Made by a program: the position numbers and the translations under genes
Part shown: piece by piece, positions 1-64,000 of the stretch
Numbering within the stretch: position 1 is the stretch's first letter
Layout of the letters: each line of letters starts with the position of its first letter
The notes under the pieces: model-generated
Seen by the model: the letters and a program-made list of their open reading frames with translations, nothing else
What the model was told of the DNA's origin: nothing
The model's database searches: none
Assembly (NCBI RefSeq): GCF_034259325.1
Contig: NZ_JAXIVS010000004.1
Location: forward strand, 248,001 to 312,000
Source of the DNA: Hyalangium ruber
GTDB taxonomy: Bacteria > Myxococcota > Myxococcia > Myxococcales > Myxococcaceae
Length of the DNA stretch: 64,000 nt
Direction: 5' to 3'

Positions 1-1
1 C

Positions 2-526
2 GTCGTGACGAGTCCCTCCTCGGCGCGTCTAAGCATCCTCATCAATCAAGGCAATGCTTCGTTCGCCCCCCCTGTGGCCTACACCAATAGCCAAAATGGC
101 CAAACGGCTGGCATTGCATTTGGCGACGCTGACGGAGACGGGAAACTCGACATCTTTTCGAATGGTGCGGCTGGAGCGTACCTGTACGTCTTCAAAGGCG
201 TTGGCAACGGGACCGTGGCATCCGGTGTGGGCTCGCCTACAGGAGCCTCGGCCGTCGCCAACTCCGCCTTGGGGATCGTCGCCAGTGACTTCAATGGCGA
301 TGGGAAATTCGATGCGTACATCCTGGTCACCACGACGACGGGTGGTGTTCGTCCCATGACGGGCAGCGGCACGGGAACGTTCACCGCCGGGACGCTCGTC
401 ACGACGGGAAGCTCACCGGGCCTCAACGCGATTGCCATTGCCGACTTGAATGTCGACGGATACGACGATCTCATCTTGACCAACAAGGGTTCCTCGACCC
501 TGACCATCATCCCCAACGGCCTCTGA
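2..526 (+). CDS. FG-GAP/VCBS repeat protein, C-terminal part (5' end outside window)
   Basis: The reading frame is open to the first base of the window, so this is the C-terminal end of a longer protein. Three calcium-binding-loop type repeats are visible: GDADGDGKLD, SDFNGDGKFD and ADLNVDGYDDL, spaced 50-65 residues apart. This is the FG-GAP/VCBS pattern of integrin-like beta-propellers, where the Asp/Asn-rich loops bind Ca2+. Such proteins are normally exported and act at the cell surface or in the periplasm. A GTG at 5 exists but has no ribosome binding site in view, so I do not treat it as the start. No C-terminal anchor or sorting domain follows; the protein ends in an Ile/Pro/Asn/Gly run. 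Substrate or partner unknown. Confidence 0.8.
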   Translation, partial: VVTSPSSARLSILINQGNASFAPPVAYTNSQNGQTAGIAFGDADGDGKLDIFSNGAAGAYLYVFKGVGNGTVASGVGSPTGASAVANSALGIVASDFNGDGKFDAYILVTTTTGGVRPMTGSGTGTFTAGTLVTTGSSPGLNAIAIADLNVDGYDDLILTNKGSSTLTIIPNGL

Positions 527-618
527 CGCTCCCTTCCGACAAAATCTATACGGGAGAGCAGTGTCGGAGCCCGGTGCGAGGTGACCTCCCGCCAGCAAGG
601 GCGAGGAGGAGGGCAGAG

Positions 619-882
619 ATGGGACGGGCGGGGGTGGACAGGCAGGGGTATGGCAACGAAGCGGAGACCGCGGCGGTCCGCTTCCTGGAGGCGCGGGGAT
701 ACCGCATCCGGGCGCGCAACTTCCGGTGCCGCTATGGCGAGTTGGACTCTATCCCGCCTATGCGCCCGCAGGGCGGCCCATACCGCCCTTCCGAGCAAGT
801 GAGCCATAAGGGGCTCCCCTTCCCGATCGCGAGATGGACTAGCGTGCCCCCTGCTCCAGGCACGCACAGGGCCTACTTGTAA
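619..882 (+). pseudogene. yraN: Truncated UPF0102 (YraN-like) fragment
   Basis: From an ATG at 619 the translation matches the N-terminal third of the YraN/UPF0102 family: GNEAE, then FLEARGYRI, then ARNFRCRYGELD. Intact members are about 115-130 residues and continue after GE(L/I)D with the rest of a PD-(D/E)XK-like fold. Here the similarity stops at about base 750 and the frame runs on through unrelated Pro/Arg-rich sequence to a stop at 882. The catalytic core is therefore missing and I call it a broken gene. Short GC hairpins lie after the break (gggcgg at 771 pairing with ccgccc at 783). The break sits just upstream of the large NTPase gene, consistent with insertion or recombination replacing the yraN 3' part. 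Confidence 0.65.
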
Positions 883-916
883 TCCCAGGCATGCCAGAGC
901 GTCAGGGAGGCTGGAA

Positions 917-3900
917 GTGCATCTGTCGGATGCCAGAGGCAAGGTCGATTTCGGCATCATCACGATCCGTGAGGATGAGTTCGAAGCGGTGCTTGCCCGC
1001 CTCCCCCACCACGTTGGCCGTGTGAAGGGGCGGCGGCAGTACAACTTGCGGCGTGTACCGCTCCCCGGAGGGGACTCCTACCTGGTCGCGGTGCTGCGTT
1101 GCATCGAGCAGGGCACCGGTGAGGCCCAATCCGCAGCGCACGATCTCCTGGAAGACCTGGACCCTCCCTGGTTGTTCGTCGTCGGCATCGCGGGAGGTGT
1201 CCCCTCGGACGAGTTCAGCCTCGGCGACGTCATCGTCTCGAACCGGATCCATGACTTCAGCGTCGAGGCCGTGCTCCAGGACAGCAGCCTCGAATACGCT
1301 CTGGCTGGCGGTCCCATGGACAAGAACGCGGCCGCGCTCGCCGCGAACCTGCCCGCGCTCCGAGCGGAGCTTGGCGAGTGGAGTTCCGCCGAGTCGATCG
1401 CCGCTCCACGGCCGCTCATCCGCATCGAGGACTCCTCCCTCTACGGAGATGGGTCCTGGCAAACCAAGGTTCGTAAATCCCTTACGCGCCATGCGGGGCG
1501 AATGCAGCCGGTGGCCTTGTCTGGCGCGATCGCCTCCAGCGATCGCCTCATCAAGAACACGGACATCCTGGCAGTCTGGCTGAAGGTGGCGCGGCAGGTG
1601 CTCGCCATGGAGATGGAGTCGGCAGGGATCTATCGGGCCACGTACGGCCGGCCGATCTCCACCCTGTCCATCCGGGGAATCAGTGATGTGGTCGGCTTCA
1701 AGCGCGACCCGGAGTGGACGCGGTATGCCTGCCATACGGCCGCGGCGTTCATGCTCGCCCTCATGAACACCCGCCCCATCGAACCAGGGGCGCATTCCTC
1801 CTCCGGAGCGCAGGAGCGCAAGCTCCAGTCCTGGGTTGCCCAGTGGCCTCTGCCTCGCGTCGCGAACGTGGACCCCTACCACGTGCTGGGTGTCACCGAG
1901 TCCGAGCTCGCAAGGCGGTATGCCCGGCAGGCGGAACGGCCGCCCTACATCCTTCGCGACGTGGACTCGGAGCTCGACAAAGCCTTGACGATGAGTGACC
2001 TCGTCCTGCTCGTCGGCCACTCCAAGGCCGGCAAGTCACGCACCGCTTTCGAGGCCGCGCTTCGCCTCTACCCGCAACAGCCTCTGCTCCTACCGTCCGA
2101 CGGGAAGGCGCTCGTGGAGCTCTTCCGCGCCGATGCACCTCTCCAGTGGAGCTCGGATCCCCTCATCGTCTGGCTCGATGACCTTCACCGGTTCCTCGGC
2201 CCGGAGGGCTTGAGCTTCTCGCTCCTGAACACACTGGCACAGCACAAGGGGCGGGTGAAGGTGCTCGCGACGTTGACCTCCAGACGATACGACGACTACA
2301 TGAACTCGAGGGGGGACGTCGAGAAGGACATCCACCTCATCCTTCGCCGCTTCCGGCAGGTGCACCTCTCTTCAGAGCTGAACGAAGTAGAAACCCAGCG
2401 CGCCAAGGCGCTCTACCCCGAAGAACCCAAGGAGAAGCTGGCCGATGGGCTGGGCGAGCATTTCGTCGCCGCGGATGAGCTGCGCCTCAAGTACGACGCT
2501 GGCAAAGAGAGCTGCCCCCAGGGCTATGCGCTCGTGCGTGTGGCCATCGACTGGCGCCGAGCGGGGCTGCTCCGCCCCATCCCCGAGAGCGCGCTGCAGC
2601 GACTCGCCTCGTCGTACATCCGCTTCTTGAAGATCCCTCATGTCGACCTGACTCCAGAGGCCTACAAAGAGGGGCTGCAATGGGCGCGCAAGCCCATCGG
2701 CATCCATATCGCACTCCTCGCGGGAGCGGGACAAGAGGGCTCGGAGAAGAGCTTCGAGGCGTTCGACTACATCTCGGATCATGCGGATCGACTGGGGGTC
2801 GGCATTCCCGATGAGGCGTGGAAGGCCATCCTGCATTTTGCCTCGCCCTCCGAAGCACTCCTCCTCGCGCTCAGCGCCTACCACCGGAAGAACAAGCCCA
2901 TCATGGAGCACGCGCTGGCCCAGGCCATCCAGTCCGGGGACCCTGATGCCAGGCCACGAGCCATCTACCTCCTAGGGGCGCTCTACCAAGAGGACGACAA
3001 GCTCGCCGAGGCGGAGCTTGCTTATCGACAGGTCCTGGACGCGGAGCAAACCGACGTGGCCTCATCAGCCATGATCGATCTGGGCCGCCTCCTCCAGAAC
3101 AGGGGAGAGTTCGCGGAGGCCGAGCAGCTCTTCCAACATGCTTTCGAGCTTCACGACCCCGAGACCCACCTCAATGCCACGCTCGGCCTCGGCAAGCTCC
3201 TCATGGACAAGGGCGAATGGACCAAGGCCGAGGCGCTCTACCAGGGCCTGCTCGAGTCCGACGATGCGCGCGCAATCGCGCTGGGGACCGTCAACCTGGC
3301 CAAGCTCCACGAACTCCGAGACGAGCTGGACGCAGCCGAGGCGCTCTACCAGAAGGCCATCGAATCGAAGCAGCCTGAGGCAGCCGCTCTGGCCATGAAC
3401 AATCTGGGTGGCCTCTGCCAGAACCGAGGCGAGTTCGGGAAGGCAGAGCAGCTCTTCCGGCAGGCCATGGGCTTCCAGGACTTGGAGGCAGCCGCCCTGG
3501 CCAAGGCCAACCTGGGCACCCTCTATTTCAATCGAGGCGACCTGGCCCAGGCGGAGCAGTTCTACCAGGACGCGATCGCGTCCAAGCACCCCTTCGCGGT
3601 TCTCCTCTCCACCAACAACCTGGGCTCCGTCCGCCTGAAGCAGGGCGCGTCAGCTGAGGCCAGGCGTTTGTATTTGCAAGCCTTGGACTCCCGGCATCCC
3701 GATGTCACCCCCATCGCCGCCTTCAACCTCGGCAGCCTTCACTTCGACAATGAAGAGTGGGCCGAAGCCTCGGAGCTGCTCCAGAGAGCCGTGGAGTCCA
3801 AGCACCCGGAGTTCTCTCACCGCCCTAAGTGGCTGTTGGGCAACCTCCTGGAGCGGCAGGGCGAGCACACCGAAGCGGAGCGCCTCTATCGAGAGGTGCT

Positions 3901-4417
3901 AGCCTCCCGCCAGGCGGATCTCATACCAGCCGCGGCGTTCTCGCTCGGCAGCTTGCTTCAGGATCTGGAAAGGCACTCCGAAGCCAGGCCGCTCTTCCAG
4001 CAGTCCATTGACTCCAAGCACCCTGACTTCGCGCTTCGTGCCACGCTGTTGCTTGGCATCACCGAGGCGCAGCAGGGCATGCTCTCGCAGGCCGAGTCGC
4101 TCTTTCGGAAGTTGCTCGACTCCCAGCACCCGACCCTCTCCCTCGCAGGCAGCGAGGTCCTCGGTGAAGTTCTCGAGAAGCGGGGTGACCTGATCGGAGC
4201 CGAGCATTACTATCGGGCCGCGACGGAATCCGAGGACGTCGTCGTCTCCAGCGCTGCGTGTCTCCACCTCGGCACGCTCCTGCTCCGGAAGGGTCAGCTG
4301 ATCGAAGCCAGACGCTTCCTCCAGCGCGCTGTGGAGTCCAGCGACGAGGATGTTGTCGAGGAGGCTACCGCCTCGATGGCAGAACTCGTCAAGGCGGAAG
4401 CCGCGCCAGGCTCCTGA
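917..4417 (+). CDS. Nucleoside phosphorylase-like / P-loop NTPase / TPR protein, NLR-like immune sensor candidate
   Basis: 1166 residues in three blocks. Residues 9-285 are a purine-nucleoside phosphorylase/MTA-nucleosidase fold: VVGIAGG near 88-94, AMEMESAG at 230-237 and RGISDVVG at 253-260, where E234 and D257 would be the sugar- and base-contacting residues. Residues about 340-480 hold a P-loop NTPase, Walker A GHSKAGKS (367-374) and Walker B LIVWLDDL (416-423), typical of STAND-like ATPases. Residues about 645-1160 are some 12-14 TPR-type repeats rich in 'A(E/Q)xLYxxA'. This effector/switch/sensor order is that of NLR proteins; PNP-type effectors that cleave ATP are known from Detocs, CBASS and Avs-type defence. 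Role in phage defence is inferred. GTG start at 917 follows AGGGAGG at 905-910. No obvious partner gene follows, so it may act alone. Confidence 0.85.
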   Translation: MHLSDARGKVDFGIITIREDEFEAVLARLPHHVGRVKGRRQYNLRRVPLPGGDSYLVAVLRCIEQGTGEAQSAAHDLLEDLDPPWLFVVGIAGGVPSDEFSLGDVIVSNRIHDFSVEAVLQDSSLEYALAGGPMDKNAAALAANLPALRAELGEWSSAESIAAPRPLIRIEDSSLYGDGSWQTKVRKSLTRHAGRMQPVALSGAIASSDRLIKNTDILAVWLKVARQVLAMEMESAGIYRATYGRPISTLSIRGISDVVGFKRDPEWTRYACHTAAAFMLALMNTRPIEPGAHSSSGAQERKLQSWVAQWPLPRVANVDPYHVLGVTESELARRYARQAERPPYILRDVDSELDKALTMSDLVLLVGHSKAGKSRTAFEAALRLYPQQPLLLPSDGKALVELFRADAPLQWSSDPLIVWLDDLHRFLGPEGLSFSLLNTLAQHKGRVKVLATLTSRRYDDYMNSRGDVEKDIHLILRRFRQVHLSSELNEVETQRAKALYPEEPKEKLADGLGEHFVAADELRLKYDAGKESCPQGYALVRVAIDWRRAGLLRPIPESALQRLASSYIRFLKIPHVDLTPEAYKEGLQWARKPIGIHIALLAGAGQEGSEKSFEAFDYISDHADRLGVGIPDEAWKAILHFASPSEALLLALSAYHRKNKPIMEHALAQAIQSGDPDARPRAIYLLGALYQEDDKLAEAELAYRQVLDAEQTDVASSAMIDLGRLLQNRGEFAEAEQLFQHAFELHDPETHLNATLGLGKLLMDKGEWTKAEALYQGLLESDDARAIALGTVNLAKLHELRDELDAAEALYQKAIESKQPEAAALAMNNLGGLCQNRGEFGKAEQLFRQAMGFQDLEAAALAKANLGTLYFNRGDLAQAEQFYQDAIASKHPFAVLLSTNNLGSVRLKQGASAEARRLYLQALDSRHPDVTPIAAFNLGSLHFDNEEWAEASELLQRAVESKHPEFSHRPKWLLGNLLERQGEHTEAERLYREVLASRQADLIPAAAFSLGSLLQDLERHSEARPLFQQSIDSKHPDFALRATLLLGITEAQQGMLSQAESLFRKLLDSQHPTLSLAGSEVLGEVLEKRGDLIGAEHYYRAATESEDVVVSSAACLHLGTLLLRKGQLIEARRFLQRAVESSDEDVVEEATASMAELVKAEAAPGS

Positions 4418-4698
4418 TCAGGGGTGCCTCGCGGTGGCCTGCTCGCCCCAGGTCCTTGTCGGACTGGGCTCGCTCAATGCGAACGGCGGGCGCGGGAAGC
4501 GCTTCAGGAGTGAAGAAGTTTGTACTCCCCACATGGCCTTGGCGAAGCGATCTCACTCCTAGTGCGCCCGCCCTATCACTCCGGATAAAACACCTAAGCC
4601 TATAGACACGCCATCTTTGCAATTCACGAAGTATCTGCTAAAAATGCTTAAGCCGAGTGCATCGCCGGCGCCTGCCCCCTTCACAAGGAACTCACTCC

Positions 4699-4995
4699 GT
4701 GAACCTGAAGACCGTCATCGTCAGCCTGGCCTTTGGAGGCCTTCTCGCTGCTTGCGGTGGACCCATCGACGAGGTCGCGGACAACACCGCGGTCCCCATC
4801 AGCGACATCGGTGAGACAGAGCAGGGCATCTGTGAGGGCTGGGACAACGGGGCGCGCAACTGTACGTTCAAGTGCACCGCGAGCGACTACCGCCACTGGT
4901 ATGGCTACAACGACGTGCCCTATGGCCAGTGCCACGATCGCGCCGTCCAGTACTGCGGTCGCGAGCCGTACAGCGTCTGCTGGAGCATCCCCTGA
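4699..4995 (+). CDS. Small Cys-rich lipoprotein, copy 1
   Basis: 98 residues from a GTG at 4699, preceded by AAGGA at 4685. The N-terminus is a lipoprotein signal (Leu/Ala/Gly-rich core, lipobox LLAAC at residues 15-19). The mature part has a C-terminal Cys module: CEGWDNGARNC, FKC, YGQC, YCG, VCW. The same six-cysteine spacing is repeated in the next gene, so the two are paralogues. Starting further upstream (4657) would add a hydrophilic stretch in front of the signal peptide, and the paralogue begins at the equivalent MNLK position, so 4699 is preferred. Function unknown; three disulfides in a small exported domain would be expected. AT-rich DNA at 4580-4660 probably carries the promoter. 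Confidence 0.75.
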   Translation: MNLKTVIVSLAFGGLLAACGGPIDEVADNTAVPISDIGETEQGICEGWDNGARNCTFKCTASDYRHWYGYNDVPYGQCHDRAVQYCGREPYSVCWSIP

Positions 4996-5076
4996 GCCGT
5001 CCCCTTCCCTTCCACTCTTGACGATCTGAAGCGTGCCGCACCGAGTGCGAGCACCTCTATCTAGGAAAGCTCTCTC

Positions 5077-5448
5077 ATGAACCTGAAGTCCCTGATGATC
5101 GGTCTGATGTCTGGAGTTGCCCTCCTCGCCTGTGGTGGAACGCCCGAGGAGTTCGAGCAGCCAGCGGAGCAGGCCGCGGTCGCAGAGCCCTCGGCCGTGA
5201 TGGTGGCTGTGGAGGCCGTGGGAAACCCGATGTCCGGCACTGGCGAGGACGGACGGCTCACCGCCATGTGGACCGCTAACTGCGCGGGCTGGGACAGCGG
5301 GGCACGCACGTGCTCCTGGAAGTGCCGAAGCAGCAGCGAGTGGCTCTGGGCCACCCAGTCCGTGGCTTACGGGCAATGCGGCGCGTACGCGGCGGACTTC
5401 TGCGGGAGCACGGCGTACAAGACCTGCTGGAGCTCGAACAAGCCGTAG
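5077..5448 (+). CDS. Small Cys-rich lipoprotein, copy 2
   Basis: 123 residues starting MNLKSLMIG, with AGGAA at 5063 upstream. Lipobox ALLAC at about residue 19. A Glu/Ala/Val-rich linker of some 45 residues separates the lipid anchor from the C-terminal module CAGWDSGARTC, WKC, YGQC, FCG, TCW. The six cysteines and the GWD-GAR and YGQC signatures match the preceding gene; the linker is longer here. Tandem duplication followed by divergence is the simplest reading. Family not recognised. A perfect 7-bp hairpin (tcagggg/cccctga) lies 50 bases after the stop. Confidence 0.75.
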   Translation: MNLKSLMIGLMSGVALLACGGTPEEFEQPAEQAAVAEPSAVMVAVEAVGNPMSGTGEDGRLTAMWTANCAGWDSGARTCSWKCRSSSEWLWATQSVAYGQCGAYAADFCGSTAYKTCWSSNKP

Positions 5449-5500
5449 ACGGCTCACCGCTGCTACTGCTCCTCCGCCCCCTCGCAGCACGCGGCCAGGC

Positions 5501-5517
5501 TCAGGGGCCTCCCCTGA
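5501..5517 (+). terminator. Possible terminator hairpin after the tandem lipoproteins
   Basis: Perfect inverted repeat tcagggg-cct-cccctga, 53 bases after the lipoprotein stop and between it and a convergent LysR gene. There is no T-run, so an intrinsic terminator is only a possibility. The rest of 5449-5668 shows no gene I can support. Confidence 0.3.
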
Positions 5518-5668
5518 GTCGATTGGCCGGGCACGCCATGAGGCGCCCGCCGCTCGCGTTCGAGCGTTCCGGCGGCCAGGCCCGGGCGGAGTCGAGCCCA
5601 TCGAGTTCCGCCTCCGGCCAAGAGGGCGCCACCCGCCTGCCGGCTCGGAGCTGTCCGCGTCAGGGGAT

Positions 5669-6553
5669 TCACTTGACCGCCGTGAGCACATGCTCGATGA
5701 AGAGCACTGTCTTTCGCGGCAGCAGCCGGCCCGAGGGAGTGACGAGCCAGATCGGCGCTGGCTCGGTACTCCATTCGGGCAAAAGTCTCACCAAGCGTCC
5801 CTCACGCACCGCGTCCTCGCAGTAGCGGCCGGGGTAGACGATCGCCCCAGCACCGGCGAGCCCCAGCCTCAGCTGCATTCTGGACGTGCTCACGGTGAGC
5901 GTGCCCTCGAGCACGGCCTCCACGCGCCGCTGCCCGCTGTGAAGGCGGAGACGATCGAAGCGCGTACGCCCCTCGAGGATCACGAAGTTGTGGCTGGCCA
6001 GCTCTCCGGGCGTTCGCGGGGCGGGCCATCGCGCCAGGTACGAGGGGCTCGCGAAGATTCCAGACTCGAGGGTCATCAGACGGCGCGCCACCAGTGAGGA
6101 GTCGGGCAGCACGCCCGCGCGCAGCGCGAGATCGAAGCGCTCAGCGATGAGATCCACATAGCGCTGGCTCTCATCGAGCACGAGCTGGATCTCCGGGTAG
6201 CGTGCCGTGAAGCTCGCGATGGCGTCGACCAACACCAGATCGCCGAAGTCGGGAGGCATCGTCACGCGCAGCATTCCGCGGGGCTGGTCGTCAAGCCCGC
6301 TCGCGAACGCGAGCACATCGTCCACTTCGTCGGCCAGACGCAGGCACCGCTCGAGGAAGGCCTCGCCCGCTTGCGTGAGCACCAGCCGTCGAGTGGACTT
6401 GAGGAGCAGACGTGTCCCGAGGCGCTCTTCGAGCGATGCCATTCGCCGGCTCACGGTGGATTTGGGCAGCCTGAGCGCCTTTCCCGCGCGAGTGATGCTG
6501 CCCGCGCGCGCCACGGCCGCGAAGACCAGCATGTCATTGACTGGGTCGAACAT
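5669..6553 (-). CDS. LysR-type transcriptional regulator
   Basis: 294 residues, normal length for the family. N-terminal winged helix-turn-helix: FAAVARAGSITRAG then LRLPKSTVSRRMASLEERLGTRLL (residues about 10-50), with the dimerisation helix after it. The rest is a type 2 periplasmic-binding-protein-like effector domain ending in a VxPSGRxLPRKT segment typical of the CrgA/DsdC-like subgroup (proteobacterial 'LysR, PBP2_CrgA_like'). I start at ATG 6553 rather than 6667 because MFDPVNDMLVF is the usual LysR N-terminus and the longer version overlaps the divergent gene. A 16-bp palindrome with T-N11-A spacing lies 13-28 bases upstream, so autoregulation and control of the divergent NTF2-like gene are likely. 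Ligand unknown. Confidence 0.9.
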   Translation of the reverse strand: MFDPVNDMLVFAAVARAGSITRAGKALRLPKSTVSRRMASLEERLGTRLLLKSTRRLVLTQAGEAFLERCLRLADEVDDVLAFASGLDDQPRGMLRVTMPPDFGDLVLVDAIASFTARYPEIQLVLDESQRYVDLIAERFDLALRAGVLPDSSLVARRLMTLESGIFASPSYLARWPAPRTPGELASHNFVILEGRTRFDRLRLHSGQRRVEAVLEGTLTVSTSRMQLRLGLAGAGAIVYPGRYCEDAVREGRLVRLLPEWSTEPAPIWLVTPSGRLLPRKTVLFIEHVLTAVK

Positions 6554-6565
6554 GGCGGGCCGATT

Positions 6566-6581
6566 GTTCCATCCGTGGAAC
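6566..6581. promoter_or_regulatory. LysR-type operator (palindrome with T-N11-A)
   Basis: gttcca-tccg-tggaac is a perfect inverted repeat between the LysR gene and the divergent NTF2-like gene. It contains the T-N11-A spacing of LysR recognition sites and lies just before the LysR start codon, the common place for autoregulation. Binding is inferred from position and symmetry only. Confidence 0.55.
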
Positions 6582-6666
6582 CGGGATTCCAACCCACGCC
6601 CCTCACCGGTCCACCCACAGGACATTAGGGTACGGAGGTAGGTGTTCACTGGAGAGGAGACCCCCA

Positions 6667-7107
6667 ATGCATGCCAGCAATCTCAGCCGTCTGAAGAGGA
6701 TTCTCGAAGAGGTCGACCGGACGTGGGAGATGAAGCCCCTGACCGACCAGTTCGCGAAGGAGGTCGTCCTGAGAGTGACGATCCCGGACGGAACTCCCCT
6801 CAGCGGCGAGTTTCGTGGCAAGGAGGCGGTGACCGGGTACTTCACCCAGATCCTGCCCGAGGTCGCCGTCTTCAAGCAGCAGGCGCCGGTGGAGTTCGTC
6901 CCCGACGGCGAGCGAGTCATTGTCCTGGGCGACGACGCATACACCCTGAAGAAGACTGGCGAGACGTTCCGCAGCCCCTACGCGATGGTCGTGGGCTTCG
7001 AAGAGGAGCAGATCAAGAGCATCCTGATCATCCAGGATCTCTCTGGCCTCGCGGCTGCCTACCGCTCACCGGCCGCTGGCCATTCGGCGGCCCCCTCAGC
7101 GGGCTAG
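6667..7107 (+). CDS. NTF2-like / SnoaL-like protein
   Basis: 146 residues. The arrangement (N-terminal helices, then VVLRVTIPDGTPLSGEFRGKEAVTGYFTQI, two strands, and a final strand near IKSILIIQD) matches the cone-shaped NTF2/ketosteroid-isomerase fold of SnoaL-like proteins. These range from isomerases and hydrolases to simple ligand binders, so no reaction is claimed. ATG 6667 is preceded by GGAGAGGAG at 6652-6660. It is divergently transcribed from a LysR regulator with a shared operator, so it is probably the regulated target. The last 15 residues are low-complexity Ala/Ser/Pro. Confidence 0.7.
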   Translation: MHASNLSRLKRILEEVDRTWEMKPLTDQFAKEVVLRVTIPDGTPLSGEFRGKEAVTGYFTQILPEVAVFKQQAPVEFVPDGERVIVLGDDAYTLKKTGETFRSPYAMVVGFEEEQIKSILIIQDLSGLAAAYRSPAAGHSAAPSAG

Positions 7108-7291
7108 AAGCCGGGGGACTCACCGGCCTCATCTTCCTTGCGGCTGGGCCCACGTGACGCGGCGACGCGCTGATTCCGCCTTGCCCATGAGCCACTGCAG
7201 TCCCGGAGGCGCATCACCGCCAGGCTCCATTGCGAGCGCGAAGGGGAGACCTTCCTCGACAGCGGGTGGGCACGGCATCGACAATGCTGGA

Positions 7292-7954
7292 ATGCTCACG
7301 CTCTACGGCTTCGGCCGCGTCAACTCGAAGGTAGTGGGTCTCACGCGCGATCTCCGCGTCCTGTGGACGCTCGAGGAGCTGGGCGTGCCCTACCGGGTGC
7401 ATGGCGTGGATCATCCCGCGGGGGAAACCCGGACCGAGGAGTACCGGCGGCTGAACCCCTTCGCTCAGGTGCCGGTGCTCGAGGACGACGGCTTCGTGCT
7501 CACCGAGACGGGCGCGATCCTGCTGTACCTGGCGGAGAAGACGGGCAGCTTGATGCCCGCGGATCTCCCGGGCCGCGCCCAGGTGATGCGCTGGTGCTTC
7601 GCCGCGCTCACCACCCTGGAGCCCCCGCTGTTCCAGATCGTGATGATCGATCTGCTCGGCGCCGCCGATCCCACCGGCGCGCAGCGGCGTCCCGAGCTGG
7701 TGAAGTGGGCCGAGCTCCATCTGACAGCGCTCGAGGACTGGCTTCGGGAGCGTCCGCATCTCACCGGCGAGGCGTTCACCGTGGCGGACATCCTGATGAC
7801 CACGGTGCTGCGCGAGGTGCGCAACGCGGGCGTGCTCGACGGCTTTCCCCGGGTCTCCGCCTACCGCGAGCGCTGTGAGGCTCGGCCCGCCTGGCGGCGG
7901 ACGCTGGAGGCCTATGAGCAGCGCCTCGGGGCCCCGGCGGGCAGCGCGCGCTAG
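7292..7954 (+). CDS. Glutathione S-transferase family protein
   Basis: 220 residues. N-terminal thioredoxin-like domain: LWTLEELGVPYRVHGVD, then NPFAQVPVLEDDGFVLTETGAILLYLAEK, with the cis-Pro before VL and the E(T/S) glutathione-contact pair. C-terminal helical domain ends with LTGEAFTVADILMTTVLREV, the usual N-capping and hydrophobic-staple region. The upstream ATG at 7154 would add 46 residues of unrelated low-complexity sequence; the fold begins at MLTLYGFG, so 7292 is chosen. No good Shine-Dalgarno is seen before it. Cytosolic detoxification or stress role is inferred from the family. Not obviously in an operon with its neighbours. Confidence 0.85.
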   Translation: MLTLYGFGRVNSKVVGLTRDLRVLWTLEELGVPYRVHGVDHPAGETRTEEYRRLNPFAQVPVLEDDGFVLTETGAILLYLAEKTGSLMPADLPGRAQVMRWCFAALTTLEPPLFQIVMIDLLGAADPTGAQRRPELVKWAELHLTALEDWLRERPHLTGEAFTVADILMTTVLREVRNAGVLDGFPRVSAYRERCEARPAWRRTLEAYEQRLGAPAGSAR

Positions 7955-8049
7955 CCGCGTCTGGTTTTCAGCTTGAATAAAAAATTGAATATTCGAGACT
8001 CCCGGGTCTTCACAGCAAAAACAGAAAAACTGTGAACTCAGGAGGCTGC

Positions 8050-11000
8050 ATGAGCTGGAGAGGTTCGCCACGGGTCGCGGTACTCGGAGTCCTGCTGCTC
8101 GTCGCCTGTGGCCAGCCTCTGGAGGAAGCGGTGCCCCTGGGCACGCTCTCCTCGGAGCTGATGGCCTCGGCCAGCTATGACGCGACCTTGAAGGTGCCCC
8201 GGTGCGCCGGGCTCGCCTGGGGCTGCGACACGGGCACGCTGGTGAACGGCCGCGGCCCCCAGGGCCCCGAGCTCAATGCCCCCAATACGCTCGGTGGCAC
8301 CTGCCTGGATGGCACGGGCGGCACCATCTACAAGGGCGAGGCACTGGAGCGGCTCAAGGTCTCCACCATCGACGGCGGCCTCCTGGCTGCTGGCAAGCAG
8401 GTGCTCATCGAGGCCACCGTCTGGGCCTTCGACAGCTACACCCCGGACAGGCTGGACCTCTACTACGCGGCGGACGCCAGCAGCCCCTCGTGGACCTTCA
8501 TCACCACGCTGGCTCCGCCCGGCAAACATACGCAGACGCTGACGGCCACCTACACCCTGCCTTCGGGGGGAAGCTCCCAGGCCGTGCGCGGGGTGTTTCG
8601 CAATGGCGGCTCCGCCGTTCTCTGCGGCACGGGTACCTATAATGACCGGGACGACCTGGTCTTCGCGGTGGCGCCCCCGCTGCGGCAGCCCGCGCCCCGC
8701 GTCGCGGCGGGCGACACCCACACGCTGGCGATAGGCACCGATAACGCCGTCTACGCCTGGGGGGAGAACCAGGCCGGCCAGCTCGGCGATGGCTCCACGA
8801 CGTCGCGGCTCGCGTCCGTGAAGGTGAAGGCCGTCTCCCACATCACCGCCCTGGCCGCGGGCGCCGAGCACTCCTTGGCGCTGAGCACGCACGGCACTGT
8901 CTGGGCCTGGGGCTCCAACGCCTCCGGACAGGTCGGCGATGGCTCCTACACCGACCGCGCCACGCCGGCCCAGGTTCCCGGCCTTCCCAGCAGCATCGCC
9001 CTGGCCGCGGGCGCCGAGCACTCCTTGGCGCTGAGCACCCACGGCACCGTCTGGGCCTGGGGCTCCAACACCTCCGGAGCGCTCGGCGACGGCACCTCCG
9101 GCAACACCCGGAGCACCCCGGCGCAGGTGCCTGGCCTCTCCAGCGTGATGGCCGTCGCCGCGGGCCGCTCCCACTCGCTGGCGCTGCGCAACGACGGCAC
9201 CGTCTGGGCCTGGGGCTCCAACACCTTCGGTCAGCTCGGTGACGGCACCACCACCGACCGGCTCTCCCCGGTGCAGGTGCCTAGCCTCTCGGGCGTGGTG
9301 GCCATCGCCTCCGGCTTCAGCCACTCGCTGGCGCTGCGCCAAGACGGCACCGTGTGGACGTGGGGCCGCAACGACGACGGCCAGCTCGGCGATGGCACCA
9401 CCACGCACCGCTCGACGCCGGCGCAGGTGCCCGGCCTCTCGGGCGTGGCGGTCGTGATGGCGGGCTCCAGCCACTCCCTGGCAACGCTGGGCGACGGCAC
9501 CCTGCGGGCCTGGGGAAACAACTTCTTCGGACAGCTCGGGGATGGCACCTCCACCGGGCGGCTCACCCCCGCTCCCGTGCCGGGGTTGTCGGGCGTCAAG
9601 GCTGTCGCCTCGACGAGCAACCACACCGTGGCCCTGCTCGGGGATGGCTCCGCGTGGGCGTGGGGCGGGAACAGCGCGGGTCAGGTGGGCAATGAGACTC
9701 CCACCCCGAGCGTCTCCTCGCCGGTGAACGTGCCGTTCCAGCAACGCTTCACGGCCCACTCCATCGGCAGCTCCCACGTCTTGGCGTTGGACTCGAGGGG
9801 CTCGGTCTGGGCCTGGGGCACGAACAATTTCGGCCAGCTCGGGTTGGGCTCCGCCCTGGCACGACAGAGCTCGCCGGCCAGGCTCCCTGGCCTGACGGGA
9901 ATGACGGCGGTGGCCGCGGGTGCGACCTCCTCGCTGGCGCTGCGCAACGACGGCACCGTCTGGGCCTGGGGGGGTAACAGCTATGGCCAGCTCGGCCAGG
10001 GGAATACTCTCCATCAGGCCACGCCGGTGCAGGTGCAGGGCCTCACGGGGGTGGTGGCCATCGCCGCCGGCTTCGCGCATTCGTTGGCGCTGCGTAACGA
10101 TGGCACCCTCTGGGCCTGGGGCCGCAACCACTCCGGCCAGCTCGGTGACGGCACCACCACCACCCGGCTTCTCCCAACCCAGGTGCCGGGCCTCACGGAC
10201 ATGGTGGCCCTGGTCGCCGGTGACAATGTCTCCCTGGGGGTGCGCACCGGGGGCACCGTCTGGGCCTGGGGCGATAACTACAATGGCCGGCTCGGCGATG
10301 GCACCACCTCCACCCGCCTGTCGCCGGTGCAGGTGCCCGGCCTCACAGGGGTGACGGCCCTGGCCACTGGCAGCTCCCACACCCTGGCGCTGCGCAACGA
10401 TGGCACGGTCTGGGGCTGGGGCGCCGATTCCAATGGCCAGCTGGGCACGGGCAGCACCGCCACCCAGCGGCTGGCCCCCGTGCAGTCGAGCATCACGGGC
10501 GTGGTCTCCCTCAGCGCCAGCGACAGCCACTCCTTGGCGGTGCGCAACAACGGCACCGTCTGGCAATGGGGCGGCAACACCTTTGGTTACTCCGGCACCC
10601 TCACCATCACCTCCTATCGCTACACCCCCGAGCAGGTGCAGGGCCTGACGGGCGCGACGGCCGTCGACGTGGGCTCCTCCACCGGCATGGTCCTCGACTC
10701 CATCGGCAGACTCTGGGCCTGGGGCTACAACGTTTATGGCCACTTCGGCGATGGCTCGGACTTGCGGCTCGTGCCGGTGCAGGTGCCGAGCCTGAGCGGT
10801 GTGCAGTCCCTCGCCACGGGCGCGGATCACTCGATGGCGCTGCGCAACGACGGCACTGTCTGGACCTGGGGCAGGAACACCTACGGCCAGCTCGGCGACG
10901 GGACCGTCACCTTGCGTGACGTGCCCTTGCAGGTGCCGGGCCTGACGGGCGTGACGGCGGTGGGAGCCGGCCAATGGCACTCGGTGGCGCTGCGCAATGA

Positions 11001-11853
11001 CGGCACCGTCTGGACCTGGGGTTACAACGGCAAGCGCAACCTGGGAGATGGGACGACCACGAACCGGAGGAGCCCGGTGCAGGTGCTGGGTCTCACGGGG
11101 GTGACGGCCCTGGTCACCGGCGGCCACCACGTCCTGGCCCTGCGCAACGACGGCACCGTCTGGGCCTGGGGTGATAACTCCTATGGCCAGTTGGGGGATG
11201 GGACGAACTCTCAGCGGGCCACCCCGGTGCAGGTGCTGGGCCTGACGGGTGTCGTCTCCCTGGCCGCGAGCGCGTCTCACAGCCTGGCCATGCGCTCCGA
11301 CGGCACGGTCTGGGGCTGGGGCGACAACTTCTACGGCCAGCTCGGCAACAGCACCACCACCGTCTCCTTTACGCCCGTGCAGATCTCGGGCCTCACGGGT
11401 GTGACGCAGCTCTCCGCCGGCTCGTCCCACAGCATGGCCGTGCTCGCCGACGGCACCGTCCGGGCCTGGGGCTACAACCTCGACGGCCGGCTCGGCGATG
11501 GCTCCCTCGTCAACCGCACCACCCCGGTGGGGGTGTCTGGCCTCAGCGGCACCGTCACCCTCTCCATGGGCTCCAATCACATCCTCACCGTGCAGAGCGA
11601 CGGCACCGCCCGGAGCTGGGGCTACAACGAATACGGCCAGCTCGGGAATGGAACGACTTCGCCCGCAATCAATGCCAGCCCTGCTCCAGTCCAGGGCCTG
11701 AGCAATGTGCAGGCCGTCAGCGGCGGCAGCGGGTACTCGCTGGCGCTGCGCACGGACGGCACCGTCTGGGCCTGGGGCTACGACGAATACGACGAGCTCG
11801 GAGATGGGCTGTCCGCCTGGCGCCCCACCCCAGGCCTCGTCCCCGTCCCCTGA
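8050..11853 (+). CDS. RCC1-repeat (BNR-like) outer-surface lipoprotein with 21 repeats
   Basis: 1267 residues. Lipoprotein signal with lipobox LLVAC at about residue 20, then a beta-rich region of about 190 residues without repeats, then a run of RCC1 repeats to the C-terminus. The repeat unit is about 50 residues with the core 'H(S/T)LALRNDGTVWAWG-N--GQLGDG'. I count 21 units (bases 8701-11850), equal to three seven-bladed propellers. ATG 8050 follows GGAGG at 8041 with good spacing; a GTG at 8032 is less likely. An AT-rich segment at 7970-8030 is the likely promoter region. RCC1 propellers are protein-interaction platforms; the target here is unknown. The repeats force long antisense frames that are not genes. 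Confidence 0.9.
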   Translation: MSWRGSPRVAVLGVLLLVACGQPLEEAVPLGTLSSELMASASYDATLKVPRCAGLAWGCDTGTLVNGRGPQGPELNAPNTLGGTCLDGTGGTIYKGEALERLKVSTIDGGLLAAGKQVLIEATVWAFDSYTPDRLDLYYAADASSPSWTFITTLAPPGKHTQTLTATYTLPSGGSSQAVRGVFRNGGSAVLCGTGTYNDRDDLVFAVAPPLRQPAPRVAAGDTHTLAIGTDNAVYAWGENQAGQLGDGSTTSRLASVKVKAVSHITALAAGAEHSLALSTHGTVWAWGSNASGQVGDGSYTDRATPAQVPGLPSSIALAAGAEHSLALSTHGTVWAWGSNTSGALGDGTSGNTRSTPAQVPGLSSVMAVAAGRSHSLALRNDGTVWAWGSNTFGQLGDGTTTDRLSPVQVPSLSGVVAIASGFSHSLALRQDGTVWTWGRNDDGQLGDGTTTHRSTPAQVPGLSGVAVVMAGSSHSLATLGDGTLRAWGNNFFGQLGDGTSTGRLTPAPVPGLSGVKAVASTSNHTVALLGDGSAWAWGGNSAGQVGNETPTPSVSSPVNVPFQQRFTAHSIGSSHVLALDSRGSVWAWGTNNFGQLGLGSALARQSSPARLPGLTGMTAVAAGATSSLALRNDGTVWAWGGNSYGQLGQGNTLHQATPVQVQGLTGVVAIAAGFAHSLALRNDGTLWAWGRNHSGQLGDGTTTTRLLPTQVPGLTDMVALVAGDNVSLGVRTGGTVWAWGDNYNGRLGDGTTSTRLSPVQVPGLTGVTALATGSSHTLALRNDGTVWGWGADSNGQLGTGSTATQRLAPVQSSITGVVSLSASDSHSLAVRNNGTVWQWGGNTFGYSGTLTITSYRYTPEQVQGLTGATAVDVGSSTGMVLDSIGRLWAWGYNVYGHFGDGSDLRLVPVQVPSLSGVQSLATGADHSMALRNDGTVWTWGRNTYGQLGDGTVTLRDVPLQVPGLTGVTAVGAGQWHSVALRNDGTVWTWGYNGKRNLGDGTTTNRRSPVQVLGLTGVTALVTGGHHVLALRNDGTVWAWGDNSYGQLGDGTNSQRATPVQVLGLTGVVSLAASASHSLAMRSDGTVWGWGDNFYGQLGNSTTTVSFTPVQISGLTGVTQLSAGSSHSMAVLADGTVRAWGYNLDGRLGDGSLVNRTTPVGVSGLSGTVTLSMGSNHILTVQSDGTARSWGYNEYGQLGNGTTSPAINASPAPVQGLSNVQAVSGGSGYSLALRTDGTVWAWGYDEYDELGDGLSAWRPTPGLVPVP
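8701..11850 (+). repeat. 21 tandem RCC1-coding units of about 150 bp
   Basis: Degenerate tandem repeat inside the lipoprotein gene, period near 150 bp, recognised by the recurring 'ctggcgctgcgcaacga' and 'tgggcctggggc' blocks. The most similar adjacent pair is at about 8848-9090 (units 2 and 3), suggesting recent unit duplication. Confidence 0.9.
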
Positions 11854-11878
11854 GGGAAGGTGCTTGCGGAGCGGGGCT

Positions 11879-12538
11879 TCAATCCCGGTCCGGCGCCCCA
11901 AGGGGGAAGAGCGGCCGGAACGGTCGCGCTTCCTCCACGGCCCGGGCAAAGGACGGTCGGGTCAGCAACCGCGCGCGGTAGGCACGCAGCACGGGAAACG
12001 ACTCGGAGATCCGGTGCGTCCAGTCCGCGTAGAACAGCGAGGGCGCGGCCGCGCAGTCCGCCAGGGTGAAGTCCGCCCCGGCGGCCCAGGTCCTGCCGCC
12101 AAGCTTCCCTTCGAGCCACGCGTAGGCGCGTTCCAGCTTTTGCACAGCAAGCGCCAGTCCTTCCTGGCGCTTCACCGGGTCTCCTGTCAGCGCACCGTCT
12201 ACCGCGTGCTGCGCCGCGTTCATGACGTGCAGGTCGAAGAAGCGGTCGAGGAAGCGCACCTCCAGCGCGGCCATCGGATCCGCGGGCAACAGGCGCACCG
12301 GCCCGGGATGCACGAGCTGCAGGTACTCGATGATGATGCTGGTCTCGGCGATGTCGCGCTCGCCGTCCAGGAGCAGCGGGAACTTGCGCAACGGCCAGCG
12401 CCGCAGCCACTCCGCCGAGTGCTGCGGCGTATCCGGCCCGATGCAGCGGAACTCGAAGGGCGTGCCATTCTCATACAGCGCGATGAGCACTTTCTGCGTG
12501 TACGAGGAGAAGGGATGACCGTAGACCGCGAGTGACAT
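11879..12538 (-). CDS. Glutathione S-transferase family protein
   Basis: 219 residues. Thioredoxin-like N-terminus MSLAVYGHPFSSYTQKVLIALYENG, with S-x-x-T/Q in the place of the catalytic Ser/Cys, then LRKFPLLLDGERDIAETSIIIEYL (cis-Pro and glutathione Ser/Thr). The C-terminal domain has FTLADCAAAPSLFYADW, the conserved Asp helix. Start ATG 12538 is preceded on its strand by AGGAGG; the longer frame starting at 12610 would run through the operator region. Convergent with the RCC1 gene (25 bases between stops). Two copies of a 17-bp palindrome lie directly upstream, so the gene is probably repressed by a dimeric regulator encoded elsewhere. Confidence 0.85.
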   Translation of the reverse strand: MSLAVYGHPFSSYTQKVLIALYENGTPFEFRCIGPDTPQHSAEWLRRWPLRKFPLLLDGERDIAETSIIIEYLQLVHPGPVRLLPADPMAALEVRFLDRFFDLHVMNAAQHAVDGALTGDPVKRQEGLALAVQKLERAYAWLEGKLGGRTWAAGADFTLADCAAAPSLFYADWTHRISESFPVLRAYRARLLTRPSFARAVEEARPFRPLFPLGAPDRD

Positions 12539-12561
12539 CGGGAGACCTCCTGATGCAAACC

Positions 12562-12612
12562 GCTTGCAGTTTGCAATCGGTTGCTTACCCCTACCGCTTG
12601 CATATTGCAAGC
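12562..12612. promoter_or_regulatory. Twin 17-bp palindromic operators upstream of GST gene
   Basis: Site A, 12596-12612: gcttgca-tat-tgcaagc, a perfect palindrome. Site B, 12562-12578: gcttgca-gtt-tgcaatc, one mismatch. Their centres are 34 bp apart and both lie 24-74 bases upstream of the GST start. Two matching dyads at a GST promoter are what a TetR/MarR/HxlR-type repressor would use. The cognate regulator is not next to the gene. Confidence 0.6.
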
Positions 12613-12737
12613 ACTCAACGCCCCTCCTGATTCCCCATCATGTGAGAAAGACACACTGAATCACCGCGAGCGATCCACGCTCATACACGGGGCGCAAAAA
12701 GGATGACCGCGCTGTTGCGGCTTTCCAAGGGTGCGCC

Positions 12738-14384
12738 ATGAATCTCTCGCGACGCGGTCTGCTCAAGCTCGGAGCCCTGGGAGCCATCACGGGCGTTGGC
12801 TCCACCCTCCTCGGGGCTAGCGCGGCCCAGGCCGCCGAGGCCGTGCCGCCCGTGAACTCGCTCAACGAGCTCCTGTACCGCCTCGCCGTGCCGGAGATCT
12901 TCCGGGCGCTGCCCACCGCGCCCGAGCACTCCCAAGCCCTGGTGATTGGCACGGGCTTCGGCGCCTCCGTGGCGGCGCTGCGGCTCGGGCAGGCGGGCGT
13001 GCAGGTCACCATGCTCGAGCGTGGGTCACGCTGGCCGCGAGACCTCTGGCGACAGCTCTTCTCCTCCGACTCGCTGATCGACGGCCGAGCCGTGTGGTTC
13101 AGAACGAGCTTCCCGGGCTTCGATGGCATCACCCGGCCCACCGACTCCTTCGGCGGAGTGCTCGACGTCACGGACTATGAGCACATCCAAGTCTGGCGCG
13201 GGGCCGCCGTCGGCGGTGGCTCGGTCGTCTTCACCGGGGCCATGGTGCAGCCCGAGAAGCGCTTCTTCGACCACGTCTTCCAGGGCGTCGTGAGCTACGA
13301 GGAGATGGACCAGCGCTACTACCCGCTGGCCCGCCAGATGCTCGCGGTCTCCCCCATGCCGCCGGATGTGTACCAGAGCGCGCCCTTCGGGCACTCCCGA
13401 GTCTGGGATACCCACGCCACCCAGGCCGGCTACACCCCGCAGCGCATCGACTCCATCTTTCGCTGGGACATCGTGCGGCGCGAGCTGACGGGCACCGCTC
13501 GCCCCTCCGCCATCATCGGAGAGAGCACCTTCGGCAACGCGAACGGTGCCAAGTACGATCTCGGGCAGAACTACCTCGCCCAGGCCGAGGCCACGGGCAA
13601 GGTGAGCATCCACCCCGGCCACCAGGTGATGGCCATCGGGCGCGAGGCGAACGGCCGCTACTGGGTACAGGTCAACGTCGTCGCTCCGAACGGCACCGTG
13701 CTCCGCCAGCGCACCCTGACGGCGGACCGGCTGTTCCTGGGCGCCGGCTCCATCGGCACCAGCGAGCTGCTCGTCGCCGCCCGAGACACCGGCACCCTGC
13801 CCTCCCTCAACGAGAGCATCGGCACCGGCTGGGGCACGAACGGAGACGCGGCGGTCGCGCGCACGTTCTCGGGCCTCGAGGGCTTCAACCAGGGCGCGCC
13901 GTGCGCCTCGCGCATCCTCGACGAGCGCGGGATGCCCGTGACGCTGGAGAACTGGTACGTCCCCAACCTGCCGGCCAACCCGGGCTTGATTGGCTCGCTC
14001 GGGATGGCCCTGGACTCCCAGCGCGCGAGCTTTCGCTATGACCGCCTCCGCAAGAAGGTGGTGCTCGACTGGCCCAGCCATGGCAATGACGCCGTCGTGG
14101 CCGCGCTGCGCGCCGTCAACACCCGCATCGCCGAAGCCAGCGGCACGCAGGGGGGCGTCCCCGTCCTGGCCCCCGACGTCAACGCCACCTTCACGGCCCA
14201 CCCGCTCGGCGGCGCGGTGCTCGGGAGCGCGACCGACGCCTATGGCCGCGTACGGGGGTACGACTCCCTCTATGTCGTTGACGGAGCGGCGATTCCCGGC
14301 AGCACGGGGACGGTCAATCCCTCACTGACCATCACCGCGCTGGCGGAGCGGTCCATCGCCGAGATCCTCCGCGCGGGGGGGTAG
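12738..14384 (+). CDS. Cholesterol oxidase-like GMC flavoprotein, Tat-exported
   Basis: 548 residues. Twin-arginine signal SRRGLLKLGA followed by a hydrophobic core and an AQA-A type cleavage site near residue 33. FAD-binding GTGFGAS at 71-77 and LERG about 25 residues later. The C-terminus carries the active-site signatures of class I cholesterol oxidases: HPLGG (His488), ATDAYGRVRGY, and GTVNPSLTITALAERS (Asn527). In that family these residues bind the steroid 3-OH. Family chemistry is oxidation of a 3-beta-hydroxysteroid with O2 giving H2O2 and isomerisation of the double bond. Export fits attack on prey or environmental sterols. Specificity for cholesterol is inferred. A GC-rich hairpin spans the stop codon. 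Confidence 0.85.
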   Translation: MNLSRRGLLKLGALGAITGVGSTLLGASAAQAAEAVPPVNSLNELLYRLAVPEIFRALPTAPEHSQALVIGTGFGASVAALRLGQAGVQVTMLERGSRWPRDLWRQLFSSDSLIDGRAVWFRTSFPGFDGITRPTDSFGGVLDVTDYEHIQVWRGAAVGGGSVVFTGAMVQPEKRFFDHVFQGVVSYEEMDQRYYPLARQMLAVSPMPPDVYQSAPFGHSRVWDTHATQAGYTPQRIDSIFRWDIVRRELTGTARPSAIIGESTFGNANGAKYDLGQNYLAQAEATGKVSIHPGHQVMAIGREANGRYWVQVNVVAPNGTVLRQRTLTADRLFLGAGSIGTSELLVAARDTGTLPSLNESIGTGWGTNGDAAVARTFSGLEGFNQGAPCASRILDERGMPVTLENWYVPNLPANPGLIGSLGMALDSQRASFRYDRLRKKVVLDWPSHGNDAVVAALRAVNTRIAEASGTQGGVPVLAPDVNATFTAHPLGGAVLGSATDAYGRVRGYDSLYVVDGAAIPGSTGTVNPSLTITALAERSIAEILRAGG

Positions 14385-14402
14385 CCGCGAAGCGGCGCCC
14401 CC
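14376..14402 (+). terminator. GC-rich hairpin spanning the cholesterol-oxidase stop
   Basis: gccgc-gaa-gcggc (14384-14396), enclosed by a G-run (14376-14381) and a C-run (14398-14402). No T-run follows, so termination is uncertain; attenuation before the next gene is an alternative. Confidence 0.35.
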
Positions 14403-14518
14403 GGCTCGATCGCGTCAATTCAACAAAGCGCCTATTGGCGTGGGCCGGAAGGCTTCTTAAAGAGGCAATGCCGCCGTCGAGTTCACCCGTAGTCCTCACC
14501 TCAGGAAAGGGCTGTCAT

Positions 14519-15052
14519 ATGTTTGGCTTGCTTCCTCCCATCGGCTTGGAAATTCCTTGCAGTGCTTACGGAGTCAATATTCCTCTCAAAGTCAACGTCC
14601 TCGGAATCATCACGTTGGACTTCAAGGGAGGAATCAAGGAGCGGGTAGAGGCGAACATTTCGGGCGGGCTCGGAGGCATCAAGCTGAAGGTGATTGGCTT
14701 CGAGATGTCGGCCGACAGCCCCGTGCTTGGCAAGGTCACCATCAGCCAGGCCGATGTCGACACGACGCCGCTCAGCCTGCTCGAACTCATCAGCAATCTG
14801 CCGCCGACCTTCCGGCATACGCGATTCCTGGATTTCACGATGACGATCGAGAGGCCGCCGGGCGGTGGTCCCCCCCTGGTGTTGGCGAACACCAAGACAG
14901 CCAGGGTGCTCAACGACAAGCTCACGGTGTATCCGCCGCAGGGCGCCGTCTACCAGCTCCAGGAGCCTGTCGATCTCGCGCCGGTCGGTGCGCCCAACCA
15001 GGTCGTCGCCCAGCTGCTCCAGTACCCCACCACCTGGTCGCACAACCCGTAA
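14519..15052 (+). CDS. Hypothetical protein downstream of cholesterol oxidase
   Basis: 177 residues; family not recognised. I chose ATG 14519 because AGGAAAGGG lies at 14503-14511; an upstream ATG at 14435 has no such signal. The sequence alternates short hydrophobic strands (IPLKVNVLGIITLDFKGGI, LGGIKLKVIGFEMSA, VTISQADVDTTPLSLLELI), suggesting a beta-sandwich. No signal peptide, membrane segment or cysteine pair is evident; there is one Cys (residue 13). It follows the oxidase by 134 bases on the same strand and is likely co-expressed, so a sterol-linked role is possible but only by association. Confidence 0.7.
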   Translation: MFGLLPPIGLEIPCSAYGVNIPLKVNVLGIITLDFKGGIKERVEANISGGLGGIKLKVIGFEMSADSPVLGKVTISQADVDTTPLSLLELISNLPPTFRHTRFLDFTMTIERPPGGGPPLVLANTKTARVLNDKLTVYPPQGAVYQLQEPVDLAPVGAPNQVVAQLLQYPTTWSHNP

Positions 15053-15084
15053 CGGGGTAGCGGAGCCCTCCGCCCCAGACGCGG

Positions 15085-15109
15085 CCCTCTGCCTGGCAAG
15101 GGCAGAGGG
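15085..15109. terminator. Stem-loop between convergent genes
   Basis: ccctctgcc (15085-15093) pairs perfectly with ggcagaggg (15101-15109), 7-base loop. It sits between the hypothetical gene and the convergent DUF899 gene and may terminate both, though neither side has a clear T-run. Confidence 0.4.
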
Positions 15110-15161
15110 TCGCACGGACGGACATCATGGGCGCTCGCGATTCGAGGGGATGCCTGGGCAG

Positions 15162-15908
15162 TCAGGCCCCCTCGTACTTGTCGTGATGGCGCACCCACGC
15201 CATCCCGTACGGCAGCTCCTGCTCGTTGCGGCCCACCGGCGTGAGATCGAGGTAGTTGTAGGTGTTGATCAGCAGGTCGAGGCCGCGTCCGTACGTCGAG
15301 TACGTGTGGAAGACGTCATTGCCCTCGCGGAGGAACACACTGAGGCCCGGTGCCTCCGACATCGAGAAGGACTTCTTCTCGTAGTTGTACTCGGCGCTCT
15401 GTGTCGCCAGCTCCTCGGGACGAAACGACACGTTGTAGTCGTAGTTGAAGTCAGTGCCCGACGAGGAGAGCCAGCGGAACTTCCAGCCCATGCGCTGCTT
15501 GAACGGCTCGATCTTCGCGAGCGGCGCACGTGAGATGACGGCGAAGGCCGTGTCGCGCGCCGCGAGGTGAACGATGGATGCCTCGAAGTTGTCGGCGACA
15601 AGGGAGCAACTCTTGCACCCCTCGTTCCAGCTCGGATCGAACATGAAGTGGTAGATGATGAGCTGGCGCTTGCCGTCGAAGAGGTCCGTGAGGGTGCGCT
15701 GGCCGCTCGGCCCCTCGAAGACGTAGCGCTTGTCCACCTTCACCATCGGAAGCGCGCGGCGCGCCGCGCTCAGCGCATCACGTTCATGCGTGAAAGCCTT
15801 CTCCCTGGCAAGCAGGGCCCTGCGGGCTTGCACCCACTCCTCGCGAGTGACCTCGCTCCTTCGCGTCGCCTCCCGCAACTCACCCGTCATCGTGCTCGCC
15901 AGGGTCAT
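15162..15908 (-). CDS. DUF899 family thioredoxin-like protein
   Basis: 248 residues. Diagnostic DUF899 features: VTREEWVQARRALLAREKAFTHERD near the N-terminus, KRYVFEGPSG, then LIIYHFMFDPSWNEGCKSCSLVADNF with the CxxC that replaces the thioredoxin active site, and GLSVFLREGNDVFHTYSTYGRG near the end. The family has a thioredoxin-like fold and is usually annotated as dithiol-disulfide oxidoreductase; substrate unknown. AGGAGAG precedes ATG 15908. It follows the regulator gene by 48 bases on the same strand and is probably cotranscribed. Confidence 0.85.
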   Translation of the reverse strand: MTLASTMTGELREATRRSEVTREEWVQARRALLAREKAFTHERDALSAARRALPMVKVDKRYVFEGPSGQRTLTDLFDGKRQLIIYHFMFDPSWNEGCKSCSLVADNFEASIVHLAARDTAFAVISRAPLAKIEPFKQRMGWKFRWLSSSGTDFNYDYNVSFRPEELATQSAEYNYEKKSFSMSEAPGLSVFLREGNDVFHTYSTYGRGLDLLINTYNYLDLTPVGRNEQELPYGMAWVRHHDKYEGA

Positions 15909-15956
15909 CGTGTCTCTCCTTGCTCTCGAGCGGCGCTCTTGCCGCCAAGGAGAGAT

Positions 15957-17174
15957 CTACGTCCTGGGAACGAGCCCGAGGAGTAACATCCGTGACGCGA
16001 TGGGGGTGCCGGGCCGCAGATAGCGGACGTCCCGCCCCTTTCCCGTCCGGATCGCTCCTCCGTTCGCCACCAGGGTGCCGAGCACCCGCTGCGCCGTGCG
16101 CTTCGAGATGCCGGCATGCTCCGCCAGACCTTGCGCCGACCACGACGCGCCATCGCCGAGCAGGAGCGCGATACGTGAGACCTCGTCATCCGAAGCAGGC
16201 AGGAGAACGACCACCTCACGCTGGGAAGAGAGCAGGTATCCGTCGGACGTGGCGACGGGCTCCGCGGCGAGCCCGTCCATGGCCTTGCGGAGCCGGCCAA
16301 TCTCGACGCGCAGCCTCGAGCGGTGCGAAGCGTTGACTCGACGCACGTCGAAGGCGCGCGCCGCGAGTTCGTCTCGAGGCACGGAGTCCGGCCAGGCGCG
16401 GCCAAGGACGAGGAGCAACGCGAACAACACGGGCCTCCTCGCGAGCGGAATCGTGACGCGACCTCCCATGACGAGGCGCCGACACGCATCGACCAGGAGG
16501 AGTTCACCGCGAGAGACGTCCTCGATCGCGAAGAGGTCCGCCTCGCGCGGTACGCCTCCGCGCAGCAACCGGGCGATGGGGTGTGAGAGTTCATTCTCGA
16601 GCGTGACGAGCGCCCGCGAGAGCAAGTGATTCGGTGCTCCCTCGAGGGCACGACGCGCACGCAGGAGCGCATCGCGTGCATCCGTCGTCGCGATGGCACG
16701 GAGGCAGATCTCCGCCTGGGCGAGCAATGCGACCGCGAGAAGGTCCGGTGCGAGCTCCGCTGCCATGACCTCCTCGACCACACGCCGGGCCTCGCCGAGG
16801 CGACCGAGCAGCACCTCGGCGCGAGCCAGGACGAGGCGCTGCATCGCCGCATTGCGCTCGTCCCCCAAGCGGGCGAGCTCGTCCGCGGACTCCCTCGCCG
16901 CTCGCGCGGCGGGCGCGGGCTCCCCCGTGCTCAGGGAGATCTCGACCAGCGCGGCTCGCGCACGGGCACGCGTCAGCGGCTCGTCCGCGAGCGAGCTGGC
17001 TCGCTCCAGGCAGGCTCTCGCCAGCTCGAGATCGCCGATCTGAGCATAGGCAATGCCTCTCAACGTGAGCCCGAGCGCGCTCTCGATTCGACCGACCAGT
17101 CCGAGCGCCCTCAGGGGCTCGCCGCTGGCAAGCGCGCTTCCCGCTTCATGGAGGAGTGTGGGAATGGACGGCAC
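15957..17174 (-). CDS. Winged-helix transcriptional regulator with TPR-like helical repeats
   Basis: 405 residues from GTG 17174. The N-terminal half is helical and repetitive (Ala/Arg/Leu-rich, TPR-like: GIAYAQIGDLELARACLERASSLA). Residues about 250-335 resemble an OmpR/BTAD-type winged helix (PRDELAARAFDVRRVNASHRSRLRVEIGRLRKAM). The C-terminal 60 residues form a second helix-turn-helix (SAQGLAEHAGISKRTAQRVLGTLVANGGAI). The frame is open further up to 17378, but that extension would lie antisense to the small gene at 17308 and is compositionally odd, so 17174 is preferred; no Shine-Dalgarno is visible. Divergent from the small membrane protein/beta-propeller pair, which it may control. Confidence 0.7.
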   Translation of the reverse strand: MPSIPTLLHEAGSALASGEPLRALGLVGRIESALGLTLRGIAYAQIGDLELARACLERASSLADEPLTRARARAALVEISLSTGEPAPAARAARESADELARLGDERNAAMQRLVLARAEVLLGRLGEARRVVEEVMAAELAPDLLAVALLAQAEICLRAIATTDARDALLRARRALEGAPNHLLSRALVTLENELSHPIARLLRGGVPREADLFAIEDVSRGELLLVDACRRLVMGGRVTIPLARRPVLFALLLVLGRAWPDSVPRDELAARAFDVRRVNASHRSRLRVEIGRLRKAMDGLAAEPVATSDGYLLSSQREVVVLLPASDDEVSRIALLLGDGASWSAQGLAEHAGISKRTAQRVLGTLVANGGAIRTGKGRDVRYLRPGTPIASRMLLLGLVPRT

Positions 17175-17307
17175 GCGCCGAGGATCGCTTGGAGGGTGTG
17201 CCTTGTCACCCAGGCAAGCCGCCGTCGCGGACCTGCGCGTCACGAATGTTACTCCCGGGGCTTGTGGCTCACGCCTAGGTTTTCCAGGTCCCAGCCCAGG
17301 AGATGCC

Positions 17308-17478
17308 ATGTGCCCCGCCTGTTTGACTTCCCTTGCGCTCACCGCCGCCGCGACCACGGGAGCAGGAGCCGCCGTCACGGCCTTCGTGATACGCGTGCGG
17401 CGGTCGTTGACCCAGGAGCCCCGAACCGAGCCCCCTGCACGAGAGCCTCGCCATGAGCACGTTGAAACGAACCGCTGA
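17308..17478 (+). CDS. Small CxxC membrane protein
   Basis: 56 residues, starting MCPACLTSLALTAAATTGAG. AGGAG at 17298-17302 is well placed before ATG 17308. An N-terminal CPxC pair is followed by one hydrophobic segment (residues about 6-29), then a positively charged tail (RVRRS), so it is a single-span inner-membrane protein. Short proteins starting MCPxC with this layout recur near DUF899 genes in other bacteria, to my recollection. It overlaps the start of the next gene by 26 bases in another frame, so translation is probably coupled. Redox or metal role is a guess from the CxxC. Confidence 0.65.
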   Translation: MCPACLTSLALTAAATTGAGAAVTAFVIRVRRSLTQEPRTEPPAREPRHEHVETNR

Positions 17479-18091
17479 GATCGCCCGCGAGTACCGCCCC
17501 CTCGATGACGCGCGCATCCATGGCGTCACCTTCGACGGGAAGCTCGTGTGGTTCGCGCGCGACAACGAGCTCATCGCCTTCGAGCCGGAGACCGAGACCG
17601 TCGTTCGCCGGATTCCGGTTCCGGCAGCGAATGCCGGTACCGCGTTCGATGGCGAGTACCTCTATCAGCTCGCCCAAGGTGAGATCCTCGTCATTCGGCC
17701 GGCCGATGGGCGCATCGTCCGAACGCTCCCCTCGCCGGGAAAGGGCAAGGACAGTGGGATGGCGTGGGCGGATGGTCATCTCTGGATCGGGCAGTACAAC
17801 GACTCGAAGATCCACAAGGTGGACGCGAAGACCGGCGCGGTCGTGAAGACGCTCACGTCGGATCGCTTCGTCACCGGAGTGTCCTGCGTCGAAGGTGCGC
17901 TGTGGCATGGCGCGAGCGGGGATGGAAAGCCGTGCGAACTCCGGCGCCTGGCACCCGATGGCACGGTAGAGGAGTCACTGACCGTTCCCGTGGAGTCGAT
18001 CGCAGGGGTCGAAGGGACAGGGGACGGTGGCTTCTGGTGTGCGGGGGAGAAGGGCAGGCTTCGGCTCGTCCGTCGCAAAAGCGGCCCTTGA
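17453..18091 (+). CDS. Beta-propeller protein (YncE/SMP-30-like)
   Basis: 212 residues. Repeating units of about 40-45 residues of the type 'GVTFDGKLVWFARDNELIAFEPETETVVRRIPV', 'GTAFDGEYLYQLAQGEILVIRPADGRIVRTLPS', 'GMAWADGHLWIGQYNDSKIHKVDAKTGAVVKTL' show four to five propeller blades, as in glutaminyl-cyclase-like and SMP-30/YncE-like proteins. No signal peptide, so cytosolic. ATG 17453 lies inside the 3' end of the small CxxC gene. Ligand unknown. Conserved neighbourhood with DUF899 and the winged-helix regulator suggests a shared stress or redox response. Confidence 0.7.
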   Translation: MSTLKRTAEIAREYRPLDDARIHGVTFDGKLVWFARDNELIAFEPETETVVRRIPVPAANAGTAFDGEYLYQLAQGEILVIRPADGRIVRTLPSPGKGKDSGMAWADGHLWIGQYNDSKIHKVDAKTGAVVKTLTSDRFVTGVSCVEGALWHGASGDGKPCELRRLAPDGTVEESLTVPVESIAGVEGTGDGGFWCAGEKGRLRLVRRKSGP

Positions 18092-18196
18092 CGCCCTCTG
18101 CATCGCCGCTTCGCTCTCGCCATCGCGTAGCGGATTGAGGCAGCCTGCACCCGCCGTGTACGCTCGCGACCGTCGTGCATCCGGAGAGCATCCACC

Positions 18197-19714
18197 ATGA
18201 AGGTTTCCATCGTCCGCCGCTACGAGTCGAAACTCGGTGATTCGGACTTCCATCCGTATCGCACCGGCGCATGGACGCCGAACACGGTGGAGCTCGATGC
18301 CACCGACCTCGAGGTGCTCGAGGGAGAGATCCCTCGCGATCTGGCAGGTGTCTATCTCCGCAACACGGAGAATCCCCTCTTCGAGGCCATCACCGGTCGC
18401 TATCACCCGTTCGACGGAGACGGGATGGTGCATGCGATCCGCTTCCGGGATGGCGGCGCGGAATACCGCAATCGCTTCGTGAAGACCGCGGGGCTCCAGG
18501 CCGAGCTGGAAGCTGGCGGCGCCCTCTGGGCGGGGATTCTGGAGTCACCCGATGCCTCGCAGCGCGAGGGCTGGGGCGCCCGGACGCGGATGAAGGACGC
18601 CTCGTCCACGGACATCCTCGTCCACCGGGGCGAAGCGCTCACCACGTTCTACCAGTGCGGGGATGCGTACCGACTCGATCCGTACACCCTGGAGACGCGC
18701 GGCACGGTGCGCTGGAGCGAGCAGGTGGAAGGGAAACCGGGCGTGCGCGGGGTGTTCCCGAAGGGCGCGACCGTGTCGGCGCACCCGAAGGTGGACGAGC
18801 GAACGGGCGAGCTGCTGTTCTTCAACTACTCGAAGGAAGAGCCGTTCCTGCACTTCGGAGTGGTCGACGCGCAGGGGAAGCTCGCCCGCTACCTGCCGGT
18901 GGCGCTGCCGGGCCCGCGCCTTCCGCACGACATGGCGTTCACGGAGCACTACGCCATCCTCAACGACTTCCCCATGATGTGGGACCCGGCGCGGCTGGAG
19001 AAGAACCAGCACCGCCCGGTGTACCGCCCGGAGCTCGGTTCGCGCTTTGGAATCGTGCGGCGCGATGGCACCGGCCCGGTGCGCTGGTTCGAGGCCTCGC
19101 CCACGTACGTGTTGCACTTCTCCAACGCGTACGAGGAAGGCGACGAGATCATCCTCGAGGGGTTCCACCAGGGAGCGCCGATTCCGAAGCGGCTCGAGGG
19201 CGAGACGGCCATCGATGCGTTCCGTAAGAGCCTGGACATGCGCGAGCTGCAGACGCGCCTGCACCGCTGGCGGTTCAACCTGGTCACGGGCCAGACGCAC
19301 GAAGCGTTCCTCGATGACGAGGTGTCCGAGTTCCCGACCATCGACAACCGCGTGGGCGGAAGGAAGCACCGCAAGGTGGTCGCCATGACGGGCGAGCCGG
19401 GACACTTCCTCTTCAACGGCATGGTGGCGTACGACCTGGAGCGCGGGACGAAGCAGTCGTACCGCTTCCCGGAAGGCGTCTTCGCCAGCGAGTCACCGAT
19501 CGCGCCGCGAACGGGTACACGCGACGAGGCCGACGGCTACGTGGTGACCTTCGTGAGCGACCTGCGCAACGACAGCAGCGAGTGCCAGCTCTTTGAGGCG
19601 AGCGACATCGCTCGCGGCCCCATCGCGCGCATCCGGCTGCCGCACCGGATCTCCAGCGGCACACACGCCACCTGGGTGTCCGAAGCGGACCTCGCGAAGC
19701 ACGGCGCGCGGTAG
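18197..19714 (+). CDS. Carotenoid cleavage oxygenase (RPE65 family)
   Basis: 505 residues, standard length. N-terminal GEIPRDLAGVYLRNTENP and HPFDGDGMVHAIRF are family signatures. The four iron-ligand histidines are identifiable: His196 (SAHPKVD), His244 (RLPHDMAFTEHY), His307 (TYVLHFSNAYEEGD) and His490 (SGTHATWV). These enzymes split a conjugated double bond with O2 using a non-haem Fe(II); substrates include carotenoids, apocarotenoids and lignostilbenes. Myxobacteria make carotenoids, so an apocarotenoid product is plausible. No carotenoid biosynthesis gene lies in the window. Start ATG 18197 follows GGAGAG. Confidence 0.92.
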   Translation: MKVSIVRRYESKLGDSDFHPYRTGAWTPNTVELDATDLEVLEGEIPRDLAGVYLRNTENPLFEAITGRYHPFDGDGMVHAIRFRDGGAEYRNRFVKTAGLQAELEAGGALWAGILESPDASQREGWGARTRMKDASSTDILVHRGEALTTFYQCGDAYRLDPYTLETRGTVRWSEQVEGKPGVRGVFPKGATVSAHPKVDERTGELLFFNYSKEEPFLHFGVVDAQGKLARYLPVALPGPRLPHDMAFTEHYAILNDFPMMWDPARLEKNQHRPVYRPELGSRFGIVRRDGTGPVRWFEASPTYVLHFSNAYEEGDEIILEGFHQGAPIPKRLEGETAIDAFRKSLDMRELQTRLHRWRFNLVTGQTHEAFLDDEVSEFPTIDNRVGGRKHRKVVAMTGEPGHFLFNGMVAYDLERGTKQSYRFPEGVFASESPIAPRTGTRDEADGYVVTFVSDLRNDSSECQLFEASDIARGPIARIRLPHRISSGTHATWVSEADLAKHGAR

Positions 19715-19864
19715 CCACGCCGCGTCACGTCGGAATGTTGCATGTTGGTGACGTACGTCGCGTGCTCTTTGCAAAACCGACCCTGAAGTGTGACAGCGGG
19801 CCGCTCGCTGGAGCGGCACATTGCGCCCGTTTTCGCATTCCCCTTCCTGGGGCTTCGAGGGCCG

Positions 19865-22579
19865 ATGCTTCGCTTCACGTTCGTATGCATGTGGGTCGCG
19901 TTCACCAGTGCCGCTTTCGCGCAGGGCGGCACGGGCATCCGCGGCAAGGTGACCGACGCCAAGACCGGTGAGCCGCTCATGGTGGTTCCCGTCACCGTCA
20001 TCCTCGGCGCCGACGCCTTCGTGGAGACGAACCTCGAGGGCCAGTACGAGCTCGCCCTGCCTCCTGGCACGTACGACGTGCGCTACTGGGCCGATCAGTA
20101 CGAAGGCGTGGACGCCAAGGCCGTGAAGGTGGCGGACGGCTTCGTGACGTTGGACATCGCGCTCAAGCCGGTGGAGGGCTCCTTCACCGAGGAAGTCGTC
20201 GTCATCGGCACGGTGGACTCCAAGAGCGAGAGCGGCCTGCTGCTGAAGCGCAAGCTCGCCAACACCGTGCAGGACTCCATTGGCAGCGAGCAGATCTCCC
20301 GCTCGCCGGACTCGAACGCGGGTGACGCCGTCAAGCGCGTGGCCTCCGCCACCGTGGTGGGCCGCAACGTCTACCTGCGCGGCCTGGGTGGCCGCTACGC
20401 CGCCACCACCGTCAACGGCGTCGCCCTGCCCAGCACGGACCCCGACGGGCACCAGGCGCCGTTGGACCTCTTCCCCAATGCGCTCCTGTCCACGCTCACC
20501 GTGCAGAAGACCTTCTCGGCCGAGATGAATGGTGCCTTCGCGGGCGGCGTGCTCGGCATCGAGACCAACTCCTACCCCGCCACGTTCCAGGCGCAGGTGA
20601 AGCTGTCGCTCGGCGCCAACACCCAGTCCACCTTCCGCTCGCGCCGGACGTACGAGGGCGGCAGCCAGGACTTCCTGGGCGTGGATGACGGCACGCGCCA
20701 GCTCCCGGACAGCATCCCCGAGGACCGACCGCTCACCACGCGTGACCCGCAGGCGGAGCAGGTCAGCGAGAGCTTCTCCAACGTCTGGACCAGCCGCACC
20801 TCCCAGGGCCTGCCCAATGGCAGCCTGAACGTCTCCGTGGGTGACACCCACCAGTGGGACGGAGGCCAGGCGTTCGGCTACCTCGCCAGCGTGACGTTCT
20901 CTCGGAGCGACGCGGCCACCAACGCCGACGTGCAGACCTTCCGCATCGATGACCAGGACCTGATGCCCAAGGACCTCTACAGCTCCGAGTTCGGCGCCAC
21001 GCACACGAACTGGGGCGCGCTGCTCAACGCCGGCTACCAGCTGGACCCGCTCAACGACGTGAGCCTGCTGGCGCTGGTGAGCCGCTCGACGGAGGACTCG
21101 GCCCAGCTGCTCCAGGGCTTCTCGGACACGGACGACGCCAACTTCGACGCCACGCGCCTGAAGTTCGCTCAGCGCTTCCTGAGCTTCAACCAGCTCCGGG
21201 GCACGCACCGCTTCGGCGCGGACAACGCCTTCGCGCTGCGCTGGCAGGGCAACGTGTCGGTGACGCAGGCCGAGGAGCCGGACACGCGCGACATGCTGTA
21301 CTTGGAGGACAACGGCGTGCGGCGCTTCCGCCAGGCCGCCAACAGCGGCGAGCGCTTCTTCTCCACCCTGAGCGACACGAGCGGCGGCGGCAGCCTCTCG
21401 CTGCGCTTCCCGCTGGGCCGTGTGGAGATGAACGTGGGGGCCTCGGCGCAGCTGTCCCGTCGCCACTTCGACGCGCGCCGCTTCGCCTTCCTCTTCGTCG
21501 GCGAGGACCCGGCCCTGCTGGGCCTGTCGGCCGAGGAGATGCTCTCCGAGGAGAACATCGGCCCTTCCTTCCTCGCCGAGGAGCGCACCTTCCTCACGGA
21601 CCGCTACGAAGGCACCCAGTCGCTCTACGCCGGCTTCCTCAGCGCGGAGCTGCCGCTGGCCGAGCGGCTGCGCGCCATCGCCGGCGCGCGCCTGGAGGTG
21701 TTCTCCCAGCGGCTCGAGTCGGGCAGCCCCTTCGCTCAGGGCCAGGCGCCCGCCTCCACGGACCGCGCCACCCTCAACCCCATGCCCTCGCTGAACCTGG
21801 TCTACGGCGTGACGGAGAAGGCGAACCTGCGCGCGGGCTACAGCTTCACCGTGGCGCGGCCCCAGTTCCGTGAGATTGCCCCCTTCCTCTATTACGACGC
21901 TATCCGACGCCGCAGCGTGAGCGGCAACCCCGACCTGGTCTCCTCCCGCATCCACAACGCGGACCTGCGCTGGGAGTGGTTCCCCACCGAGAGCGAGGTC
22001 TTCTCCATGGGCGGCTTCTTCAAGCGCTTCATCGAGCCCATCGAGCAGGTGGTGGTCAGCTCCATCCAGGGAGACGTGGGCTACCGCAACGCGGAGGCGG
22101 CCACGGCGCTGGGCCTTGAGCTGGAAGGTCGGGTGTCCCTGGGCCGGGTGAGCGAGGTGCTCGCCCCGCTGCGCCTCGGGGCCAACCTGAGCCTCATCCA
22201 CTCGCGAGTGAACCTGGGCAGTAGCCAGCAGATCAGCACCAGCGAGAGTCGGCCGCTGCAGGGCCAGTCCCCGTACGTGGCCAACGTGAACCTGGGCTAC
22301 CTGCGCGAGAGCTCTGGCACCGAGGTGACGGTGCTCTACAACGTGTTCGGCCGGCGCATCTCCGAGGTGGGCTTCAACCGGCTGCCGGACACCTACGAGC
22401 AGTCGTTCCACCGCGTGGACGTGACGCTCAGCCAGCGGCTGTCCGAGCAGCTGCGGCTGAAGCTGACGGGGACGAACCTGCTGAACCAGTCCTCGGTCTT
22501 CCAGCAGCTTGGCACCGATGTGTTCCGCTACCGGCCCGGCCTCACGGCGACGGCACAGGTGGAGTGGAGCCCGCTGTAA
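19865..22579 (+). CDS. TonB-dependent receptor with carboxypeptidase-regulatory-like domain
   Basis: 904 residues. Signal peptide MLRFTFVCMWVAFTSAAFAQ, then a CarboxypepD_reg-like Ig domain (GIRGKVTDAKTGEPL to IALKPVEG, residues about 23-105), then the plug with SEQISRSPDSNAGDAVKRV and VYLRGLGGRYAATTVNG, and an outer-membrane beta-barrel of some 600 residues ending TATAQVEWSPL. The longer frame from 19790 adds 25 residues before the signal; ATG 19865 is preferred. This SusC-like layout imports ligands too large for porins using TonB energy. It is followed by a lipoprotein 39 bases on, which probably serves as the ligand-capture partner. Substrate unknown. Confidence 0.9.
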   Translation: MLRFTFVCMWVAFTSAAFAQGGTGIRGKVTDAKTGEPLMVVPVTVILGADAFVETNLEGQYELALPPGTYDVRYWADQYEGVDAKAVKVADGFVTLDIALKPVEGSFTEEVVVIGTVDSKSESGLLLKRKLANTVQDSIGSEQISRSPDSNAGDAVKRVASATVVGRNVYLRGLGGRYAATTVNGVALPSTDPDGHQAPLDLFPNALLSTLTVQKTFSAEMNGAFAGGVLGIETNSYPATFQAQVKLSLGANTQSTFRSRRTYEGGSQDFLGVDDGTRQLPDSIPEDRPLTTRDPQAEQVSESFSNVWTSRTSQGLPNGSLNVSVGDTHQWDGGQAFGYLASVTFSRSDAATNADVQTFRIDDQDLMPKDLYSSEFGATHTNWGALLNAGYQLDPLNDVSLLALVSRSTEDSAQLLQGFSDTDDANFDATRLKFAQRFLSFNQLRGTHRFGADNAFALRWQGNVSVTQAEEPDTRDMLYLEDNGVRRFRQAANSGERFFSTLSDTSGGGSLSLRFPLGRVEMNVGASAQLSRRHFDARRFAFLFVGEDPALLGLSAEEMLSEENIGPSFLAEERTFLTDRYEGTQSLYAGFLSAELPLAERLRAIAGARLEVFSQRLESGSPFAQGQAPASTDRATLNPMPSLNLVYGVTEKANLRAGYSFTVARPQFREIAPFLYYDAIRRRSVSGNPDLVSSRIHNADLRWEWFPTESEVFSMGGFFKRFIEPIEQVVVSSIQGDVGYRNAEAATALGLELEGRVSLGRVSEVLAPLRLGANLSLIHSRVNLGSSQQISTSESRPLQGQSPYVANVNLGYLRESSGTEVTVLYNVFGRRISEVGFNRLPDTYEQSFHRVDVTLSQRLSEQLRLKLTGTNLLNQSSVFQQLGTDVFRYRPGLTATAQVEWSPL

Positions 22580-22618
22580 CCCCCTACCCCCGCATTACCC
22601 TTCGAGATGGAGCAAACC

Positions 22619-23977
22619 ATGAAATCCGTTCGGACGTGGGCCTGCGTGTACGGCCTCGCGATGCTGGCCGCCTGCGGTGACGACGAGACTCAGACTCCCG
22701 ACCCCTCGGCCCAGGGCGACACGTGTGAGGCGGGCCAGGAGACCTGCGAAGTCACGCAGAACATCACCTCCGACACCACCTGGACCAAGGACCACACCTA
22801 CGTCCTCAAGGCGAACGTGTTCGTGAAGAACGCGACGCTGAAGATCGAGCCGGGCACCGTCATCAAGGGCGGCTTCAACACCTCGCTGGCCATCACCAGC
22901 ACGGCCAAGCTCGACGCGCAGGGCACGGCCACCGCGCCCATCGTCTTCACCAGCATGGTGGACGTCGGCTCGCGCCAGGCGGGCAACTGGGGAGGACTCG
23001 TCCTGCTGGGCAAGGCGCCCCTGAACGTGCAGGGCGGCGTGGACAACATCGAGGGATATCCCGAGAGCGCCGACACCCAGTACGGCGGCAGCGACGCGGC
23101 GCACAACTGCGGTACCCTCAAGTACGCCCGCATCGAGTTCGCGGGTTATCGCCTGGGTGGTAACAACGAGCTCAACGGGCTGACGCTCGGTGGCTGCGGC
23201 ACGGCGACCACCGTCGACTACGTGCAGGTCCACCGCGGCCTGGATGACGGCGTGGAGATGTTCGGCGGCACCGCCAACCTCAAGCACATCGTCGTCTCCC
23301 TGGCGGATGACGACGGCCTGGATTGGGATCAGGGCTGGACGGGCAAGGGCCAGTTCATCGTCGTGCAGCAGAACCGCGTGGTGGGCAACCACGGCATCGA
23401 GGCGGACAACAGCTCCTCCTCGCCCAACGCCACGCCGCGCTCCAACCCCACGCTGTGGAACGTGACGCTGATCGGCTCGAACCGCGACAAGGGCTCGGCG
23501 GCACAGACCCAGGGGGGCGCCATTCTCCGCGTGGGCACCGCCGGCAGCCTCAACAACGCCATCGTTGCCTACTTCAACGACTTCGCCATCGACATCGCCG
23601 GCCCGGACTCCATCCGCGAGGCCACCGAGGATCGGCTGACGGTGAAGAACACCACCTTCTGGTCCACGAAGCTCACGTATGACGCCACCAGCTTCGCGGT
23701 GAAGTCGAGCAGTGACGGCAGCGACTTCAACGAGTGGTCGAAGCTGGGCACCCAGGCCGAGCCCACCAACACCGTAGTGGACCCCAAGCTGAGCAAGGCG
23801 CTCTACACGGCGCCCTCGACGGCCACGCCCAACCCCGTTCCGGACTTCAAGCCGGAGACGGCGCTCGCGGGCGGCACTCCGCCGGCCGACGGCTTCTTCG
23901 ACGCCAGCGCCACCTTCCGCGGCGCGGTGGGCGATACGGACTGGCTCGCGGGCTGGACGGCCTTCCCGGAGCTCTGA
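22619..23977 (+). CDS. Beta-helix lipoprotein, partner of the TonB-dependent receptor
   Basis: 452 residues. Lipobox LAAC near residue 18. After a short acidic linker, CEVTQNITSDTTW and LKIEPGTVIKGG, then repeated short turns (APIVFTSM, GNWGGLVLLGKA, LKYARIEFAGY, VDYVQVHRGLDDGVEMFGG, LKHIVVSLADDDGLDWDQGW) give a right-handed parallel beta-helix. GGAG at 22609-22612 supports ATG 22619 over 22607. Same strand and close to the receptor gene; such receptor-plus-helix-lipoprotein pairs are common in proteobacteria. The Asp-rich DDGLDWDQGW loops may bind Ca2+ or a phosphate-bearing ligand; this is inference. Confidence 0.85.
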   Translation: MKSVRTWACVYGLAMLAACGDDETQTPDPSAQGDTCEAGQETCEVTQNITSDTTWTKDHTYVLKANVFVKNATLKIEPGTVIKGGFNTSLAITSTAKLDAQGTATAPIVFTSMVDVGSRQAGNWGGLVLLGKAPLNVQGGVDNIEGYPESADTQYGGSDAAHNCGTLKYARIEFAGYRLGGNNELNGLTLGGCGTATTVDYVQVHRGLDDGVEMFGGTANLKHIVVSLADDDGLDWDQGWTGKGQFIVVQQNRVVGNHGIEADNSSSSPNATPRSNPTLWNVTLIGSNRDKGSAAQTQGGAILRVGTAGSLNNAIVAYFNDFAIDIAGPDSIREATEDRLTVKNTTFWSTKLTYDATSFAVKSSSDGSDFNEWSKLGTQAEPTNTVVDPKLSKALYTAPSTATPNPVPDFKPETALAGGTPPADGFFDASATFRGAVGDTDWLAGWTAFPEL

Positions 23978-23988
23978 GGTCCACGGGC

Positions 23989-24042
23989 TATACCTCCTCA
24001 TGGGCTGAGCGACCCATGAGGGGGGCCACCTGAGGAGGTATA
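23989..24042. repeat. Nested, mutually exclusive inverted repeats
   Basis: tatacctcctca (23989-24000) is the exact reverse complement of tgaggaggtata (24031-24042). A second pair, cctcatggg (23996-24004) and cccatgagg (24013-24021), shares bases 23996-24000 with the first, so only one hairpin can form at a time. It lies after the beta-helix lipoprotein gene; it may terminate transcription or mark the deletion joint with the Uma2 remnant. Confidence 0.6.
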
Positions 24043-24157
24043 CCGGCTGGAGCAGGGGCGCTGGTCCTGTCTCGACACCTATGAGGGAGATACTCGGGTG
24101 CGTGCCGAGCCCTTCGAGACGCTCGAGCTGAGGCTGAGCCTCCTCTGGGAGCGCTGA
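24020..24157 (+). pseudogene. Remnant of a Uma2-family protein (C-terminal 45 residues)
   Basis: An open frame from 24020 to the stop at 24155-24157 reads PPEEVYRLEQGRWSCL, DTYEGDTRVRAEPFETLEL, LSLLWER. This matches the C-terminal end of Uma2 family proteins (PD-(D/E)XK-fold, multi-copy in myxobacteria), where 'E(V/I)(W/Y)RLE-GRY--L--Y-GD--VR-EPFEALEL-L--LW' is typical. The N-terminal two thirds, including the nuclease core, are absent and no start codon is present. So it is the stump of a deleted gene. The stop is 18 bases before the stop of the convergent 830-residue gene. Confidence 0.6.
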
Positions 24158-24175
24158 GCTTCGCGGGGATGGGGC

Positions 24176-26668
24176 TCACTGCCAGGGAGCCGATACCAGC
24201 TGTCCGAAGCGCACGCCCAGATCCAGGCGCTGCGTCATCGCCTGCCCCCAGGCAGTGGCCTCGACGGTCCAGTCGGAGACCTCGAGCCCCGCGGCGGCCA
24301 AGACGAACACCGCGTTGGAGCCGCTCATGGCCTTGATCAGCCGCACATAGTCAGGCAGCGTGGGCAGGTGCCCTTCGGGGAAGAGCACCTCGCTGTCGAT
24401 GGGCTTCTCTTCGATACGCGGGTGAAGGGACTGAAGCAGCACCCTTGCCTGCTCTATCTCCTTGGCATGGTCAGCGAGGTAGGCCGCCATCGCCGCGCGC
24501 TGGGCCTCTTCCGCCGTGCGTGGGGCCTCTTCCTCCTGGCGCTGGAGCTTCTCCTGCTGTCGCTCCAGGTCGCGGCGGCGGGACGCCTCCACCTTGCGCT
24601 GCATCTCTTGTTGCCACTGACTGTCCTCATCCTCGCGCAGCACATCCAGGCGCTCGCGCATCAGGCGCACCTCGGTGTGCAGTTCCTCCAGGAAGTCCCG
24701 CTGGGGGGCGCGCCCGCCGTGCTCGGGGGGCGTACTCCGGACGCGCTGCTCGAAACCCGGGAACCACTCCAGGAACCGTTCCACCTCTGGCTTGAGCACG
24801 TCATGGCCCGCCCGGAACGCATTGGCCAGCGCCGCCGCCGCGTAGAACACCGCCAGCGAGGCGGTTCGAGGCCGCGTGGGCACCGTGTCCTGACCCGCGG
24901 CCAGTACGCACCCCACGCGCCGGGGCAGTTCCTCCACGGGCGCATCTTCCATCAGCGCGTTCGCCTGCCAGGCGAAGCCCTCTGGATCGATCGCCCACCA
25001 CGCCTGGAAGCGCTCCACGGCGTCCTCGGGCGCCGCGAGCTGCCGCTCCCACAACAGCTGCCTCCAGGGCGCGAAGACGGTGAGCAGGTCCGCCCGCTCG
25101 CCAGGGTGCTCCTGGAAGCGTTGCCACACCCAGTCCACGAGGACCTCGCGTCCCGACAGTGCGCTCCACTCGCGCACGGCCTGTCCCAGCGGCGCCAGCA
25201 GCAGCTCCCTCCCGGGCCCTTCCCACACCGCCCTCATCACCCGCGCTGCCTGCGCCAGCGGCTCCTGCCAATCCTGGAGGCGTGAGGTGAGGACCATCAC
25301 CTCGCGCAGCAGTGGCGGGCCACTCTCCTCCTCGCGGGCCCACCGGTTCAGCAGGGGCTCCTGCCCCACCCGCACGAGCGCGAGGAAGCGGGAGAAGTAC
25401 GCGTCTCCCAGGCTCCGAGCGCGCACGTCCGCGGGCTCTCGCTTGAGCGCCTCGGCCGTGGCGTCCACGAAGGCCTGCGCGGCCCCAAGCTCCAGCGGCG
25501 GCTGCGCGGCCCAATGCAGGAAGCGCAGCGCCACCTCTCCCGGCAACCGCCCTAGCACCGAGCGCGCCCAGGACTTCCAGCGAGACTGTTCCTCGGACGG
25601 CCACAGCACGAAGGGTTGCTGCTCGGCGAGCCGCTGCATCACCTCCGCGAGCGGCTCGGGCTCCCGCTCGGAGACTGCGAGCAGCACCTCCAGCGCGCCG
25701 GGAGGAGGAGGCCAGGGCAGCCGGTCCACCACGTCCCGGGCGAAGGCCGCTCCCCCCTGTCGCGCCAGTTGCTCGAAGACCCGCGGAGAGCCCAGCGAGG
25801 TCAGCTCCCGGCGAGCCTCGGAGGCCCGCCCCGCGTCCGTCGAGTCGAGCGCCGCCGCGAGCCCTGCCTCGTCCTTGAGGCACAGGGCACACTCGAAGCG
25901 CACATCCTCATCCGGGTGAGCGAGGCCCGCGCGAAGGTTGAAGAGCACGTCCACCTCGAGCGCCTTGCCCGGAGAGGCGCGCACCCAGGCGACAGCGGCG
26001 CGAGGTGCCAGCTCCGAGGAGGCCAGGGCCTTGCGCGCCAGCTCCCGCACGCGCTGCCACCCCTCCGCCCGCAGCCTCGCCCAGCGGTAGACCCTCCAGC
26101 GCGTCAGGGCGAGCGCCGCCTCGATGCCGAGCCTCCCGTCCTCCTCCAGACAGCCGCGCACGGCGGCCAGGGCGTTCGGGGAGAACGCTCCCTGGTGTAC
26201 CAGCGCGAGCGCGGCCAGCCGCTGCACCTCCCACGAGGCCCCCTTGGTGAACAGCGCCTCCAGCGTCTCGGGGCGCTCCGGCGGGCCCACCTGCCGCAGG
26301 AGGAACTCGGGGTCCGTCGGCAGCAGTGCGGCCAACGCGTCCTCCGTCTCCTCGACGAAGCCGCGCTGCAGCAGCTCGGCCTCGCAGCGGCGCACGTCCT
26401 CCACGAGCCCTTGGGCCAGCGCCCACTGCGCGGCGTACTGCCGCTCCAGCATCTCCACGCGCACCGGGTCGAGCACGGCCACCCGCTCCGCCAGCGAGAA
26501 GCGATCCACGCCTCCCGCGAGCATTCCCCGCGCCGCGCCATAGCGCTCCAGGGGTACCGCGCCGCAGCCACAGTGGGGACACATGCCCGGCGGCGGCTTG
26601 AAGCGAGTACAGCCCGGGCAGCGGACCTCGGCGCCTCGGCGAGCCCCGTTCTCGGTCAGGGAGGACAT
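24176..26668 (-). CDS. Zinc-ribbon, HEAT-like and coiled-coil protein of unknown function
   Basis: 830 residues; family not recognised. The N-terminus is a zinc ribbon: Cys17, Cys20, Cys30 and Cys33 in CPGC...CPHC. Residues about 90-620 are almost wholly helical with HEAT/ARM-like spacing (VQRLAALALVHQGAFSPNALAAVRGCLEEDG; LAHPDEDVRFECALCL). Residues about 640-735 form a long charged coiled coil rich in Glu, Gln and Arg, with LREDEDSQWQQEMQRKVEASRRRDLERQQ-type heptads. The last 95 residues look globular (FVLAAAGLEVSDWTVEATAWGQAM). No signal or membrane segment. ATG 26668 is preceded by AGGAGGG. A scaffold role is inferred from architecture only. Confidence 0.75.
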   Translation of the reverse strand: MSSLTENGARRGAEVRCPGCTRFKPPPGMCPHCGCGAVPLERYGAARGMLAGGVDRFSLAERVAVLDPVRVEMLERQYAAQWALAQGLVEDVRRCEAELLQRGFVEETEDALAALLPTDPEFLLRQVGPPERPETLEALFTKGASWEVQRLAALALVHQGAFSPNALAAVRGCLEEDGRLGIEAALALTRWRVYRWARLRAEGWQRVRELARKALASSELAPRAAVAWVRASPGKALEVDVLFNLRAGLAHPDEDVRFECALCLKDEAGLAAALDSTDAGRASEARRELTSLGSPRVFEQLARQGGAAFARDVVDRLPWPPPPGALEVLLAVSEREPEPLAEVMQRLAEQQPFVLWPSEEQSRWKSWARSVLGRLPGEVALRFLHWAAQPPLELGAAQAFVDATAEALKREPADVRARSLGDAYFSRFLALVRVGQEPLLNRWAREEESGPPLLREVMVLTSRLQDWQEPLAQAARVMRAVWEGPGRELLLAPLGQAVREWSALSGREVLVDWVWQRFQEHPGERADLLTVFAPWRQLLWERQLAAPEDAVERFQAWWAIDPEGFAWQANALMEDAPVEELPRRVGCVLAAGQDTVPTRPRTASLAVFYAAAALANAFRAGHDVLKPEVERFLEWFPGFEQRVRSTPPEHGGRAPQRDFLEELHTEVRLMRERLDVLREDEDSQWQQEMQRKVEASRRRDLERQQEKLQRQEEEAPRTAEEAQRAAMAAYLADHAKEIEQARVLLQSLHPRIEEKPIDSEVLFPEGHLPTLPDYVRLIKAMSGSNAVFVLAAAGLEVSDWTVEATAWGQAMTQRLDLGVRFGQLVSAPWQ

Positions 26669-26707
26669 GCCCTCCTCTTATCCCATCGCGCTTTCCAGCC
26701 CTCTTTG

Positions 26708-26723
26708 CGTTCACTGGTGAACG
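26708..26723. promoter_or_regulatory. 16-bp palindrome in a divergent promoter region
   Basis: cgttcac-tg-gtgaacg, 7-bp perfect arms, in the 146-base space between the zinc-ribbon protein gene and the divergent subtilase gene. It has the size and symmetry of a TetR-like operator. No regulator gene is nearby. Confidence 0.35.
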
Positions 26724-26814
26724 TCTCACCGTCGGATCGCCCTGCAGGTCAGCGAGGAGTTGTCAGGGGCGTCTCTAGACTGAAAACCGGAATTCCCACA
26801 AACCGAGGCGACCG

Positions 26815-28095
26815 ATGCGTCTTTCCCTGCCGTCGAAGCTGGCGCTGTGCGGCCTGAGCGTGTCCTTGCTGGTGGCGTGCAAGACGGACCCAACGAATCC
26901 CACTCCCGGAGATCCGAATACGCCGTGTCGCACCGCCGCGGAGCTCACCGCGGCGCAGGCCTCGCAGGAGAAGTTCGTCACGGTGGAGCGGCCGATTCCG
27001 GGCGAGTTCGTGGTGGTCCTGAAGGAGCCGCAGCGGGGCATCGCGCCGGTGGAAGCGGCTCAGGTGGCGCGCAGCCTCTCGGCGAAGTACGGCGGCAGCG
27101 TCATCACCACGTATGAGCACGCCCTGCGCGGCTTCGCGGGGGCGATGAGCGAGGAGCAGGCGCGCGCCCTGTCCAATGATCCGGAGGTGGCGTACGTCCA
27201 GCAGAACCAGGTGGTGGTGGCCTTCGACAACCAGGCCAACGCACCGTGGGGCCTGGATCGCGTGGACCAGCGCGACCTGCCGCTGAGCAAGTCGTACAGC
27301 TACGGCGGGCAGGGCCGGGGCGTGAACGCGTACATCATCGACACGGGCATCCGCACCTCGCACAGCGACTTCGGCGGGCGGGCGGAGGTCGGCTACGACG
27401 CGATCAACGACGGCAAGAAGGGCATCGACTGCAACGGCCACGGCACGCACGTGGCGGCCACGGTGGGTGGCAGCACCTACGGCGTGGCCAAGAGCGCGAA
27501 GCTGTACGCGGTGCGCGTGCTGAGCTGCAGCGGCTCGGGCTCGACGGCGGGCGTGATTGCCGGTGTGGACTGGGTGACCAACAACCACGTCAAGCCGGCG
27601 GTGGCCAACATGAGCCTGGGTGGCGGCGCGGACCGGGCGATGGACGACGCGGTCCGCCGGTCGGTGGCGGCGGGCGTCACCTATGTGCTGGCGGCGGGTA
27701 ACGACAACAAGGATGCATGCACCACGTCTCCGGCGCGCACGCCCGAGGCCATCACGGTGGGCGCCACCACGGACACGGACGCACGTGCTTCGTTCTCCAA
27801 CTTCGGCTCGTGCGTGGACATCTTCGCGCCCGGCCATCAGATCACCGCGGCCTGGTACACGAGCGACACGGACACGAAGACGATCAGCGGCACGTCGATG
27901 GCCGCGCCGCACACTGCGGGCGTGGCGGCGCTCTACCTGGAGCGCAACCCCAACGCATCGCCGAATGACGTGGTGAAGGCGCTGGCGGACAACGCCACGC
28001 CGGGCAAGGTGGGCACGCCGGGTTCGTGCTCGCCGAACAAGCTGGCCTTCACGGGCTTCATCGCGGGCGCGGTGCCCACCTCCAGCGCTCAGTAA
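26815..28095 (+). CDS. Subtilisin-like serine protease (S8, proteinase K/aqualysin type), lipoprotein
   Basis: 426 residues. Lipobox LLVAC (Cys22). Inhibitor I9 propeptide about residues 55-135 ([41 protein letters not shown]). Catalytic domain with Asp176 (YIIDTG), His209 (NGHGTHVA), oxyanion Asn296 (AAGNDN) and Ser361 ([12 protein letters not shown]), so the active site is complete. Cysteines in KGIDCNG, LSCSG, DACTT and GSCVD fit the disulfides of the aqualysin group. It would act outside the cytoplasm, probably tethered to a membrane until processed; a predatory or nutritional role is typical for the lineage. A strong intrinsic terminator follows. Confidence 0.93.
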
Positions 28096-28123
28096 GCCAA
28101 GGCTTCCGCCCCATGGCGGATTG

Positions 28124-28157
28124 GGCCCCAGGTTCTCTCGAGCCTGGGGCCTTTTTC
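28124..28157 (+). terminator. Intrinsic terminator of the protease gene
   Basis: ggccccagg (28124-28132) pairs perfectly with cctggggcc (28143-28151), 10-base loop, followed by a run of five T. It lies 29 bases after the protease stop and just before the end of the convergent dipeptidase gene. Confidence 0.9.
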
Positions 28158-28168
28158 ATGACTGGGAG

Positions 28169-28768
28169 CTACTTCTGCGGGGTGAAGGGCACGTCCAGCA
28201 CGGGCATCTTCTTGGCGCCCGGCAGATCGTAGTGCCACCACTCCATCTTGTTGCGCTTGAAGCCCGCGCCCTCCATCGCCTTGAGGAGCACCTCCCGGTG
28301 CTTGCGCGAGGCCTCCGTGCCGCCCTTGTAGCTGTGGTGCGCCGAGGGCGTGAAGTCGTCGAACTTCGTCGGCATCTCCACCTCCGTGCCGTCCAGCGCC
28401 ACCAGCGTCAGGTCCACCGCCGCGCCCCGGTTGTGGTTCGAGCCGAACTTCGGATCCGCCACGTACCCCGGCTCCGGCATGATCTTCCACATCTCGTACT
28501 GCACCGCCCTTGGCCGGTAGCAGTCGTACACCTTCACCCGGTAGCCCTGCGGCCGCAGCACGTCCGCCGCCTTCTTCAGCCGCGCCGCCGCGTCCTTGAG
28601 CAGCATGCAGCGCGCGTCCTCCGGGTACACCCGACGCTTCAGGAAGTTGTCGTCCGTCGCGTAGCGCATGTCCACCACGAGGTCCGGAATCACCTCCGTG
28701 GCATCCACCACCGGCGACTCTCCCGCCGTCAGCCACATCGCCAGTGCCAGTTTCGCCGCAGGCAGCAT
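28169..28768 (-). CDS. D-alanyl-D-alanine dipeptidase (VanX/DdpX-like, peptidase M15D)
   Basis: 199 residues. Zinc-enzyme signatures: His112 and Asp119 in SNHNRGAAVD, Glu176 and His179 in EWWHY; Arg85 in YDCYRPRAV corresponds to the substrate-binding Arg of VanX. The family hydrolyses D-Ala-D-Ala. Outside vancomycin-resistance clusters, as here (no vanH/vanA), it usually recycles peptidoglycan dipeptide; myxobacterial fruiting or prey-wall digestion are other uses. An N-terminal hydrophobic stretch (LPAAKLALAMWLTAG) suggests export. Start ATG 28768 overlaps the queC stop as TGATG, with GGAGGG six bases upstream; a GTG at 28771 is the alternative. Confidence 0.88.
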   Translation of the reverse strand: MLPAAKLALAMWLTAGESPVVDATEVIPDLVVDMRYATDDNFLKRRVYPEDARCMLLKDAAARLKKAADVLRPQGYRVKVYDCYRPRAVQYEMWKIMPEPGYVADPKFGSNHNRGAAVDLTLVALDGTEVEMPTKFDDFTPSAHHSYKGGTEASRKHREVLLKAMEGAGFKRNKMEWWHYDLPGAKKMPVLDVPFTPQK

Positions 28769-29457
28769 CACTGTCCCTCCGTGTACCGCGTCGGATCCGC
28801 CACTCCCGCCTCCTGAAAGCCCTTCTTGCGCAGCACGCAGCTGTCACAGCGACCACACGCCCGGCCCTCCGCATCCGGGTCGTAGCAGGAGTGCGTCATT
28901 CCGTAGTCCACGCCCAGCCGCGTGCCCTCGCGGATGATGTCCGCCTTCGTCATCCCCGACAGCGGCGCGTGGATCTTGAAGCGCGCGCCCTCCACTCCCG
29001 CCTTCGTCGCCAGGTTCGCCAGCGACTCGAACGCGCGGATGAACTCGGGCCGGCAGTCGGGATAGCCGCTGTAGTCCACCGCGTTCACGCCGATGTAGAG
29101 GTCCTGCGCCCCCACCACCTCCGCCAATCCGAGCGCCAGCGACAGGAACAGCGTGTTGCGCGCCGGCACGTACGTCACGGGAATCCCGTGCGACATCTCC
29201 GTCTCCGGCCGGTCCTTCGGCACCGGGATGTCCGCCGTCAGCGCCGAGCCGCCGATGTTCCGCAGATCGATCGACACCACGCGGAAGTCCTTCACCCCCA
29301 TCGCCTCCGACACCTTGCGCGCCCGCTCCAATTCCACGACGTGGCGCTGGCCGTAGGACACCGCCAGGCACACCGGCTCGAAGCCCGCAGCCTTCGCCAT
29401 GGCCAGGCAGGTGGTGGAGTCCAGCCCACCGGAGATCAACACCACGGCCTTCTTCAT
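28768..29457 (-). CDS. queC: 7-cyano-7-deazaguanine synthase QueC
   Basis: 229 residues. PP-loop SGGLDSTT at 9-16; zinc-binding Cys191, Cys201, Cys204 and Cys207 (HSC...CGRCDSC); [18 protein letters not shown] and [12 protein letters not shown] are QueC signatures. It converts 7-carboxy-7-deazaguanine to preQ0 with ATP and ammonia, the step before queuosine tRNA modification, in the cytosol. ATG 29457 overlaps the stop of the upstream lipoprotein as TGATG, so translation is coupled. No queD, queE, folE or queF is in the window. The upstream in-frame extension to 29559 is not needed for the fold. Confidence 0.96.
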
Positions 29458-30062
29458 CAGTTCACCCGCGTCCCTTCCACCGTGTACACCGCCCGGCACC
29501 GCTGCGTACACGTACACGAGCCCGTGCCCGGGATGTATTCGTCCGTCAGCGTGCCGCACGCGCGCTGCACGTCATAGCCGTTGGGCGTGGGCCCTGGTGG
29601 CGTCCCTCCGTCCCCCGGCACGCCCCCGTCCACCAGCCCCGTGCAGCGGCGGCCGATCAGCGTGTCCTGGCTGTCGCTCAAGAGGATGACGTCCAGCGTC
29701 TCCTCCACCGCCGTGCCCGTGCAGTTGGCGCCACAGCTGGCCAGTTGCACCGTCGCACGGTGGAAGGACGTCACGCGCTGCCCCTCGTATCCCGCGTCTC
29801 GCGGGAAGTCCTGCACGATGAAGTAGCCCGAGCCCGCGTCGCCGTCGCGGGAGAAGGTCCCATCGAAGCCGAAGGTGCCTCCGTCCCCGAGCACCGCGAA
29901 GTCCGGGCTCCGCAAGTCGCACGTGGTGCGCTGGCGGTCCACCGTGGCGGAGAACCGGAACGTCCCGAGGACCTGGTCCCCGGGGTACACCGGATCCTTG
30001 AGACAGGAGACTCCCACCACGAAGGCGGGAATCGCGAGCAGAGCGAGGCGTCGGAGCATCAT
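29457..30062 (-). CDS. Hypothetical lipoprotein
   Basis: 201 residues (or 200 from the second ATG). Lipobox VGVSC near residue 20. The mature part resembles a small beta-rich domain: [67 protein letters not shown], followed by a Gly/Pro linker ([13 protein letters not shown]) and a Cys-rich end [20 protein letters not shown]. Nine or so cysteines imply disulfides. Family not recognised, though such 'VLGTF-F-A---------C' lipoproteins are frequent in myxobacteria. It sits between the giant TPR gene (12 bases away) and queC (overlap), so it is in the same transcript. Confidence 0.75.
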
Positions 30063-30074
30063 GAGGCGCGGAGC

Positions 30075-33000
30075 CTACACGAGCTCGAGCGCCGCGAGGG
30101 CCACCGCGCGGAAGACAGGGCTGGCGACCAGCACCGCCCCCTCGTCCACGTCGCTCGGGTCTCCACCCCGCATGTCCGGATCCAAGCGGGCCAGTACCCG
30201 CCCCGCGGCCAGAGAGGCCGGGTATGCACGGAAGGCCGCCACCGCCGCCTCCTCCAGCCCCGGCACCGGACCCGGCCGCGAGAGCGCCACGCCCTCCGCG
30301 CCCAGGCTCAGTGCCAGCGCGCAGAGGTAGCCGAGCTCCACCGGGCCGAAGCACGTCAGCGCTCCGGCGCCCACCACCAGCTCGTCCGGGCGGGTGAGGT
30401 AGGCCTCCACACCGCCCACCGGATCCATCAGCACACGCACCTGGCCCGCGCCCAGCCCTTCCAACGTGGGACGGAGCGCGGAGTGCAGCCGGGGCAGGCT
30501 CTCGGCCGTCACCACCAGCGCTCCCGGGGGCGTGGGGTGAGCGAAGGGGCTCGGCGTCGGCAGCGGAAGCGCCTGTGCGGCGGGCGCGGCCAGCTCGCTG
30601 GAGGACAACGCCGCGGCGATGCCATCCACGCGGTTGGCGGCGTCGGTCCGGCCGAGCAACCGCAGCGCCTCGGCATAGAGCGTCCAGCCATCCACGTCGA
30701 CCCACTTCTTGCCGAGCAGCGTGGGCCAGAGGCGCGAGGCCAGCTTCGCTCCCTCGGGCGAGGGCGAGAGCCGCTCGGCCACCAGCCGCGTGGCCTCTGC
30801 CGAGAGGGCCTCGCGCGTCAGGAGGCGCTCGGCCAGCTTCGCCGCGAAGGGGATGAGCTGCGCGTCCAGGTAGCCGCGCAGGATGCTCTCCAGCGCATCA
30901 GGCTCCTCTGTCAGCCGCTCGCGCAGCTGCAGCGCCTCACCCGTGAGGCCGCGCGTATCCGCGAGCCTCGCGCGCCGCGCCAGCCGCTCCGGCGTCTCGG
31001 GCAGCGCCGCGAGCTGGGCCGCCGCGTCTCCCAGCCGGTCGAGCTTCTCGTAGGCATCCGCCAGCGGCTCCCTGTAGGGCTCCAGCGCCTCGGCGCCCGC
31101 CAGCGCCTCCAGACGCTCCGCCATGGCGGCGAAGGCCTCGCTGTCCTCCGCCTGGCCGTACAGCGCCAGCAGCTGCTTCACCGCGGGCAGGCACGTGGCC
31201 TCCTCCGCCAGCGCGTGCTCGAAGGACTCCCGCGCCCGTGCCCGCTGGGAGAGCGCGAGCAGCAGCTCGCCGCGCTCCAGGCGCAGGGCCACGCGCGCGC
31301 CCGTGTCCTCCTCGCCCTCGATGAGCTGGGCCAGGGTGTGCTCGGCGTCCTCGGAACGGCCCTCGGCGCGCTCCAGCTCCAGGCGCTCGCGCAGGAAGGC
31401 GGCGCGTCGCTCCGGCCAGCCCTCCGCCACCACGCCGAGCGCGGCGATGCGCTCCGCCGGGGACAGCGCCCGGACATGAACCAGCAGCGCCTCGGAGAGC
31501 TCCGACGGCATGCGCCCAAGCTCCGGCAGCAGGCGGTGGAGCCGCTCCGAGAAGTCCGGCGCGGAGGCCAGCGCCTCCAGCGCACGCAGGCGCAGCTCCA
31601 CGTGTCCCGAGGCCGTGTCGAGCACCTCGCCCCGCAGCGCCACGGCCAGCGCCGCGTCCCGCGCGGCGCTCAGCTCCGCCAGCCGCAGCAGCCCCCGCGC
31701 GTCCTTCTCCTCGCGCAGGCCCTCCGCCAGCCGGCTCACGTGCGCGGACTCCACCCCCGGCATCGCCGCGAGGGCCCAGAGCGCCTCGCGCACGCGCTCC
31801 GCGTCCCCCGCCTTCTCCGCCAGGGAGAGCGCCTCGTCCGCCCTGCCCTCCGCCATCGCGGGCCCGAAGCCCACGTCCCGGGCCCGTGCCACGGCCCCTA
31901 GCTTCAGGAAGCGCTCGGCCAGCTCGGAGGGCTTCAGTGCCTCGGGCGTCTCGGCCGCGATGCGCTCCACGACTTCCAGCGCCTCGGCCTTCTCCTCGGC
32001 CTGCTCCCAGAGGTCCGCGGCCTCCAGCAGCAGCGCGGGCTTCTCTCCGGCCGTCGCCGAGCGCACCGCCTGCAGCAGCGCCTTCGCCGCGCGCGGCGCG
32101 TCCTCCGACGCCTGGTACAGCCGCGCCATCAGCCGCAGCGTGGGTACCTCGGGCGCCACGGCAGTTGCGGCCTTCGCCGCCTTCAGCGCCTCGGGGATGC
32201 GGTCCGCGGACTCGAAGTCCCTCGCGGCGGCGACGAGCAGCTCCGCCTTCGCGGCGCCCTCGGTCAGCTCCGCGCGCGCCGCCCGCACCTCGGCGCGGCG
32301 AGAGGGCTCCTCCTCCAGCAGTGGCTCCAGCGCCTCCAGCGCCTCTGCGTAGCCCGCGCCTTGCGCCCCGCGCGCCACCACCAGCTCCAGCACCTCGCGG
32401 GCCCTCGCCTCCTGCTCCGAGGCCCGGGCCAGCGTGGCGATCTCCAGCCGCAGCACGGACGCCTCGTCCGCGTCCGCCGTCCGGTCCACCAGCCGCTGCA
32501 GCGCCTCCAGCAACGACTCGACCTCTCCTCGCTGGCGCAGCCCCTCCACGAGCGAGCGCAGCGCCGCCTCGTGCGCGGGGTCGGCCTCCGCGGCCCGCTG
32601 CCGCAGCACCCAGGCCTGCTTGGGGTCGGTCAGCTCCTCCTCGGCCAAGGCCGCGGCGGCCAGCAGCAGGTCGGCCGCGCGAGTTCCTCCGGCCGCGGTG
32701 GCGCCCGCCTCATACACCTCCATCAGCTCGGCGTGGCGGCTCAGGCCCCGCAGGCCTTCGACCGCCCGGTCGATGATCGAGCCGTCCGCGGGGCGCAGCC
32801 GCGTCAACGGCAGCAACGCTTCGATGGCCTCCTTCGGATCGTCGAAGAGGTCCGCGGCGCGGCGGTAGAGCACCTCCGCCGTCGCCCCATCCGCCTTGCG
32901 GGCGAGCTGGAGCGAAGCGCGGTAGAGCCCCGGCGTATTGCCCGTGCGCGCGTACGCCTCCGTGAGCAGCGACAGCGCCTCCTGGCCGCGCTCGCCATCG

Positions 33001-36000
33001 GGCTCCAACTGGACGACGGCCTCGAAGGCATCCGCCGCGTCCCGGTACGCGCCCGCCGCGAGCGAGGCGTGCCCCAGCCGCAGCCAGGTGCGCACCCGGA
33101 CGGGGACGGGCAGCTTCTCGCCCACCGCTACCAGGCGCCGGTCATACGGCTGCGCGGCGAGCGGACCTCCGCCCTCGGCGGCCAGCTCCGCGCGCGCGGC
33201 GAGCGCCTCCACGTCATCCCCCGCCTGGGCGAGGTACACATCGAAGGCCTCGGCGGCCAGCAGCGACTCGCCCGCCTCCAGGAGCAGCTCGGCGCGCTCG
33301 CGCAGCAGGGGCAGCGCCTCCGGAGCCGGCACGGCCTCGGCCCGCTGCGAGAGCAGGTCCGCCAGCCGGCGCACGTCTCCCGCCAGCCGCTCGCGCAGCA
33401 GCCCGAAGGCCTCGGCGTTGGACGGGTCTCTCTCGAAGGCCTGGTCCTCGCACAGCAGCGCGCGCTCGGTGGCGCCCGCCTCCCGGAACGCCCGGGCCGC
33501 GACGAGGTAGCTCTCGGCGGCCTCGCGCGAGGACTGGCGCTGGGCCCGGCGCAGCATCAGCGTCGCGAGGGACGGGTGGTCGCCCGTCTCGGTGAGGAAA
33601 TCACGGTGGCGCGTGAAGACGGCCTCGCGGAACGGATCGGCCTCCAGGAGGAGGGAGTCGAACTCCGCCGCATCCTCCGCGCGCCCCACCTCGTGGAGCA
33701 GGTCCGCCGCCTGAGCGGTGAGTTCCAGGTCATCCGGAGCAGCGGCGCGTGCGGCGAGCAGCGCGGCGGCGGCGGCGTCCGGACGTCCGGCCCGGTCCTG
33801 GTAGAGCGCGGCCGCGCGGCGCAACAGCAGCGCCCGGCGCTCGGTGTCCGTCTCCTCCGCGGCGCAGTCCTCGTACCAGGCGGCCAGCTCCGCCACCCGG
33901 CCTTCCCGCTCCAGCAGCTCGGCGAGCAGCGTCTCCGCCTCGGCCAGGGAGCGGTCTCGGCGCAGCGCGTCCCGGAGGAAGGTCTCCGCCTTGCCCGAGT
34001 CCGTCAGCACGCCCAGGTACAGCCGCGCCAGCCGCAGCAGCACGGCGCCCTGCTCCTTGGCCCCGGCATGCAGCGGCAGCGTGCGCTCCAGCCAGCGCGC
34101 CTGCGCGGCCGAATCGTCCCGACGCGTGGCGAGCGCCTCGCCCATCTGCGCCGTCTCGAGGTCCGCGGACAGCCGGAACGAGCGCTCCAGGGACTCCTCG
34201 GCCGCGGGCAGGTCCAGCTTCACGTCCCGCAGCAGCTCGGCGCGGCGGCGCTCGTGGGCGGCGGCGGCGGCGGGCTTGCCCTGGGACTCCAGGAGCTTTC
34301 GCAGCGCGGCGAGCGCCTCCAGGGCCTCGTCCATCCGGCCCGTGTCCTCGGCCAGCCGGGCCTCTTCATTATATGCGGCGAAGGCCGCGTCCGAGTCGCC
34401 CCGCTGAAGGCCGAGGGTGGCCACCCGGCGCAGCTCCACGAGCAGCTCCTGGGTGCGGCCCTGCTCCCGGTAGAGCGCGGCGAGCGACTGGCGCAGCGGC
34501 AGCGGCTCGGCGGCCATCTCCGCCGCGCGAGCGAGCAGAGCGGCAGCCACGTCCACATCCGCCAGTGAGGCGCGCGCCCGCTCCGAGAGCGCCACCAGGC
34601 GACGGGAGGTCTCCTCCGAGGGGGGCAGGGACTTCGCGTGCGTGACGAGCACCTCGAAGGCGGCGCGAGGCTCGTCCTTCTCCAGTAGCGCGGCGAGGCG
34701 CTGGACGGCCACCTCGTTGCGCGGGCGCTCCGTCGTCAGCCGGCGCCAGGCGGCCACCGCGCGCGGGCGGTCTCCGGCCTTCTCGGCCAGCTCTCCCAGG
34801 CGCAGCAGCGTGGCCTCGGCGCGCTCGGGCTCCTGGGCGAAGTCGACTGCCGAGGCGAGCGACTCCTGGAGGGGCAGCGCCTCCTTCACATCGCCGTGCA
34901 GGGCGAGCAGCTCGGCGAGGACCTCCAGGTCCTTGCCCCGCGCGGGCACGAGGGCATGGGCGCGGCGGACCAGCCGCAGCGCGCGCTCCGGGTCGGCGGC
35001 GGCGCGGGCGTGAGCGGCGCCCTCTCGCAAGAAGGCAGCGGCCTCAGTGGGCTCGGCGCGGTCGGCGGCGGACTCGAGGAGCTCGGCGGCCTCCAGCGGC
35101 TCGCCCTTGTCCACCACGAGCGAGACGAGGCGACGGCGCACCGCCAGGTCCTCGGGGGCGAGGCGCAAGGCTTCCCGCAGCGCGGCCTCGGCGGGCTCGG
35201 GCTCTTCGAGGCGATCGAGGTAGAGGCTCGCGAGCTCCGCGTACAGCGCGGCGGCGGCGGTGGGCGGAGCGTGGGGGGCCTCGGAGGCGAGGAGCGCGGC
35301 CAGACCCGCCCAGTCCTCCAGCTCCCGGAGCACGCGCTGAAGCGCGACGGTGGCACCGGGGTGCCGGGGTGAGAGCGTGAGCGCCGCATCCAGGCTGCGC
35401 GCGGCCTCCTCGCGCTGGTTGCGCTGCTCCAGCAGAGCGGCCCGGGCCAGCAGTGCCTCCACGCGGCGGGGCACGGGCCCCTGGCGTGAAGCCTCCGCGA
35501 GCGCCTCGGCCTCGGCCTCCGGCTGCCCATCCCTGCGGGCGAGCGTGGCCAGGGCGAAGAAGGCCTCGCAGCGCTCGACGGCGGGCAATTCCAGCGCGAC
35601 GGCGGCCCGCAGCGCCTCACGCGCCGAGCCCCGGTCATCCTTCTCCACCAGGGAGGTGGCGAGCACCAGCAGGCGCTCCCGGGCGCGCGCGCCCAGGCTG
35701 GCGTCAGCGGCGACGGCGCGACGCCACGCGGACAGTTCGGCCGCCTCATCCCCTGCCTCGCGGGCCAGCTCGGCCAGGGCGAGCAGCAGCGGCGCGGGCC
35801 GGCGCGAGAGCCGAGCCGCCTCGGAGTAGTCATCCCGGGCGGCATCGGAGCGACCCGCGGCGCGGTGGAGCGTGGCGCGGCGGGCGAGCAGCTCGGCGCG
35901 GGACTCACCCTCGGCGGCGGAGATCTGCGTGCCCAGCAGCGTCAGGCGCTCGGATTCCTGCTCCGGAGTGCCCGTGCCGGGCGGAGGCAACAGCTCCAGC

Positions 36001-39000
36001 AGGGACTGCGCGGCCCACAGGTCGCGAGGCTCCTCGGCGAGCAGGGCCCTCAGGGCCGTGGCGGCCTCCGTGGGACGGCCCAGCGTCAGGGCCAGCTCCG
36101 CCAGCTCGCGCCGGGCGTTGCGCTGGGCCTCGCCGGAGAGGCGCGGCCACAGCTCGGTCAGCAGATCCGCCAGGGCCTCGCGCGCGCCGGCCTTGCGGTG
36201 CAGCGCGGCCAGCTCGAGCTGGGTATCGAGGTCCGACGGAGCCAGGGCGCTGTACTGCGCCAACAGGCGGCGGGCGGCGTCCGTGCGTCCCGCGCGCACC
36301 GCGGCGGTGGCGGCCTTGCGCGTGAGCGAGAGCCGCTCCTCCTCGCGCGGGGCGTCCGCGTCGGTGGGAGGCAGGGCCAGCACCGCCTCGAGGTCCTCCA
36401 AGGCGCCGCGCGGGTCGGTGGGCAGACGCAGCTCACCCCGGCGCATGCGGGCCGGAGCGAAGGTGGCGTCACGCTCCAGGGCCTCGGCGAGGTAGGTCTC
36501 CTCGCGGCTGGTACCCGCGGCCAGGAGCGAGGCGCGGTAGAGCAACCGGGAGCCCACCCGCACATCGGAGACGAGGAGGGCCTTGCGCGCGTACAGCTTG
36601 GCGGCCTCCAGCTTCTCGCCACGCTCCAGCTCCAGCTCGGCGAGCGTGTCCAGCACCTCGCCGGCCATGGGGCCTTGAGGGTCCGCCTCGAGCGCGGAGG
36701 ACAGGCGCGCCAGGGCAACGGGCTTCTCGCCGCGCTCCAGGAGCAACCGGGCGCTCTTGAGGAAGAGGGGCGAGGCCTCTCCGGGGCGGTCGGCGGCGAG
36801 GAGCGCCTGGGCGCGGGTGCCCCAGAGTTCGGCCAGCTCCCTGCCCTCGCCCAGCTCGGTGTAGAGGGCCTCCAGCCGGGCGGCGAGCGCGTCATCCAGG
36901 CGGCGCAGCGGGAAGGCCTGCGCGTAGGCGGCGACAGCACCCTCGCGGTCTCCCAACAGCTCGCACGCTCGGCCCAGGCGGGCGCGGATGTCGGCCAGCC
37001 GCTCGGGCGCGGCGGTGCGCGGCAGCGAGGACAGCAGCGTCTCCAGCGCGCGCCGGGCATGCTCCGGCCGCTCGCAGCGCAGCGAGAGGTCCGCCAGGTC
37101 CAGCAGCACGGCGGGGTCCGGCGCCAGACGCGCGGCCTTCTCCATGGCCACCAGCGCCTCGCCGATGCGACCCAGCCGCGCCTCCAGCACTCCGGCCAGC
37201 TCGCGCAGCGCTGCGGAGGCCAGTCGCTTGTCGCCCTGCGCCTCGGCCACGCGCGCGCGGTCCTCCAGCGCGGCGGCGAGCCCCGCCATGTCCGAGCGCT
37301 TGCGCTGAAGGGCGCACAGCTCGCCCAGCGCCGGCAAGTCATCCGGCTCGGCCTTGAGCACCTCCTGCAGCGCGTGGACGGCCAGGTCGAGGTCGAAGGT
37401 CAAGTCCCGCGCGGCCACGGCGAGGCGGCGGTACTTCTGGGCGCGCTCCCGAGGCTCGGGCGTCAGGCGCGCGAGCGCCGAGAGGCAACGGGTGAGCTGG
37501 CCTCCATCGCGGCGCGCCTCGGCCAGGGCGAGCATGGCCTCCAGCGCCGCCTTGTTGTCGGGGTCCGCCTCCAGCGCGGAGGTGAGGAGCCGCTCGGCCT
37601 TCTCCGGCAACTGGAGCCGTCCCCGGTACAGCTCTCCGGCCTCGGCCCAGAGCGCGGCGCGCTTGCCGGGCTCCTCGTACACGGCGGCGGCCTTCTCCAG
37701 CGCGTCGGCCAGTTCCTGCGCGCGGCCGGTGCCCCGGAAGTACGGAATCAGCTCCTCCAGGGCCACCACATCGCGCGAGTCGAGCGCGAGCGCGGCCTCC
37801 AGGTGCTCGCGGGCCCGCGCGGGATCTCCCAGCTTCGTGCGCGACAGCCGGGCCATGGCGTGGTGGCTGGCGTGCGCGGCCTTGCGCACCCCTTCCGAGC
37901 GCGGCGCGGGGCCCGCCAGCTCCAGGGCCTGCTGGTAGCCGGCGAGTGCCTCCTGCACCTTGCCGAGGCGCTCGGCCACGCGCGCGGTACAGAAGAGGGG
38001 CTCGGCGTCCCCGGGCAGCAGCGTCACCGCCTCGCGGTAACGCAGGAGCGCATTGTCCGGCTGCTGGAGGCCCTCTTCCCACACATGGCCGGCGAGCAGG
38101 TTGGCCTGCCCCACCCGGTCCAGTTCGTGCCGGGCCAGGGCCACCTCGCGCAGGCGGTCCAGCGCCTTGAGGGCGCGCAGGTGCTCACCGCCACGGAAAC
38201 ACAGCTCGCCCAGCAGCAGCAGCGCGTCCGGTTGATCCGGCGCCAGCCGCAGCGCGGCCTCGCAGTGCAGCCGGGCACCGGCGATGTCGTCCTCGGTCTG
38301 GGCGCACAGCCGCGCGAGGTGAACGTGGGCGTCGGCGGCCTCGGCCGGATCCCTCGCCAGCGCGGCCAGACGGCGGTAGGCGCGCACGGCGCCAGCGCGG
38401 TCCTTGGCCTGGTCCGAGGCGCGGGCCAGGGCCTTGAGCGAAGGCAGGTGGTCCGGCTTGAGGCCCAGCAGCTCGTGGAGCGCCTTCACCGCCACCTGGG
38501 GCGCGGTGTCGCGCGAGCAGCGCGCGGCGGCCTCGGCGGCGTAGAAGGCGGCGGCATCCTCGGAGGTGCGGCGCGACAGGGCGCTCAGGGCCAGGTAGCG
38601 CTCCGCGGCCCGGGCACCCTCGCCCCGGCGCTCGCGCACCACGGCCTCGCCCCAGAGGGCGGCGGGGCTCTTCTCGCGGCGGCGCAGCAGCGTGGCCGCC
38701 ACATCCAGCGCCATGTCATGCGCCTGCGGGTCCGCCACGAGCAGGGACAGCAGCCTCTCGGCGGCGAAGGGGTGCGCGTCCTGCGCATCTCCGGACTGGA
38801 GGTAGGCCTCGCGCGCGTCGGCGAGCCGGCCCTGGGCGATCAGCGCCTCGGCCTCGGCGAAGGCGCGCGCCCCCTCGAGCGTCATCAACAGCTCGTCATC
38901 CGGCGCGGCCGGAGGAGGCAGCCCCCCGGCGGCGAAGCGCAGGCGCAGCCCCTTGCTGGACACCTCGGCGGCGGCCAGGCGCGCCTGGTCCAGCTCCGGC

Positions 39001-39608
39001 ATCTTGAAGCCCCGCGTCACCGCCGCCAGCCGGCACAGCTCCGGCAGCACGCGCGAGGTGAAGCCCGTGGCGCCCTGCGTCTCCACCTCGGGCAGCAGCG
39101 CCAGCGCCTCCACCGCGGAGGCGAGGATTCCCGGCACCTGCACCGAGGGCGTGGGAGAGAAGCCATAGAGCCGCACGTCGTAGACGTAGAGGGCCAGCTT
39201 CTCGCCGTCCCCATCGAAGGCGACCTTGAAGGTGACGGGGGTGCGCTCCGGCCCCTGCAGCCGGGCCTGGCCTTCCAGGTAGCCCGGGCGGAAGTGCAGC
39301 TTCAGCTCCTCCAGGCCCGAGAGCCGCCCGGCCAGCTCCGCCACCTTGCGGGCCACCAGGTCCGCGTCGACGGTGAGTTCCAGGAAGCCGAACAGCAGCT
39401 TCTTGCGCTGGTAGCGCGAGGCGCCCGCGCTCACGTTGAAGGGGAAGGTGACGTCCGGAATCTGCAGCGCGAAGTCGGCGATGCTCAGCCCAGGCGCGAG
39501 CGGCAGCGGCGGAAACCCCACGAAGGCGCGGCGGTCCAGCAGCCGGAGCTCGGGGGAAGCGGCGCGCGCGTCAGGCGCGGACTTGGGGGAGTCACTTTCG
39601 GTGGCCAT
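30075..39608 (-). CDS. Giant TPR-repeat protein (about 3177 residues)
   Basis: About 3177 residues from ATG 39608 (GTG 39632 is an alternative; neither has a clear Shine-Dalgarno). Residues about 20-240 are a non-repeat domain with strands (ADFALQIPDVTFPFNVSAGASRYQRKKLLFGFLELTV). From about 250 nearly to the end the chain is helix-turn-helix repeats of about 34 residues with the TPR pattern (AEALIAQGRLADAREAYLQSG; LKPDHLPSLKALARASDQAKDRAGAVRAYRRLA), interrupted by degenerate stretches. The last 250 residues lose the repeat and look globular (LVVTAESLPRLHSALRPTLEGLGAGQVRVL). No signal peptide. Such giant TPR proteins are seen in myxobacteria; function unknown, presumably a scaffold. First gene of a run with lipoprotein, queC and dipeptidase. 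Confidence 0.85.
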   Translation of the reverse strand: MATESDSPKSAPDARAASPELRLLDRRAFVGFPPLPLAPGLSIADFALQIPDVTFPFNVSAGASRYQRKKLLFGFLELTVDADLVARKVAELAGRLSGLEELKLHFRPGYLEGQARLQGPERTPVTFKVAFDGDGEKLALYVYDVRLYGFSPTPSVQVPGILASAVEALALLPEVETQGATGFTSRVLPELCRLAAVTRGFKMPELDQARLAAAEVSSKGLRLRFAAGGLPPPAAPDDELLMTLEGARAFAEAEALIAQGRLADAREAYLQSGDAQDAHPFAAERLLSLLVADPQAHDMALDVAATLLRRREKSPAALWGEAVVRERRGEGARAAERYLALSALSRRTSEDAAAFYAAEAAARCSRDTAPQVAVKALHELLGLKPDHLPSLKALARASDQAKDRAGAVRAYRRLAALARDPAEAADAHVHLARLCAQTEDDIAGARLHCEAALRLAPDQPDALLLLGELCFRGGEHLRALKALDRLREVALARHELDRVGQANLLAGHVWEEGLQQPDNALLRYREAVTLLPGDAEPLFCTARVAERLGKVQEALAGYQQALELAGPAPRSEGVRKAAHASHHAMARLSRTKLGDPARAREHLEAALALDSRDVVALEELIPYFRGTGRAQELADALEKAAAVYEEPGKRAALWAEAGELYRGRLQLPEKAERLLTSALEADPDNKAALEAMLALAEARRDGGQLTRCLSALARLTPEPRERAQKYRRLAVAARDLTFDLDLAVHALQEVLKAEPDDLPALGELCALQRKRSDMAGLAAALEDRARVAEAQGDKRLASAALRELAGVLEARLGRIGEALVAMEKAARLAPDPAVLLDLADLSLRCERPEHARRALETLLSSLPRTAAPERLADIRARLGRACELLGDREGAVAAYAQAFPLRRLDDALAARLEALYTELGEGRELAELWGTRAQALLAADRPGEASPLFLKSARLLLERGEKPVALARLSSALEADPQGPMAGEVLDTLAELELERGEKLEAAKLYARKALLVSDVRVGSRLLYRASLLAAGTSREETYLAEALERDATFAPARMRRGELRLPTDPRGALEDLEAVLALPPTDADAPREEERLSLTRKAATAAVRAGRTDAARRLLAQYSALAPSDLDTQLELAALHRKAGAREALADLLTELWPRLSGEAQRNARRELAELALTLGRPTEAATALRALLAEEPRDLWAAQSLLELLPPPGTGTPEQESERLTLLGTQISAAEGESRAELLARRATLHRAAGRSDAARDDYSEAARLSRRPAPLLLALAELAREAGDEAAELSAWRRAVAADASLGARARERLLVLATSLVEKDDRGSAREALRAAVALELPAVERCEAFFALATLARRDGQPEAEAEALAEASRQGPVPRRVEALLARAALLEQRNQREEAARSLDAALTLSPRHPGATVALQRVLRELEDWAGLAALLASEAPHAPPTAAAALYAELASLYLDRLEEPEPAEAALREALRLAPEDLAVRRRLVSLVVDKGEPLEAAELLESAADRAEPTEAAAFLREGAAHARAAADPERALRLVRRAHALVPARGKDLEVLAELLALHGDVKEALPLQESLASAVDFAQEPERAEATLLRLGELAEKAGDRPRAVAAWRRLTTERPRNEVAVQRLAALLEKDEPRAAFEVLVTHAKSLPPSEETSRRLVALSERARASLADVDVAAALLARAAEMAAEPLPLRQSLAALYREQGRTQELLVELRRVATLGLQRGDSDAAFAAYNEEARLAEDTGRMDEALEALAALRKLLESQGKPAAAAAHERRRAELLRDVKLDLPAAEESLERSFRLSADLETAQMGEALATRRDDSAAQARWLERTLPLHAGAKEQGAVLLRLARLYLGVLTDSGKAETFLRDALRRDRSLAEAETLLAELLEREGRVAELAAWYEDCAAEETDTERRALLLRRAAALYQDRAGRPDAAAAALLAARAAAPDDLELTAQAADLLHEVGRAEDAAEFDSLLLEADPFREAVFTRHRDFLTETGDHPSLATLMLRRAQRQSSREAAESYLVAARAFREAGATERALLCEDQAFERDPSNAEAFGLLRERLAGDVRRLADLLSQRAEAVPAPEALPLLRERAELLLEAGESLLAAEAFDVYLAQAGDDVEALAARAELAAEGGGPLAAQPYDRRLVAVGEKLPVPVRVRTWLRLGHASLAAGAYRDAADAFEAVVQLEPDGERGQEALSLLTEAYARTGNTPGLYRASLQLARKADGATAEVLYRRAADLFDDPKEAIEALLPLTRLRPADGSIIDRAVEGLRGLSRHAELMEVYEAGATAAGGTRAADLLLAAAALAEEELTDPKQAWVLRQRAAEADPAHEAALRSLVEGLRQRGEVESLLEALQRLVDRTADADEASVLRLEIATLARASEQEARAREVLELVVARGAQGAGYAEALEALEPLLEEEPSRRAEVRAARAELTEGAAKAELLVAAARDFESADRIPEALKAAKAATAVAPEVPTLRLMARLYQASEDAPRAAKALLQAVRSATAGEKPALLLEAADLWEQAEEKAEALEVVERIAAETPEALKPSELAERFLKLGAVARARDVGFGPAMAEGRADEALSLAEKAGDAERVREALWALAAMPGVESAHVSRLAEGLREEKDARGLLRLAELSAARDAALAVALRGEVLDTASGHVELRLRALEALASAPDFSERLHRLLPELGRMPSELSEALLVHVRALSPAERIAALGVVAEGWPERRAAFLRERLELERAEGRSEDAEHTLAQLIEGEEDTGARVALRLERGELLLALSQRARARESFEHALAEEATCLPAVKQLLALYGQAEDSEAFAAMAERLEALAGAEALEPYREPLADAYEKLDRLGDAAAQLAALPETPERLARRARLADTRGLTGEALQLRERLTEEPDALESILRGYLDAQLIPFAAKLAERLLTREALSAEATRLVAERLSPSPEGAKLASRLWPTLLGKKWVDVDGWTLYAEALRLLGRTDAANRVDGIAAALSSSELAAPAAQALPLPTPSPFAHPTPPGALVVTAESLPRLHSALRPTLEGLGAGQVRVLMDPVGGVEAYLTRPDELVVGAGALTCFGPVELGYLCALALSLGAEGVALSRPGPVPGLEEAAVAAFRAYPASLAAGRVLARLDPDMRGGDPSDVDEGAVLVASPVFRAVALAALELV

Positions 39609-39775
39609 CGAGGAGGGGGCAGAGGGTATCACGGGGGCTAAGTCCTCGAAATTTTTACCGTTCCCCCGCCAGGAGGGCTTGCGGCAAGGCGGCCGCCCTC
39701 ACCGGGAGTCGCACCCGCGCGCCCCCTGGAGATGGACCATGCGCGGCGCGGCATTCTCGGCCAAGATGGCCGGCG

Positions 39776-42397
39776 GTGCTGGCCCCCGACTCGCTCGTCC
39801 TCGAAGGCCGTTTTCGGGTCATCCGCCCGCTGGGTTCCGGCGGCATGGGCGAGGTGTACCTGGGTGAGCAGGTATCCCTGGGTCGCAAGGTGGCGATCAA
39901 GGTGCTGCACCACGATCTGCACATGCAGGCGGGCATGGTGGAGCGCTTCAAGCGCGAAGCACGCCTGCTCTCGGCGGTGGAGCACCCGGCGGTGGTGCGC
40001 ATCATCGACTTCGGAGAGTCCGGGGACGCGGCGTGCCTGGTGATGGAGCTGGTGGAAGGGGTGAGCCTCCACGAGGCCCTGCAGACGGGCCCCCTGGCGC
40101 CCGCGCGAGCGCTCACGGTGCTGCACCAGCTGGCCGAGGGCCTGGCGGCCATCCACGACCAGGGCATCATCCACCGCGACATCAAACCGGAGAACGTCTT
40201 CCTCACGCGCGGCCCGCGAGGCGAGCAGGCGCGGCTGTTGGACTTCGGCATCGCGCGGCTGGTGGAGCCGGACGCCGACAGCGCGGTGAGCCAGGTGGGC
40301 GTGGTGCTGGGGACGCCCGAGTACCTGTCGCCCGAGCAGGCCGTGGGCGCGCGGGTGGATGTGCGCAGTGACCTCTACTGTCTGGGGGTGCTGGCCTACC
40401 GCATCCTCTCGGGGCGGCTGCCCTTCGATGGGCCCACCGCGCGCCAGTTCATCGCCCAGCACGCCAACGCCGCGCCCCTGCCGCTGGATCGCGCCGCGCC
40501 CACGCTGGCCACCCAGCCCACCCTGGTGGCGCTGGTGATGCGGCTCTTGGAGAAGGAGCCCGCCAACCGGTTCCAGACCGCGCATGCACTGGCGGAGGCG
40601 CTGACCGCCGTGGCCGCGATGCCGCTGCCGGCCCACACCGCGCCACCCGGAGTGCTGGTGCCCGCCACCACCCCTCCTCTCTCCAGCGGCACGGCGGCCT
40701 TCGGCGCGGCGGCGGCGCCCGCCCTGAGCCCGGAGCCCATCTCCCACCGCACTGCCGCCTTCGGCGCGGCACCGCCCGTCCCTTCCGGGGAGAGCGGCGG
40801 CCCCGAGCCTCGCGGCGCCACGCAGGTGCTGCCCCCCACGAGCAGTGGCACGGCCGCCTTCGGTGTGGCACCTCCTCCCGGCGCTTCGATTCCGCCGCCC
40901 ACAGGCAGCGGCACGGCCGCCTTCGGTGTGGCGCATCCTCCCGGCGCCTCGATTCCGCCGCCCACGGGCAGTGGCACGGCGGTCTTTGGCGCCGCCGCGC
41001 CTCCGGCCCGCTCGGGGTTGACGGGCCTCTTCGGAAGCTCCTCGGTGGGGGTCGCGGGCAGCGGCGCGCTCGCGGGCAAGCCGCAGAACCTCACGCTGAT
41101 GCTCACCAGCATCCAGGGCTTCGCCGAGCTCACCAGCCGGCAGACGCGGGAGGAGCACCTGCGGATGCTGGAGACCTACGAGCAGCTCCTGCTGCCACTG
41201 GTGCGTGAGTACTCGGGCAAGCTCGTGCAGCAGCGCGGGGACTCGCTGCTCGCGGTCTTCGAGTCGCCCACGGGCGCGGTGCTCTGCGGCATGGGGATGC
41301 AGGACCGGCTGTGGCGCCACAACCAGGCCCTGCCGCCCGAAGCCCAGCTCCACGTGCGCACCTGCCTCCACGCGGGCGAGGTGCTGCTGGCGCGCGACTC
41401 GGTGCTCGGCGAGCCGATGGAGGTGGTGAAGGCCACGGAGCAGGTGGCGCTGGCGGGGGAAGTCACCTTCACGGAGTCGGTGAACCTGGCGCGCAACCGC
41501 GCCGAGGTGGTGGCCGAGCCGTGCGGCACCATTCCCCTGCCCGGCCGAGGCGATCCGCTCCAGCTCTACCGCAGCAAGCGCGCCGCCGAGGGGCCTCCCT
41601 TCGGGGGCCGGGACATGGGGAGCGCGCCCACGGAGAAGCGCCCCGTGGTTGCCTGGAAGCCCTCGCTGGGGGAGCTGAGCCAGAAGCTCTCGGGGCTCTC
41701 CCGTGGCCCACGCGGCCGGGTGGGAGCAGCCCTCGCCGGCGGCCTGCTGCTCCTGGGCGGCGGAGCGCTCTGGCTCTGGAGCCAGAAGCCGGAGGTGCAG
41801 GCGCGGCGCCTGGTGAACGCGGACAAGCCAGCGGAGGCCCTCAAGCGCCTCGAGGCGATACCGGCGGAGGAGCGCAAGGCCCCAGCCCTGCGACAGGTGC
41901 GCGCCCTGGCGCTGCACGCGCTGAAGCGGCACGACGAGGAGTACGAAGCGCTGCTAGCGCTGGACGCGGAGGCGCGCAAGGACGTGGAGGCGCGAGTGCT
42001 GGACGGGCTCGCGGAGGACTTCGGCGAGAGCGAGGGGAGCAAGGGGCTGCGCAAGCTGCTGGGCGCCCTCCCGAAGGAGCAGCTGCACGCGCACTTCGAG
42101 GAGCTGGCGGAGGGTGGCTACTCGCCCAAGCAGTGGGGCGCGCTGCGCTACCTGGAGGCGGCCCAGGACACGCAGGGGCTGGACCTGGTGGAGCTCTACA
42201 CGACGGCGCTGGCGTCCGAGGACTGCGGCGTGCGCGCCAAGGCAGCGAGGAGACTCGGAGCGCTGGGAGGCACGGGGGCGGTGTCCGCGCTCCAGAAGCT
42301 GGCCGAGCAGCCCCGGGACAAGCAGCCGCTCGGCACGAAGAACTGCGGTCAGGACGAGGCGGAAGCGGCGCTCAACGCGCTGAAGAAGTCGAACTGA
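39776..42397 (+). CDS. Ser/Thr protein kinase fused to a degenerate nucleotidyl-cyclase-like domain
   Basis: 873 residues. Kinase domain 10-275: GSGGMGEVY (20-28), Lys42 in VAIKVL, HRDIKPEN with Asp135, DFG 156-158, all intact, so an active Hanks-type kinase is expected. Residues 290-430 are a Pro/Gly/Ala linker with 21-residue repeats. Residues about 438-580 resemble a class III adenylate/guanylate cyclase domain, but the first metal-binding Asp is Ser445 (TSIQGF), while the second, Asp489 (GDSLLAVF), remains. A transmembrane helix follows at 650-668, then a helical TPR/HEAT-like tail of about 200 residues, likely periplasmic. GTG 39776 is the only usable start in frame. Divergent from the giant TPR gene. 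Confidence 0.9.
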   Translation: MLAPDSLVLEGRFRVIRPLGSGGMGEVYLGEQVSLGRKVAIKVLHHDLHMQAGMVERFKREARLLSAVEHPAVVRIIDFGESGDAACLVMELVEGVSLHEALQTGPLAPARALTVLHQLAEGLAAIHDQGIIHRDIKPENVFLTRGPRGEQARLLDFGIARLVEPDADSAVSQVGVVLGTPEYLSPEQAVGARVDVRSDLYCLGVLAYRILSGRLPFDGPTARQFIAQHANAAPLPLDRAAPTLATQPTLVALVMRLLEKEPANRFQTAHALAEALTAVAAMPLPAHTAPPGVLVPATTPPLSSGTAAFGAAAAPALSPEPISHRTAAFGAAPPVPSGESGGPEPRGATQVLPPTSSGTAAFGVAPPPGASIPPPTGSGTAAFGVAHPPGASIPPPTGSGTAVFGAAAPPARSGLTGLFGSSSVGVAGSGALAGKPQNLTLMLTSIQGFAELTSRQTREEHLRMLETYEQLLLPLVREYSGKLVQQRGDSLLAVFESPTGAVLCGMGMQDRLWRHNQALPPEAQLHVRTCLHAGEVLLARDSVLGEPMEVVKATEQVALAGEVTFTESVNLARNRAEVVAEPCGTIPLPGRGDPLQLYRSKRAAEGPPFGGRDMGSAPTEKRPVVAWKPSLGELSQKLSGLSRGPRGRVGAALAGGLLLLGGGALWLWSQKPEVQARRLVNADKPAEALKRLEAIPAEERKAPALRQVRALALHALKRHDEEYEALLALDAEARKDVEARVLDGLAEDFGESEGSKGLRKLLGALPKEQLHAHFEELAEGGYSPKQWGALRYLEAAQDTQGLDLVELYTTALASEDCGVRAKAARRLGALGGTGAVSALQKLAEQPRDKQPLGTKNCGQDEAEAALNALKKSN
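40841..40990 (+). repeat. 63-bp tandem repeat coding a Pro/Gly linker
   Basis: About 2.4 copies with a 63-bp period (starts near 40841, 40904 and 40967), coding SGTAAFGVAPPPGASIPPPTG-type units inside the kinase linker. The high identity between copies marks recent expansion. Length variation between strains would be expected. Confidence 0.8.
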
Positions 42398-42415
42398 GCG
42401 CCCTCCGCCGGTGCC

Positions 42416-42829
42416 TCAGTCATCGCGCTTCGCGTGGCCCTTCTTCTTGCCACGGCCGTGGCCGCGACCGTCATCATCATCATCGTCCCAGTCGTCGTGG
42501 TGGTCGTTGCGGCCCTTCACCTTCTCGTTCACCTTGAGCAGCTCGCGCGAGTACGCGTGGTAGTCGAGGTGGACATGGCCTCGGGCACCCGAGGCGAAGG
42601 CGGCGAACTTCACCTTCCACACGTCATTGCCCGTGCGGTGGGCATCCTTGAGTTCGCACTGGTAGCCGCGAGACCGGCAGTGGTTGAAGCCGAGGTTCAC
42701 CGCCTCGTCGTAGCTCATCGCCACGGGGCGGGAAGGCGGAGGCGGAGGCGCCGGACGGCGGGGCGGGCGGGAATGGACCACGCAACCCTGAGCGAGCAGC
42801 AACACACCGAGGAGCATGAGGATTCGCAT
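42416..42829 (-). CDS. Small lipoprotein with Asp/His/Lys-rich tail
   Basis: 137 residues. Lipobox LLAQGC (Cys16), start ATG 42829 after AAGGAGGGGG. A Pro-rich linker is followed by a compact domain of about 75 residues with two cysteines (FNHCRSRGYQCELKDA). The C-terminal 30 residues are HDDWDDDDDDGRGHGRGKKKGHAKRDD-like: first acidic with His, then basic. The acidic/His stretch could bind divalent metal; this is inference. Family not recognised. Convergent with the kinase gene. Confidence 0.75.
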   Translation of the reverse strand: MRILMLLGVLLLAQGCVVHSRPPRRPAPPPPPSRPVAMSYDEAVNLGFNHCRSRGYQCELKDAHRTGNDVWKVKFAAFASGARGHVHLDYHAYSRELLKVNEKVKGRNDHHDDWDDDDDDGRGHGRGKKKGHAKRDD

Positions 42830-42899
42830 GCCCCCTCCTTACGGCGAAGGGGGCGGAGTCTTCAAACCCACACCACTCCCAGCGAACCCCACCTGCGCC

Positions 42900-45800
42900 T
42901 CAGCCCTCCCACGTGGACAGCATCGAGCGCACCCGCGTGTACCTGGCGAGCAGCTTCTCGCGGTGGGCGCTGAGCAGCACCATGAAGCCGACCACGAGCA
43001 GCCCCAGCAGCGACAGGAAGGCGGCGCCCACGCGGTGGTCGCGCATGCCGAAGCGCACCAGGTTTGCGACGATGCACGTCACCAGGAACGCGGTGCCCAG
43101 GTACACATAGGAGCGGATGCGCAGCGCGATGCCCGCCATCACTCCCAGCAAACACACGAGCACGCAGAGCAGCATTCCCCCAGCGTCGCTGAACATGAGG
43201 GGCTTCCACGCTCCGGCGACGTAGATGACGGTCACCGCGCAGGCGCGCATCCACGCCACGGTGTCCGGGGCCAGCGAGTCGCGGAAGATGCGCAGCAGCA
43301 CCAACAGGGAGAGGCCCGCGGGGATGACGTAGTACTGCGGCTCACCGGCGCCGATGCCCGCCCAGAGGACGAGCAGGGCCGCGTTGAAGGCCACGACAGA
43401 GGCCACGGACGCCAGCCCCCGGCGCGAGGGATGCGTGGCGAGCGCGGCGAAGTGGGCGGCGTGGCCGGCGAGCAGCGCAGCGGCGTAGGCGGGCTGGTCC
43501 CACGGCGCGGTCAGCAAACCGGCCAGGGGGAAGAGGAAGGCGCCCAACAGCGCGGGCCGGCGGAAGGCGGGCAGCCCCGAGCTCTCGCGCTGCACGAAGA
43601 CGTAGAGGCCGGAGAAGAACGCGCCGCCTCCGAGCGCCACGAGGCTGTCCGTGACGCTCAGGCCCTCGACGCCCATGCCGAGCAGCCGCGCGCCGAGGTA
43701 GCCCAGCGCGACGGCCACCTGGGCGTAGTACACGGAGAGCGCGTCCTGCCGAGTCACCGCGCGGCGGACCAGCGCCACCACCAGCACCCCGAGGCCCACC
43801 ACCGCGACGAGCGCCTCTCGCAGGGCGCCTCGGGAGCCATCCACCACCAGGACTCCCAGGAACACCTCGAGCAGCGCGACCGTCGCGAGGAAGTGCCCCA
43901 CGCCCCGGCGCACCTTCTCTCCGGCGAAGGAGAGCGCCACGGTGGCGAGCAGCGCGGTGGCGGCGCCCAGGTGCGGGACGATGAACTCCTTGCCACGACC
44001 GGACGAGAACGTCGCGCCGAGGAACATCACCAGAACATGCACGGAGACGAGCGTGGCGAGCCAACCCACCACCTCGCGCGAGCGCCGCCGATACACCACG
44101 GCCCACGCGGCCCCCGTGGCCAGCGCGAAGCTCAGCGGCGCGCTCACGTGCCGCACGCTCTGCAGGCCCGCGAGGGCCAGGAGCGAGAGCATCCACCCAC
44201 CGTGGTGCAGCGCCCGGCCCACGCTGAACTCCCGAGCATCCAGCACGGTGCCCACCAGGCAGAGCGCGAGCCCCGTCCCTCCGACGACGACGGGGAGCCA
44301 CACGGGCGACACCGTGGCCACGAGCACCCCACCCAGCAGCGCGGTGGCGACATAGGCCATCCACTCCTCGCGGCTCACCATGAGCACGAGCGCGGCCAGT
44401 CCCGCGGGCACCGCCACCACCAGCGGCAGCACGCCGGGGCCTCGATCGAACAGGAAGTACGCCAGCAGGCCTCCGAGGGTGAGCACCCCCGCGCCCCAGA
44501 AGGGCTCGCTCCAGGTGTCCTCCAGGCTCGGGAGCACCTTGGCCGCCGCGGACGAGAGGGCGCGCTGCACGCGGCCGGACTGGCACACGGCGGACAGGAG
44601 CGCGGCGGCGAGCGCCACTCCGGCGAAGGCCAGCGCTGCCAAAGGCCGTGCCTCCATGAAGGAGTACAGCTCCGTCTCCCCGAGCGACACGAGCGCCAGC
44701 ACCAGCACAGAGGCGGTGAGCAGCCAGCGCAAGGAGAGGAGGAACGCGGCCACGAACAGCACCCCGGCCATCCCGGCGAGCGCTCCCGGAGTCGGAGCCC
44801 CGATCACGGACACACCGGTGAGCGCCAGCGCGCCCAGGGTGGCCAGGGGACGCAGCCCGCTGTCCGGAGCGCAGCGGAAGAAGGCCGCCAGCCCCGAGGG
44901 GCGGTGGTACTCGAGCACGCCCAGCGCCAGCAGCACGCCCGCCGCCACAGGCCGGGCCTCGGGGATGAAGGCGAGCAGCAGCGTGGCGAGCCCCACGCGC
45001 ACCGAGGGGCGCCGGCCCGGCATGAGCGCCAACGACATTATAAGGAGGAGCCGCGAGGCAATCCCAGCCTCCACCGCCAGCATGCCCAGGCCCACCAGCA
45101 GGAGCGTGCCCTGCATCCACTCGGAGAGCCGCTGTGCCAGCTTCGCCTCCGCCGCCGGGCCGAGCAGCAGCGAGCGCGCGGCGGGCAGGTGCTCCACGGC
45201 GCGAACCACCAGGAGCGCCAGCAGCGGCAGGGCCGGCGCGAAGACCGGAACGGCCCCGCCGAGGAGCATGGTCCCTGCTGTGAACAGCGTGCCGAGCGCC
45301 GCGAAGACCGGCTTGCGGCTGGCCCGCATCCACAGCAGCGGCAGGACCACGGTCCCCGCGAGCAGCAGATCCACGGGTGCATGCTCCCAGGTCAGCAGGG
45401 CCACCGCGAGCACGCCCACCGAGGAGAGGATGGCCGCGAGGGCGAAGCGCCCGCCCCCGGCCAGCACGGCCGCCACCGCGCGCCGCTCCTCCAGGAGGGC
45501 CAGGACGCTCAGGAAGGCCGCCAGCCCCAGCAGGGCCACCGGCGACGGCCCCAAGCCCACGGTGGCATAGCCCGCGGCGACGAGGACACTGAGGGACGGA
45601 GGCACCGCCCGGGCGGTGAGCAGCGCGGCGAGGGCCGCACAGAGCAACAGCCCCATGTGCGGCTCACGGGAGTCCACCGCCAGCGCCGGAGCGAGCGCGA
45701 GGAGCAGGGCCACGAAGCCCGCGGTGAGCGTGCTCGGGCCACGCCCCCAGCGCACGGTGGCGAGCGAAGCCCCCAGGGACCACAGGAGGATGAGGCCCAT

Positions 45801-48320
45801 GGACAGCCCAGGCGTCATCCAGGACCACGGGACGAAGACTCCCGGCCAGGAAGGCAGCAGGGCCAGACCCGCGATGACCACCGCGAACGGCCGCATCGCC
45901 GGGAAAGAGCGCGATGCGATGGCCACCGCCGCCGCCGAGGCGAGGAGGATGACGCCCAGCGCGGGCGTCTGGACTCCCCAGGCGACGACCAAGGCGGCGA
46001 AGGCATAGAGGGTGCCGGGCACGCCCAGCAGCCGCAGCCTTCCGCCTCGTTCGCCCAGGAGCGCCAGGCCCACCGCCACGGCGGCCATCGCGGGAGACAC
46101 GCCCTCCCACGCCCCACGGGAGAGCGGCGCGAAGCCCGCCGCCAGCTTGGGCACGGCGGCGGCGAGGACGAACGCGGCCAGCGCGATGAGCCACGGGTCC
46201 GCCAGGGCCCAGGTGGCCAGGAGCGCGGCGGCGCCCACGAGGCCGATGCCCACCGCCGACGTCACGCTGGTGCCCGCGGTAAGGCCGAAGAGAAAGCCCA
46301 CCAGCGCCAGCACGCCCACGGCGCTACTGAAGAGCAGACGCGTGCGGCGGGAGCACACGCTGGCCAACCCCGCGAACACCAGCGCCGGCAAGCCGCACAC
46401 CACGGAGGCCACCGCCGGGCCGAAGAGGCCATGCGCGGCGAAGGGCACCACCAGCATCACGAGGGCGCCCGTGCAGGCCAGGTAGAAGCGCTCGAACCAC
46501 AGGCCACAGAAGACGCACACCACCGACAGCGCCAGCGCGCTCCAGAGGGCGGGGCGCAAGTCGGGGCCCGCGAGAGACACAAGGACGAACAGGCCGCTGG
46601 CAGCCGCCGTGGAGCGCAGCAGCACCTCCGCGATGCGCGCCTCGCGCCCATCCCCCCCACGCTCCGCGCGCGCCATCCACCGAGCGGCCAGCACCACGCC
46701 AGCGAGGACGAAGGGAAGCGCGGTCAGCGCGCCGAACTGGAACGGCAGCTTCTCCGAGGGCGGATAGCCCAGCCGCGCCTTGAGCAGCGCGATGAGGGTG
46801 GTGATGAAACCAGGGATGAGCTGCCCGCTGGAGGCATAAGCGAGGTACGCCCCGAAGTACGTGGGATAGAGCCAGCTCAGCCTCGCGAGCGAGCCCTTCG
46901 ACAACCGGTACACCGTCCAGGTGAAGACGGCCGAGGTGAAACAGAAGGCGGGAGGCGCCCCGGTGCCCGCGAGGACGATGCAGCCCACCTGCAGCGCGGC
47001 CACGGCGATGGAGAGCGAGTCAGCGGCCTTCTCCTCCGGGAGCTCGCGGAAGGCCAGGCACGTGGCGAGGAGGAAGGCGAGGAACGGAGCGTACGTGCCG
47101 GCGGACGGAGGAGTCCCGGCCGCAACCAGCGCCAGGTGCAGCCGGATGGCGAACAGGGCCAGCAGATAGAGCGGCGCCACCAGCGCGAAGGCGAGCGCGG
47201 CACCTTGCCGGGGCTCGGCGGTGGTCCGGCGAGAGAGGACGAAGAAGAGTGCGCAGGGCAGCGCGTTGAGCCACAGCGCGGGGGCTCCCAGTCTCGCGGC
47301 GAGCGGCGCCAGCCCCATCATGACCGTGGTCACGACGATGCTGGCCTGGATGAGGGGCCGGGAGGGCGCATCGAGCGCCTCCGCGGGCCGGCGCACCATC
47401 ACGGCGGCAAGCGCGGACCACCCGAGCAGCAACGGAACGAGCAGTGCGGGGTGGACGCCATCGAGCCCCAGCGCCTCTCCCAGGGGGAGCATGCCTCCCA
47501 TGGGCCCCAGGGCGAGGCCCGCGAGCGGCGCCACCGCCGAACCGATGAGGCCCAGGATGCGACCCGCGCTCTGCAGGGCCTGCCGCCGCGCCAGGAACGC
47601 TCCCCAGGCGGAGAAACCGACCGAGTAGAAGGCCGTCATCCCGAAGACGACGAGCGAGCGCGAGAGCGAGGTCATCCCCGACCAGCTCTCGAAGACGAAG
47701 TAGAGGGTGCCCGCGAGGATGAGGAAGGCGCCGACGAACCAGCCGATGCTCTCGTAGAGGAAGGGCCGCCAGATGCGGTCCCAGGTCGAGGTCTCCTCGA
47801 CGATGCGAGCCGTGAGGCTTCGCGGAGCCGGCGCATCGAAGATCGGCTCGGTGGTGACCGGAGGCAGCAGCTCCTCGACCTTCGGCAGAGGCTCCGGTTC
47901 CGGGGTGCGCGCCTCCTCCTCCACTGGAGCCGTGAAGAAGGCCTGCGCGGCCCCCACGGACGGCGCCTCCACGGGCGCGGGCTGCACGGGAGCAGGCTCT
48001 TCCACGGCGGCCTGCACAGCCACCTCGTCCACGGTCGGCACGGGCGCCGCCGGCTCCACTGCGGGAGCCACCTGCGGCGCGGAGCCATCCGCCAGCACGG
48101 AGAGCAGCACCCGCACCTGTCGCTCGTAGCGCGCGGTGAGGTAGCGCATCGTCCGAGGCGAAACCTCGAGGTCATCCCACCGCTTCATCTCCTCGAGGAT
48201 GAAGTGGATATGTGCCAGCTCCGCCTCCACGGCTTCGCGAGGGCGCGGCGCCATGGCGGTTCCACAGAGGCTGCAATAGCGGCCGCCGAGGCGCTCTTGC
48301 TGACATTGAGGGCAATACAT
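42900..48320 (-). CDS. Very large polytopic membrane protein with N-terminal zinc ribbon
   Basis: 1806 residues. The N-terminus is a zinc ribbon (Cys3, Cys6, Cys16, Cys19: CPQC...CSLC). It is followed by a helical stretch (LAHIHFILEEMKRWDDLEVSPRTMRYL) and a Pro/Val/Glu-rich linker (residues 85-170). From about residue 190 to the end are dozens of hydrophobic helices, for example WFVGAFLILAGTLYFVF and ILGLIGSAVAPLAGLALGP, separated by short loops with Arg. I estimate over 40 spans. The layout recalls DUF2157/DUF2339-type multi-span proteins, but much longer. No transport motif or catalytic signature is seen. The ATG at 48320 has a G-rich stretch upstream. Downstream of the pilin genes by about 150 bases on the same strand. 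Confidence 0.8.
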   Translation of the reverse strand: MYCPQCQQERLGGRYCSLCGTAMAPRPREAVEAELAHIHFILEEMKRWDDLEVSPRTMRYLTARYERQVRVLLSVLADGSAPQVAPAVEPAAPVPTVDEVAVQAAVEEPAPVQPAPVEAPSVGAAQAFFTAPVEEEARTPEPEPLPKVEELLPPVTTEPIFDAPAPRSLTARIVEETSTWDRIWRPFLYESIGWFVGAFLILAGTLYFVFESWSGMTSLSRSLVVFGMTAFYSVGFSAWGAFLARRQALQSAGRILGLIGSAVAPLAGLALGPMGGMLPLGEALGLDGVHPALLVPLLLGWSALAAVMVRRPAEALDAPSRPLIQASIVVTTVMMGLAPLAARLGAPALWLNALPCALFFVLSRRTTAEPRQGAALAFALVAPLYLLALFAIRLHLALVAAGTPPSAGTYAPFLAFLLATCLAFRELPEEKAADSLSIAVAALQVGCIVLAGTGAPPAFCFTSAVFTWTVYRLSKGSLARLSWLYPTYFGAYLAYASSGQLIPGFITTLIALLKARLGYPPSEKLPFQFGALTALPFVLAGVVLAARWMARAERGGDGREARIAEVLLRSTAAASGLFVLVSLAGPDLRPALWSALALSVVCVFCGLWFERFYLACTGALVMLVVPFAAHGLFGPAVASVVCGLPALVFAGLASVCSRRTRLLFSSAVGVLALVGFLFGLTAGTSVTSAVGIGLVGAAALLATWALADPWLIALAAFVLAAAVPKLAAGFAPLSRGAWEGVSPAMAAVAVGLALLGERGGRLRLLGVPGTLYAFAALVVAWGVQTPALGVILLASAAAVAIASRSFPAMRPFAVVIAGLALLPSWPGVFVPWSWMTPGLSMGLILLWSLGASLATVRWGRGPSTLTAGFVALLLALAPALAVDSREPHMGLLLCAALAALLTARAVPPSLSVLVAAGYATVGLGPSPVALLGLAAFLSVLALLEERRAVAAVLAGGGRFALAAILSSVGVLAVALLTWEHAPVDLLLAGTVVLPLLWMRASRKPVFAALGTLFTAGTMLLGGAVPVFAPALPLLALLVVRAVEHLPAARSLLLGPAAEAKLAQRLSEWMQGTLLLVGLGMLAVEAGIASRLLLIMSLALMPGRRPSVRVGLATLLLAFIPEARPVAAGVLLALGVLEYHRPSGLAAFFRCAPDSGLRPLATLGALALTGVSVIGAPTPGALAGMAGVLFVAAFLLSLRWLLTASVLVLALVSLGETELYSFMEARPLAALAFAGVALAAALLSAVCQSGRVQRALSSAAAKVLPSLEDTWSEPFWGAGVLTLGGLLAYFLFDRGPGVLPLVVAVPAGLAALVLMVSREEWMAYVATALLGGVLVATVSPVWLPVVVGGTGLALCLVGTVLDAREFSVGRALHHGGWMLSLLALAGLQSVRHVSAPLSFALATGAAWAVVYRRRSREVVGWLATLVSVHVLVMFLGATFSSGRGKEFIVPHLGAATALLATVALSFAGEKVRRGVGHFLATVALLEVFLGVLVVDGSRGALREALVAVVGLGVLVVALVRRAVTRQDALSVYYAQVAVALGYLGARLLGMGVEGLSVTDSLVALGGGAFFSGLYVFVQRESSGLPAFRRPALLGAFLFPLAGLLTAPWDQPAYAAALLAGHAAHFAALATHPSRRGLASVASVVAFNAALLVLWAGIGAGEPQYYVIPAGLSLLVLLRIFRDSLAPDTVAWMRACAVTVIYVAGAWKPLMFSDAGGMLLCVLVCLLGVMAGIALRIRSYVYLGTAFLVTCIVANLVRFGMRDHRVGAAFLSLLGLLVVGFMVLLSAHREKLLARYTRVRSMLSTWEG

Positions 48321-48469
48321 GACCCGATCCCCCTAACAACAGCTGTGCCACCCAGGATGCCCAGAAATCCCGGGCACTTGGAATCACCCCCCACCCCGGG
48401 AGCTGACACCGCCACGACGCGGTGCGCAGCGACCGTGTGCATCCGCATGCACAACCGAAGGGTCTCTCC

Positions 48470-50290
48470 TCAGTGCGTGGACTCGGAGAAGAGCCGCACG
48501 CGCGCGGGCGGCCCCAGAGGCACCGGCGGAATCCGAGGCACGGACACCGTCGCGGAGCCATACATCCGCACCGCGTCGCCGCTCACCAGCGAGGAGCACC
48601 GCGATGCGTTCTCCGCCACGAGCTGCGCCTCCACGAGCGAATTGCCGACCATCTCCACCTGCTCATGCGCCATCACCGCCGCGCTGAAGCCACAGGTGTG
48701 GATCCGTGAGTTGCTCCCGCGCAGGACCAGGTCTCTCCCCGCCAGGAGCACGAAGCCCTTGGGGCTCACCGGGCGGAAGGAGAGCGCCTCGGCCTCATGG
48801 ACGATGTTGCCGGTCGCGATGAGGCTCACGCCATACGATGCATCCGCGAGCAGCTCCGCGCAGACCGGCGTCTCGAAGTTCCTGAAGCGGACGTTGCCCT
48901 CCACGAACCAGACGCCCCGAGGCATCCGCGCGCGCTGCGGAGCAGCGGGGTTCGCCATGAAGTCGAAGGTGACGTCGCGCATGTCCCGGCGTCCAAAGCC
49001 CGACTGTCCCGGGTAGATGCCGGTGTCCCCCACATCGCAGCCCAGCGGTCCGGAGCTCACACTCGGGACGCCGTCCGCACGCCAGATCCGCGGAGAGCCG
49101 GCCAGGGTGATGGAGGGCACGGAGGCGCGCAGCCCGGGGTCTCCATCCGACACGTGGATATCCAGGGCCTGGCGCGTGGCATCGAGCAGAGCCCAGCACG
49201 TGGCGCAGTCCTGGGGACCGCAAATGCGGGGGCCGGCGCGCGGAAAAGGACAGGCGCTGTAGTTCCACGCATACAGCCGAGCCTGCGCGGGGGCCGCCGT
49301 CTCATCCAGCCGCAGGTAGTAGAAGGGCGTGCAGTCCGTGCCCACGCACCCGAGCGGCGCGAGGGTGACGTCCCACGGAGACACCCGTGGCGGGGCCTCC
49401 ACGGTGACGTTGGCGGCACACTCGCCTCCCGCTCCGCCCAGGGAGGCCGAGCACTGACTGCCCGCGCTCTGCCCCACGCAGGTGTTACCCAGGCCGCAGG
49501 AGTTCCAAGGCGCGCCCGAGGAGCACCCCGCGCCACACAGGCACCCGCCTTCGATGGAGCCCGTGGCCACCACGTCCCCGAAGGGGCCACACACGTGAGC
49601 GCCGCCCTGCATGAGCACGGTGCCGCCAGCGATGAGGCCCGCCGAGTCCCCCGGCCCCACGAGCACCCGCAGCGTGTGGCGCGCGGCGTTGCCCTCCAGG
49701 CTCGTGCCGGGATGGACGCCAATCACGGTGACCCACACCAGCCCGTCGCGATCCCGCACGGGGTTGGCCCGCGCCACCCCCGGAAGCGCTCCCTCCAGAC
49801 AGTTGCCCACGCGGTTGTTCCCCGAGGCGGCCCAGAGCACCGGGTCGTCCTGCGCATCATCATCGTTGTCGTCGATGCGCACGAAGTACGCTCCCTCCGC
49901 GCCGTTGTCGGCGGGTACGCGAAGGAACACCTTGCCGCTGGAGGCGGCGACGACGGGCTCGCCATCGGTGAAGGCGGGCAGGAAGTCATCCGAGGTCCCG
50001 CCCCCGAGGGCCGGCAGGTAGGCGCAGTCCGTATCCAGATTGGGGTCCAGCGCCCGGTCGAGGTCCACCTCGCGCTCCAGCAACGCCCCGAGGTACGCGC
50101 GCGTGCGCTCCAGGCCGGCCTCGGCGAGCACCCGCGCCTGGGCATCGCTGCGCTCGAAGGTGGCGGTGACGTCCTCATCGCCCGCGCGCTGGTGCGCCAC
50201 CGCCACCAGCAGCACCAGGATCGCGAGCAGCAACATCACCGCGAGCAGGATGTAGCCACGAGCCGGGCGCGAGGAGGAGGAGGGCAACAC
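48470..50290 (-). CDS. Minor pilin of PilX/GspK type
   Basis: 606 residues. N-terminal class III-type signal: ARG then YILLAVMLLLAILVLLVAVAHQRA, a prepilin-like hydrophobic helix without the Glu at +5, as in PilX/GspK. The next residues (RSDAQARVLAEAGLERTRAYLGALL) are the helix seen in PilX homologues. The remainder is a large Cys-rich domain (CGPFGDVVATG, CLCGAGC, CGLGNTCVG, CWALL) that is much longer than classical PilX (about 200 residues). Starts at GTG 50290, nine bases after the preceding gene ends, and is the last of the pilin set. A role in priming pilus or pseudopilus assembly is expected from the family. Confidence 0.75.
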   Translation of the reverse strand: MLPSSSSRPARGYILLAVMLLLAILVLLVAVAHQRAGDEDVTATFERSDAQARVLAEAGLERTRAYLGALLEREVDLDRALDPNLDTDCAYLPALGGGTSDDFLPAFTDGEPVVAASSGKVFLRVPADNGAEGAYFVRIDDNDDDAQDDPVLWAASGNNRVGNCLEGALPGVARANPVRDRDGLVWVTVIGVHPGTSLEGNAARHTLRVLVGPGDSAGLIAGGTVLMQGGAHVCGPFGDVVATGSIEGGCLCGAGCSSGAPWNSCGLGNTCVGQSAGSQCSASLGGAGGECAANVTVEAPPRVSPWDVTLAPLGCVGTDCTPFYYLRLDETAAPAQARLYAWNYSACPFPRAGPRICGPQDCATCWALLDATRQALDIHVSDGDPGLRASVPSITLAGSPRIWRADGVPSVSSGPLGCDVGDTGIYPGQSGFGRRDMRDVTFDFMANPAAPQRARMPRGVWFVEGNVRFRNFETPVCAELLADASYGVSLIATGNIVHEAEALSFRPVSPKGFVLLAGRDLVLRGSNSRIHTCGFSAAVMAHEQVEMVGNSLVEAQLVAENASRCSSLVSGDAVRMYGSATVSVPRIPPVPLGPPARVRLFSESTH

Positions 50291-50299
50291 GTCGGGTTC

Positions 50300-51349
50300 C
50301 TAGTGCCTCAACGTGAAGGCGGAGAAGGTGTCGTAGGTGACGGGCTCGCCCGAAGCAGGCGCCATCAACCGAAGCGCCACCTCCACGCGCCGCACGCGCC
50401 GCAGGTCCATGGGCGCCAGGGGCAGCGCCTTGAACTCGACGCCCTGCGCATCGAAGTACCGGAAGACGAGCCCACCGGGGGCCGCGGTGCGTAGCAGAGG
50501 CTCCCAGGGTGTCCCCTCCTCCTTCGCGCGACACGGCCGCGACAGCCCGCTCAGGGTGGCCTGGACGCCGACCCGCTCCCAGCACTGCTTGCGCTCCACG
50601 GCGCCTCCCTCGAGCCGATAGAACACCCGGTCCAGCGAGGCCACCCAACCCCGGTTGGGCACCTCGAAGAAGTCCCGGGGAATCGGCTCGTCGAACACCA
50701 GGGCCAGGCGACCAATCGCGTTGCCGAACACGCTCGAGGACACCTGCCGCTCGACCCAGCGCCCTGCTCCGTCCACGAGCACCAGCCATTCACCGGCCTG
50801 GTACTTGTTGAGCCCCCAGGGACAGGTGGGCGAGGAGTGGGGAAAGTCACGGCAGTCCTGGCCCGGCCCGGCGAACAGCAGCGAGGCCTCGTCGGTGCGG
50901 CACGCCTTGGCCCCGGAGCCATCCACGTCACAGCTCCCGTTCAGCTCGTTGAGCAGCGCCACGCCCCGGTCGGGCAGCGGCGGGAAGGCCTGGTTGGCGG
51001 CGAAGGCGGACACGCCGTTGAGGTTCGAGTCTGGCCGGGGCAGGTCCGAGACGAACACCAGGGCCGTCTCATCCGCGAGGATCAGCGGACCGGGATACAG
51101 CTCGCCCAGTCCCTCCCGCCGGGCGCGCGTGGGCCGCCCCAGGCCCGCCTGCCGCAGCTCCCGGCCGAGTTGGCCCAACAGCAGGCTGGCGTCCTGCTTG
51201 AGCCGGCCCAGCTGTGCCTCCCGCTGGTCCATGCGCGAGCGGTGCAGCAGATAGCCCATCATGGCCGTGAGGATGATGAGGCCCACCCCGCTGGCGACGA
51301 GCACCTCGATGAGCGTGAAGCCCCGCCGCGCTCGGGTGCGCGCTACCAT
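50300..51349 (-). CDS. Minor pilin of PilW/GspJ type
   Basis: 349 residues. Prepilin leader ARRG followed by FTLIEVLVASGVGLIILTAMMGYLL: G(-1), F(+1), E(+5), then the hydrophobic helix. QREAQLGRLKQDASLLLGQLGRELRQAGLG is the PilW/GspJ amphipathic helix. The C-terminal domain contains paired cysteines (GSCDVDGSGAKAC; GQDCRDFPHSSPTC). The longer frame to 51844 lacks a leader, so ATG 51349 is used; it overlaps the previous gene by seven bases. Cleavage by PilD and incorporation in a pilus tip complex follow from the family. Confidence 0.85.
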   Translation of the reverse strand: MVARTRARRGFTLIEVLVASGVGLIILTAMMGYLLHRSRMDQREAQLGRLKQDASLLLGQLGRELRQAGLGRPTRARREGLGELYPGPLILADETALVFVSDLPRPDSNLNGVSAFAANQAFPPLPDRGVALLNELNGSCDVDGSGAKACRTDEASLLFAGPGQDCRDFPHSSPTCPWGLNKYQAGEWLVLVDGAGRWVERQVSSSVFGNAIGRLALVFDEPIPRDFFEVPNRGWVASLDRVFYRLEGGAVERKQCWERVGVQATLSGLSRPCRAKEEGTPWEPLLRTAAPGGLVFRYFDAQGVEFKALPLAPMDLRRVRRVEVALRLMAPASGEPVTYDTFSAFTLRH

Positions 51350-51738
51350 CGCAGCGTCTCCCGCACCACCGTGCGCCCATCCGGAGCCGTGATGGTGACG
51401 GTGGCGCGCAGGTAGCTGAACGAAGTGAGTGCCCCCCGGACGTTGCCATCCTCCACGTGTACGGGCGCGAGGGTCCACACCCAGTCCGAGTGGCCTGGGA
51501 CCGAGCCACTGGAGGGCGCCGTCCACACCGGAGAGTTCAGCGGCTGGGAGCGCAGATACTCGAGCCGCTCGGTGGCGGCGCGCTCCATCTCCAGCGCCTC
51601 GATGCCGCGGTAGAGCCTGCGTCGGGAGGCCACCTCTCCGGAGGCAATCGCGGCCAGGGTCAACGAGAGCAGCACGCCGCCCGCGAGCGCCTCCATGAGC
51701 AGATGTCCCCTGCCCTGCCTCGCGCGCCGGAGGCTCAC
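51343..51738 (-). CDS. Minor pilin of PilV/GspI type
   Basis: 131 residues. GTG 51738 overlaps the previous stop as GTGA. Leader SLRRARQGRG, then HLLMEALAGGVLLSLTLAAIASGEVASRR: G(-1), H(+1), E(+5), as in type IV prepilins, although His at +1 is unusual (normally Phe, Met or Leu). RLYRGIEALEMERAATERLEYLRSQP follows as the alpha-1C helix. Short C-terminal beta domain, no cysteine pair. Order and length fit the PilV/GspI position in a fimT-pilV-pilW-pilX set. Confidence 0.75.
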   Translation of the reverse strand: MSLRRARQGRGHLLMEALAGGVLLSLTLAAIASGEVASRRRLYRGIEALEMERAATERLEYLRSQPLNSPVWTAPSSGSVPGHSDWVWTLAPVHVEDGNVRGALTSFSYLRATVTITAPDGRTVVRETLRW

Positions 51739-52241
51739 GGACAATCCCCCTCGATGCCCTCGAGCGTACACACGGGCCCCAGCGGCGCGACCACCACCGC
51801 GCGCGGTCCCTCCTCGGGCCCCACGAGGAAGCGCCAGGCGGCATTGTTCCAGGTGCGTCCGGTGGGGCGGAACACGAGCGAGCCCAGGGACTCCTGGCGC
51901 ACCGTCATGCGCTCGGGCAGGCGTACGCGCTCCACCTCCACGAGGGCGATCGGATCCACCCGGGACTCACAGTCAGCGTCCCTGCGGCGGCTCACCCGCA
52001 GCGTGTCGCCCGGAGCGCCCGAAGCCACGGGGACACCGTCCGAGAGCACCTCGACATGGTGGCACCGGCCGGTCTCGAGGGCGCGCTGGCGGGCGCGCAC
52101 CAGGAGCTGCGCGGCGGAGTCGGTGGCGAGCCGCAGCCGGAAGCGGGCATGCACCGGCTGCAACCCGACGGCGGTCATCGCGCTCATCATCATGAGCAGC
52201 GCCACCGTGACCATCAGCTCCATGAGGGTGTAGCCGCGCAT
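51735..52241 (-). CDS. Minor pilin of FimT/GspH type
   Basis: 168 residues from ATG 52241. Leader MRG, then YTLMELMVTVALLMMMSAMTAVGL: G(-1), Y(+1), E(+5). Next RFRLATDSAAQLLVRARQRALETGR matches the FimT/GspH helix, and the C-terminal beta-sandwich has a conserved FRPTGRTWN-AAWRFLV stretch similar to the 'F-P-G' motif of GspH. Last residues contain CTLEGIEGDC, a possible disulfide loop. The upstream in-frame extension to 52826 lies antisense-free but inside argB in another frame, so it is not used. 56 bases separate it from argB. Confidence 0.8.
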   Translation of the reverse strand: MRGYTLMELMVTVALLMMMSAMTAVGLQPVHARFRLRLATDSAAQLLVRARQRALETGRCHHVEVLSDGVPVASGAPGDTLRVSRRRDADCESRVDPIALVEVERVRLPERMTVRQESLGSLVFRPTGRTWNNAAWRFLVGPEEGPRAVVVAPLGPVCTLEGIEGDCP

Positions 52242-52297
52242 CCCGCCCGTAGCAGACCATGAACCGGGCGGGAGGGCACGTCTCCCTCGGCCTGCCC

Positions 52298-53146
52298 CTA
52301 CCCGCGCAGGAACGCGGTGCCGAAGCTCCCGGCCCGCTCCGCCTCGCCTAGCAGCGCATTCGACGGCGAGATGCCGACGATGTGGATGGCCTCGATGCCC
52401 TCCTCGAGCATGGCGAGGCTCTCCTCCACCTTGGGAATCATGCCGCCCTGAATCACCCCGGAGGCGATCTTCGCCTTGGCCTCGGCGGGAGTCAGGGTGG
52501 GCAGGCGGGTGGACGGATCCTCCTTGTTGGCGAGCACGCCGGGCACGTTGGACACGAGGAACAGCTTGGCGGCCTTGAGCTTGGCGGCCACGCGCGTGGC
52601 CACGGTGTCGGCGTTGATGTTGAAGACGCCGCCCTGCGCGTCGCCCGAGAGCGAGCCGAGCACGGGGACGATGCCCGCGTCGGACAGCTTCTCGAACAGG
52701 CCGACGTTCACATCCGTGACGTCGCCCACCAGCCCCAGATCGATGGGGTCGGGCCCGGCGCCGGTAATCACCTTGGCGGGCCGCTTGCGCGCGTCGATGA
52801 GGCCCGCGGAGACGCCAGTGGTACACAGCGCGGGCACACCGGCGATGCGGAACGCGGCGGCAATGTCCACGGACACCTGGCCCGCGAGCGTCATCTTCAT
52901 CACCTCGAGCGTGGCCTCATCGGTGACGCGGCGGCCACCCACCATGCGCGGGGTGAGACCGAGCTTCTGCGTCAGCTCGGTGGCCTGGGGCCCACCGCCA
53001 TGAAGGACCGCCACGCGGACCCCGGCATCCAGGAAGGCGCGCACGGCGGCGCCGACACTGGCGGCCAGCTTCGGCTTGTCGGCGGCCAGCTCGCCGCCAA
53101 TCTTCACGACGAACCAGCGACCCTTGAACGCGCCGAGCCCGCTCAC
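52298..53146 (-). CDS. argB: Acetylglutamate kinase
   Basis: 282 residues. VVKIGGELA at the N-terminus (Lys-Gly-Gly phosphate site), HGGGPQATE, RVTDEATLEVMKMTL, GISPSNALLGE, and NINADTVATRVAAKLKAAKLFLVSNVPGVL are amino-acid-kinase and ArgB signatures. It phosphorylates N-acetyl-L-glutamate with ATP, step two of arginine synthesis. GTG 53146 overlaps the argC stop as GTGA, so translation is coupled. The N-terminus lacks the extended helix associated with arginine feedback inhibition in some enzymes. Confidence 0.95.
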   Translation of the reverse strand: MSGLGAFKGRWFVVKIGGELAADKPKLAASVGAAVRAFLDAGVRVAVLHGGGPQATELTQKLGLTPRMVGGRRVTDEATLEVMKMTLAGQVSVDIAAAFRIAGVPALCTTGVSAGLIDARKRPAKVITGAGPDPIDLGLVGDVTDVNVGLFEKLSDAGIVPVLGSLSGDAQGGVFNINADTVATRVAAKLKAAKLFLVSNVPGVLANKEDPSTRLPTLTPAEAKAKIASGVIQGGMIPKVEESLAMLEEGIEAIHIVGISPSNALLGEAERAGSFGTAFLRG

Positions 53147-54207
53147 GGCCACAGCCCCGGCTCGGCCAGCGTGGTGCGCTCGTCGAAGCCCATCATCACG
53201 TTGAAGCTCTGGATGGCCTGGCCAGCGCCGCCCTTGACCAGGTTGTCCAACGAGGAGAAGCACACCACGCGGCGGGTGTCCCCGGTGACGGGGCCGAGCG
53301 TGAAGCCAACCTCCACGTAGTTGCTGCCCGCCACGCCAACCACCTCGGGCTGGCGCCCACCGCTGATGATGCGGATGAAGGGCTCCTTGCCGTAGGTCTC
53401 CTTCCACAGCGCGTCGAGCTGCTCCTGGGTGGTGGAGGCGGGCACGTTCGCGAACGAGGTGGAGAAGATGCCGCGGGGCAGCGGCGCGGAGACGGGGACG
53501 AACTCCAGCGAGAGGTCCTGCGAGCCGCCGGCCAGACGCAGCGTCTGGAGGATCTCCGGGATGTGCTGGTGCTCCAGGGGCTTGTAGGTGCGCAGGTTGC
53601 TGGCGCGCAGCGGGTGGTGGGTGGTGATTTGCGGGTTGGCGCCGCTGCCCGAGGAGCCGGTGGCCGCCACGGTGTGAACGGGGCCGCGCAGCAGTCCGCC
53701 CTTGGCCAGGGGCATGAGGCCCAGGGCGATGGTGGTGGCGAAGCAGCCGGGGCTGGCGATGTAGCGCGCGTTGCGGATGGCCTCGCGGTTCAGCTCGGGC
53801 ATTCCGTAGACGAAGGTGCCGTCGGTGAGGTGCTGGGGCGCGGGGTGGGCGACGCCGTAGTACTTGTTGTAGGCGGCCGGGTCGCGCAGGCGGAAGTCGC
53901 CGGACAGGTCGACGATGCGCACGCCCGAGGAGAGGATCTCCAGCACCACCTGGGCGGTGGTCTTGTGGGGCATGGCCAGGAAGACGACGTCGGCGCCCTT
54001 GACGGCCTCGGCGGGAGCCACCTGCTGGAAGGTGAGGTCAGAGAGGCCGGCGAGGTTGAGGTGGACCTCGCCCACCTTCTTGCCGATGTTGTCCACGGCC
54101 GTGGTGCGAACGACCTCCACGTGGGGATGGAAGAGGAGCCGGCGGAGGATCTCCGCGCCGCCGTAGCCCGTTCCACCGATGAGGACTGCCTTGACCTTGT
54201 TGGCCAT
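53143..54207 (-). CDS. argC: N-acetyl-gamma-glutamyl-phosphate reductase
   Basis: 354 residues. NADP-binding GGTGYGGAE at 11-19, catalytic Cys155 in ASPGCFATT, VAATGSSGSGA and HQHIPEI are all present. It reduces the ArgB product with NADPH to N-acetylglutamate semialdehyde. ATG 54207 follows AGGAG. First gene of an argC-argB pair whose downstream neighbours are four minor-pilin genes on the same strand. Other arginine genes are not in the window. Confidence 0.96.
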   Translation of the reverse strand: MANKVKAVLIGGTGYGGAEILRRLLFHPHVEVVRTTAVDNIGKKVGEVHLNLAGLSDLTFQQVAPAEAVKGADVVFLAMPHKTTAQVVLEILSSGVRIVDLSGDFRLRDPAAYNKYYGVAHPAPQHLTDGTFVYGMPELNREAIRNARYIASPGCFATTIALGLMPLAKGGLLRGPVHTVAATGSSGSGANPQITTHHPLRASNLRTYKPLEHQHIPEILQTLRLAGGSQDLSLEFVPVSAPLPRGIFSTSFANVPASTTQEQLDALWKETYGKEPFIRIISGGRQPEVVGVAGSNYVEVGFTLGPVTGDTRRVVCFSSLDNLVKGGAGQAIQSFNVMMGFDERTTLAEPGLWP

Positions 54208-54300
54208 GTACCAGGACTCCTGAGAGGTTCGAGGGGTGTATAGGGGCTCGCCGGGCGCGAATCCACCGCTCCGGACGCTGGCTGCTGATTACTCGAAACG

Positions 54301-54316
54301 TGGCACTGGCGAAGCA
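54301..54316 (+). promoter_or_regulatory. Possible sigma-54 promoter of the GNAT gene
   Basis: TGGCAC-N5-AAGCA matches the sigma-54 pattern in spacing: GG at -24 and GC at -12 exactly 10 bases apart. The -12 element deviates from TTGCA. It lies 27 bases before the GNAT start, which has no clear ribosome binding site. Myxobacteria use sigma-54 widely, but a chance match is possible. Confidence 0.35.
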
Positions 54317-54342
54317 GCAGCGGCTGTGGAACGGTTCAGCGC

Positions 54343-54849
54343 ATGAGCACTGAGTGGATTCTGCGTCCCATCGAGTCGAAGGATGACGCGGCGGTGGCCT
54401 CGGTCATCCGCACGGTGATGCCGGAGTTCGGAGCCAGCGGGCCGGGCTTCGCCATCCACGATCCCGAAGTGGATCGGATGAGCACGGCATACGCGAAGCC
54501 CGGTCACGCCTACTTCGTGCTGGAGCACGAGGGCCGGGTGGTGGGCGGAGGCGGCATCGCCCAGCTTGCGGGAGGCGAGCCCGGCGTGTGCGAGCTTCAG
54601 AAGATGTACTTCCTGAAGGAAGCGCGCGGGCAGGGCCAGGGTGAGCGGCTGCTGAAGCACTGCCTGAGCTTCGCGAAACAGGCCGGCTACCAGCTCTGCT
54701 ACCTGGAGACGCTGACGGGGATGGAGCAGGCGCAGAAGCTGTACCAGCGGCTGGGCTTCGAGCGGATTCCGAAGGCGATGGGGAGCACGGGGCACTTCGG
54801 CTGCAACCGCTTCTACACGCTGGATTTGAGCAAGGCCCCGCTCCCTTGA
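54343..54849 (+). CDS. GNAT family N-acetyltransferase
   Basis: 168 residues. The acetyl-CoA motif is clear: LQKMYFLKEARGQGQGERLLKHCL (pyrophosphate loop R-G-Q-G-Q-G), preceded by the beta-strand VGGGGIAQL and followed by LCYLETLTGMEQAQKLYQRLGFERI (motif B). N-terminal ILRPIESKDDAAVASVIRTV is typical of GNATs. It acetylates an amine on an unknown small molecule or protein. No obvious operon partner. Possible sigma-54 promoter upstream. Confidence 0.88.
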   Translation: MSTEWILRPIESKDDAAVASVIRTVMPEFGASGPGFAIHDPEVDRMSTAYAKPGHAYFVLEHEGRVVGGGGIAQLAGGEPGVCELQKMYFLKEARGQGQGERLLKHCLSFAKQAGYQLCYLETLTGMEQAQKLYQRLGFERIPKAMGSTGHFGCNRFYTLDLSKAPLP

Positions 54850-54991
54850 GAGGGCTAGCGTGCTCCAGAGCGGATTCCCCAGAGGGCTAAGCAAGAGCGA
54901 GCGGCTACATGATGGAGCGCTCGCCTATCAAGCGATTAATCACAGGATGAAGCCGGCAGAACGCCTGCCTGCCCGCTCTATCTCAAGACCA

Positions 54992-56152
54992 TCAAGGGGG
55001 CGCAGGTGCCGCGACAGCAGGAGGCGGGCCACTTACCGGAACAAATGTCACCGTGGCGCTTTGTAGCGAATCCTGAGTTGTCAACTCGATTGCCGCATAA
55101 GGCCTGCCCGCAGACATGATGTTATCAAGCGACGCCGTGCCGACGAGATCATGCTCGGAGAGATCTTTATCCGAGACCTTGAGTTGAAGCGCGCTCTGCT
55201 CAGTAAGTGTAACTACCTTCTCGCTTGGGCATTGACCCTCAAACACATCTTTGCGAAGACATGTGTCCACTTGTGCGCCGTCGATCAAAACAGCAATAAG
55301 CGGGTCTGGCCTGCCATTCATTGCGTCCCAAGAATTGCCATTCGCTTTTGTCTCGGCAACCTTGAAACTCACATTCGCAAGCCTATACCTACCAGGAATG
55401 AAACCGCTGCGCTGCCAGGACAGCTTTGGACTGAAGAGTTCCTTCATGACCTTGTACTCGACGAAGATGGGGGCAGGAGTATCAGCCACGCGGAATTCGT
55501 CGTTGAACTTGGCAGGATCGAGCGCGACCGGAATGTGCCCTTTATTTTTTGCCTCTAATCCCACAAGGTGAACGTATTTCTTGAGGCTGTATCTCTTGAC
55601 CGTAGCCTCGATGTCCGCACCTGCGGTGGTCAATTCGGTGGCTGCCTCTGCTGTAAAGGTGGAGAGGTCTCCTTCAATAACGACGTTGAGTGCCCAACCA
55701 TAGAAGATTTTTTGTGCCACGAGAGGCACAGCTTCGAGTGGCTTTGTCGGTTCCAGAGTAGCGACTTCTTTGAGTTGGTATACTCTCAAGACCATGTATC
55801 GCTTTTCCTGTGAGAACCCTACGTTCATAGAGGAGGTCAAGAAGCGTGCATGTGCCTTTAACTTGAACTCGTTATCAAGCTGCTCAAACTGTGCAAAATA
55901 TTGATTCTCGGGAACCTTCTTGTGCTTCGACGCAAATGCACGATGGCGGTTGCCAGCAGCATCGAACTCTGACAGTTGCTCATCGAACCCCATGCCCAAG
56001 AGGTCGGTTGTAGTACCCACCGGAGCAGCAAGCACGAAGGTCTGTCCTGGCGCAATCTTCTCGAAGTCAGGCTTCTCGTCTGTTGCGCGCGCGGCAAGTG
56101 GCATCGAAATACATGCCAAGAAACACCAGAGGAGCCGAAGCAAACTTTTCAT
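54992..56152 (-). CDS. Secreted protein with C2-like C-terminal part
   Basis: 386 residues from ATG 56152, preceded by AAGGAAAG. Signal peptide KSLLRLLWCFLACISMPLAARA. The middle region is not recognised. Residues about 300-370 read like a C2-type beta-sandwich: PDPLIAVLIDGAQVDTC and LQLKVSDKDLSEHDLVGTASLD, with acidic residues at the Ca2+-loop positions. It ends in a Pro/Ala-rich tail (GPPPAVAAPAPP). The gene is visibly less GC-rich than its neighbours (many A/T-ended codons), suggesting acquisition by transfer. A longer frame upstream (to 56338) lacks a signal and is unlikely. Exported role unknown. Confidence 0.7.
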   Translation of the reverse strand: MKSLLRLLWCFLACISMPLAARATDEKPDFEKIAPGQTFVLAAPVGTTTDLLGMGFDEQLSEFDAAGNRHRAFASKHKKVPENQYFAQFEQLDNEFKLKAHARFLTSSMNVGFSQEKRYMVLRVYQLKEVATLEPTKPLEAVPLVAQKIFYGWALNVVIEGDLSTFTAEAATELTTAGADIEATVKRYSLKKYVHLVGLEAKNKGHIPVALDPAKFNDEFRVADTPAPIFVEYKVMKELFSPKLSWQRSGFIPGRYRLANVSFKVAETKANGNSWDAMNGRPDPLIAVLIDGAQVDTCLRKDVFEGQCPSEKVVTLTEQSALQLKVSDKDLSEHDLVGTASLDNIMSAGRPYAAIELTTQDSLQSATVTFVPVSGPPPAVAAPAPP

Positions 56153-57084
56153 GTATCTTTCCTTAAAACGTAAAATCAACTGCCGCTGCATCATTGCCGG
56201 TAGGCGTTTGTGCTTATAGCACTTCAGTGCGACTTGATCCAAAGTCGGCGGCGGCTCAAGTAGCCGAGCCTGTAGCGGGTGGCACCGCCGTTTGGGAGTG
56301 CCGTCGTTTGATGGCAAGCCTCTGTGGACAAGCCGCAACAGCCGGTGCCCAGCCTTGAGGCAGCACCCCGCGCAGACCTGGAATTCATGGGCGCCAAAGA
56401 GCGTGCAACCGTTGGTATACCGCCTACGTCACGTGTCCATAACGGACCCTCAAATGGTGTTGAGCCGAAGCGACCAGCCGCAGCATGCAGCGCTCGCCTA
56501 GCCTCTGGAGTAGCGCTCATCCTGCTTCCCCGACTTATTGCGGGCACCGCGTGAACAAGGACCTTCGAAGCTTCGTCCGCCGGACCGGCTCGTTGCCCCA
56601 CTGTTCGGAAATGTCGGGGGTTTGGGGCGCGAAAAGTCCCGACATTTCCGAACAGTTACGCACTCGGGCGGCCCGACGGGCGCTGCCGTAGGCTGCTGAA
56701 GATGAGGAGACGGCAACTACACGCCTCGCACCTGCCGGCACATGACTCGATTCCCCTGCAAACGGCCCAGCGCAGGCTCCTGGGCCAGGACGCCTGCCTT
56801 CCTACTCCGACTCAACACCCTCACGTCAGTCCATGACGCCCCGATCTTGAAGGAGTTACCGTCAATCGGCCGCGTGCATTGGGCCAGCGAGTGGCTCATG
56901 TATTCAGGCTTTTCCTGTACGAAGCCGTTCCTTCGCAAAGTCGCCCAAGGGTGATGGTGGGTAATGCTCAGCAAGTTGTTTGCCAGCCTCGAAGGTGGAC
57001 CTTCGTGGAGCTACCCGTGCCTATCCGGACAGGCATCCTCCAGGTTGGATGCATGGGGCCCAATTTGGTAGGTTGCCCCTCGCT
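56153..57084. other. Gene-poor stretch with a perfect inverted repeat
   Basis: I see no supportable gene in these 932 bases. Several frames of 60-125 codons exist on both strands but have no ribosome binding site, no family signature and no codon bias. The stretch contains a small palindrome gcact-tc-agtgc at 56219 near the AT-rich gene's promoter, and the 19-bp inverted repeat at 56600-56656. Decayed mobile DNA is the likely origin. Confidence 0.6.
56600..56656. repeat. Perfect 19-bp inverted repeat, 19-bp spacer
   Basis: actgttcggaaatgtcggg (56600-56618) and cccgacatttccgaacagt (56638-56656) are exact reverse complements around a 19-base spacer. No T-run, and no gene ends nearby, so it is not a normal terminator. 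It may be a recombinase site, a pair of transposon ends, or a small non-autonomous element. Confidence 0.75.
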
Positions 57085-58038
57085 ATGCGGAACTTCCCTC
57101 TCTCCTGGTCTATCCTGTCTGTCGTTCTCGTGTCATCGATGGCCGTAGCCAGGGGCCCCTATGACAAGGTCGTTATCAGAACCGAGAAGATCTCGGACCA
57201 CCCCGCCACCCCTACAAGCAGCGTCTACGTGTCCGGGCAAGTAGCGACCGTTCTCCGCTTCGAGAAGGACGTCGATCCGGCGAAGACGAAGCTGCTGGGG
57301 TGGGAGGGACGGTTTGAGCCGCTACTCGTGGGAAGCAAGAAGGTGGTTATCGAGCCGCTGCGTGATCTCAATCACGATGAAGCGGTGCCTCTGCTCGTCA
57401 CACTCGTAGACGGGACCGAGATCCCATTCATCGTGAAGCCACCGTTCACCAAGGAGGACGGGGGTTGGGAAGGGTGGACCGACCATCAGGTCAACGTGTT
57501 CAAGGATCCCGACAGCTACAACGCGGTCCTCTCTTCCCTCTACGACTCCCTGAAAAAGGAGCGAGCGCTCAGCGAGGAGATCCAGCGGTTCAAGAAAGAA
57601 GAGAACTCCGTCGATCACGCACTCGCCACGCTGCTTGCCAGTGGCGAGGCGCAGAAGACTCCATTTGTCCGCAAGAAGGTTTTCCGTCCGAAGAACGAGG
57701 ACATGGACATGGTCGTCGAACTGTTCTCCGGACCCGGCAAAGCGGCAGCGGTAGTCACCCTGAGGAACACCTACTACGGCGATTCTGGCGAGCCCTGGAA
57801 ATTCGATGGTGCCTACCTGACCCGCGACTTCACGAGCTTCACGGCTCGCCCCTTCGCGCTTCGCTTGGAGCGCTCCACCATCGCGCCCGGCCAGTCAGGG
57901 AAGATCGCGGTCGTCGTGGACAAGAGCGCCTTCCGGACGAAGGACGGAGAACTTGTTGATCTCGCCCTACAGATCTTCCGTGGGGATGGTCTCCTCCAGG
58001 TAGCCGTAGCCCTGGAACACACGCTCGTTGATCAGTAG
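57085..58038 (+). CDS. DUF2381 family secreted protein
   Basis: 317 residues. Signal peptide SILSVVLVSSMAVARG. The body matches the myxobacterial paralogous family DUF2381 (TIGR02268): ATVLRFEKDVDPAKTKLLGWEGRFEPLLVGSKKVVIEPLRDL, VPLLVTLVDGTEIPFIVKP, a central helical segment (SLYDSLKKERALSEEIQRFKKEENSVDHALATLLASG), and the C-terminal APGQSGKIAVVVDKSAF. Members are numerous in myxobacteria and secreted; function unknown. ATG 57085 is chosen since it starts the signal peptide; the frame is open to 56980. Followed 11 bases later by a lipoprotein gene, a frequent pairing for this family. Confidence 0.85.
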   Translation: MRNFPLSWSILSVVLVSSMAVARGPYDKVVIRTEKISDHPATPTSSVYVSGQVATVLRFEKDVDPAKTKLLGWEGRFEPLLVGSKKVVIEPLRDLNHDEAVPLLVTLVDGTEIPFIVKPPFTKEDGGWEGWTDHQVNVFKDPDSYNAVLSSLYDSLKKERALSEEIQRFKKEENSVDHALATLLASGEAQKTPFVRKKVFRPKNEDMDMVVELFSGPGKAAAVVTLRNTYYGDSGEPWKFDGAYLTRDFTSFTARPFALRLERSTIAPGQSGKIAVVVDKSAFRTKDGELVDLALQIFRGDGLLQVAVALEHTLVDQ

Positions 58039-58049
58039 AAGTGCCGCTC

Positions 58050-58541
58050 ATGTCCACCACCAAAGCCCTCTTGCTTGGTTCTATCGTCCTACTCGCTGTG
58101 TCCTCTGGCTGCACCACAACCGGCGGAATGTCGCTGCGCCCGGATGGCACTCCTGGTCCGCAAGAATGCCCCGAGGAAGCAAAGAAGACGATGCGAATCC
58201 TAAGGTTGCACGTTGGGGATAGCGCATTGGTAGATCTTGATGCGAACCAGATCGGGAGTCGGCGCGTCACCCTCTACGACGGACCGATCGAGAGCATCAT
58301 GCAGGAAGGCTTCGGCACGCTTGAGGGGGCGACACGCTTGTACGGGCAGGTCTGGACGAGCGGGCCGCAGGTCGTCATCCGGTATTACGAAGCCCATCCT
58401 CCGGACGGCGACAAGATCCCTCTCTGCGCGGTGGCCCGGCTTGGCGATGACCAGATGCGGAAGTTGCCCGAGTCAAAGCCCGGGATGGCCATCCTTGATG
58501 GCTCCGTCGCGGCAGCCTTCATCGTTGATGCTTTCCGGTGA
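58050..58541 (+). CDS. Lipoprotein encoded next to the DUF2381 gene
   Basis: 163 residues from ATG 58050 (GTG 58041 possible). Lipobox VSSGC (Cys21). Mature part: CPEEAKKTMRILRLHVGDSALVDLDANQIGSRRVTLYDGPIES, then LYGQVWTSGPQVVIRYYEAHPPDGDKIPLCAVARLGDDQ, beta-rich with two cysteines. This 'M-I-L----G-----D-NQ----R--L--G---S' type of lipoprotein accompanies DUF2381 genes in myxobacteria. It would be held at a membrane and may interact with its secreted neighbour. No catalytic motif seen. Confidence 0.7.
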   Translation: MSTTKALLLGSIVLLAVSSGCTTTGGMSLRPDGTPGPQECPEEAKKTMRILRLHVGDSALVDLDANQIGSRRVTLYDGPIESIMQEGFGTLEGATRLYGQVWTSGPQVVIRYYEAHPPDGDKIPLCAVARLGDDQMRKLPESKPGMAILDGSVAAAFIVDAFR

Positions 58542-58578
58542 GCCATATTTTAGAGAACTCCTAACAAAAGTAAGGACT

Positions 58579-58634
58579 AGAGCCCTCTCCCAGCGAGGAA
58601 GGCCCCTTCGGAAGGGACTTTAGGTAGGGGCTCT
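58579..58634 (+). terminator. Branched stem-loop after the DUF2381 operon
   Basis: agagccc (58579-58585) pairs with gggctct (58628-58634), enclosing a second hairpin formed around cccttcggaaggg (58604-58616). It lies 38 bases after the lipoprotein stop. No T-run, but a plausible transcript 3' end. Confidence 0.4.
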
Positions 58635-58647
58635 TACTATTCTGGCG

Positions 58648-58957
58648 ATGAGTCACAATCAGGAGGAGAACACGCGCGGAATCGTTGGTGGGCTTGTGAC
58701 GGCAGGTCTACTGTTAGCAGGGTGTGGCGGCACCACGGCTATCGACGAGCCAGGAAACTTCCCCACGCGGGAGGATGAACTGCCATCGTGCAAGGCTCTC
58801 CCTGCGGACCAGGTTGGGTTTGCGTGGGCACTACATGCCTCCACGCCTGCTCATACCCTGATTCAAGCACCTGCGGTTCTGGCGAGGAGTGCTGCCTCTG
58901 GTACACATCAAGCCGGATGGAACCGCTGTTCCTCCGTACTGCGGCTACTGCGCCTAA
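58648..58957 (+). pseudogene. Frameshifted Cys-rich lipoprotein
   Basis: The first frame gives a lipoprotein signal (lipobox LLLAGC) and the linker EPGNFPTREDELPSCKALPADQVG, then turns into non-coding-looking sequence. The frame shifted at about base 58820 instead reads CVGTTCLHACSYPDSSTCGSGEECCLW, a Cys-rich mature domain; a third frame from about 58900 reads HIKPDGTAVPPYCGYCA and stops at 58957. Joined across two frameshifts the three pieces make a plausible 100-residue secreted Cys-rich lipoprotein. So this is a decayed gene; sequencing error is the alternative. The uninterrupted first frame would otherwise end at 59073. Confidence 0.55.
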
Positions 58958-59266
58958 GAAATAGAGCCACCCCTGCGTCCATGTCCAGCCCGCGTCCCAC
59001 GTGCGTCGCCGGTGGTGGTGCAGTGGGCGCTCGGTCGGCTAACTTGCTGCTGTGTATCGGGACCTGTAGTTAGAGCGAATCAAATATTCCAGGAATTCCG
59101 ATTTTAATTTCCATCCAAAACCTCGGAATCACTGGAGATATCAATTCGATGGCCCAAGGAGATGGCGAAGGTGAGGGGCTCTCCCCTCTCCTGCTGACCA
59201 GGCGGCCCAACTTTCCCCCTCCCTCCGGGACACCTCATCCCCATCTTGAGAAGGAGGAGGTGTCAC
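58958..59266. other. Non-coding stretch with AT-rich core
   Basis: No gene is supportable here. Bases 59075-59150 are unusually AT-rich for this genome and may carry the promoter of the small downstream gene. A weak hairpin gagggg-ctct-cccctc lies at 59173-59188. Confidence 0.5.
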
Positions 59267-59470
59267 ATGGCACAGCAGCAGGATCAGGATCGCGAGAAGG
59301 TGCCCCAGAAGGTGGACTCGGATAACGCGTCGGGCCAGGGGCGCGAGCGCCGGGACGACACGGATGTGTACCCGCAGAAGCGGGGCTCCGGAGACTTCGG
59401 GACGCACGGCGGCCCCAACAAGTACGAGAAGAAGCTCGACGCGCCTTCTCGGATACCCGAGGACGAGTAG
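59267..59470 (+). CDS. Small hydrophilic protein
   Basis: 67 residues starting MAQQQDQDREKVPQKVDSDN. The ATG at 59267 follows AAGGAGGAGG (59251-59260), one of the strongest ribosome binding sites in the window. The sequence is almost entirely charged or polar (Asp, Glu, Lys, Arg, Gln, Gly), lacks hydrophobic core residues and should be disordered. It ends LDAPSRIPEDE. Stress- or dormancy-type hydrophilins have such compositions, but I do not recognise a family. Strong initiation suggests abundance. Confidence 0.7.
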   Translation: MAQQQDQDREKVPQKVDSDNASGQGRERRDDTDVYPQKRGSGDFGTHGGPNKYEKKLDAPSRIPEDE

Positions 59471-59497
59471 CGCTCCGTCCTACTTTCCAGGTTGCCT

Positions 59498-59539
59498 GGG
59501 TTCCATCCTACCCCATAGGATGGGTCGCGAATGGAACCC
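59498..59539 (+). promoter_or_regulatory. Hairpin enclosing the start codon of the endonuclease III gene
   Basis: gggttccat (59498-59506) pairs with atggaaccc (59531-59539), whose first bases are the start codon. Inside, catccta (59504-59510) pairs with taggatg (59516-59522), covering the AGGATGGG ribosome binding site. Either fold would hide the initiation region. Translational control is inferred. Confidence 0.45.
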
Positions 59540-60205
59540 GCCACCAAGCAGCCCTTCGACATCGACGAGGTGCTGAAGCGCGTCCGGAAGTCCGTCCAGG
59601 GCTTCGCGGACGCGGCGATGTTCGCGCTAGCGGCTCAGGGGCACGACACGCTGTTCGAGCAGCTCGTGGCGTGCATCCTGTCCATCCGGACGCTGGACGA
59701 GGTGAGCCTGCCCACCTCGCTCGCGCTCCTGAAGCGCGCCCGCACCCCGGAGGCGATGAGCCGACTCACCCCCGAGGAGATCGACGTCCTCATCCACCCG
59801 GTGACGTTCCACGAGCCGAAGGCGAAGCAGATCCACGCCATCGCCGTGCGCACGGTGAAGGAGTTCCACGGCCAGCTCCCGTGCGACGCCCAGGTGCTCC
59901 AGTCCTTCAAGGGCGTGGGCCCCAAGTGTGCTCACCTGGCGCTCGGAATCGCCTGCGGCCATGAGGCCATCAGCGTGGACATCCACGTCCACCGGGTGAC
60001 GAACCGCTGGGGCTACGTGCGGACACGCACCCCGGAGCAGACGCTGGAGGCACTGGAAGCATGCCTCCCCCGCCCCTACTGGGTGGAGCTCAACCGGCTG
60101 CTGGTCCCGTTCGGCAAGCACGTCTGCACGGGCACGCGCCCCAAGTGCGGCACCTGTCCCGTGCTGTCCATGTGCCGCCAGGTCGGCGTCCAGAGTCCGC
60201 GCTGA
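59531..60205 (+). CDS. nth: Endonuclease III-like DNA glycosylase/AP lyase
   Basis: 224 residues. HhH-GPD fold with FKGVGPKCAHLALG containing catalytic Lys132 and VDIHVHRVTNRW with Asp150. The iron-sulfur loop C-x6-C-x2-C-x5-C is complete (Cys199, 206, 209, 215). It removes oxidised pyrimidines and cuts the abasic site in base excision repair. The HhH motif reads GVGPKCA rather than the usual GVGRKTA, so it may belong to a divergent subgroup. Convergent with the phospholipase-D-type gene, four bases between stops. Confidence 0.9.
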   Translation: MEPATKQPFDIDEVLKRVRKSVQGFADAAMFALAAQGHDTLFEQLVACILSIRTLDEVSLPTSLALLKRARTPEAMSRLTPEEIDVLIHPVTFHEPKAKQIHAIAVRTVKEFHGQLPCDAQVLQSFKGVGPKCAHLALGIACGHEAISVDIHVHRVTNRWGYVRTRTPEQTLEALEACLPRPYWVELNRLLVPFGKHVCTGTRPKCGTCPVLSMCRQVGVQSPR

Positions 60206-60209
60206 CGTC

Positions 60210-61493
60210 CTACCGGTCCTGGCCCACGAGCTGCGTCATCCGCCGGGCCAGTCGCCGCCAGGGGTTGGTCACTCCTCCCGCATCCAGGGTGATCTCCCGC
60301 GAGTACCGCAGATCCTTCTCCCAACCCTGCTCCAGCTTGCGGGCGAAGGCCTCGTCCGCCACCACCATCGAGCCCTCGGCCAGCTTGTTGAGCGACAGCG
60401 CGTCCAGGTTGGTGGAGCCCACCACGCTCAGCCAGTCATCCACGAGCATCGTCTTCGCGTGCATCATCGACGCCTGGTACTCCCAGATGCGCACGCCCGC
60501 CTTCAGCAACTCCTGGTAGGTGGCCCGCTGCGAGGCGCGGATGATGGGCACGTCATGCACCGGGCCCGGCCCCAGCACCCGCACGTCCACGCCCTCGTGG
60601 GCCTTGTGGACGAGCTGCTCGAGCACCGCGTTGTTCGGCGTGAAGTACGCGTTGGCGATCCACAGGCGCTTGCGCGCGGCGGCGATGACCAGGCGCACCA
60701 TCCGCTCGGCATCCGTCATCCCCAGCTTGCCATTGCTCGCCACGAAGCCCGCGCGCACCGGCCCGCGCTGAAGCGGCTCGGGCAGATCCTCCGGGTGCAG
60801 CAGGCTGCCCCCCGCCTCCTGCCACGTGCGAGAGAACTCGAGCTGCATCCGGCACACCGCCGGGCCCTCCACGCGGATATGCGTGTCTCGCCACTCCTCG
60901 GGCTGCAGGCCATCCCCGTCCCACACCTTCCAGATGCCGAAGCCCCCCGTGTAGCCAATCTTCCCGTCGACGATGACGAGCTTCTGGTGGGTGCGCCCCA
61001 GGATCCGCCCCAGCACCTTGCCCGCCAGCGGCCGGTAGTAATGCACCTCCACCCCGCACTCGGTGAGCCGGCGCTCCACCTTCTGGTCGAAGTCCTTGTC
61101 GCCGCGGACTTCCTCGCTGCCCACGGGGTCCACCACCACGCGGCAGCGCACCCCCGCGCTCACCCGCTCCCGCAGCGCCTCCACGAGCCGGTCGGACACC
61201 GGGCTCGGGCGCCAGATGTAGACCAGGACATGCACGCTCTCCTTCGCCTGGCGGATGTCCTCCAGCATCCGGTCGAACACCGCGCGGTTCTCCAGCAACT
61301 CCACCTGGTGCCCCTCCTCCAGGCACACGCCGGTGGACTGGAACAGCACGAAGGAGAACCCATCTGGCCCGGGCGGCAGGTGGAACGGGCCCTTCATCTC
61401 GTGGCGCCGCCCCTCCGTCTCATCCCACCCGTGGGCGCCCGGCTGCGGCACCACGTCGTCCAGCACATCTTCCCCCGCCGCCTCTGCGTCCAT
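60210..61493 (-). CDS. Phospholipase D-like protein (cardiolipin synthase type)
   Basis: 427 residues from ATG 61493 (ATG 61508 also possible; GGAGG lies just before 61493). Two HKD motifs: HQKLVIVDGKIGYTGGFG with His169, Lys171, Asp176, and HAKTMLVDDWLSVVGSTN with His345, Lys347, Asp352. This is the bacterial cardiolipin synthase family, which joins two phosphatidylglycerols. There is no N-terminal transmembrane pair, so it resembles ClsB/soluble types rather than ClsA. The exact substrate is not certain. Divergent from the acyl-CoA oxidase gene, with 164 bases between. Confidence 0.88.
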   Translation of the reverse strand: MDAEAAGEDVLDDVVPQPGAHGWDETEGRRHEMKGPFHLPPGPDGFSFVLFQSTGVCLEEGHQVELLENRAVFDRMLEDIRQAKESVHVLVYIWRPSPVSDRLVEALRERVSAGVRCRVVVDPVGSEEVRGDKDFDQKVERRLTECGVEVHYYRPLAGKVLGRILGRTHQKLVIVDGKIGYTGGFGIWKVWDGDGLQPEEWRDTHIRVEGPAVCRMQLEFSRTWQEAGGSLLHPEDLPEPLQRGPVRAGFVASNGKLGMTDAERMVRLVIAAARKRLWIANAYFTPNNAVLEQLVHKAHEGVDVRVLGPGPVHDVPIIRASQRATYQELLKAGVRIWEYQASMMHAKTMLVDDWLSVVGSTNLDALSLNKLAEGSMVVADEAFARKLEQGWEKDLRYSREITLDAGGVTNPWRRLARRMTQLVGQDR

Positions 61494-61657
61494 CGCCCCT
61501 CCGGCCATCCGTCCCGCCAAGCTAGGGACGCGGCGCGCCCAGGCCAGTCTGGGCAAAGCTCCCACCTGTCTTTCCGACAACGGTGCAACCCGGCATTGCC
61601 CCGAGCGGAGCGTCGTGGCGAACTGTGCCTGTCCGCCTGCCCTCCGGAGAGCCACTC

Positions 61658-63997
61658 ATGTCCATCAATGACGCGCAGGACCCTTCCGCCCAGGAGTTGC
61701 TGTCCCTGCCGCGCCTGGCACCGCTCGTGCCCATGCTCTACGTGGCGTGGACGGACGGCGAGCTGACCCCGGAGGAGCTCCGCGCCCTGGGCGCCGCCGC
61801 CCGCGCCCAGCCGTGGTTGGACCTGCGCTCCAGCGCGGTGCTCGCACAGTGGTTGGATCCACTCTCCCCGCCCACGCCCCGCGCCCTGGCCCAGGTGCGC
61901 GAGCACATCCGCCGCACCGCCGAGCGCCTGAGCACCAGCAACCAGCAGAGCCTCGCGGAGCTGGGCGCGCAGCTGGCCGAGCTGCTCGGAGGCAAGGACG
62001 CCCTGCCCGCGCCGATGCAGGAGCTGGCGCGCACCCTGGCCCCGATGGAGACGGCCCTGGGCCTGTCTGGCGTCGAGGCCGTGCGCTCCCTGCTGCCCGC
62101 CTCCGGCCACCGCCGGGAGGCGCCCGTGTCCCAGGCCTCCTTCCACGTGGACGCGCTGCGCACCGTGCTGGAGCGCACCTACACCGCCGAGCGCGCCCAG
62201 GTGCGCCAGTGGCTCCGCGAGCCCGCGTTCCGCCACGCGGACGAGCGCGACACGGCGGCGTACCGGGCGCGGGTGTTCTCCTGGCTGGAGCAGCTCTCCG
62301 AGCGCGGGCTGGGGAAGCTGGCCTACCCGGATGACCTGACGAAGGTGGACCTGGGCGCCTTCATCGCCGCCTTCGAGACGCTGGCCTACTTCGACCTGAG
62401 CCTCGTGGTGAAGGTGGGAGTGAACTTCGGGCTGTTCGGCGGCAGCATCTACTTCCTGGGCACGGAGCGGCACCACCGCGAGGTGCTGCCGAAGGTGGCC
62501 TCGCTGGAGCTGCCGGGTTGCTTCGCCATGAGCGAGCTGGGCCACGGCTCCAACGTGCGGGACGTGGAGACGGTGGCCCGCTACGACGCGGGGACGGGCG
62601 AGTTCGTGGTGCATACGCCCTCGGAGACGGCGCGCAAGGAGTGGATCGGCAACGCGGCCCAGCACGCGCGGATGGCCACGGTGTTCGCACAGCTCGAGGT
62701 GAACGGCGAGCGCCATGGTGTCCACGCGCTGCTCGTGCCGCTGCGAGACGAGAAGGGGCGCCTGCTGCCGGGCGTGCGGGTAGAGGACTGCGGGCTGAAG
62801 ATGGGGCTCAACGGCGTGGACAACGGGCGGCTGTGGTTCGACCAGGTGCGCGTACCTCGCGAGAACCTGCTGGACCGCTTCGCGCAGGTGAGCGCGGAGG
62901 GCGAGTACACCAGCACCATCACCAGCGCCTCCAAGCGCTTCTTCACCATGCTGGGCACGCTGGTGGCGGGCCGGGTGAGCGTGGCGTGCGGAGGGCTGAG
63001 CGCGACCAAGAGCGGCCTGGCCATCGCCATCGCCTACGGAGACCAGCGCCGGCAGTTCGGCCCGGCCGGAGCCGACGAGGTGCGGCTGCTGGACTACCAG
63101 ACGCACCAACTGAAGCTGCTGCGCCCGCTGGCGACCACCTACGCCTTGGACTTCGCGCTGAAGTACCTGGTGAAGCGCTACGTGGGGCGCACGGAAGCAG
63201 ACGCGATGGAGGTGGAGGCGCTGGCCGCGGGCCTCAAGGCGTACGCCACGTGGCAGACCACGCGGACGCTGCAGGTGGCGCGCGAGGCGTGCGGCGGCCA
63301 GGGGTATCTGGTGGCCAACCGACTGCCCTCGCTGAAGGCGGACACGGATGTATTCACCACCTTCGAGGGCGACAACACGGTGCTGATGCAGCTGGTGGCC
63401 AAGAGCCTGCTCACCGGCTATCGGCAGCAGTTCGCGGACGACCGCGTCTTCACGGTCATGCGGTTCATCGTGGAGCGGGCCTCGGGCGCGCTGTCGGACC
63501 GCAACCCGTTCCAGGTGCGGCGCACGGGCAGCGAGCACCTGCGGGATGGGGACTTCCAGCTGCGAGCGCTGCGCTTCCGGGAGGCGGACCTGCTGGCCTC
63601 AGCGGCGCGGCGGCTGCGCAAGCGCCTGGGCACGGGCATGGACTCGTTCCAGGCGTTCAACCAGGTGCAGGACCACCTGCTGACGCTGGCGCACGCGCAC
63701 GTGCAGCGCGTGGTGCTGGAGCAGTTCCTGGCGGGCGTGGAGCAGGTGGAGGACCCGGCGGTGAAGGCGGTGCTGGGGCGGCTGTGTGACTTGTACGGCC
63801 TGGGCTGCCTGATGGACGCCAGCGGCTGGTTCCTGGAGAACGAGCACATCGAGAGCGGCAAGGCCAAGGCCATCCGCAAGGAGGTGTCGCGGCTGTGTAC
63901 GGAGGTGCGGCCGGACGCGGTGGCGCTGATTCAGGCCTTCGGGATTCCGGACGCGTGCCTGGATGCGCCCATTGGCCTGGGGCACCTGTCGCCGTGA
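61658..63997 (+). CDS. Acyl-CoA oxidase/dehydrogenase family enzyme
   Basis: 779 residues. After an N-terminal helical extension of about 150 residues (with PLVPMLYVAWTDGELTPEELRAL, TerB-like in pattern), the acyl-CoA dehydrogenase fold follows: AMSELGHGSNVRDVET (substrate/FAD region, Glu293), RVEDCGLKMGLNGVDNGRLWFDQVRVP, and FTTFEGDNTVL with the catalytic Glu570 as in peroxisomal acyl-CoA oxidases, and REACGGQGYL. The C-terminal 200 residues are the extra helical domain of ACOX enzymes. Predicted reaction: FAD-dependent alpha,beta-oxidation of acyl-CoA, probably in fatty-acid degradation. ATG 61658 after GGAG; the frame is open further up. Ends three bases before the window edge. Confidence 0.92.
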   Translation: MSINDAQDPSAQELLSLPRLAPLVPMLYVAWTDGELTPEELRALGAAARAQPWLDLRSSAVLAQWLDPLSPPTPRALAQVREHIRRTAERLSTSNQQSLAELGAQLAELLGGKDALPAPMQELARTLAPMETALGLSGVEAVRSLLPASGHRREAPVSQASFHVDALRTVLERTYTAERAQVRQWLREPAFRHADERDTAAYRARVFSWLEQLSERGLGKLAYPDDLTKVDLGAFIAAFETLAYFDLSLVVKVGVNFGLFGGSIYFLGTERHHREVLPKVASLELPGCFAMSELGHGSNVRDVETVARYDAGTGEFVVHTPSETARKEWIGNAAQHARMATVFAQLEVNGERHGVHALLVPLRDEKGRLLPGVRVEDCGLKMGLNGVDNGRLWFDQVRVPRENLLDRFAQVSAEGEYTSTITSASKRFFTMLGTLVAGRVSVACGGLSATKSGLAIAIAYGDQRRQFGPAGADEVRLLDYQTHQLKLLRPLATTYALDFALKYLVKRYVGRTEADAMEVEALAAGLKAYATWQTTRTLQVAREACGGQGYLVANRLPSLKADTDVFTTFEGDNTVLMQLVAKSLLTGYRQQFADDRVFTVMRFIVERASGALSDRNPFQVRRTGSEHLRDGDFQLRALRFREADLLASAARRLRKRLGTGMDSFQAFNQVQDHLLTLAHAHVQRVVLEQFLAGVEQVEDPAVKAVLGRLCDLYGLGCLMDASGWFLENEHIESGKAKAIRKEVSRLCTEVRPDAVALIQAFGIPDACLDAPIGLGHLSP

Positions 63998-64000
63998 GGT

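Follow-up and report, generated by a model that had tools for sequence, protein, structure and literature searches.

A Pkn2-type receptor kinase of Hyalangium ruber with a cyclase-like domain that has lost nearly all of its catalytic residues across the family

The window analyzed here, a stretch of 64,000 nucleotides from the 10.77 Mb assembly of Hyalangium ruber, carries a gene in which a Ser/Thr kinase is fused to a class III cyclase-like domain. In a first-pass annotation of this DNA, the domain was described as having lost one metal-binding Asp. This raises a key question: is the domain an enzyme damaged at a single site, or has the whole family of kinase-fused domains given up catalysis, and what would such a domain then do in a membrane receptor? 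The closest described system is Pkn2 of Myxococcus xanthus, for which PMC1262709 gives a kinase followed by a stretch rich in Ala, Ser, Pro and Thr, an AC/GC-like domain, a membrane segment and finally almost 200 residues on the outer side, i.e., the order found in the window protein. The same text reports kinase activity of Pkn2, autophosphorylation in the part that follows the kinase domain, and conservation of Glu at the base site of the Pkn2-type domain; it calls the nucleotide specificity of the AC/GC-like domain unclear and leaves its activity open. According to PMC2877116, Pkn2 phosphorylates beta-lactamase and disruption of pkn2 lowers the myxospore yield, and HU appears as a Pkn2 substrate in PMC6213207. 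In the accessible text of open-licence PMC papers, a set without the primary Pkn2 papers, we found no statement calling the Pkn2 cyclase-like domain inactive. The layout of the locus is as follows.

30075..39632, reverse strand: gene for a 3185-residue TPR protein, divergent from the kinase gene and often head-to-head with fused kinases of this type
39776..42397, forward strand: whole gene, Pkn2-type receptor Ser/Thr kinase of 873 residues
39815..40594, forward strand: Ser/Thr kinase domain, residues 14-273, catalytic core complete (PF00069, E 3.9e-47)
40691..41035, forward strand: linker array of six TxxFG motifs (T306, T326, T359, T380, T401, T416; shuffle test)
41084..41554, forward strand: class III cyclase-like domain, residues 437-593 (PF00211, E 7e-7; profile match to Ma1120)
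41720..41776, forward strand: transmembrane helix, residues 649-667 (best 19-residue hydropathy stretch)
41789..42394, forward strand: outer domain, predicted all-helical, residues 672-873, with Cys817 and Cys857 (AF2 model)

The open reading frame 39776-42397 begins with GTG, the earliest start within the open stretch. The N-terminal kinase core is complete, as had been claimed, with a glycine loop from residue 20, K42, E61, D135 of HRD and D156 of DFG, and the cyclase-like domain indeed lies between the kinase and the membrane helix, following a low-complexity linker and preceding a single hydrophobic stretch. Membership of the class III cyclase fold is recognizable at the profile level: Guanylate_cyc (PF00211) scores 29.4 bits at residues 437-593 against a curated cut-off of 21.9, and a profile built from 29 family members aligns over its columns 9-170 with Ma1120 (4wp9), a class III cyclase of solved structure, at E 1.3e-27, so that the two proteins have this domain family in common. 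The TOMM system kinase/cyclase fusion protein (TIGR03903), whose name likewise indicates a kinase-cyclase fusion, was rejected as a match, with 155 bits against a cut-off of 705.75 and a best stretch that covers the kinase only (residues 36-283). By its sequence, the window protein is a receptor kinase of the Pkn2 kind, differing from M. xanthus Pkn2 in its length of 873 residues and in Ser at the first metal site. The fused kinases, the window protein among them, mostly form one clade in our trees. Eight homologues (genus code g19) have an open frame of 853 residues, of which 830 are left when counted from the aligned start; this number equals the length of Pkn2, and the start probably agrees as well.

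The catalytic positions were then located in the domain by alignment.

41108..41110, forward strand: Ser445 (codon AGC), first metal site, Me1 (family alignment)
41228..41230, forward strand: Gln485, base-recognizing Lys site (Q in 66/66 core fused, K in 20/20 stand-alone proteins)
41240..41242, forward strand: Asp489, second metal site, Me2, kept (D in 66/66 core fused)
41384..41386, forward strand: Leu537, Arg position of stand-alone relatives (L in 66/66, R in 20/20 stand-alone)
41420..41422, forward strand: Glu549, ribose-Asn site (E in 63 and Q in 3 of 66; N in 18/20 stand-alone)
41432..41434, forward strand: Ala553, transition-state Arg site (A/S/T/G in 65/66 core, R in one, L032; R in 19/20 stand-alone)

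Both the family alignment and the profile match to Ma1120, in which the Me1 and Me2 columns are the Asp residues of its TDI and GD motifs, place Ser445 at the first metal site and Asp489 at the second, exactly as the first-pass annotation had it. This placement rests on the alignments and is independent of the structure model, which has a pLDDT of 34.8 for the cyclase-like domain (three-sequence alignment). Only one of the two metal-binding Asp residues is thus present, and the base-recognizing Lys/Asp pair and the catalytic Asn and Arg are represented by Q485, S542, E549 and A553. The base-site Lys, Arg537, Asp542, Asn and Arg are each conserved in 18-20 of 20 stand-alone relatives, and all of them are lost in the window protein. 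Ma1120 keeps the Me1 Asp, Lys, the Me2 Asp and Arg and has Ala in the Asn column, whereas the window protein keeps only Me2. The description as a pseudo-cyclase is therefore better supported than its author had claimed, since five conserved residues besides Me1 are gone. Asn loss alone is no proof of inactivity, because Ma1120, with Ala in that column, suggests that Asn is not essential in every class III member; moreover, one fused protein (L032) has Arg at the Arg site.

Are these losses peculiar to the window protein? To answer this, the part of the protein from the cyclase-like domain to the C-terminus served as the query against 145 genomes of the order, at least 121 of which match at E ≤1e-5. 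Close matches were fetched, and weak fused forms may lie outside the matches listed. After removal of duplicates, the core set comprised 66 fused proteins including that of the window; two outlying proteins (L047 and L049) were left out, as were two duplicates (L103, L112), a second record of the gene of L011 (L039) and a fragment of the L040 gene (L012). The Lys site is Gln and Me2 is Asp in all 66 rows. The Asn site is Glu in 63 and Gln in three, and the Arg site holds Ala in 42, Ser in 11, Thr in 11, Gly in one and Arg in one (L032). Me1 is Asp in 57, Ser in eight and Thr in one. What is new here, as judged from aligned residues, is the family-wide loss of catalytic residues in 66 kinase-fused domains: Lys and Asn in all 66, Arg in 65. 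At the base site, our alignment, with Gln in 66/66 rows, differs from the Glu given in PMC1262709.

The Ser itself is not a conserved trait of the homologues. On a tree of 83 rows built without the six catalytic columns, the Lys site changed once and Me1, Asn and Arg changed twice each. (Trees of 53, 57 and 83 rows were used; the first two contain chosen representatives and the third omits the L051 and L095 rows.) In the domain tree, rows with Ser or Thr on the side of the window group into one clade of eight (support 100/98), and L032 (genome G121) stands separately. From the site counts in fused and stand-alone rows, loss of the metal Asp was the last of several losses, and by the tree it happened twice. 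A sequencing error at codon 445 is ruled out because Ser or Thr occurs there in nine of the 66 core rows, i.e., in the window and eight other assemblies. Asp at this position in homologues, together with cyclase activity, had been named as grounds against a pseudo-cyclase; the Asp is there, in proteins that lack other catalytic residues.

The nearest relatives of the fused domain appear to be stand-alone cyclases, represented here by 20 rows whose frames contain no detected kinase (404-502 residues in 17 of them). Some of these rows are degraded, namely L095, two of L051, and L056, which has His in place of Asn. Among these, Me1 is Asp in 18, Me2 is Asp in 18, and Lys, Asn and Arg are present in 20, 18 and 19, respectively; all six sites are present in 16. 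Arg537, invariant in this set, is presumably spaced like the C1-type Arg. The own genome of the window protein has one close stand-alone relative (L102) with the full catalytic set. Among the matches listed, a stand-alone relative (E ≤1e-50) occurs in 67/67 genomes with the fused form (the 66 core genomes plus G049), and of the remaining 78 genomes 22 have one; residues were examined in 10 of the 67, of which nine have complete proteins and one (G084) has a protein without both metal Asp residues. The tail of the stand-alone proteins is distantly related to the Pkn2-type outer domain (profile E 1.9e-8 over 112 columns; unrelated control 0.4). A further kinase fusion, L049 in genome G039, is separate and has an intact catalytic set.

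If catalysis has been lost, is the domain still maintained? In 14 pairs, hand-chosen as near relatives, dN/dS of the cyclase-like domain ranged from 0.04 to 0.38 with a median of about 0.19, mostly higher than in the kinase (0.035-0.18) and lower than in the outer domain (0.18-0.80); in the Ser/Thr lineage, represented by four of the pairs, it was 0.18-0.38. The pseudo-domain is under purifying selection. In an alignment of 172 columns, 33 are invariant in the 66 core sequences, 54 are conserved and identical in the fused and stand-alone groups, and 11 are conserved in both groups (≥85%) with different letters, including K485Q, R537L and N549E. Replacements that are fixed or nearly so at formerly catalytic positions (Q485, L537, E549) argue against drift, and the former active site appears to have been rebuilt and fixed. 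These values also bear on the proposal that the domain is a regulatory part, which is plausible: its position is confirmed and selection acts on it. The suggestion that it senses nucleotides fares worse, since the basic residues that would hold the triphosphate are gone and an acidic residue occupies the Asn site in 63/66.

The remaining parts of the receptor also exist without the cyclase-like domain. With the outer domain as the query, matches were obtained in 87/145 genomes, and 20 distinct loci encoding kinase, helix and outer domain without a cyclase part were fetched, with frames mostly of 540-700 residues. Their outer domain is the same as the fused one (profile E 8.6e-58), and Cys817 and Cys857 are kept in 87/87 kinase proteins (67 fused, 20 cyclase-less), which would fit a periplasmic disulfide. 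The existence of these 20 relatives suggests that the cyclase-like part is an accessory of a receptor kinase. The outer-domain model (pLDDT 84, three-sequence alignment) had no fold match in the PDB at E ≤0.001, the best being an artificial alpha-repeat protein at E 0.017; Pfam gave a sub-threshold HEAT hint at residues 786-848. In the kinase tree, the main cyclase-bearing clade (31 rows, SH-aLRT 83) stands apart from the cyclase-less kinases, and L047 and L049 lie outside it on long branches. At 11 of the 14 fused loci looked at, a TPR gene diverges from the fused kinase, within 0.25 kb in nine and at ~1.9 and ~5.7 kb in two; it was not found in the stretches at the other three (G084, G049 and G121), of which those of G049 and G121 are near a contig end. 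The TPR gene is arranged in this way also in two (G122, G086) of the 16 stretches whose only kinase of this type is cyclase-less, indicating that a single locus can occur either with the cyclase-like domain or lacking it.

The linker shows a second regularity. The six TxxFG copies of the window protein compare with a mean of 0.09 and a maximum of 2 in 2000 shuffles, and 67 fused linkers (the 66 core proteins and L047) hold 197 copies against a mean of 5.3 and a maximum of 13 in 500 shuffles. At least one copy is present in 64 of these linkers and none in three. No copy was found anywhere in the 20 distinct cyclase-less kinases (21 rows, one duplicate), and one match occurs in 1 of 20 stand-alone proteins (L056). 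A DNA pattern for GTA[AV]FG has seven matches in the own genome, four of them in this gene, and the reversed-pattern control has one. The association of TxxFG with the cyclase-like domain may reflect descent alone, because the cyclase-bearing proteins mostly form one clade. The Thr residues of the array would be natural candidate phosphorylation sites.

What, then, could the domain do? Class III cyclase domains work as dimers. As the most likely mechanism, we propose a non-catalytic dimerizing or relay module within a receptor kinase, a proposal for which belief and doubt are about equally balanced. The outer helical domain, probably disulfide-bonded, would sense a periplasmic signal, and the single membrane helix would pass it inward. 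The membrane-proximal pseudo-cyclase, presumably unable to make cyclic nucleotides, would pair with a second copy of itself, and the pair would set how far apart two kinase domains lie, or how they are oriented, such that they phosphorylate each other in trans; the kinase might then phosphorylate the Thr residues of the TxxFG array as well as its targets. The domain order, the family-wide catalytic loss, the purifying selection and the co-occurrence with TxxFG are the observations behind this proposal.

Several other explanations deserve to be weighed against it. The domain could be a docking platform that binds either the TxxFG motifs in the linker of the same protein or a partner, e.g., the TPR protein, with Thr phosphorylation controlling release. 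The presence of TxxFG in 64/67 fused linkers and 0/20 cyclase-less kinases, and the head-to-head TPR gene at 11/14 loci, speak for this; however, the motif may simply be inherited within the clade, it is missing from three fused linkers and present once in the stand-alone L056, the cyclase domain is missing at two loci flanked by the TPR gene, and at three fused loci (two near a contig end) no TPR gene was seen. We regard docking as unlikely, though less so than the explanations that follow. The one remaining metal Asp and the conserved cyclase-like sequence could be taken to mean that the pseudo-cyclase senses nucleotides by binding ATP, GTP or a cyclic nucleotide. Yet the base, ribose and phosphate contacts that could be placed are replaced, and the loss of phosphate-holding basic residues, with an acid in place, argues against a nucleotide bound in the usual pose; there is little to recommend this idea. 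Fainter still is the prospect of an active cyclase with unusual residues. Some class III cyclases do work with such residues, e.g., Rv0386 with Gln at the Lys site, and Ma1120 has no Asn in the aligned column, but in the window protein Lys, Asn, Arg and Me1 are lost together. The 2005 paper had left activity open (PMC1262709). Equally hard to credit is a decaying relic without function: catalytic residues were lost stepwise and relatives without the domain exist, but 33/172 columns are invariant in 66 sequences, and the dN/dS values (0.04-0.38 over 14 pairs) led us to reject it.

A further possibility is a one-sided half of a heterodimeric cyclase, in which the fused domain would lend the metal Asp pair, a stand-alone cyclase would bring Lys, Asp, Asn and Arg, and the kinase would control cAMP or cGMP; the arrangement would have been lost in the window lineage with Asp445. 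The precedent is human soluble guanylate cyclase: as described in PMC3591389, the two subunits of a cyclase share out the active-site residues, homodimers lacking some of them are inactive, and in the alpha/beta pair the metal Asp comes from one subunit, Arg and Lys from its partner, with alpha R574 named. The fused set recalls this division, since 57/66 keep two metal Asp residues, every domain has lost Lys and Asn, and 65 have lost Arg; the co-occurrence of a stand-alone relative (67/67 genomes against 22 of the other 78, among the matches listed) and the distant relationship of the tails point the same way. However, the soluble guanylate cyclase pair is active, whereas the window-type domain also lacks the Arg placed like the alpha-side Arg, and its active partner is putative. 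R537, invariant in the stand-alone proteins, is Leu in 66/66 fused domains, the co-occurrence follows ancestry, and one of the 10 genomes with examined residues (G084) has a stand-alone protein without both metal Asp residues. As a main reading, a C1-like heterodimer was therefore lowered, on Leu537 in 66/66 and on the 52/172 columns invariant in the Asp-bearing rows; it is now improbable, and it could not work in the window lineage because Me1 is lost there. We give just as little weight to a split receptor, in which the pseudo-cyclase would pair with a complete cyclase to form one live active site gated by the kinase, and would have become a pure inhibitor or scaffold in the Hyalangium-side lineage, where the metal Asp is lost. 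Retention of both metal Asp residues in 57/66 is unexplained by a pure scaffold, yet it may mean little: because 52/172 columns are invariant in those 57 rows, keeping two Asp is unremarkable.

Pkn2 was among the bacterial receptor kinases described early, and its cyclase-like domain was reported in 2005 (PMC1262709). The present comparison adds that the domain is, as far as its residues tell, a pseudo-enzyme across the family, with an apparently complete sister enzyme in the same genomes. Nature offers versions that have the domain, versions in which it is degraded further and versions that lack it, two of the last kind being at the same locus. With these versions and the complete sister enzyme, what a bacterial pseudo-cyclase does can be tested directly in the laboratory organism M. 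xanthus. Should the domain and the stand-alone cyclase form a pair, a single receptor would join signaling by kinase and by cyclic nucleotides. The finding is not a new kind of system; it is a clean case, open to testing, within a known family.

Two further cyclase-bearing frames, one from the genome that holds the window (G000) and one from a different family of the same order (genome G039), are located as follows:

G000:C5:361526-362815, stand-alone cyclase (a related frame with no detected kinase; L102)
L049:842-4381, kinase-cyclase fusion of G039

The stand-alone cyclase, which was the closest match when the stand-alone query was compared with G000, has a complete catalytic set. The whole genome contains 30 matches to the Guanylate_cyc family, including that of the window itself. 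The G039 fusion is separate, and its cyclase part keeps the full catalytic set. Both metal Asp residues are missing from the stand-alone cyclase of another genome of the order, G084 (L095), in which a fused kinase and a cyclase-less kinase also lie in tandem (L048). In the homologue L032 (genome G121), the first metal site is a Ser that arose independently, while the transition-state site is Arg; this pattern would reflect either a different order of losses or a regain.

The genes flanking the window's fused kinase are:

30075-39632, TPR protein gene (3185 aa), divergent from the kinase gene
42416-42829, minus strand, small ORF with a lipoprotein-like start
42900-48320, very hydrophobic protein (1806 aa)

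A Pfam search returned no match for the small ORF and nothing at E 0.001 for the hydrophobic protein. Among the fused loci looked at, the small ORF lies convergently downstream of the kinase in 8 of 14, and the hydrophobic protein gene is downstream in 7 of 14 within the stretches examined. The TPR gene neighbours the kinase in 11 of the 14 loci looked at, and its product is a candidate partner or substrate.
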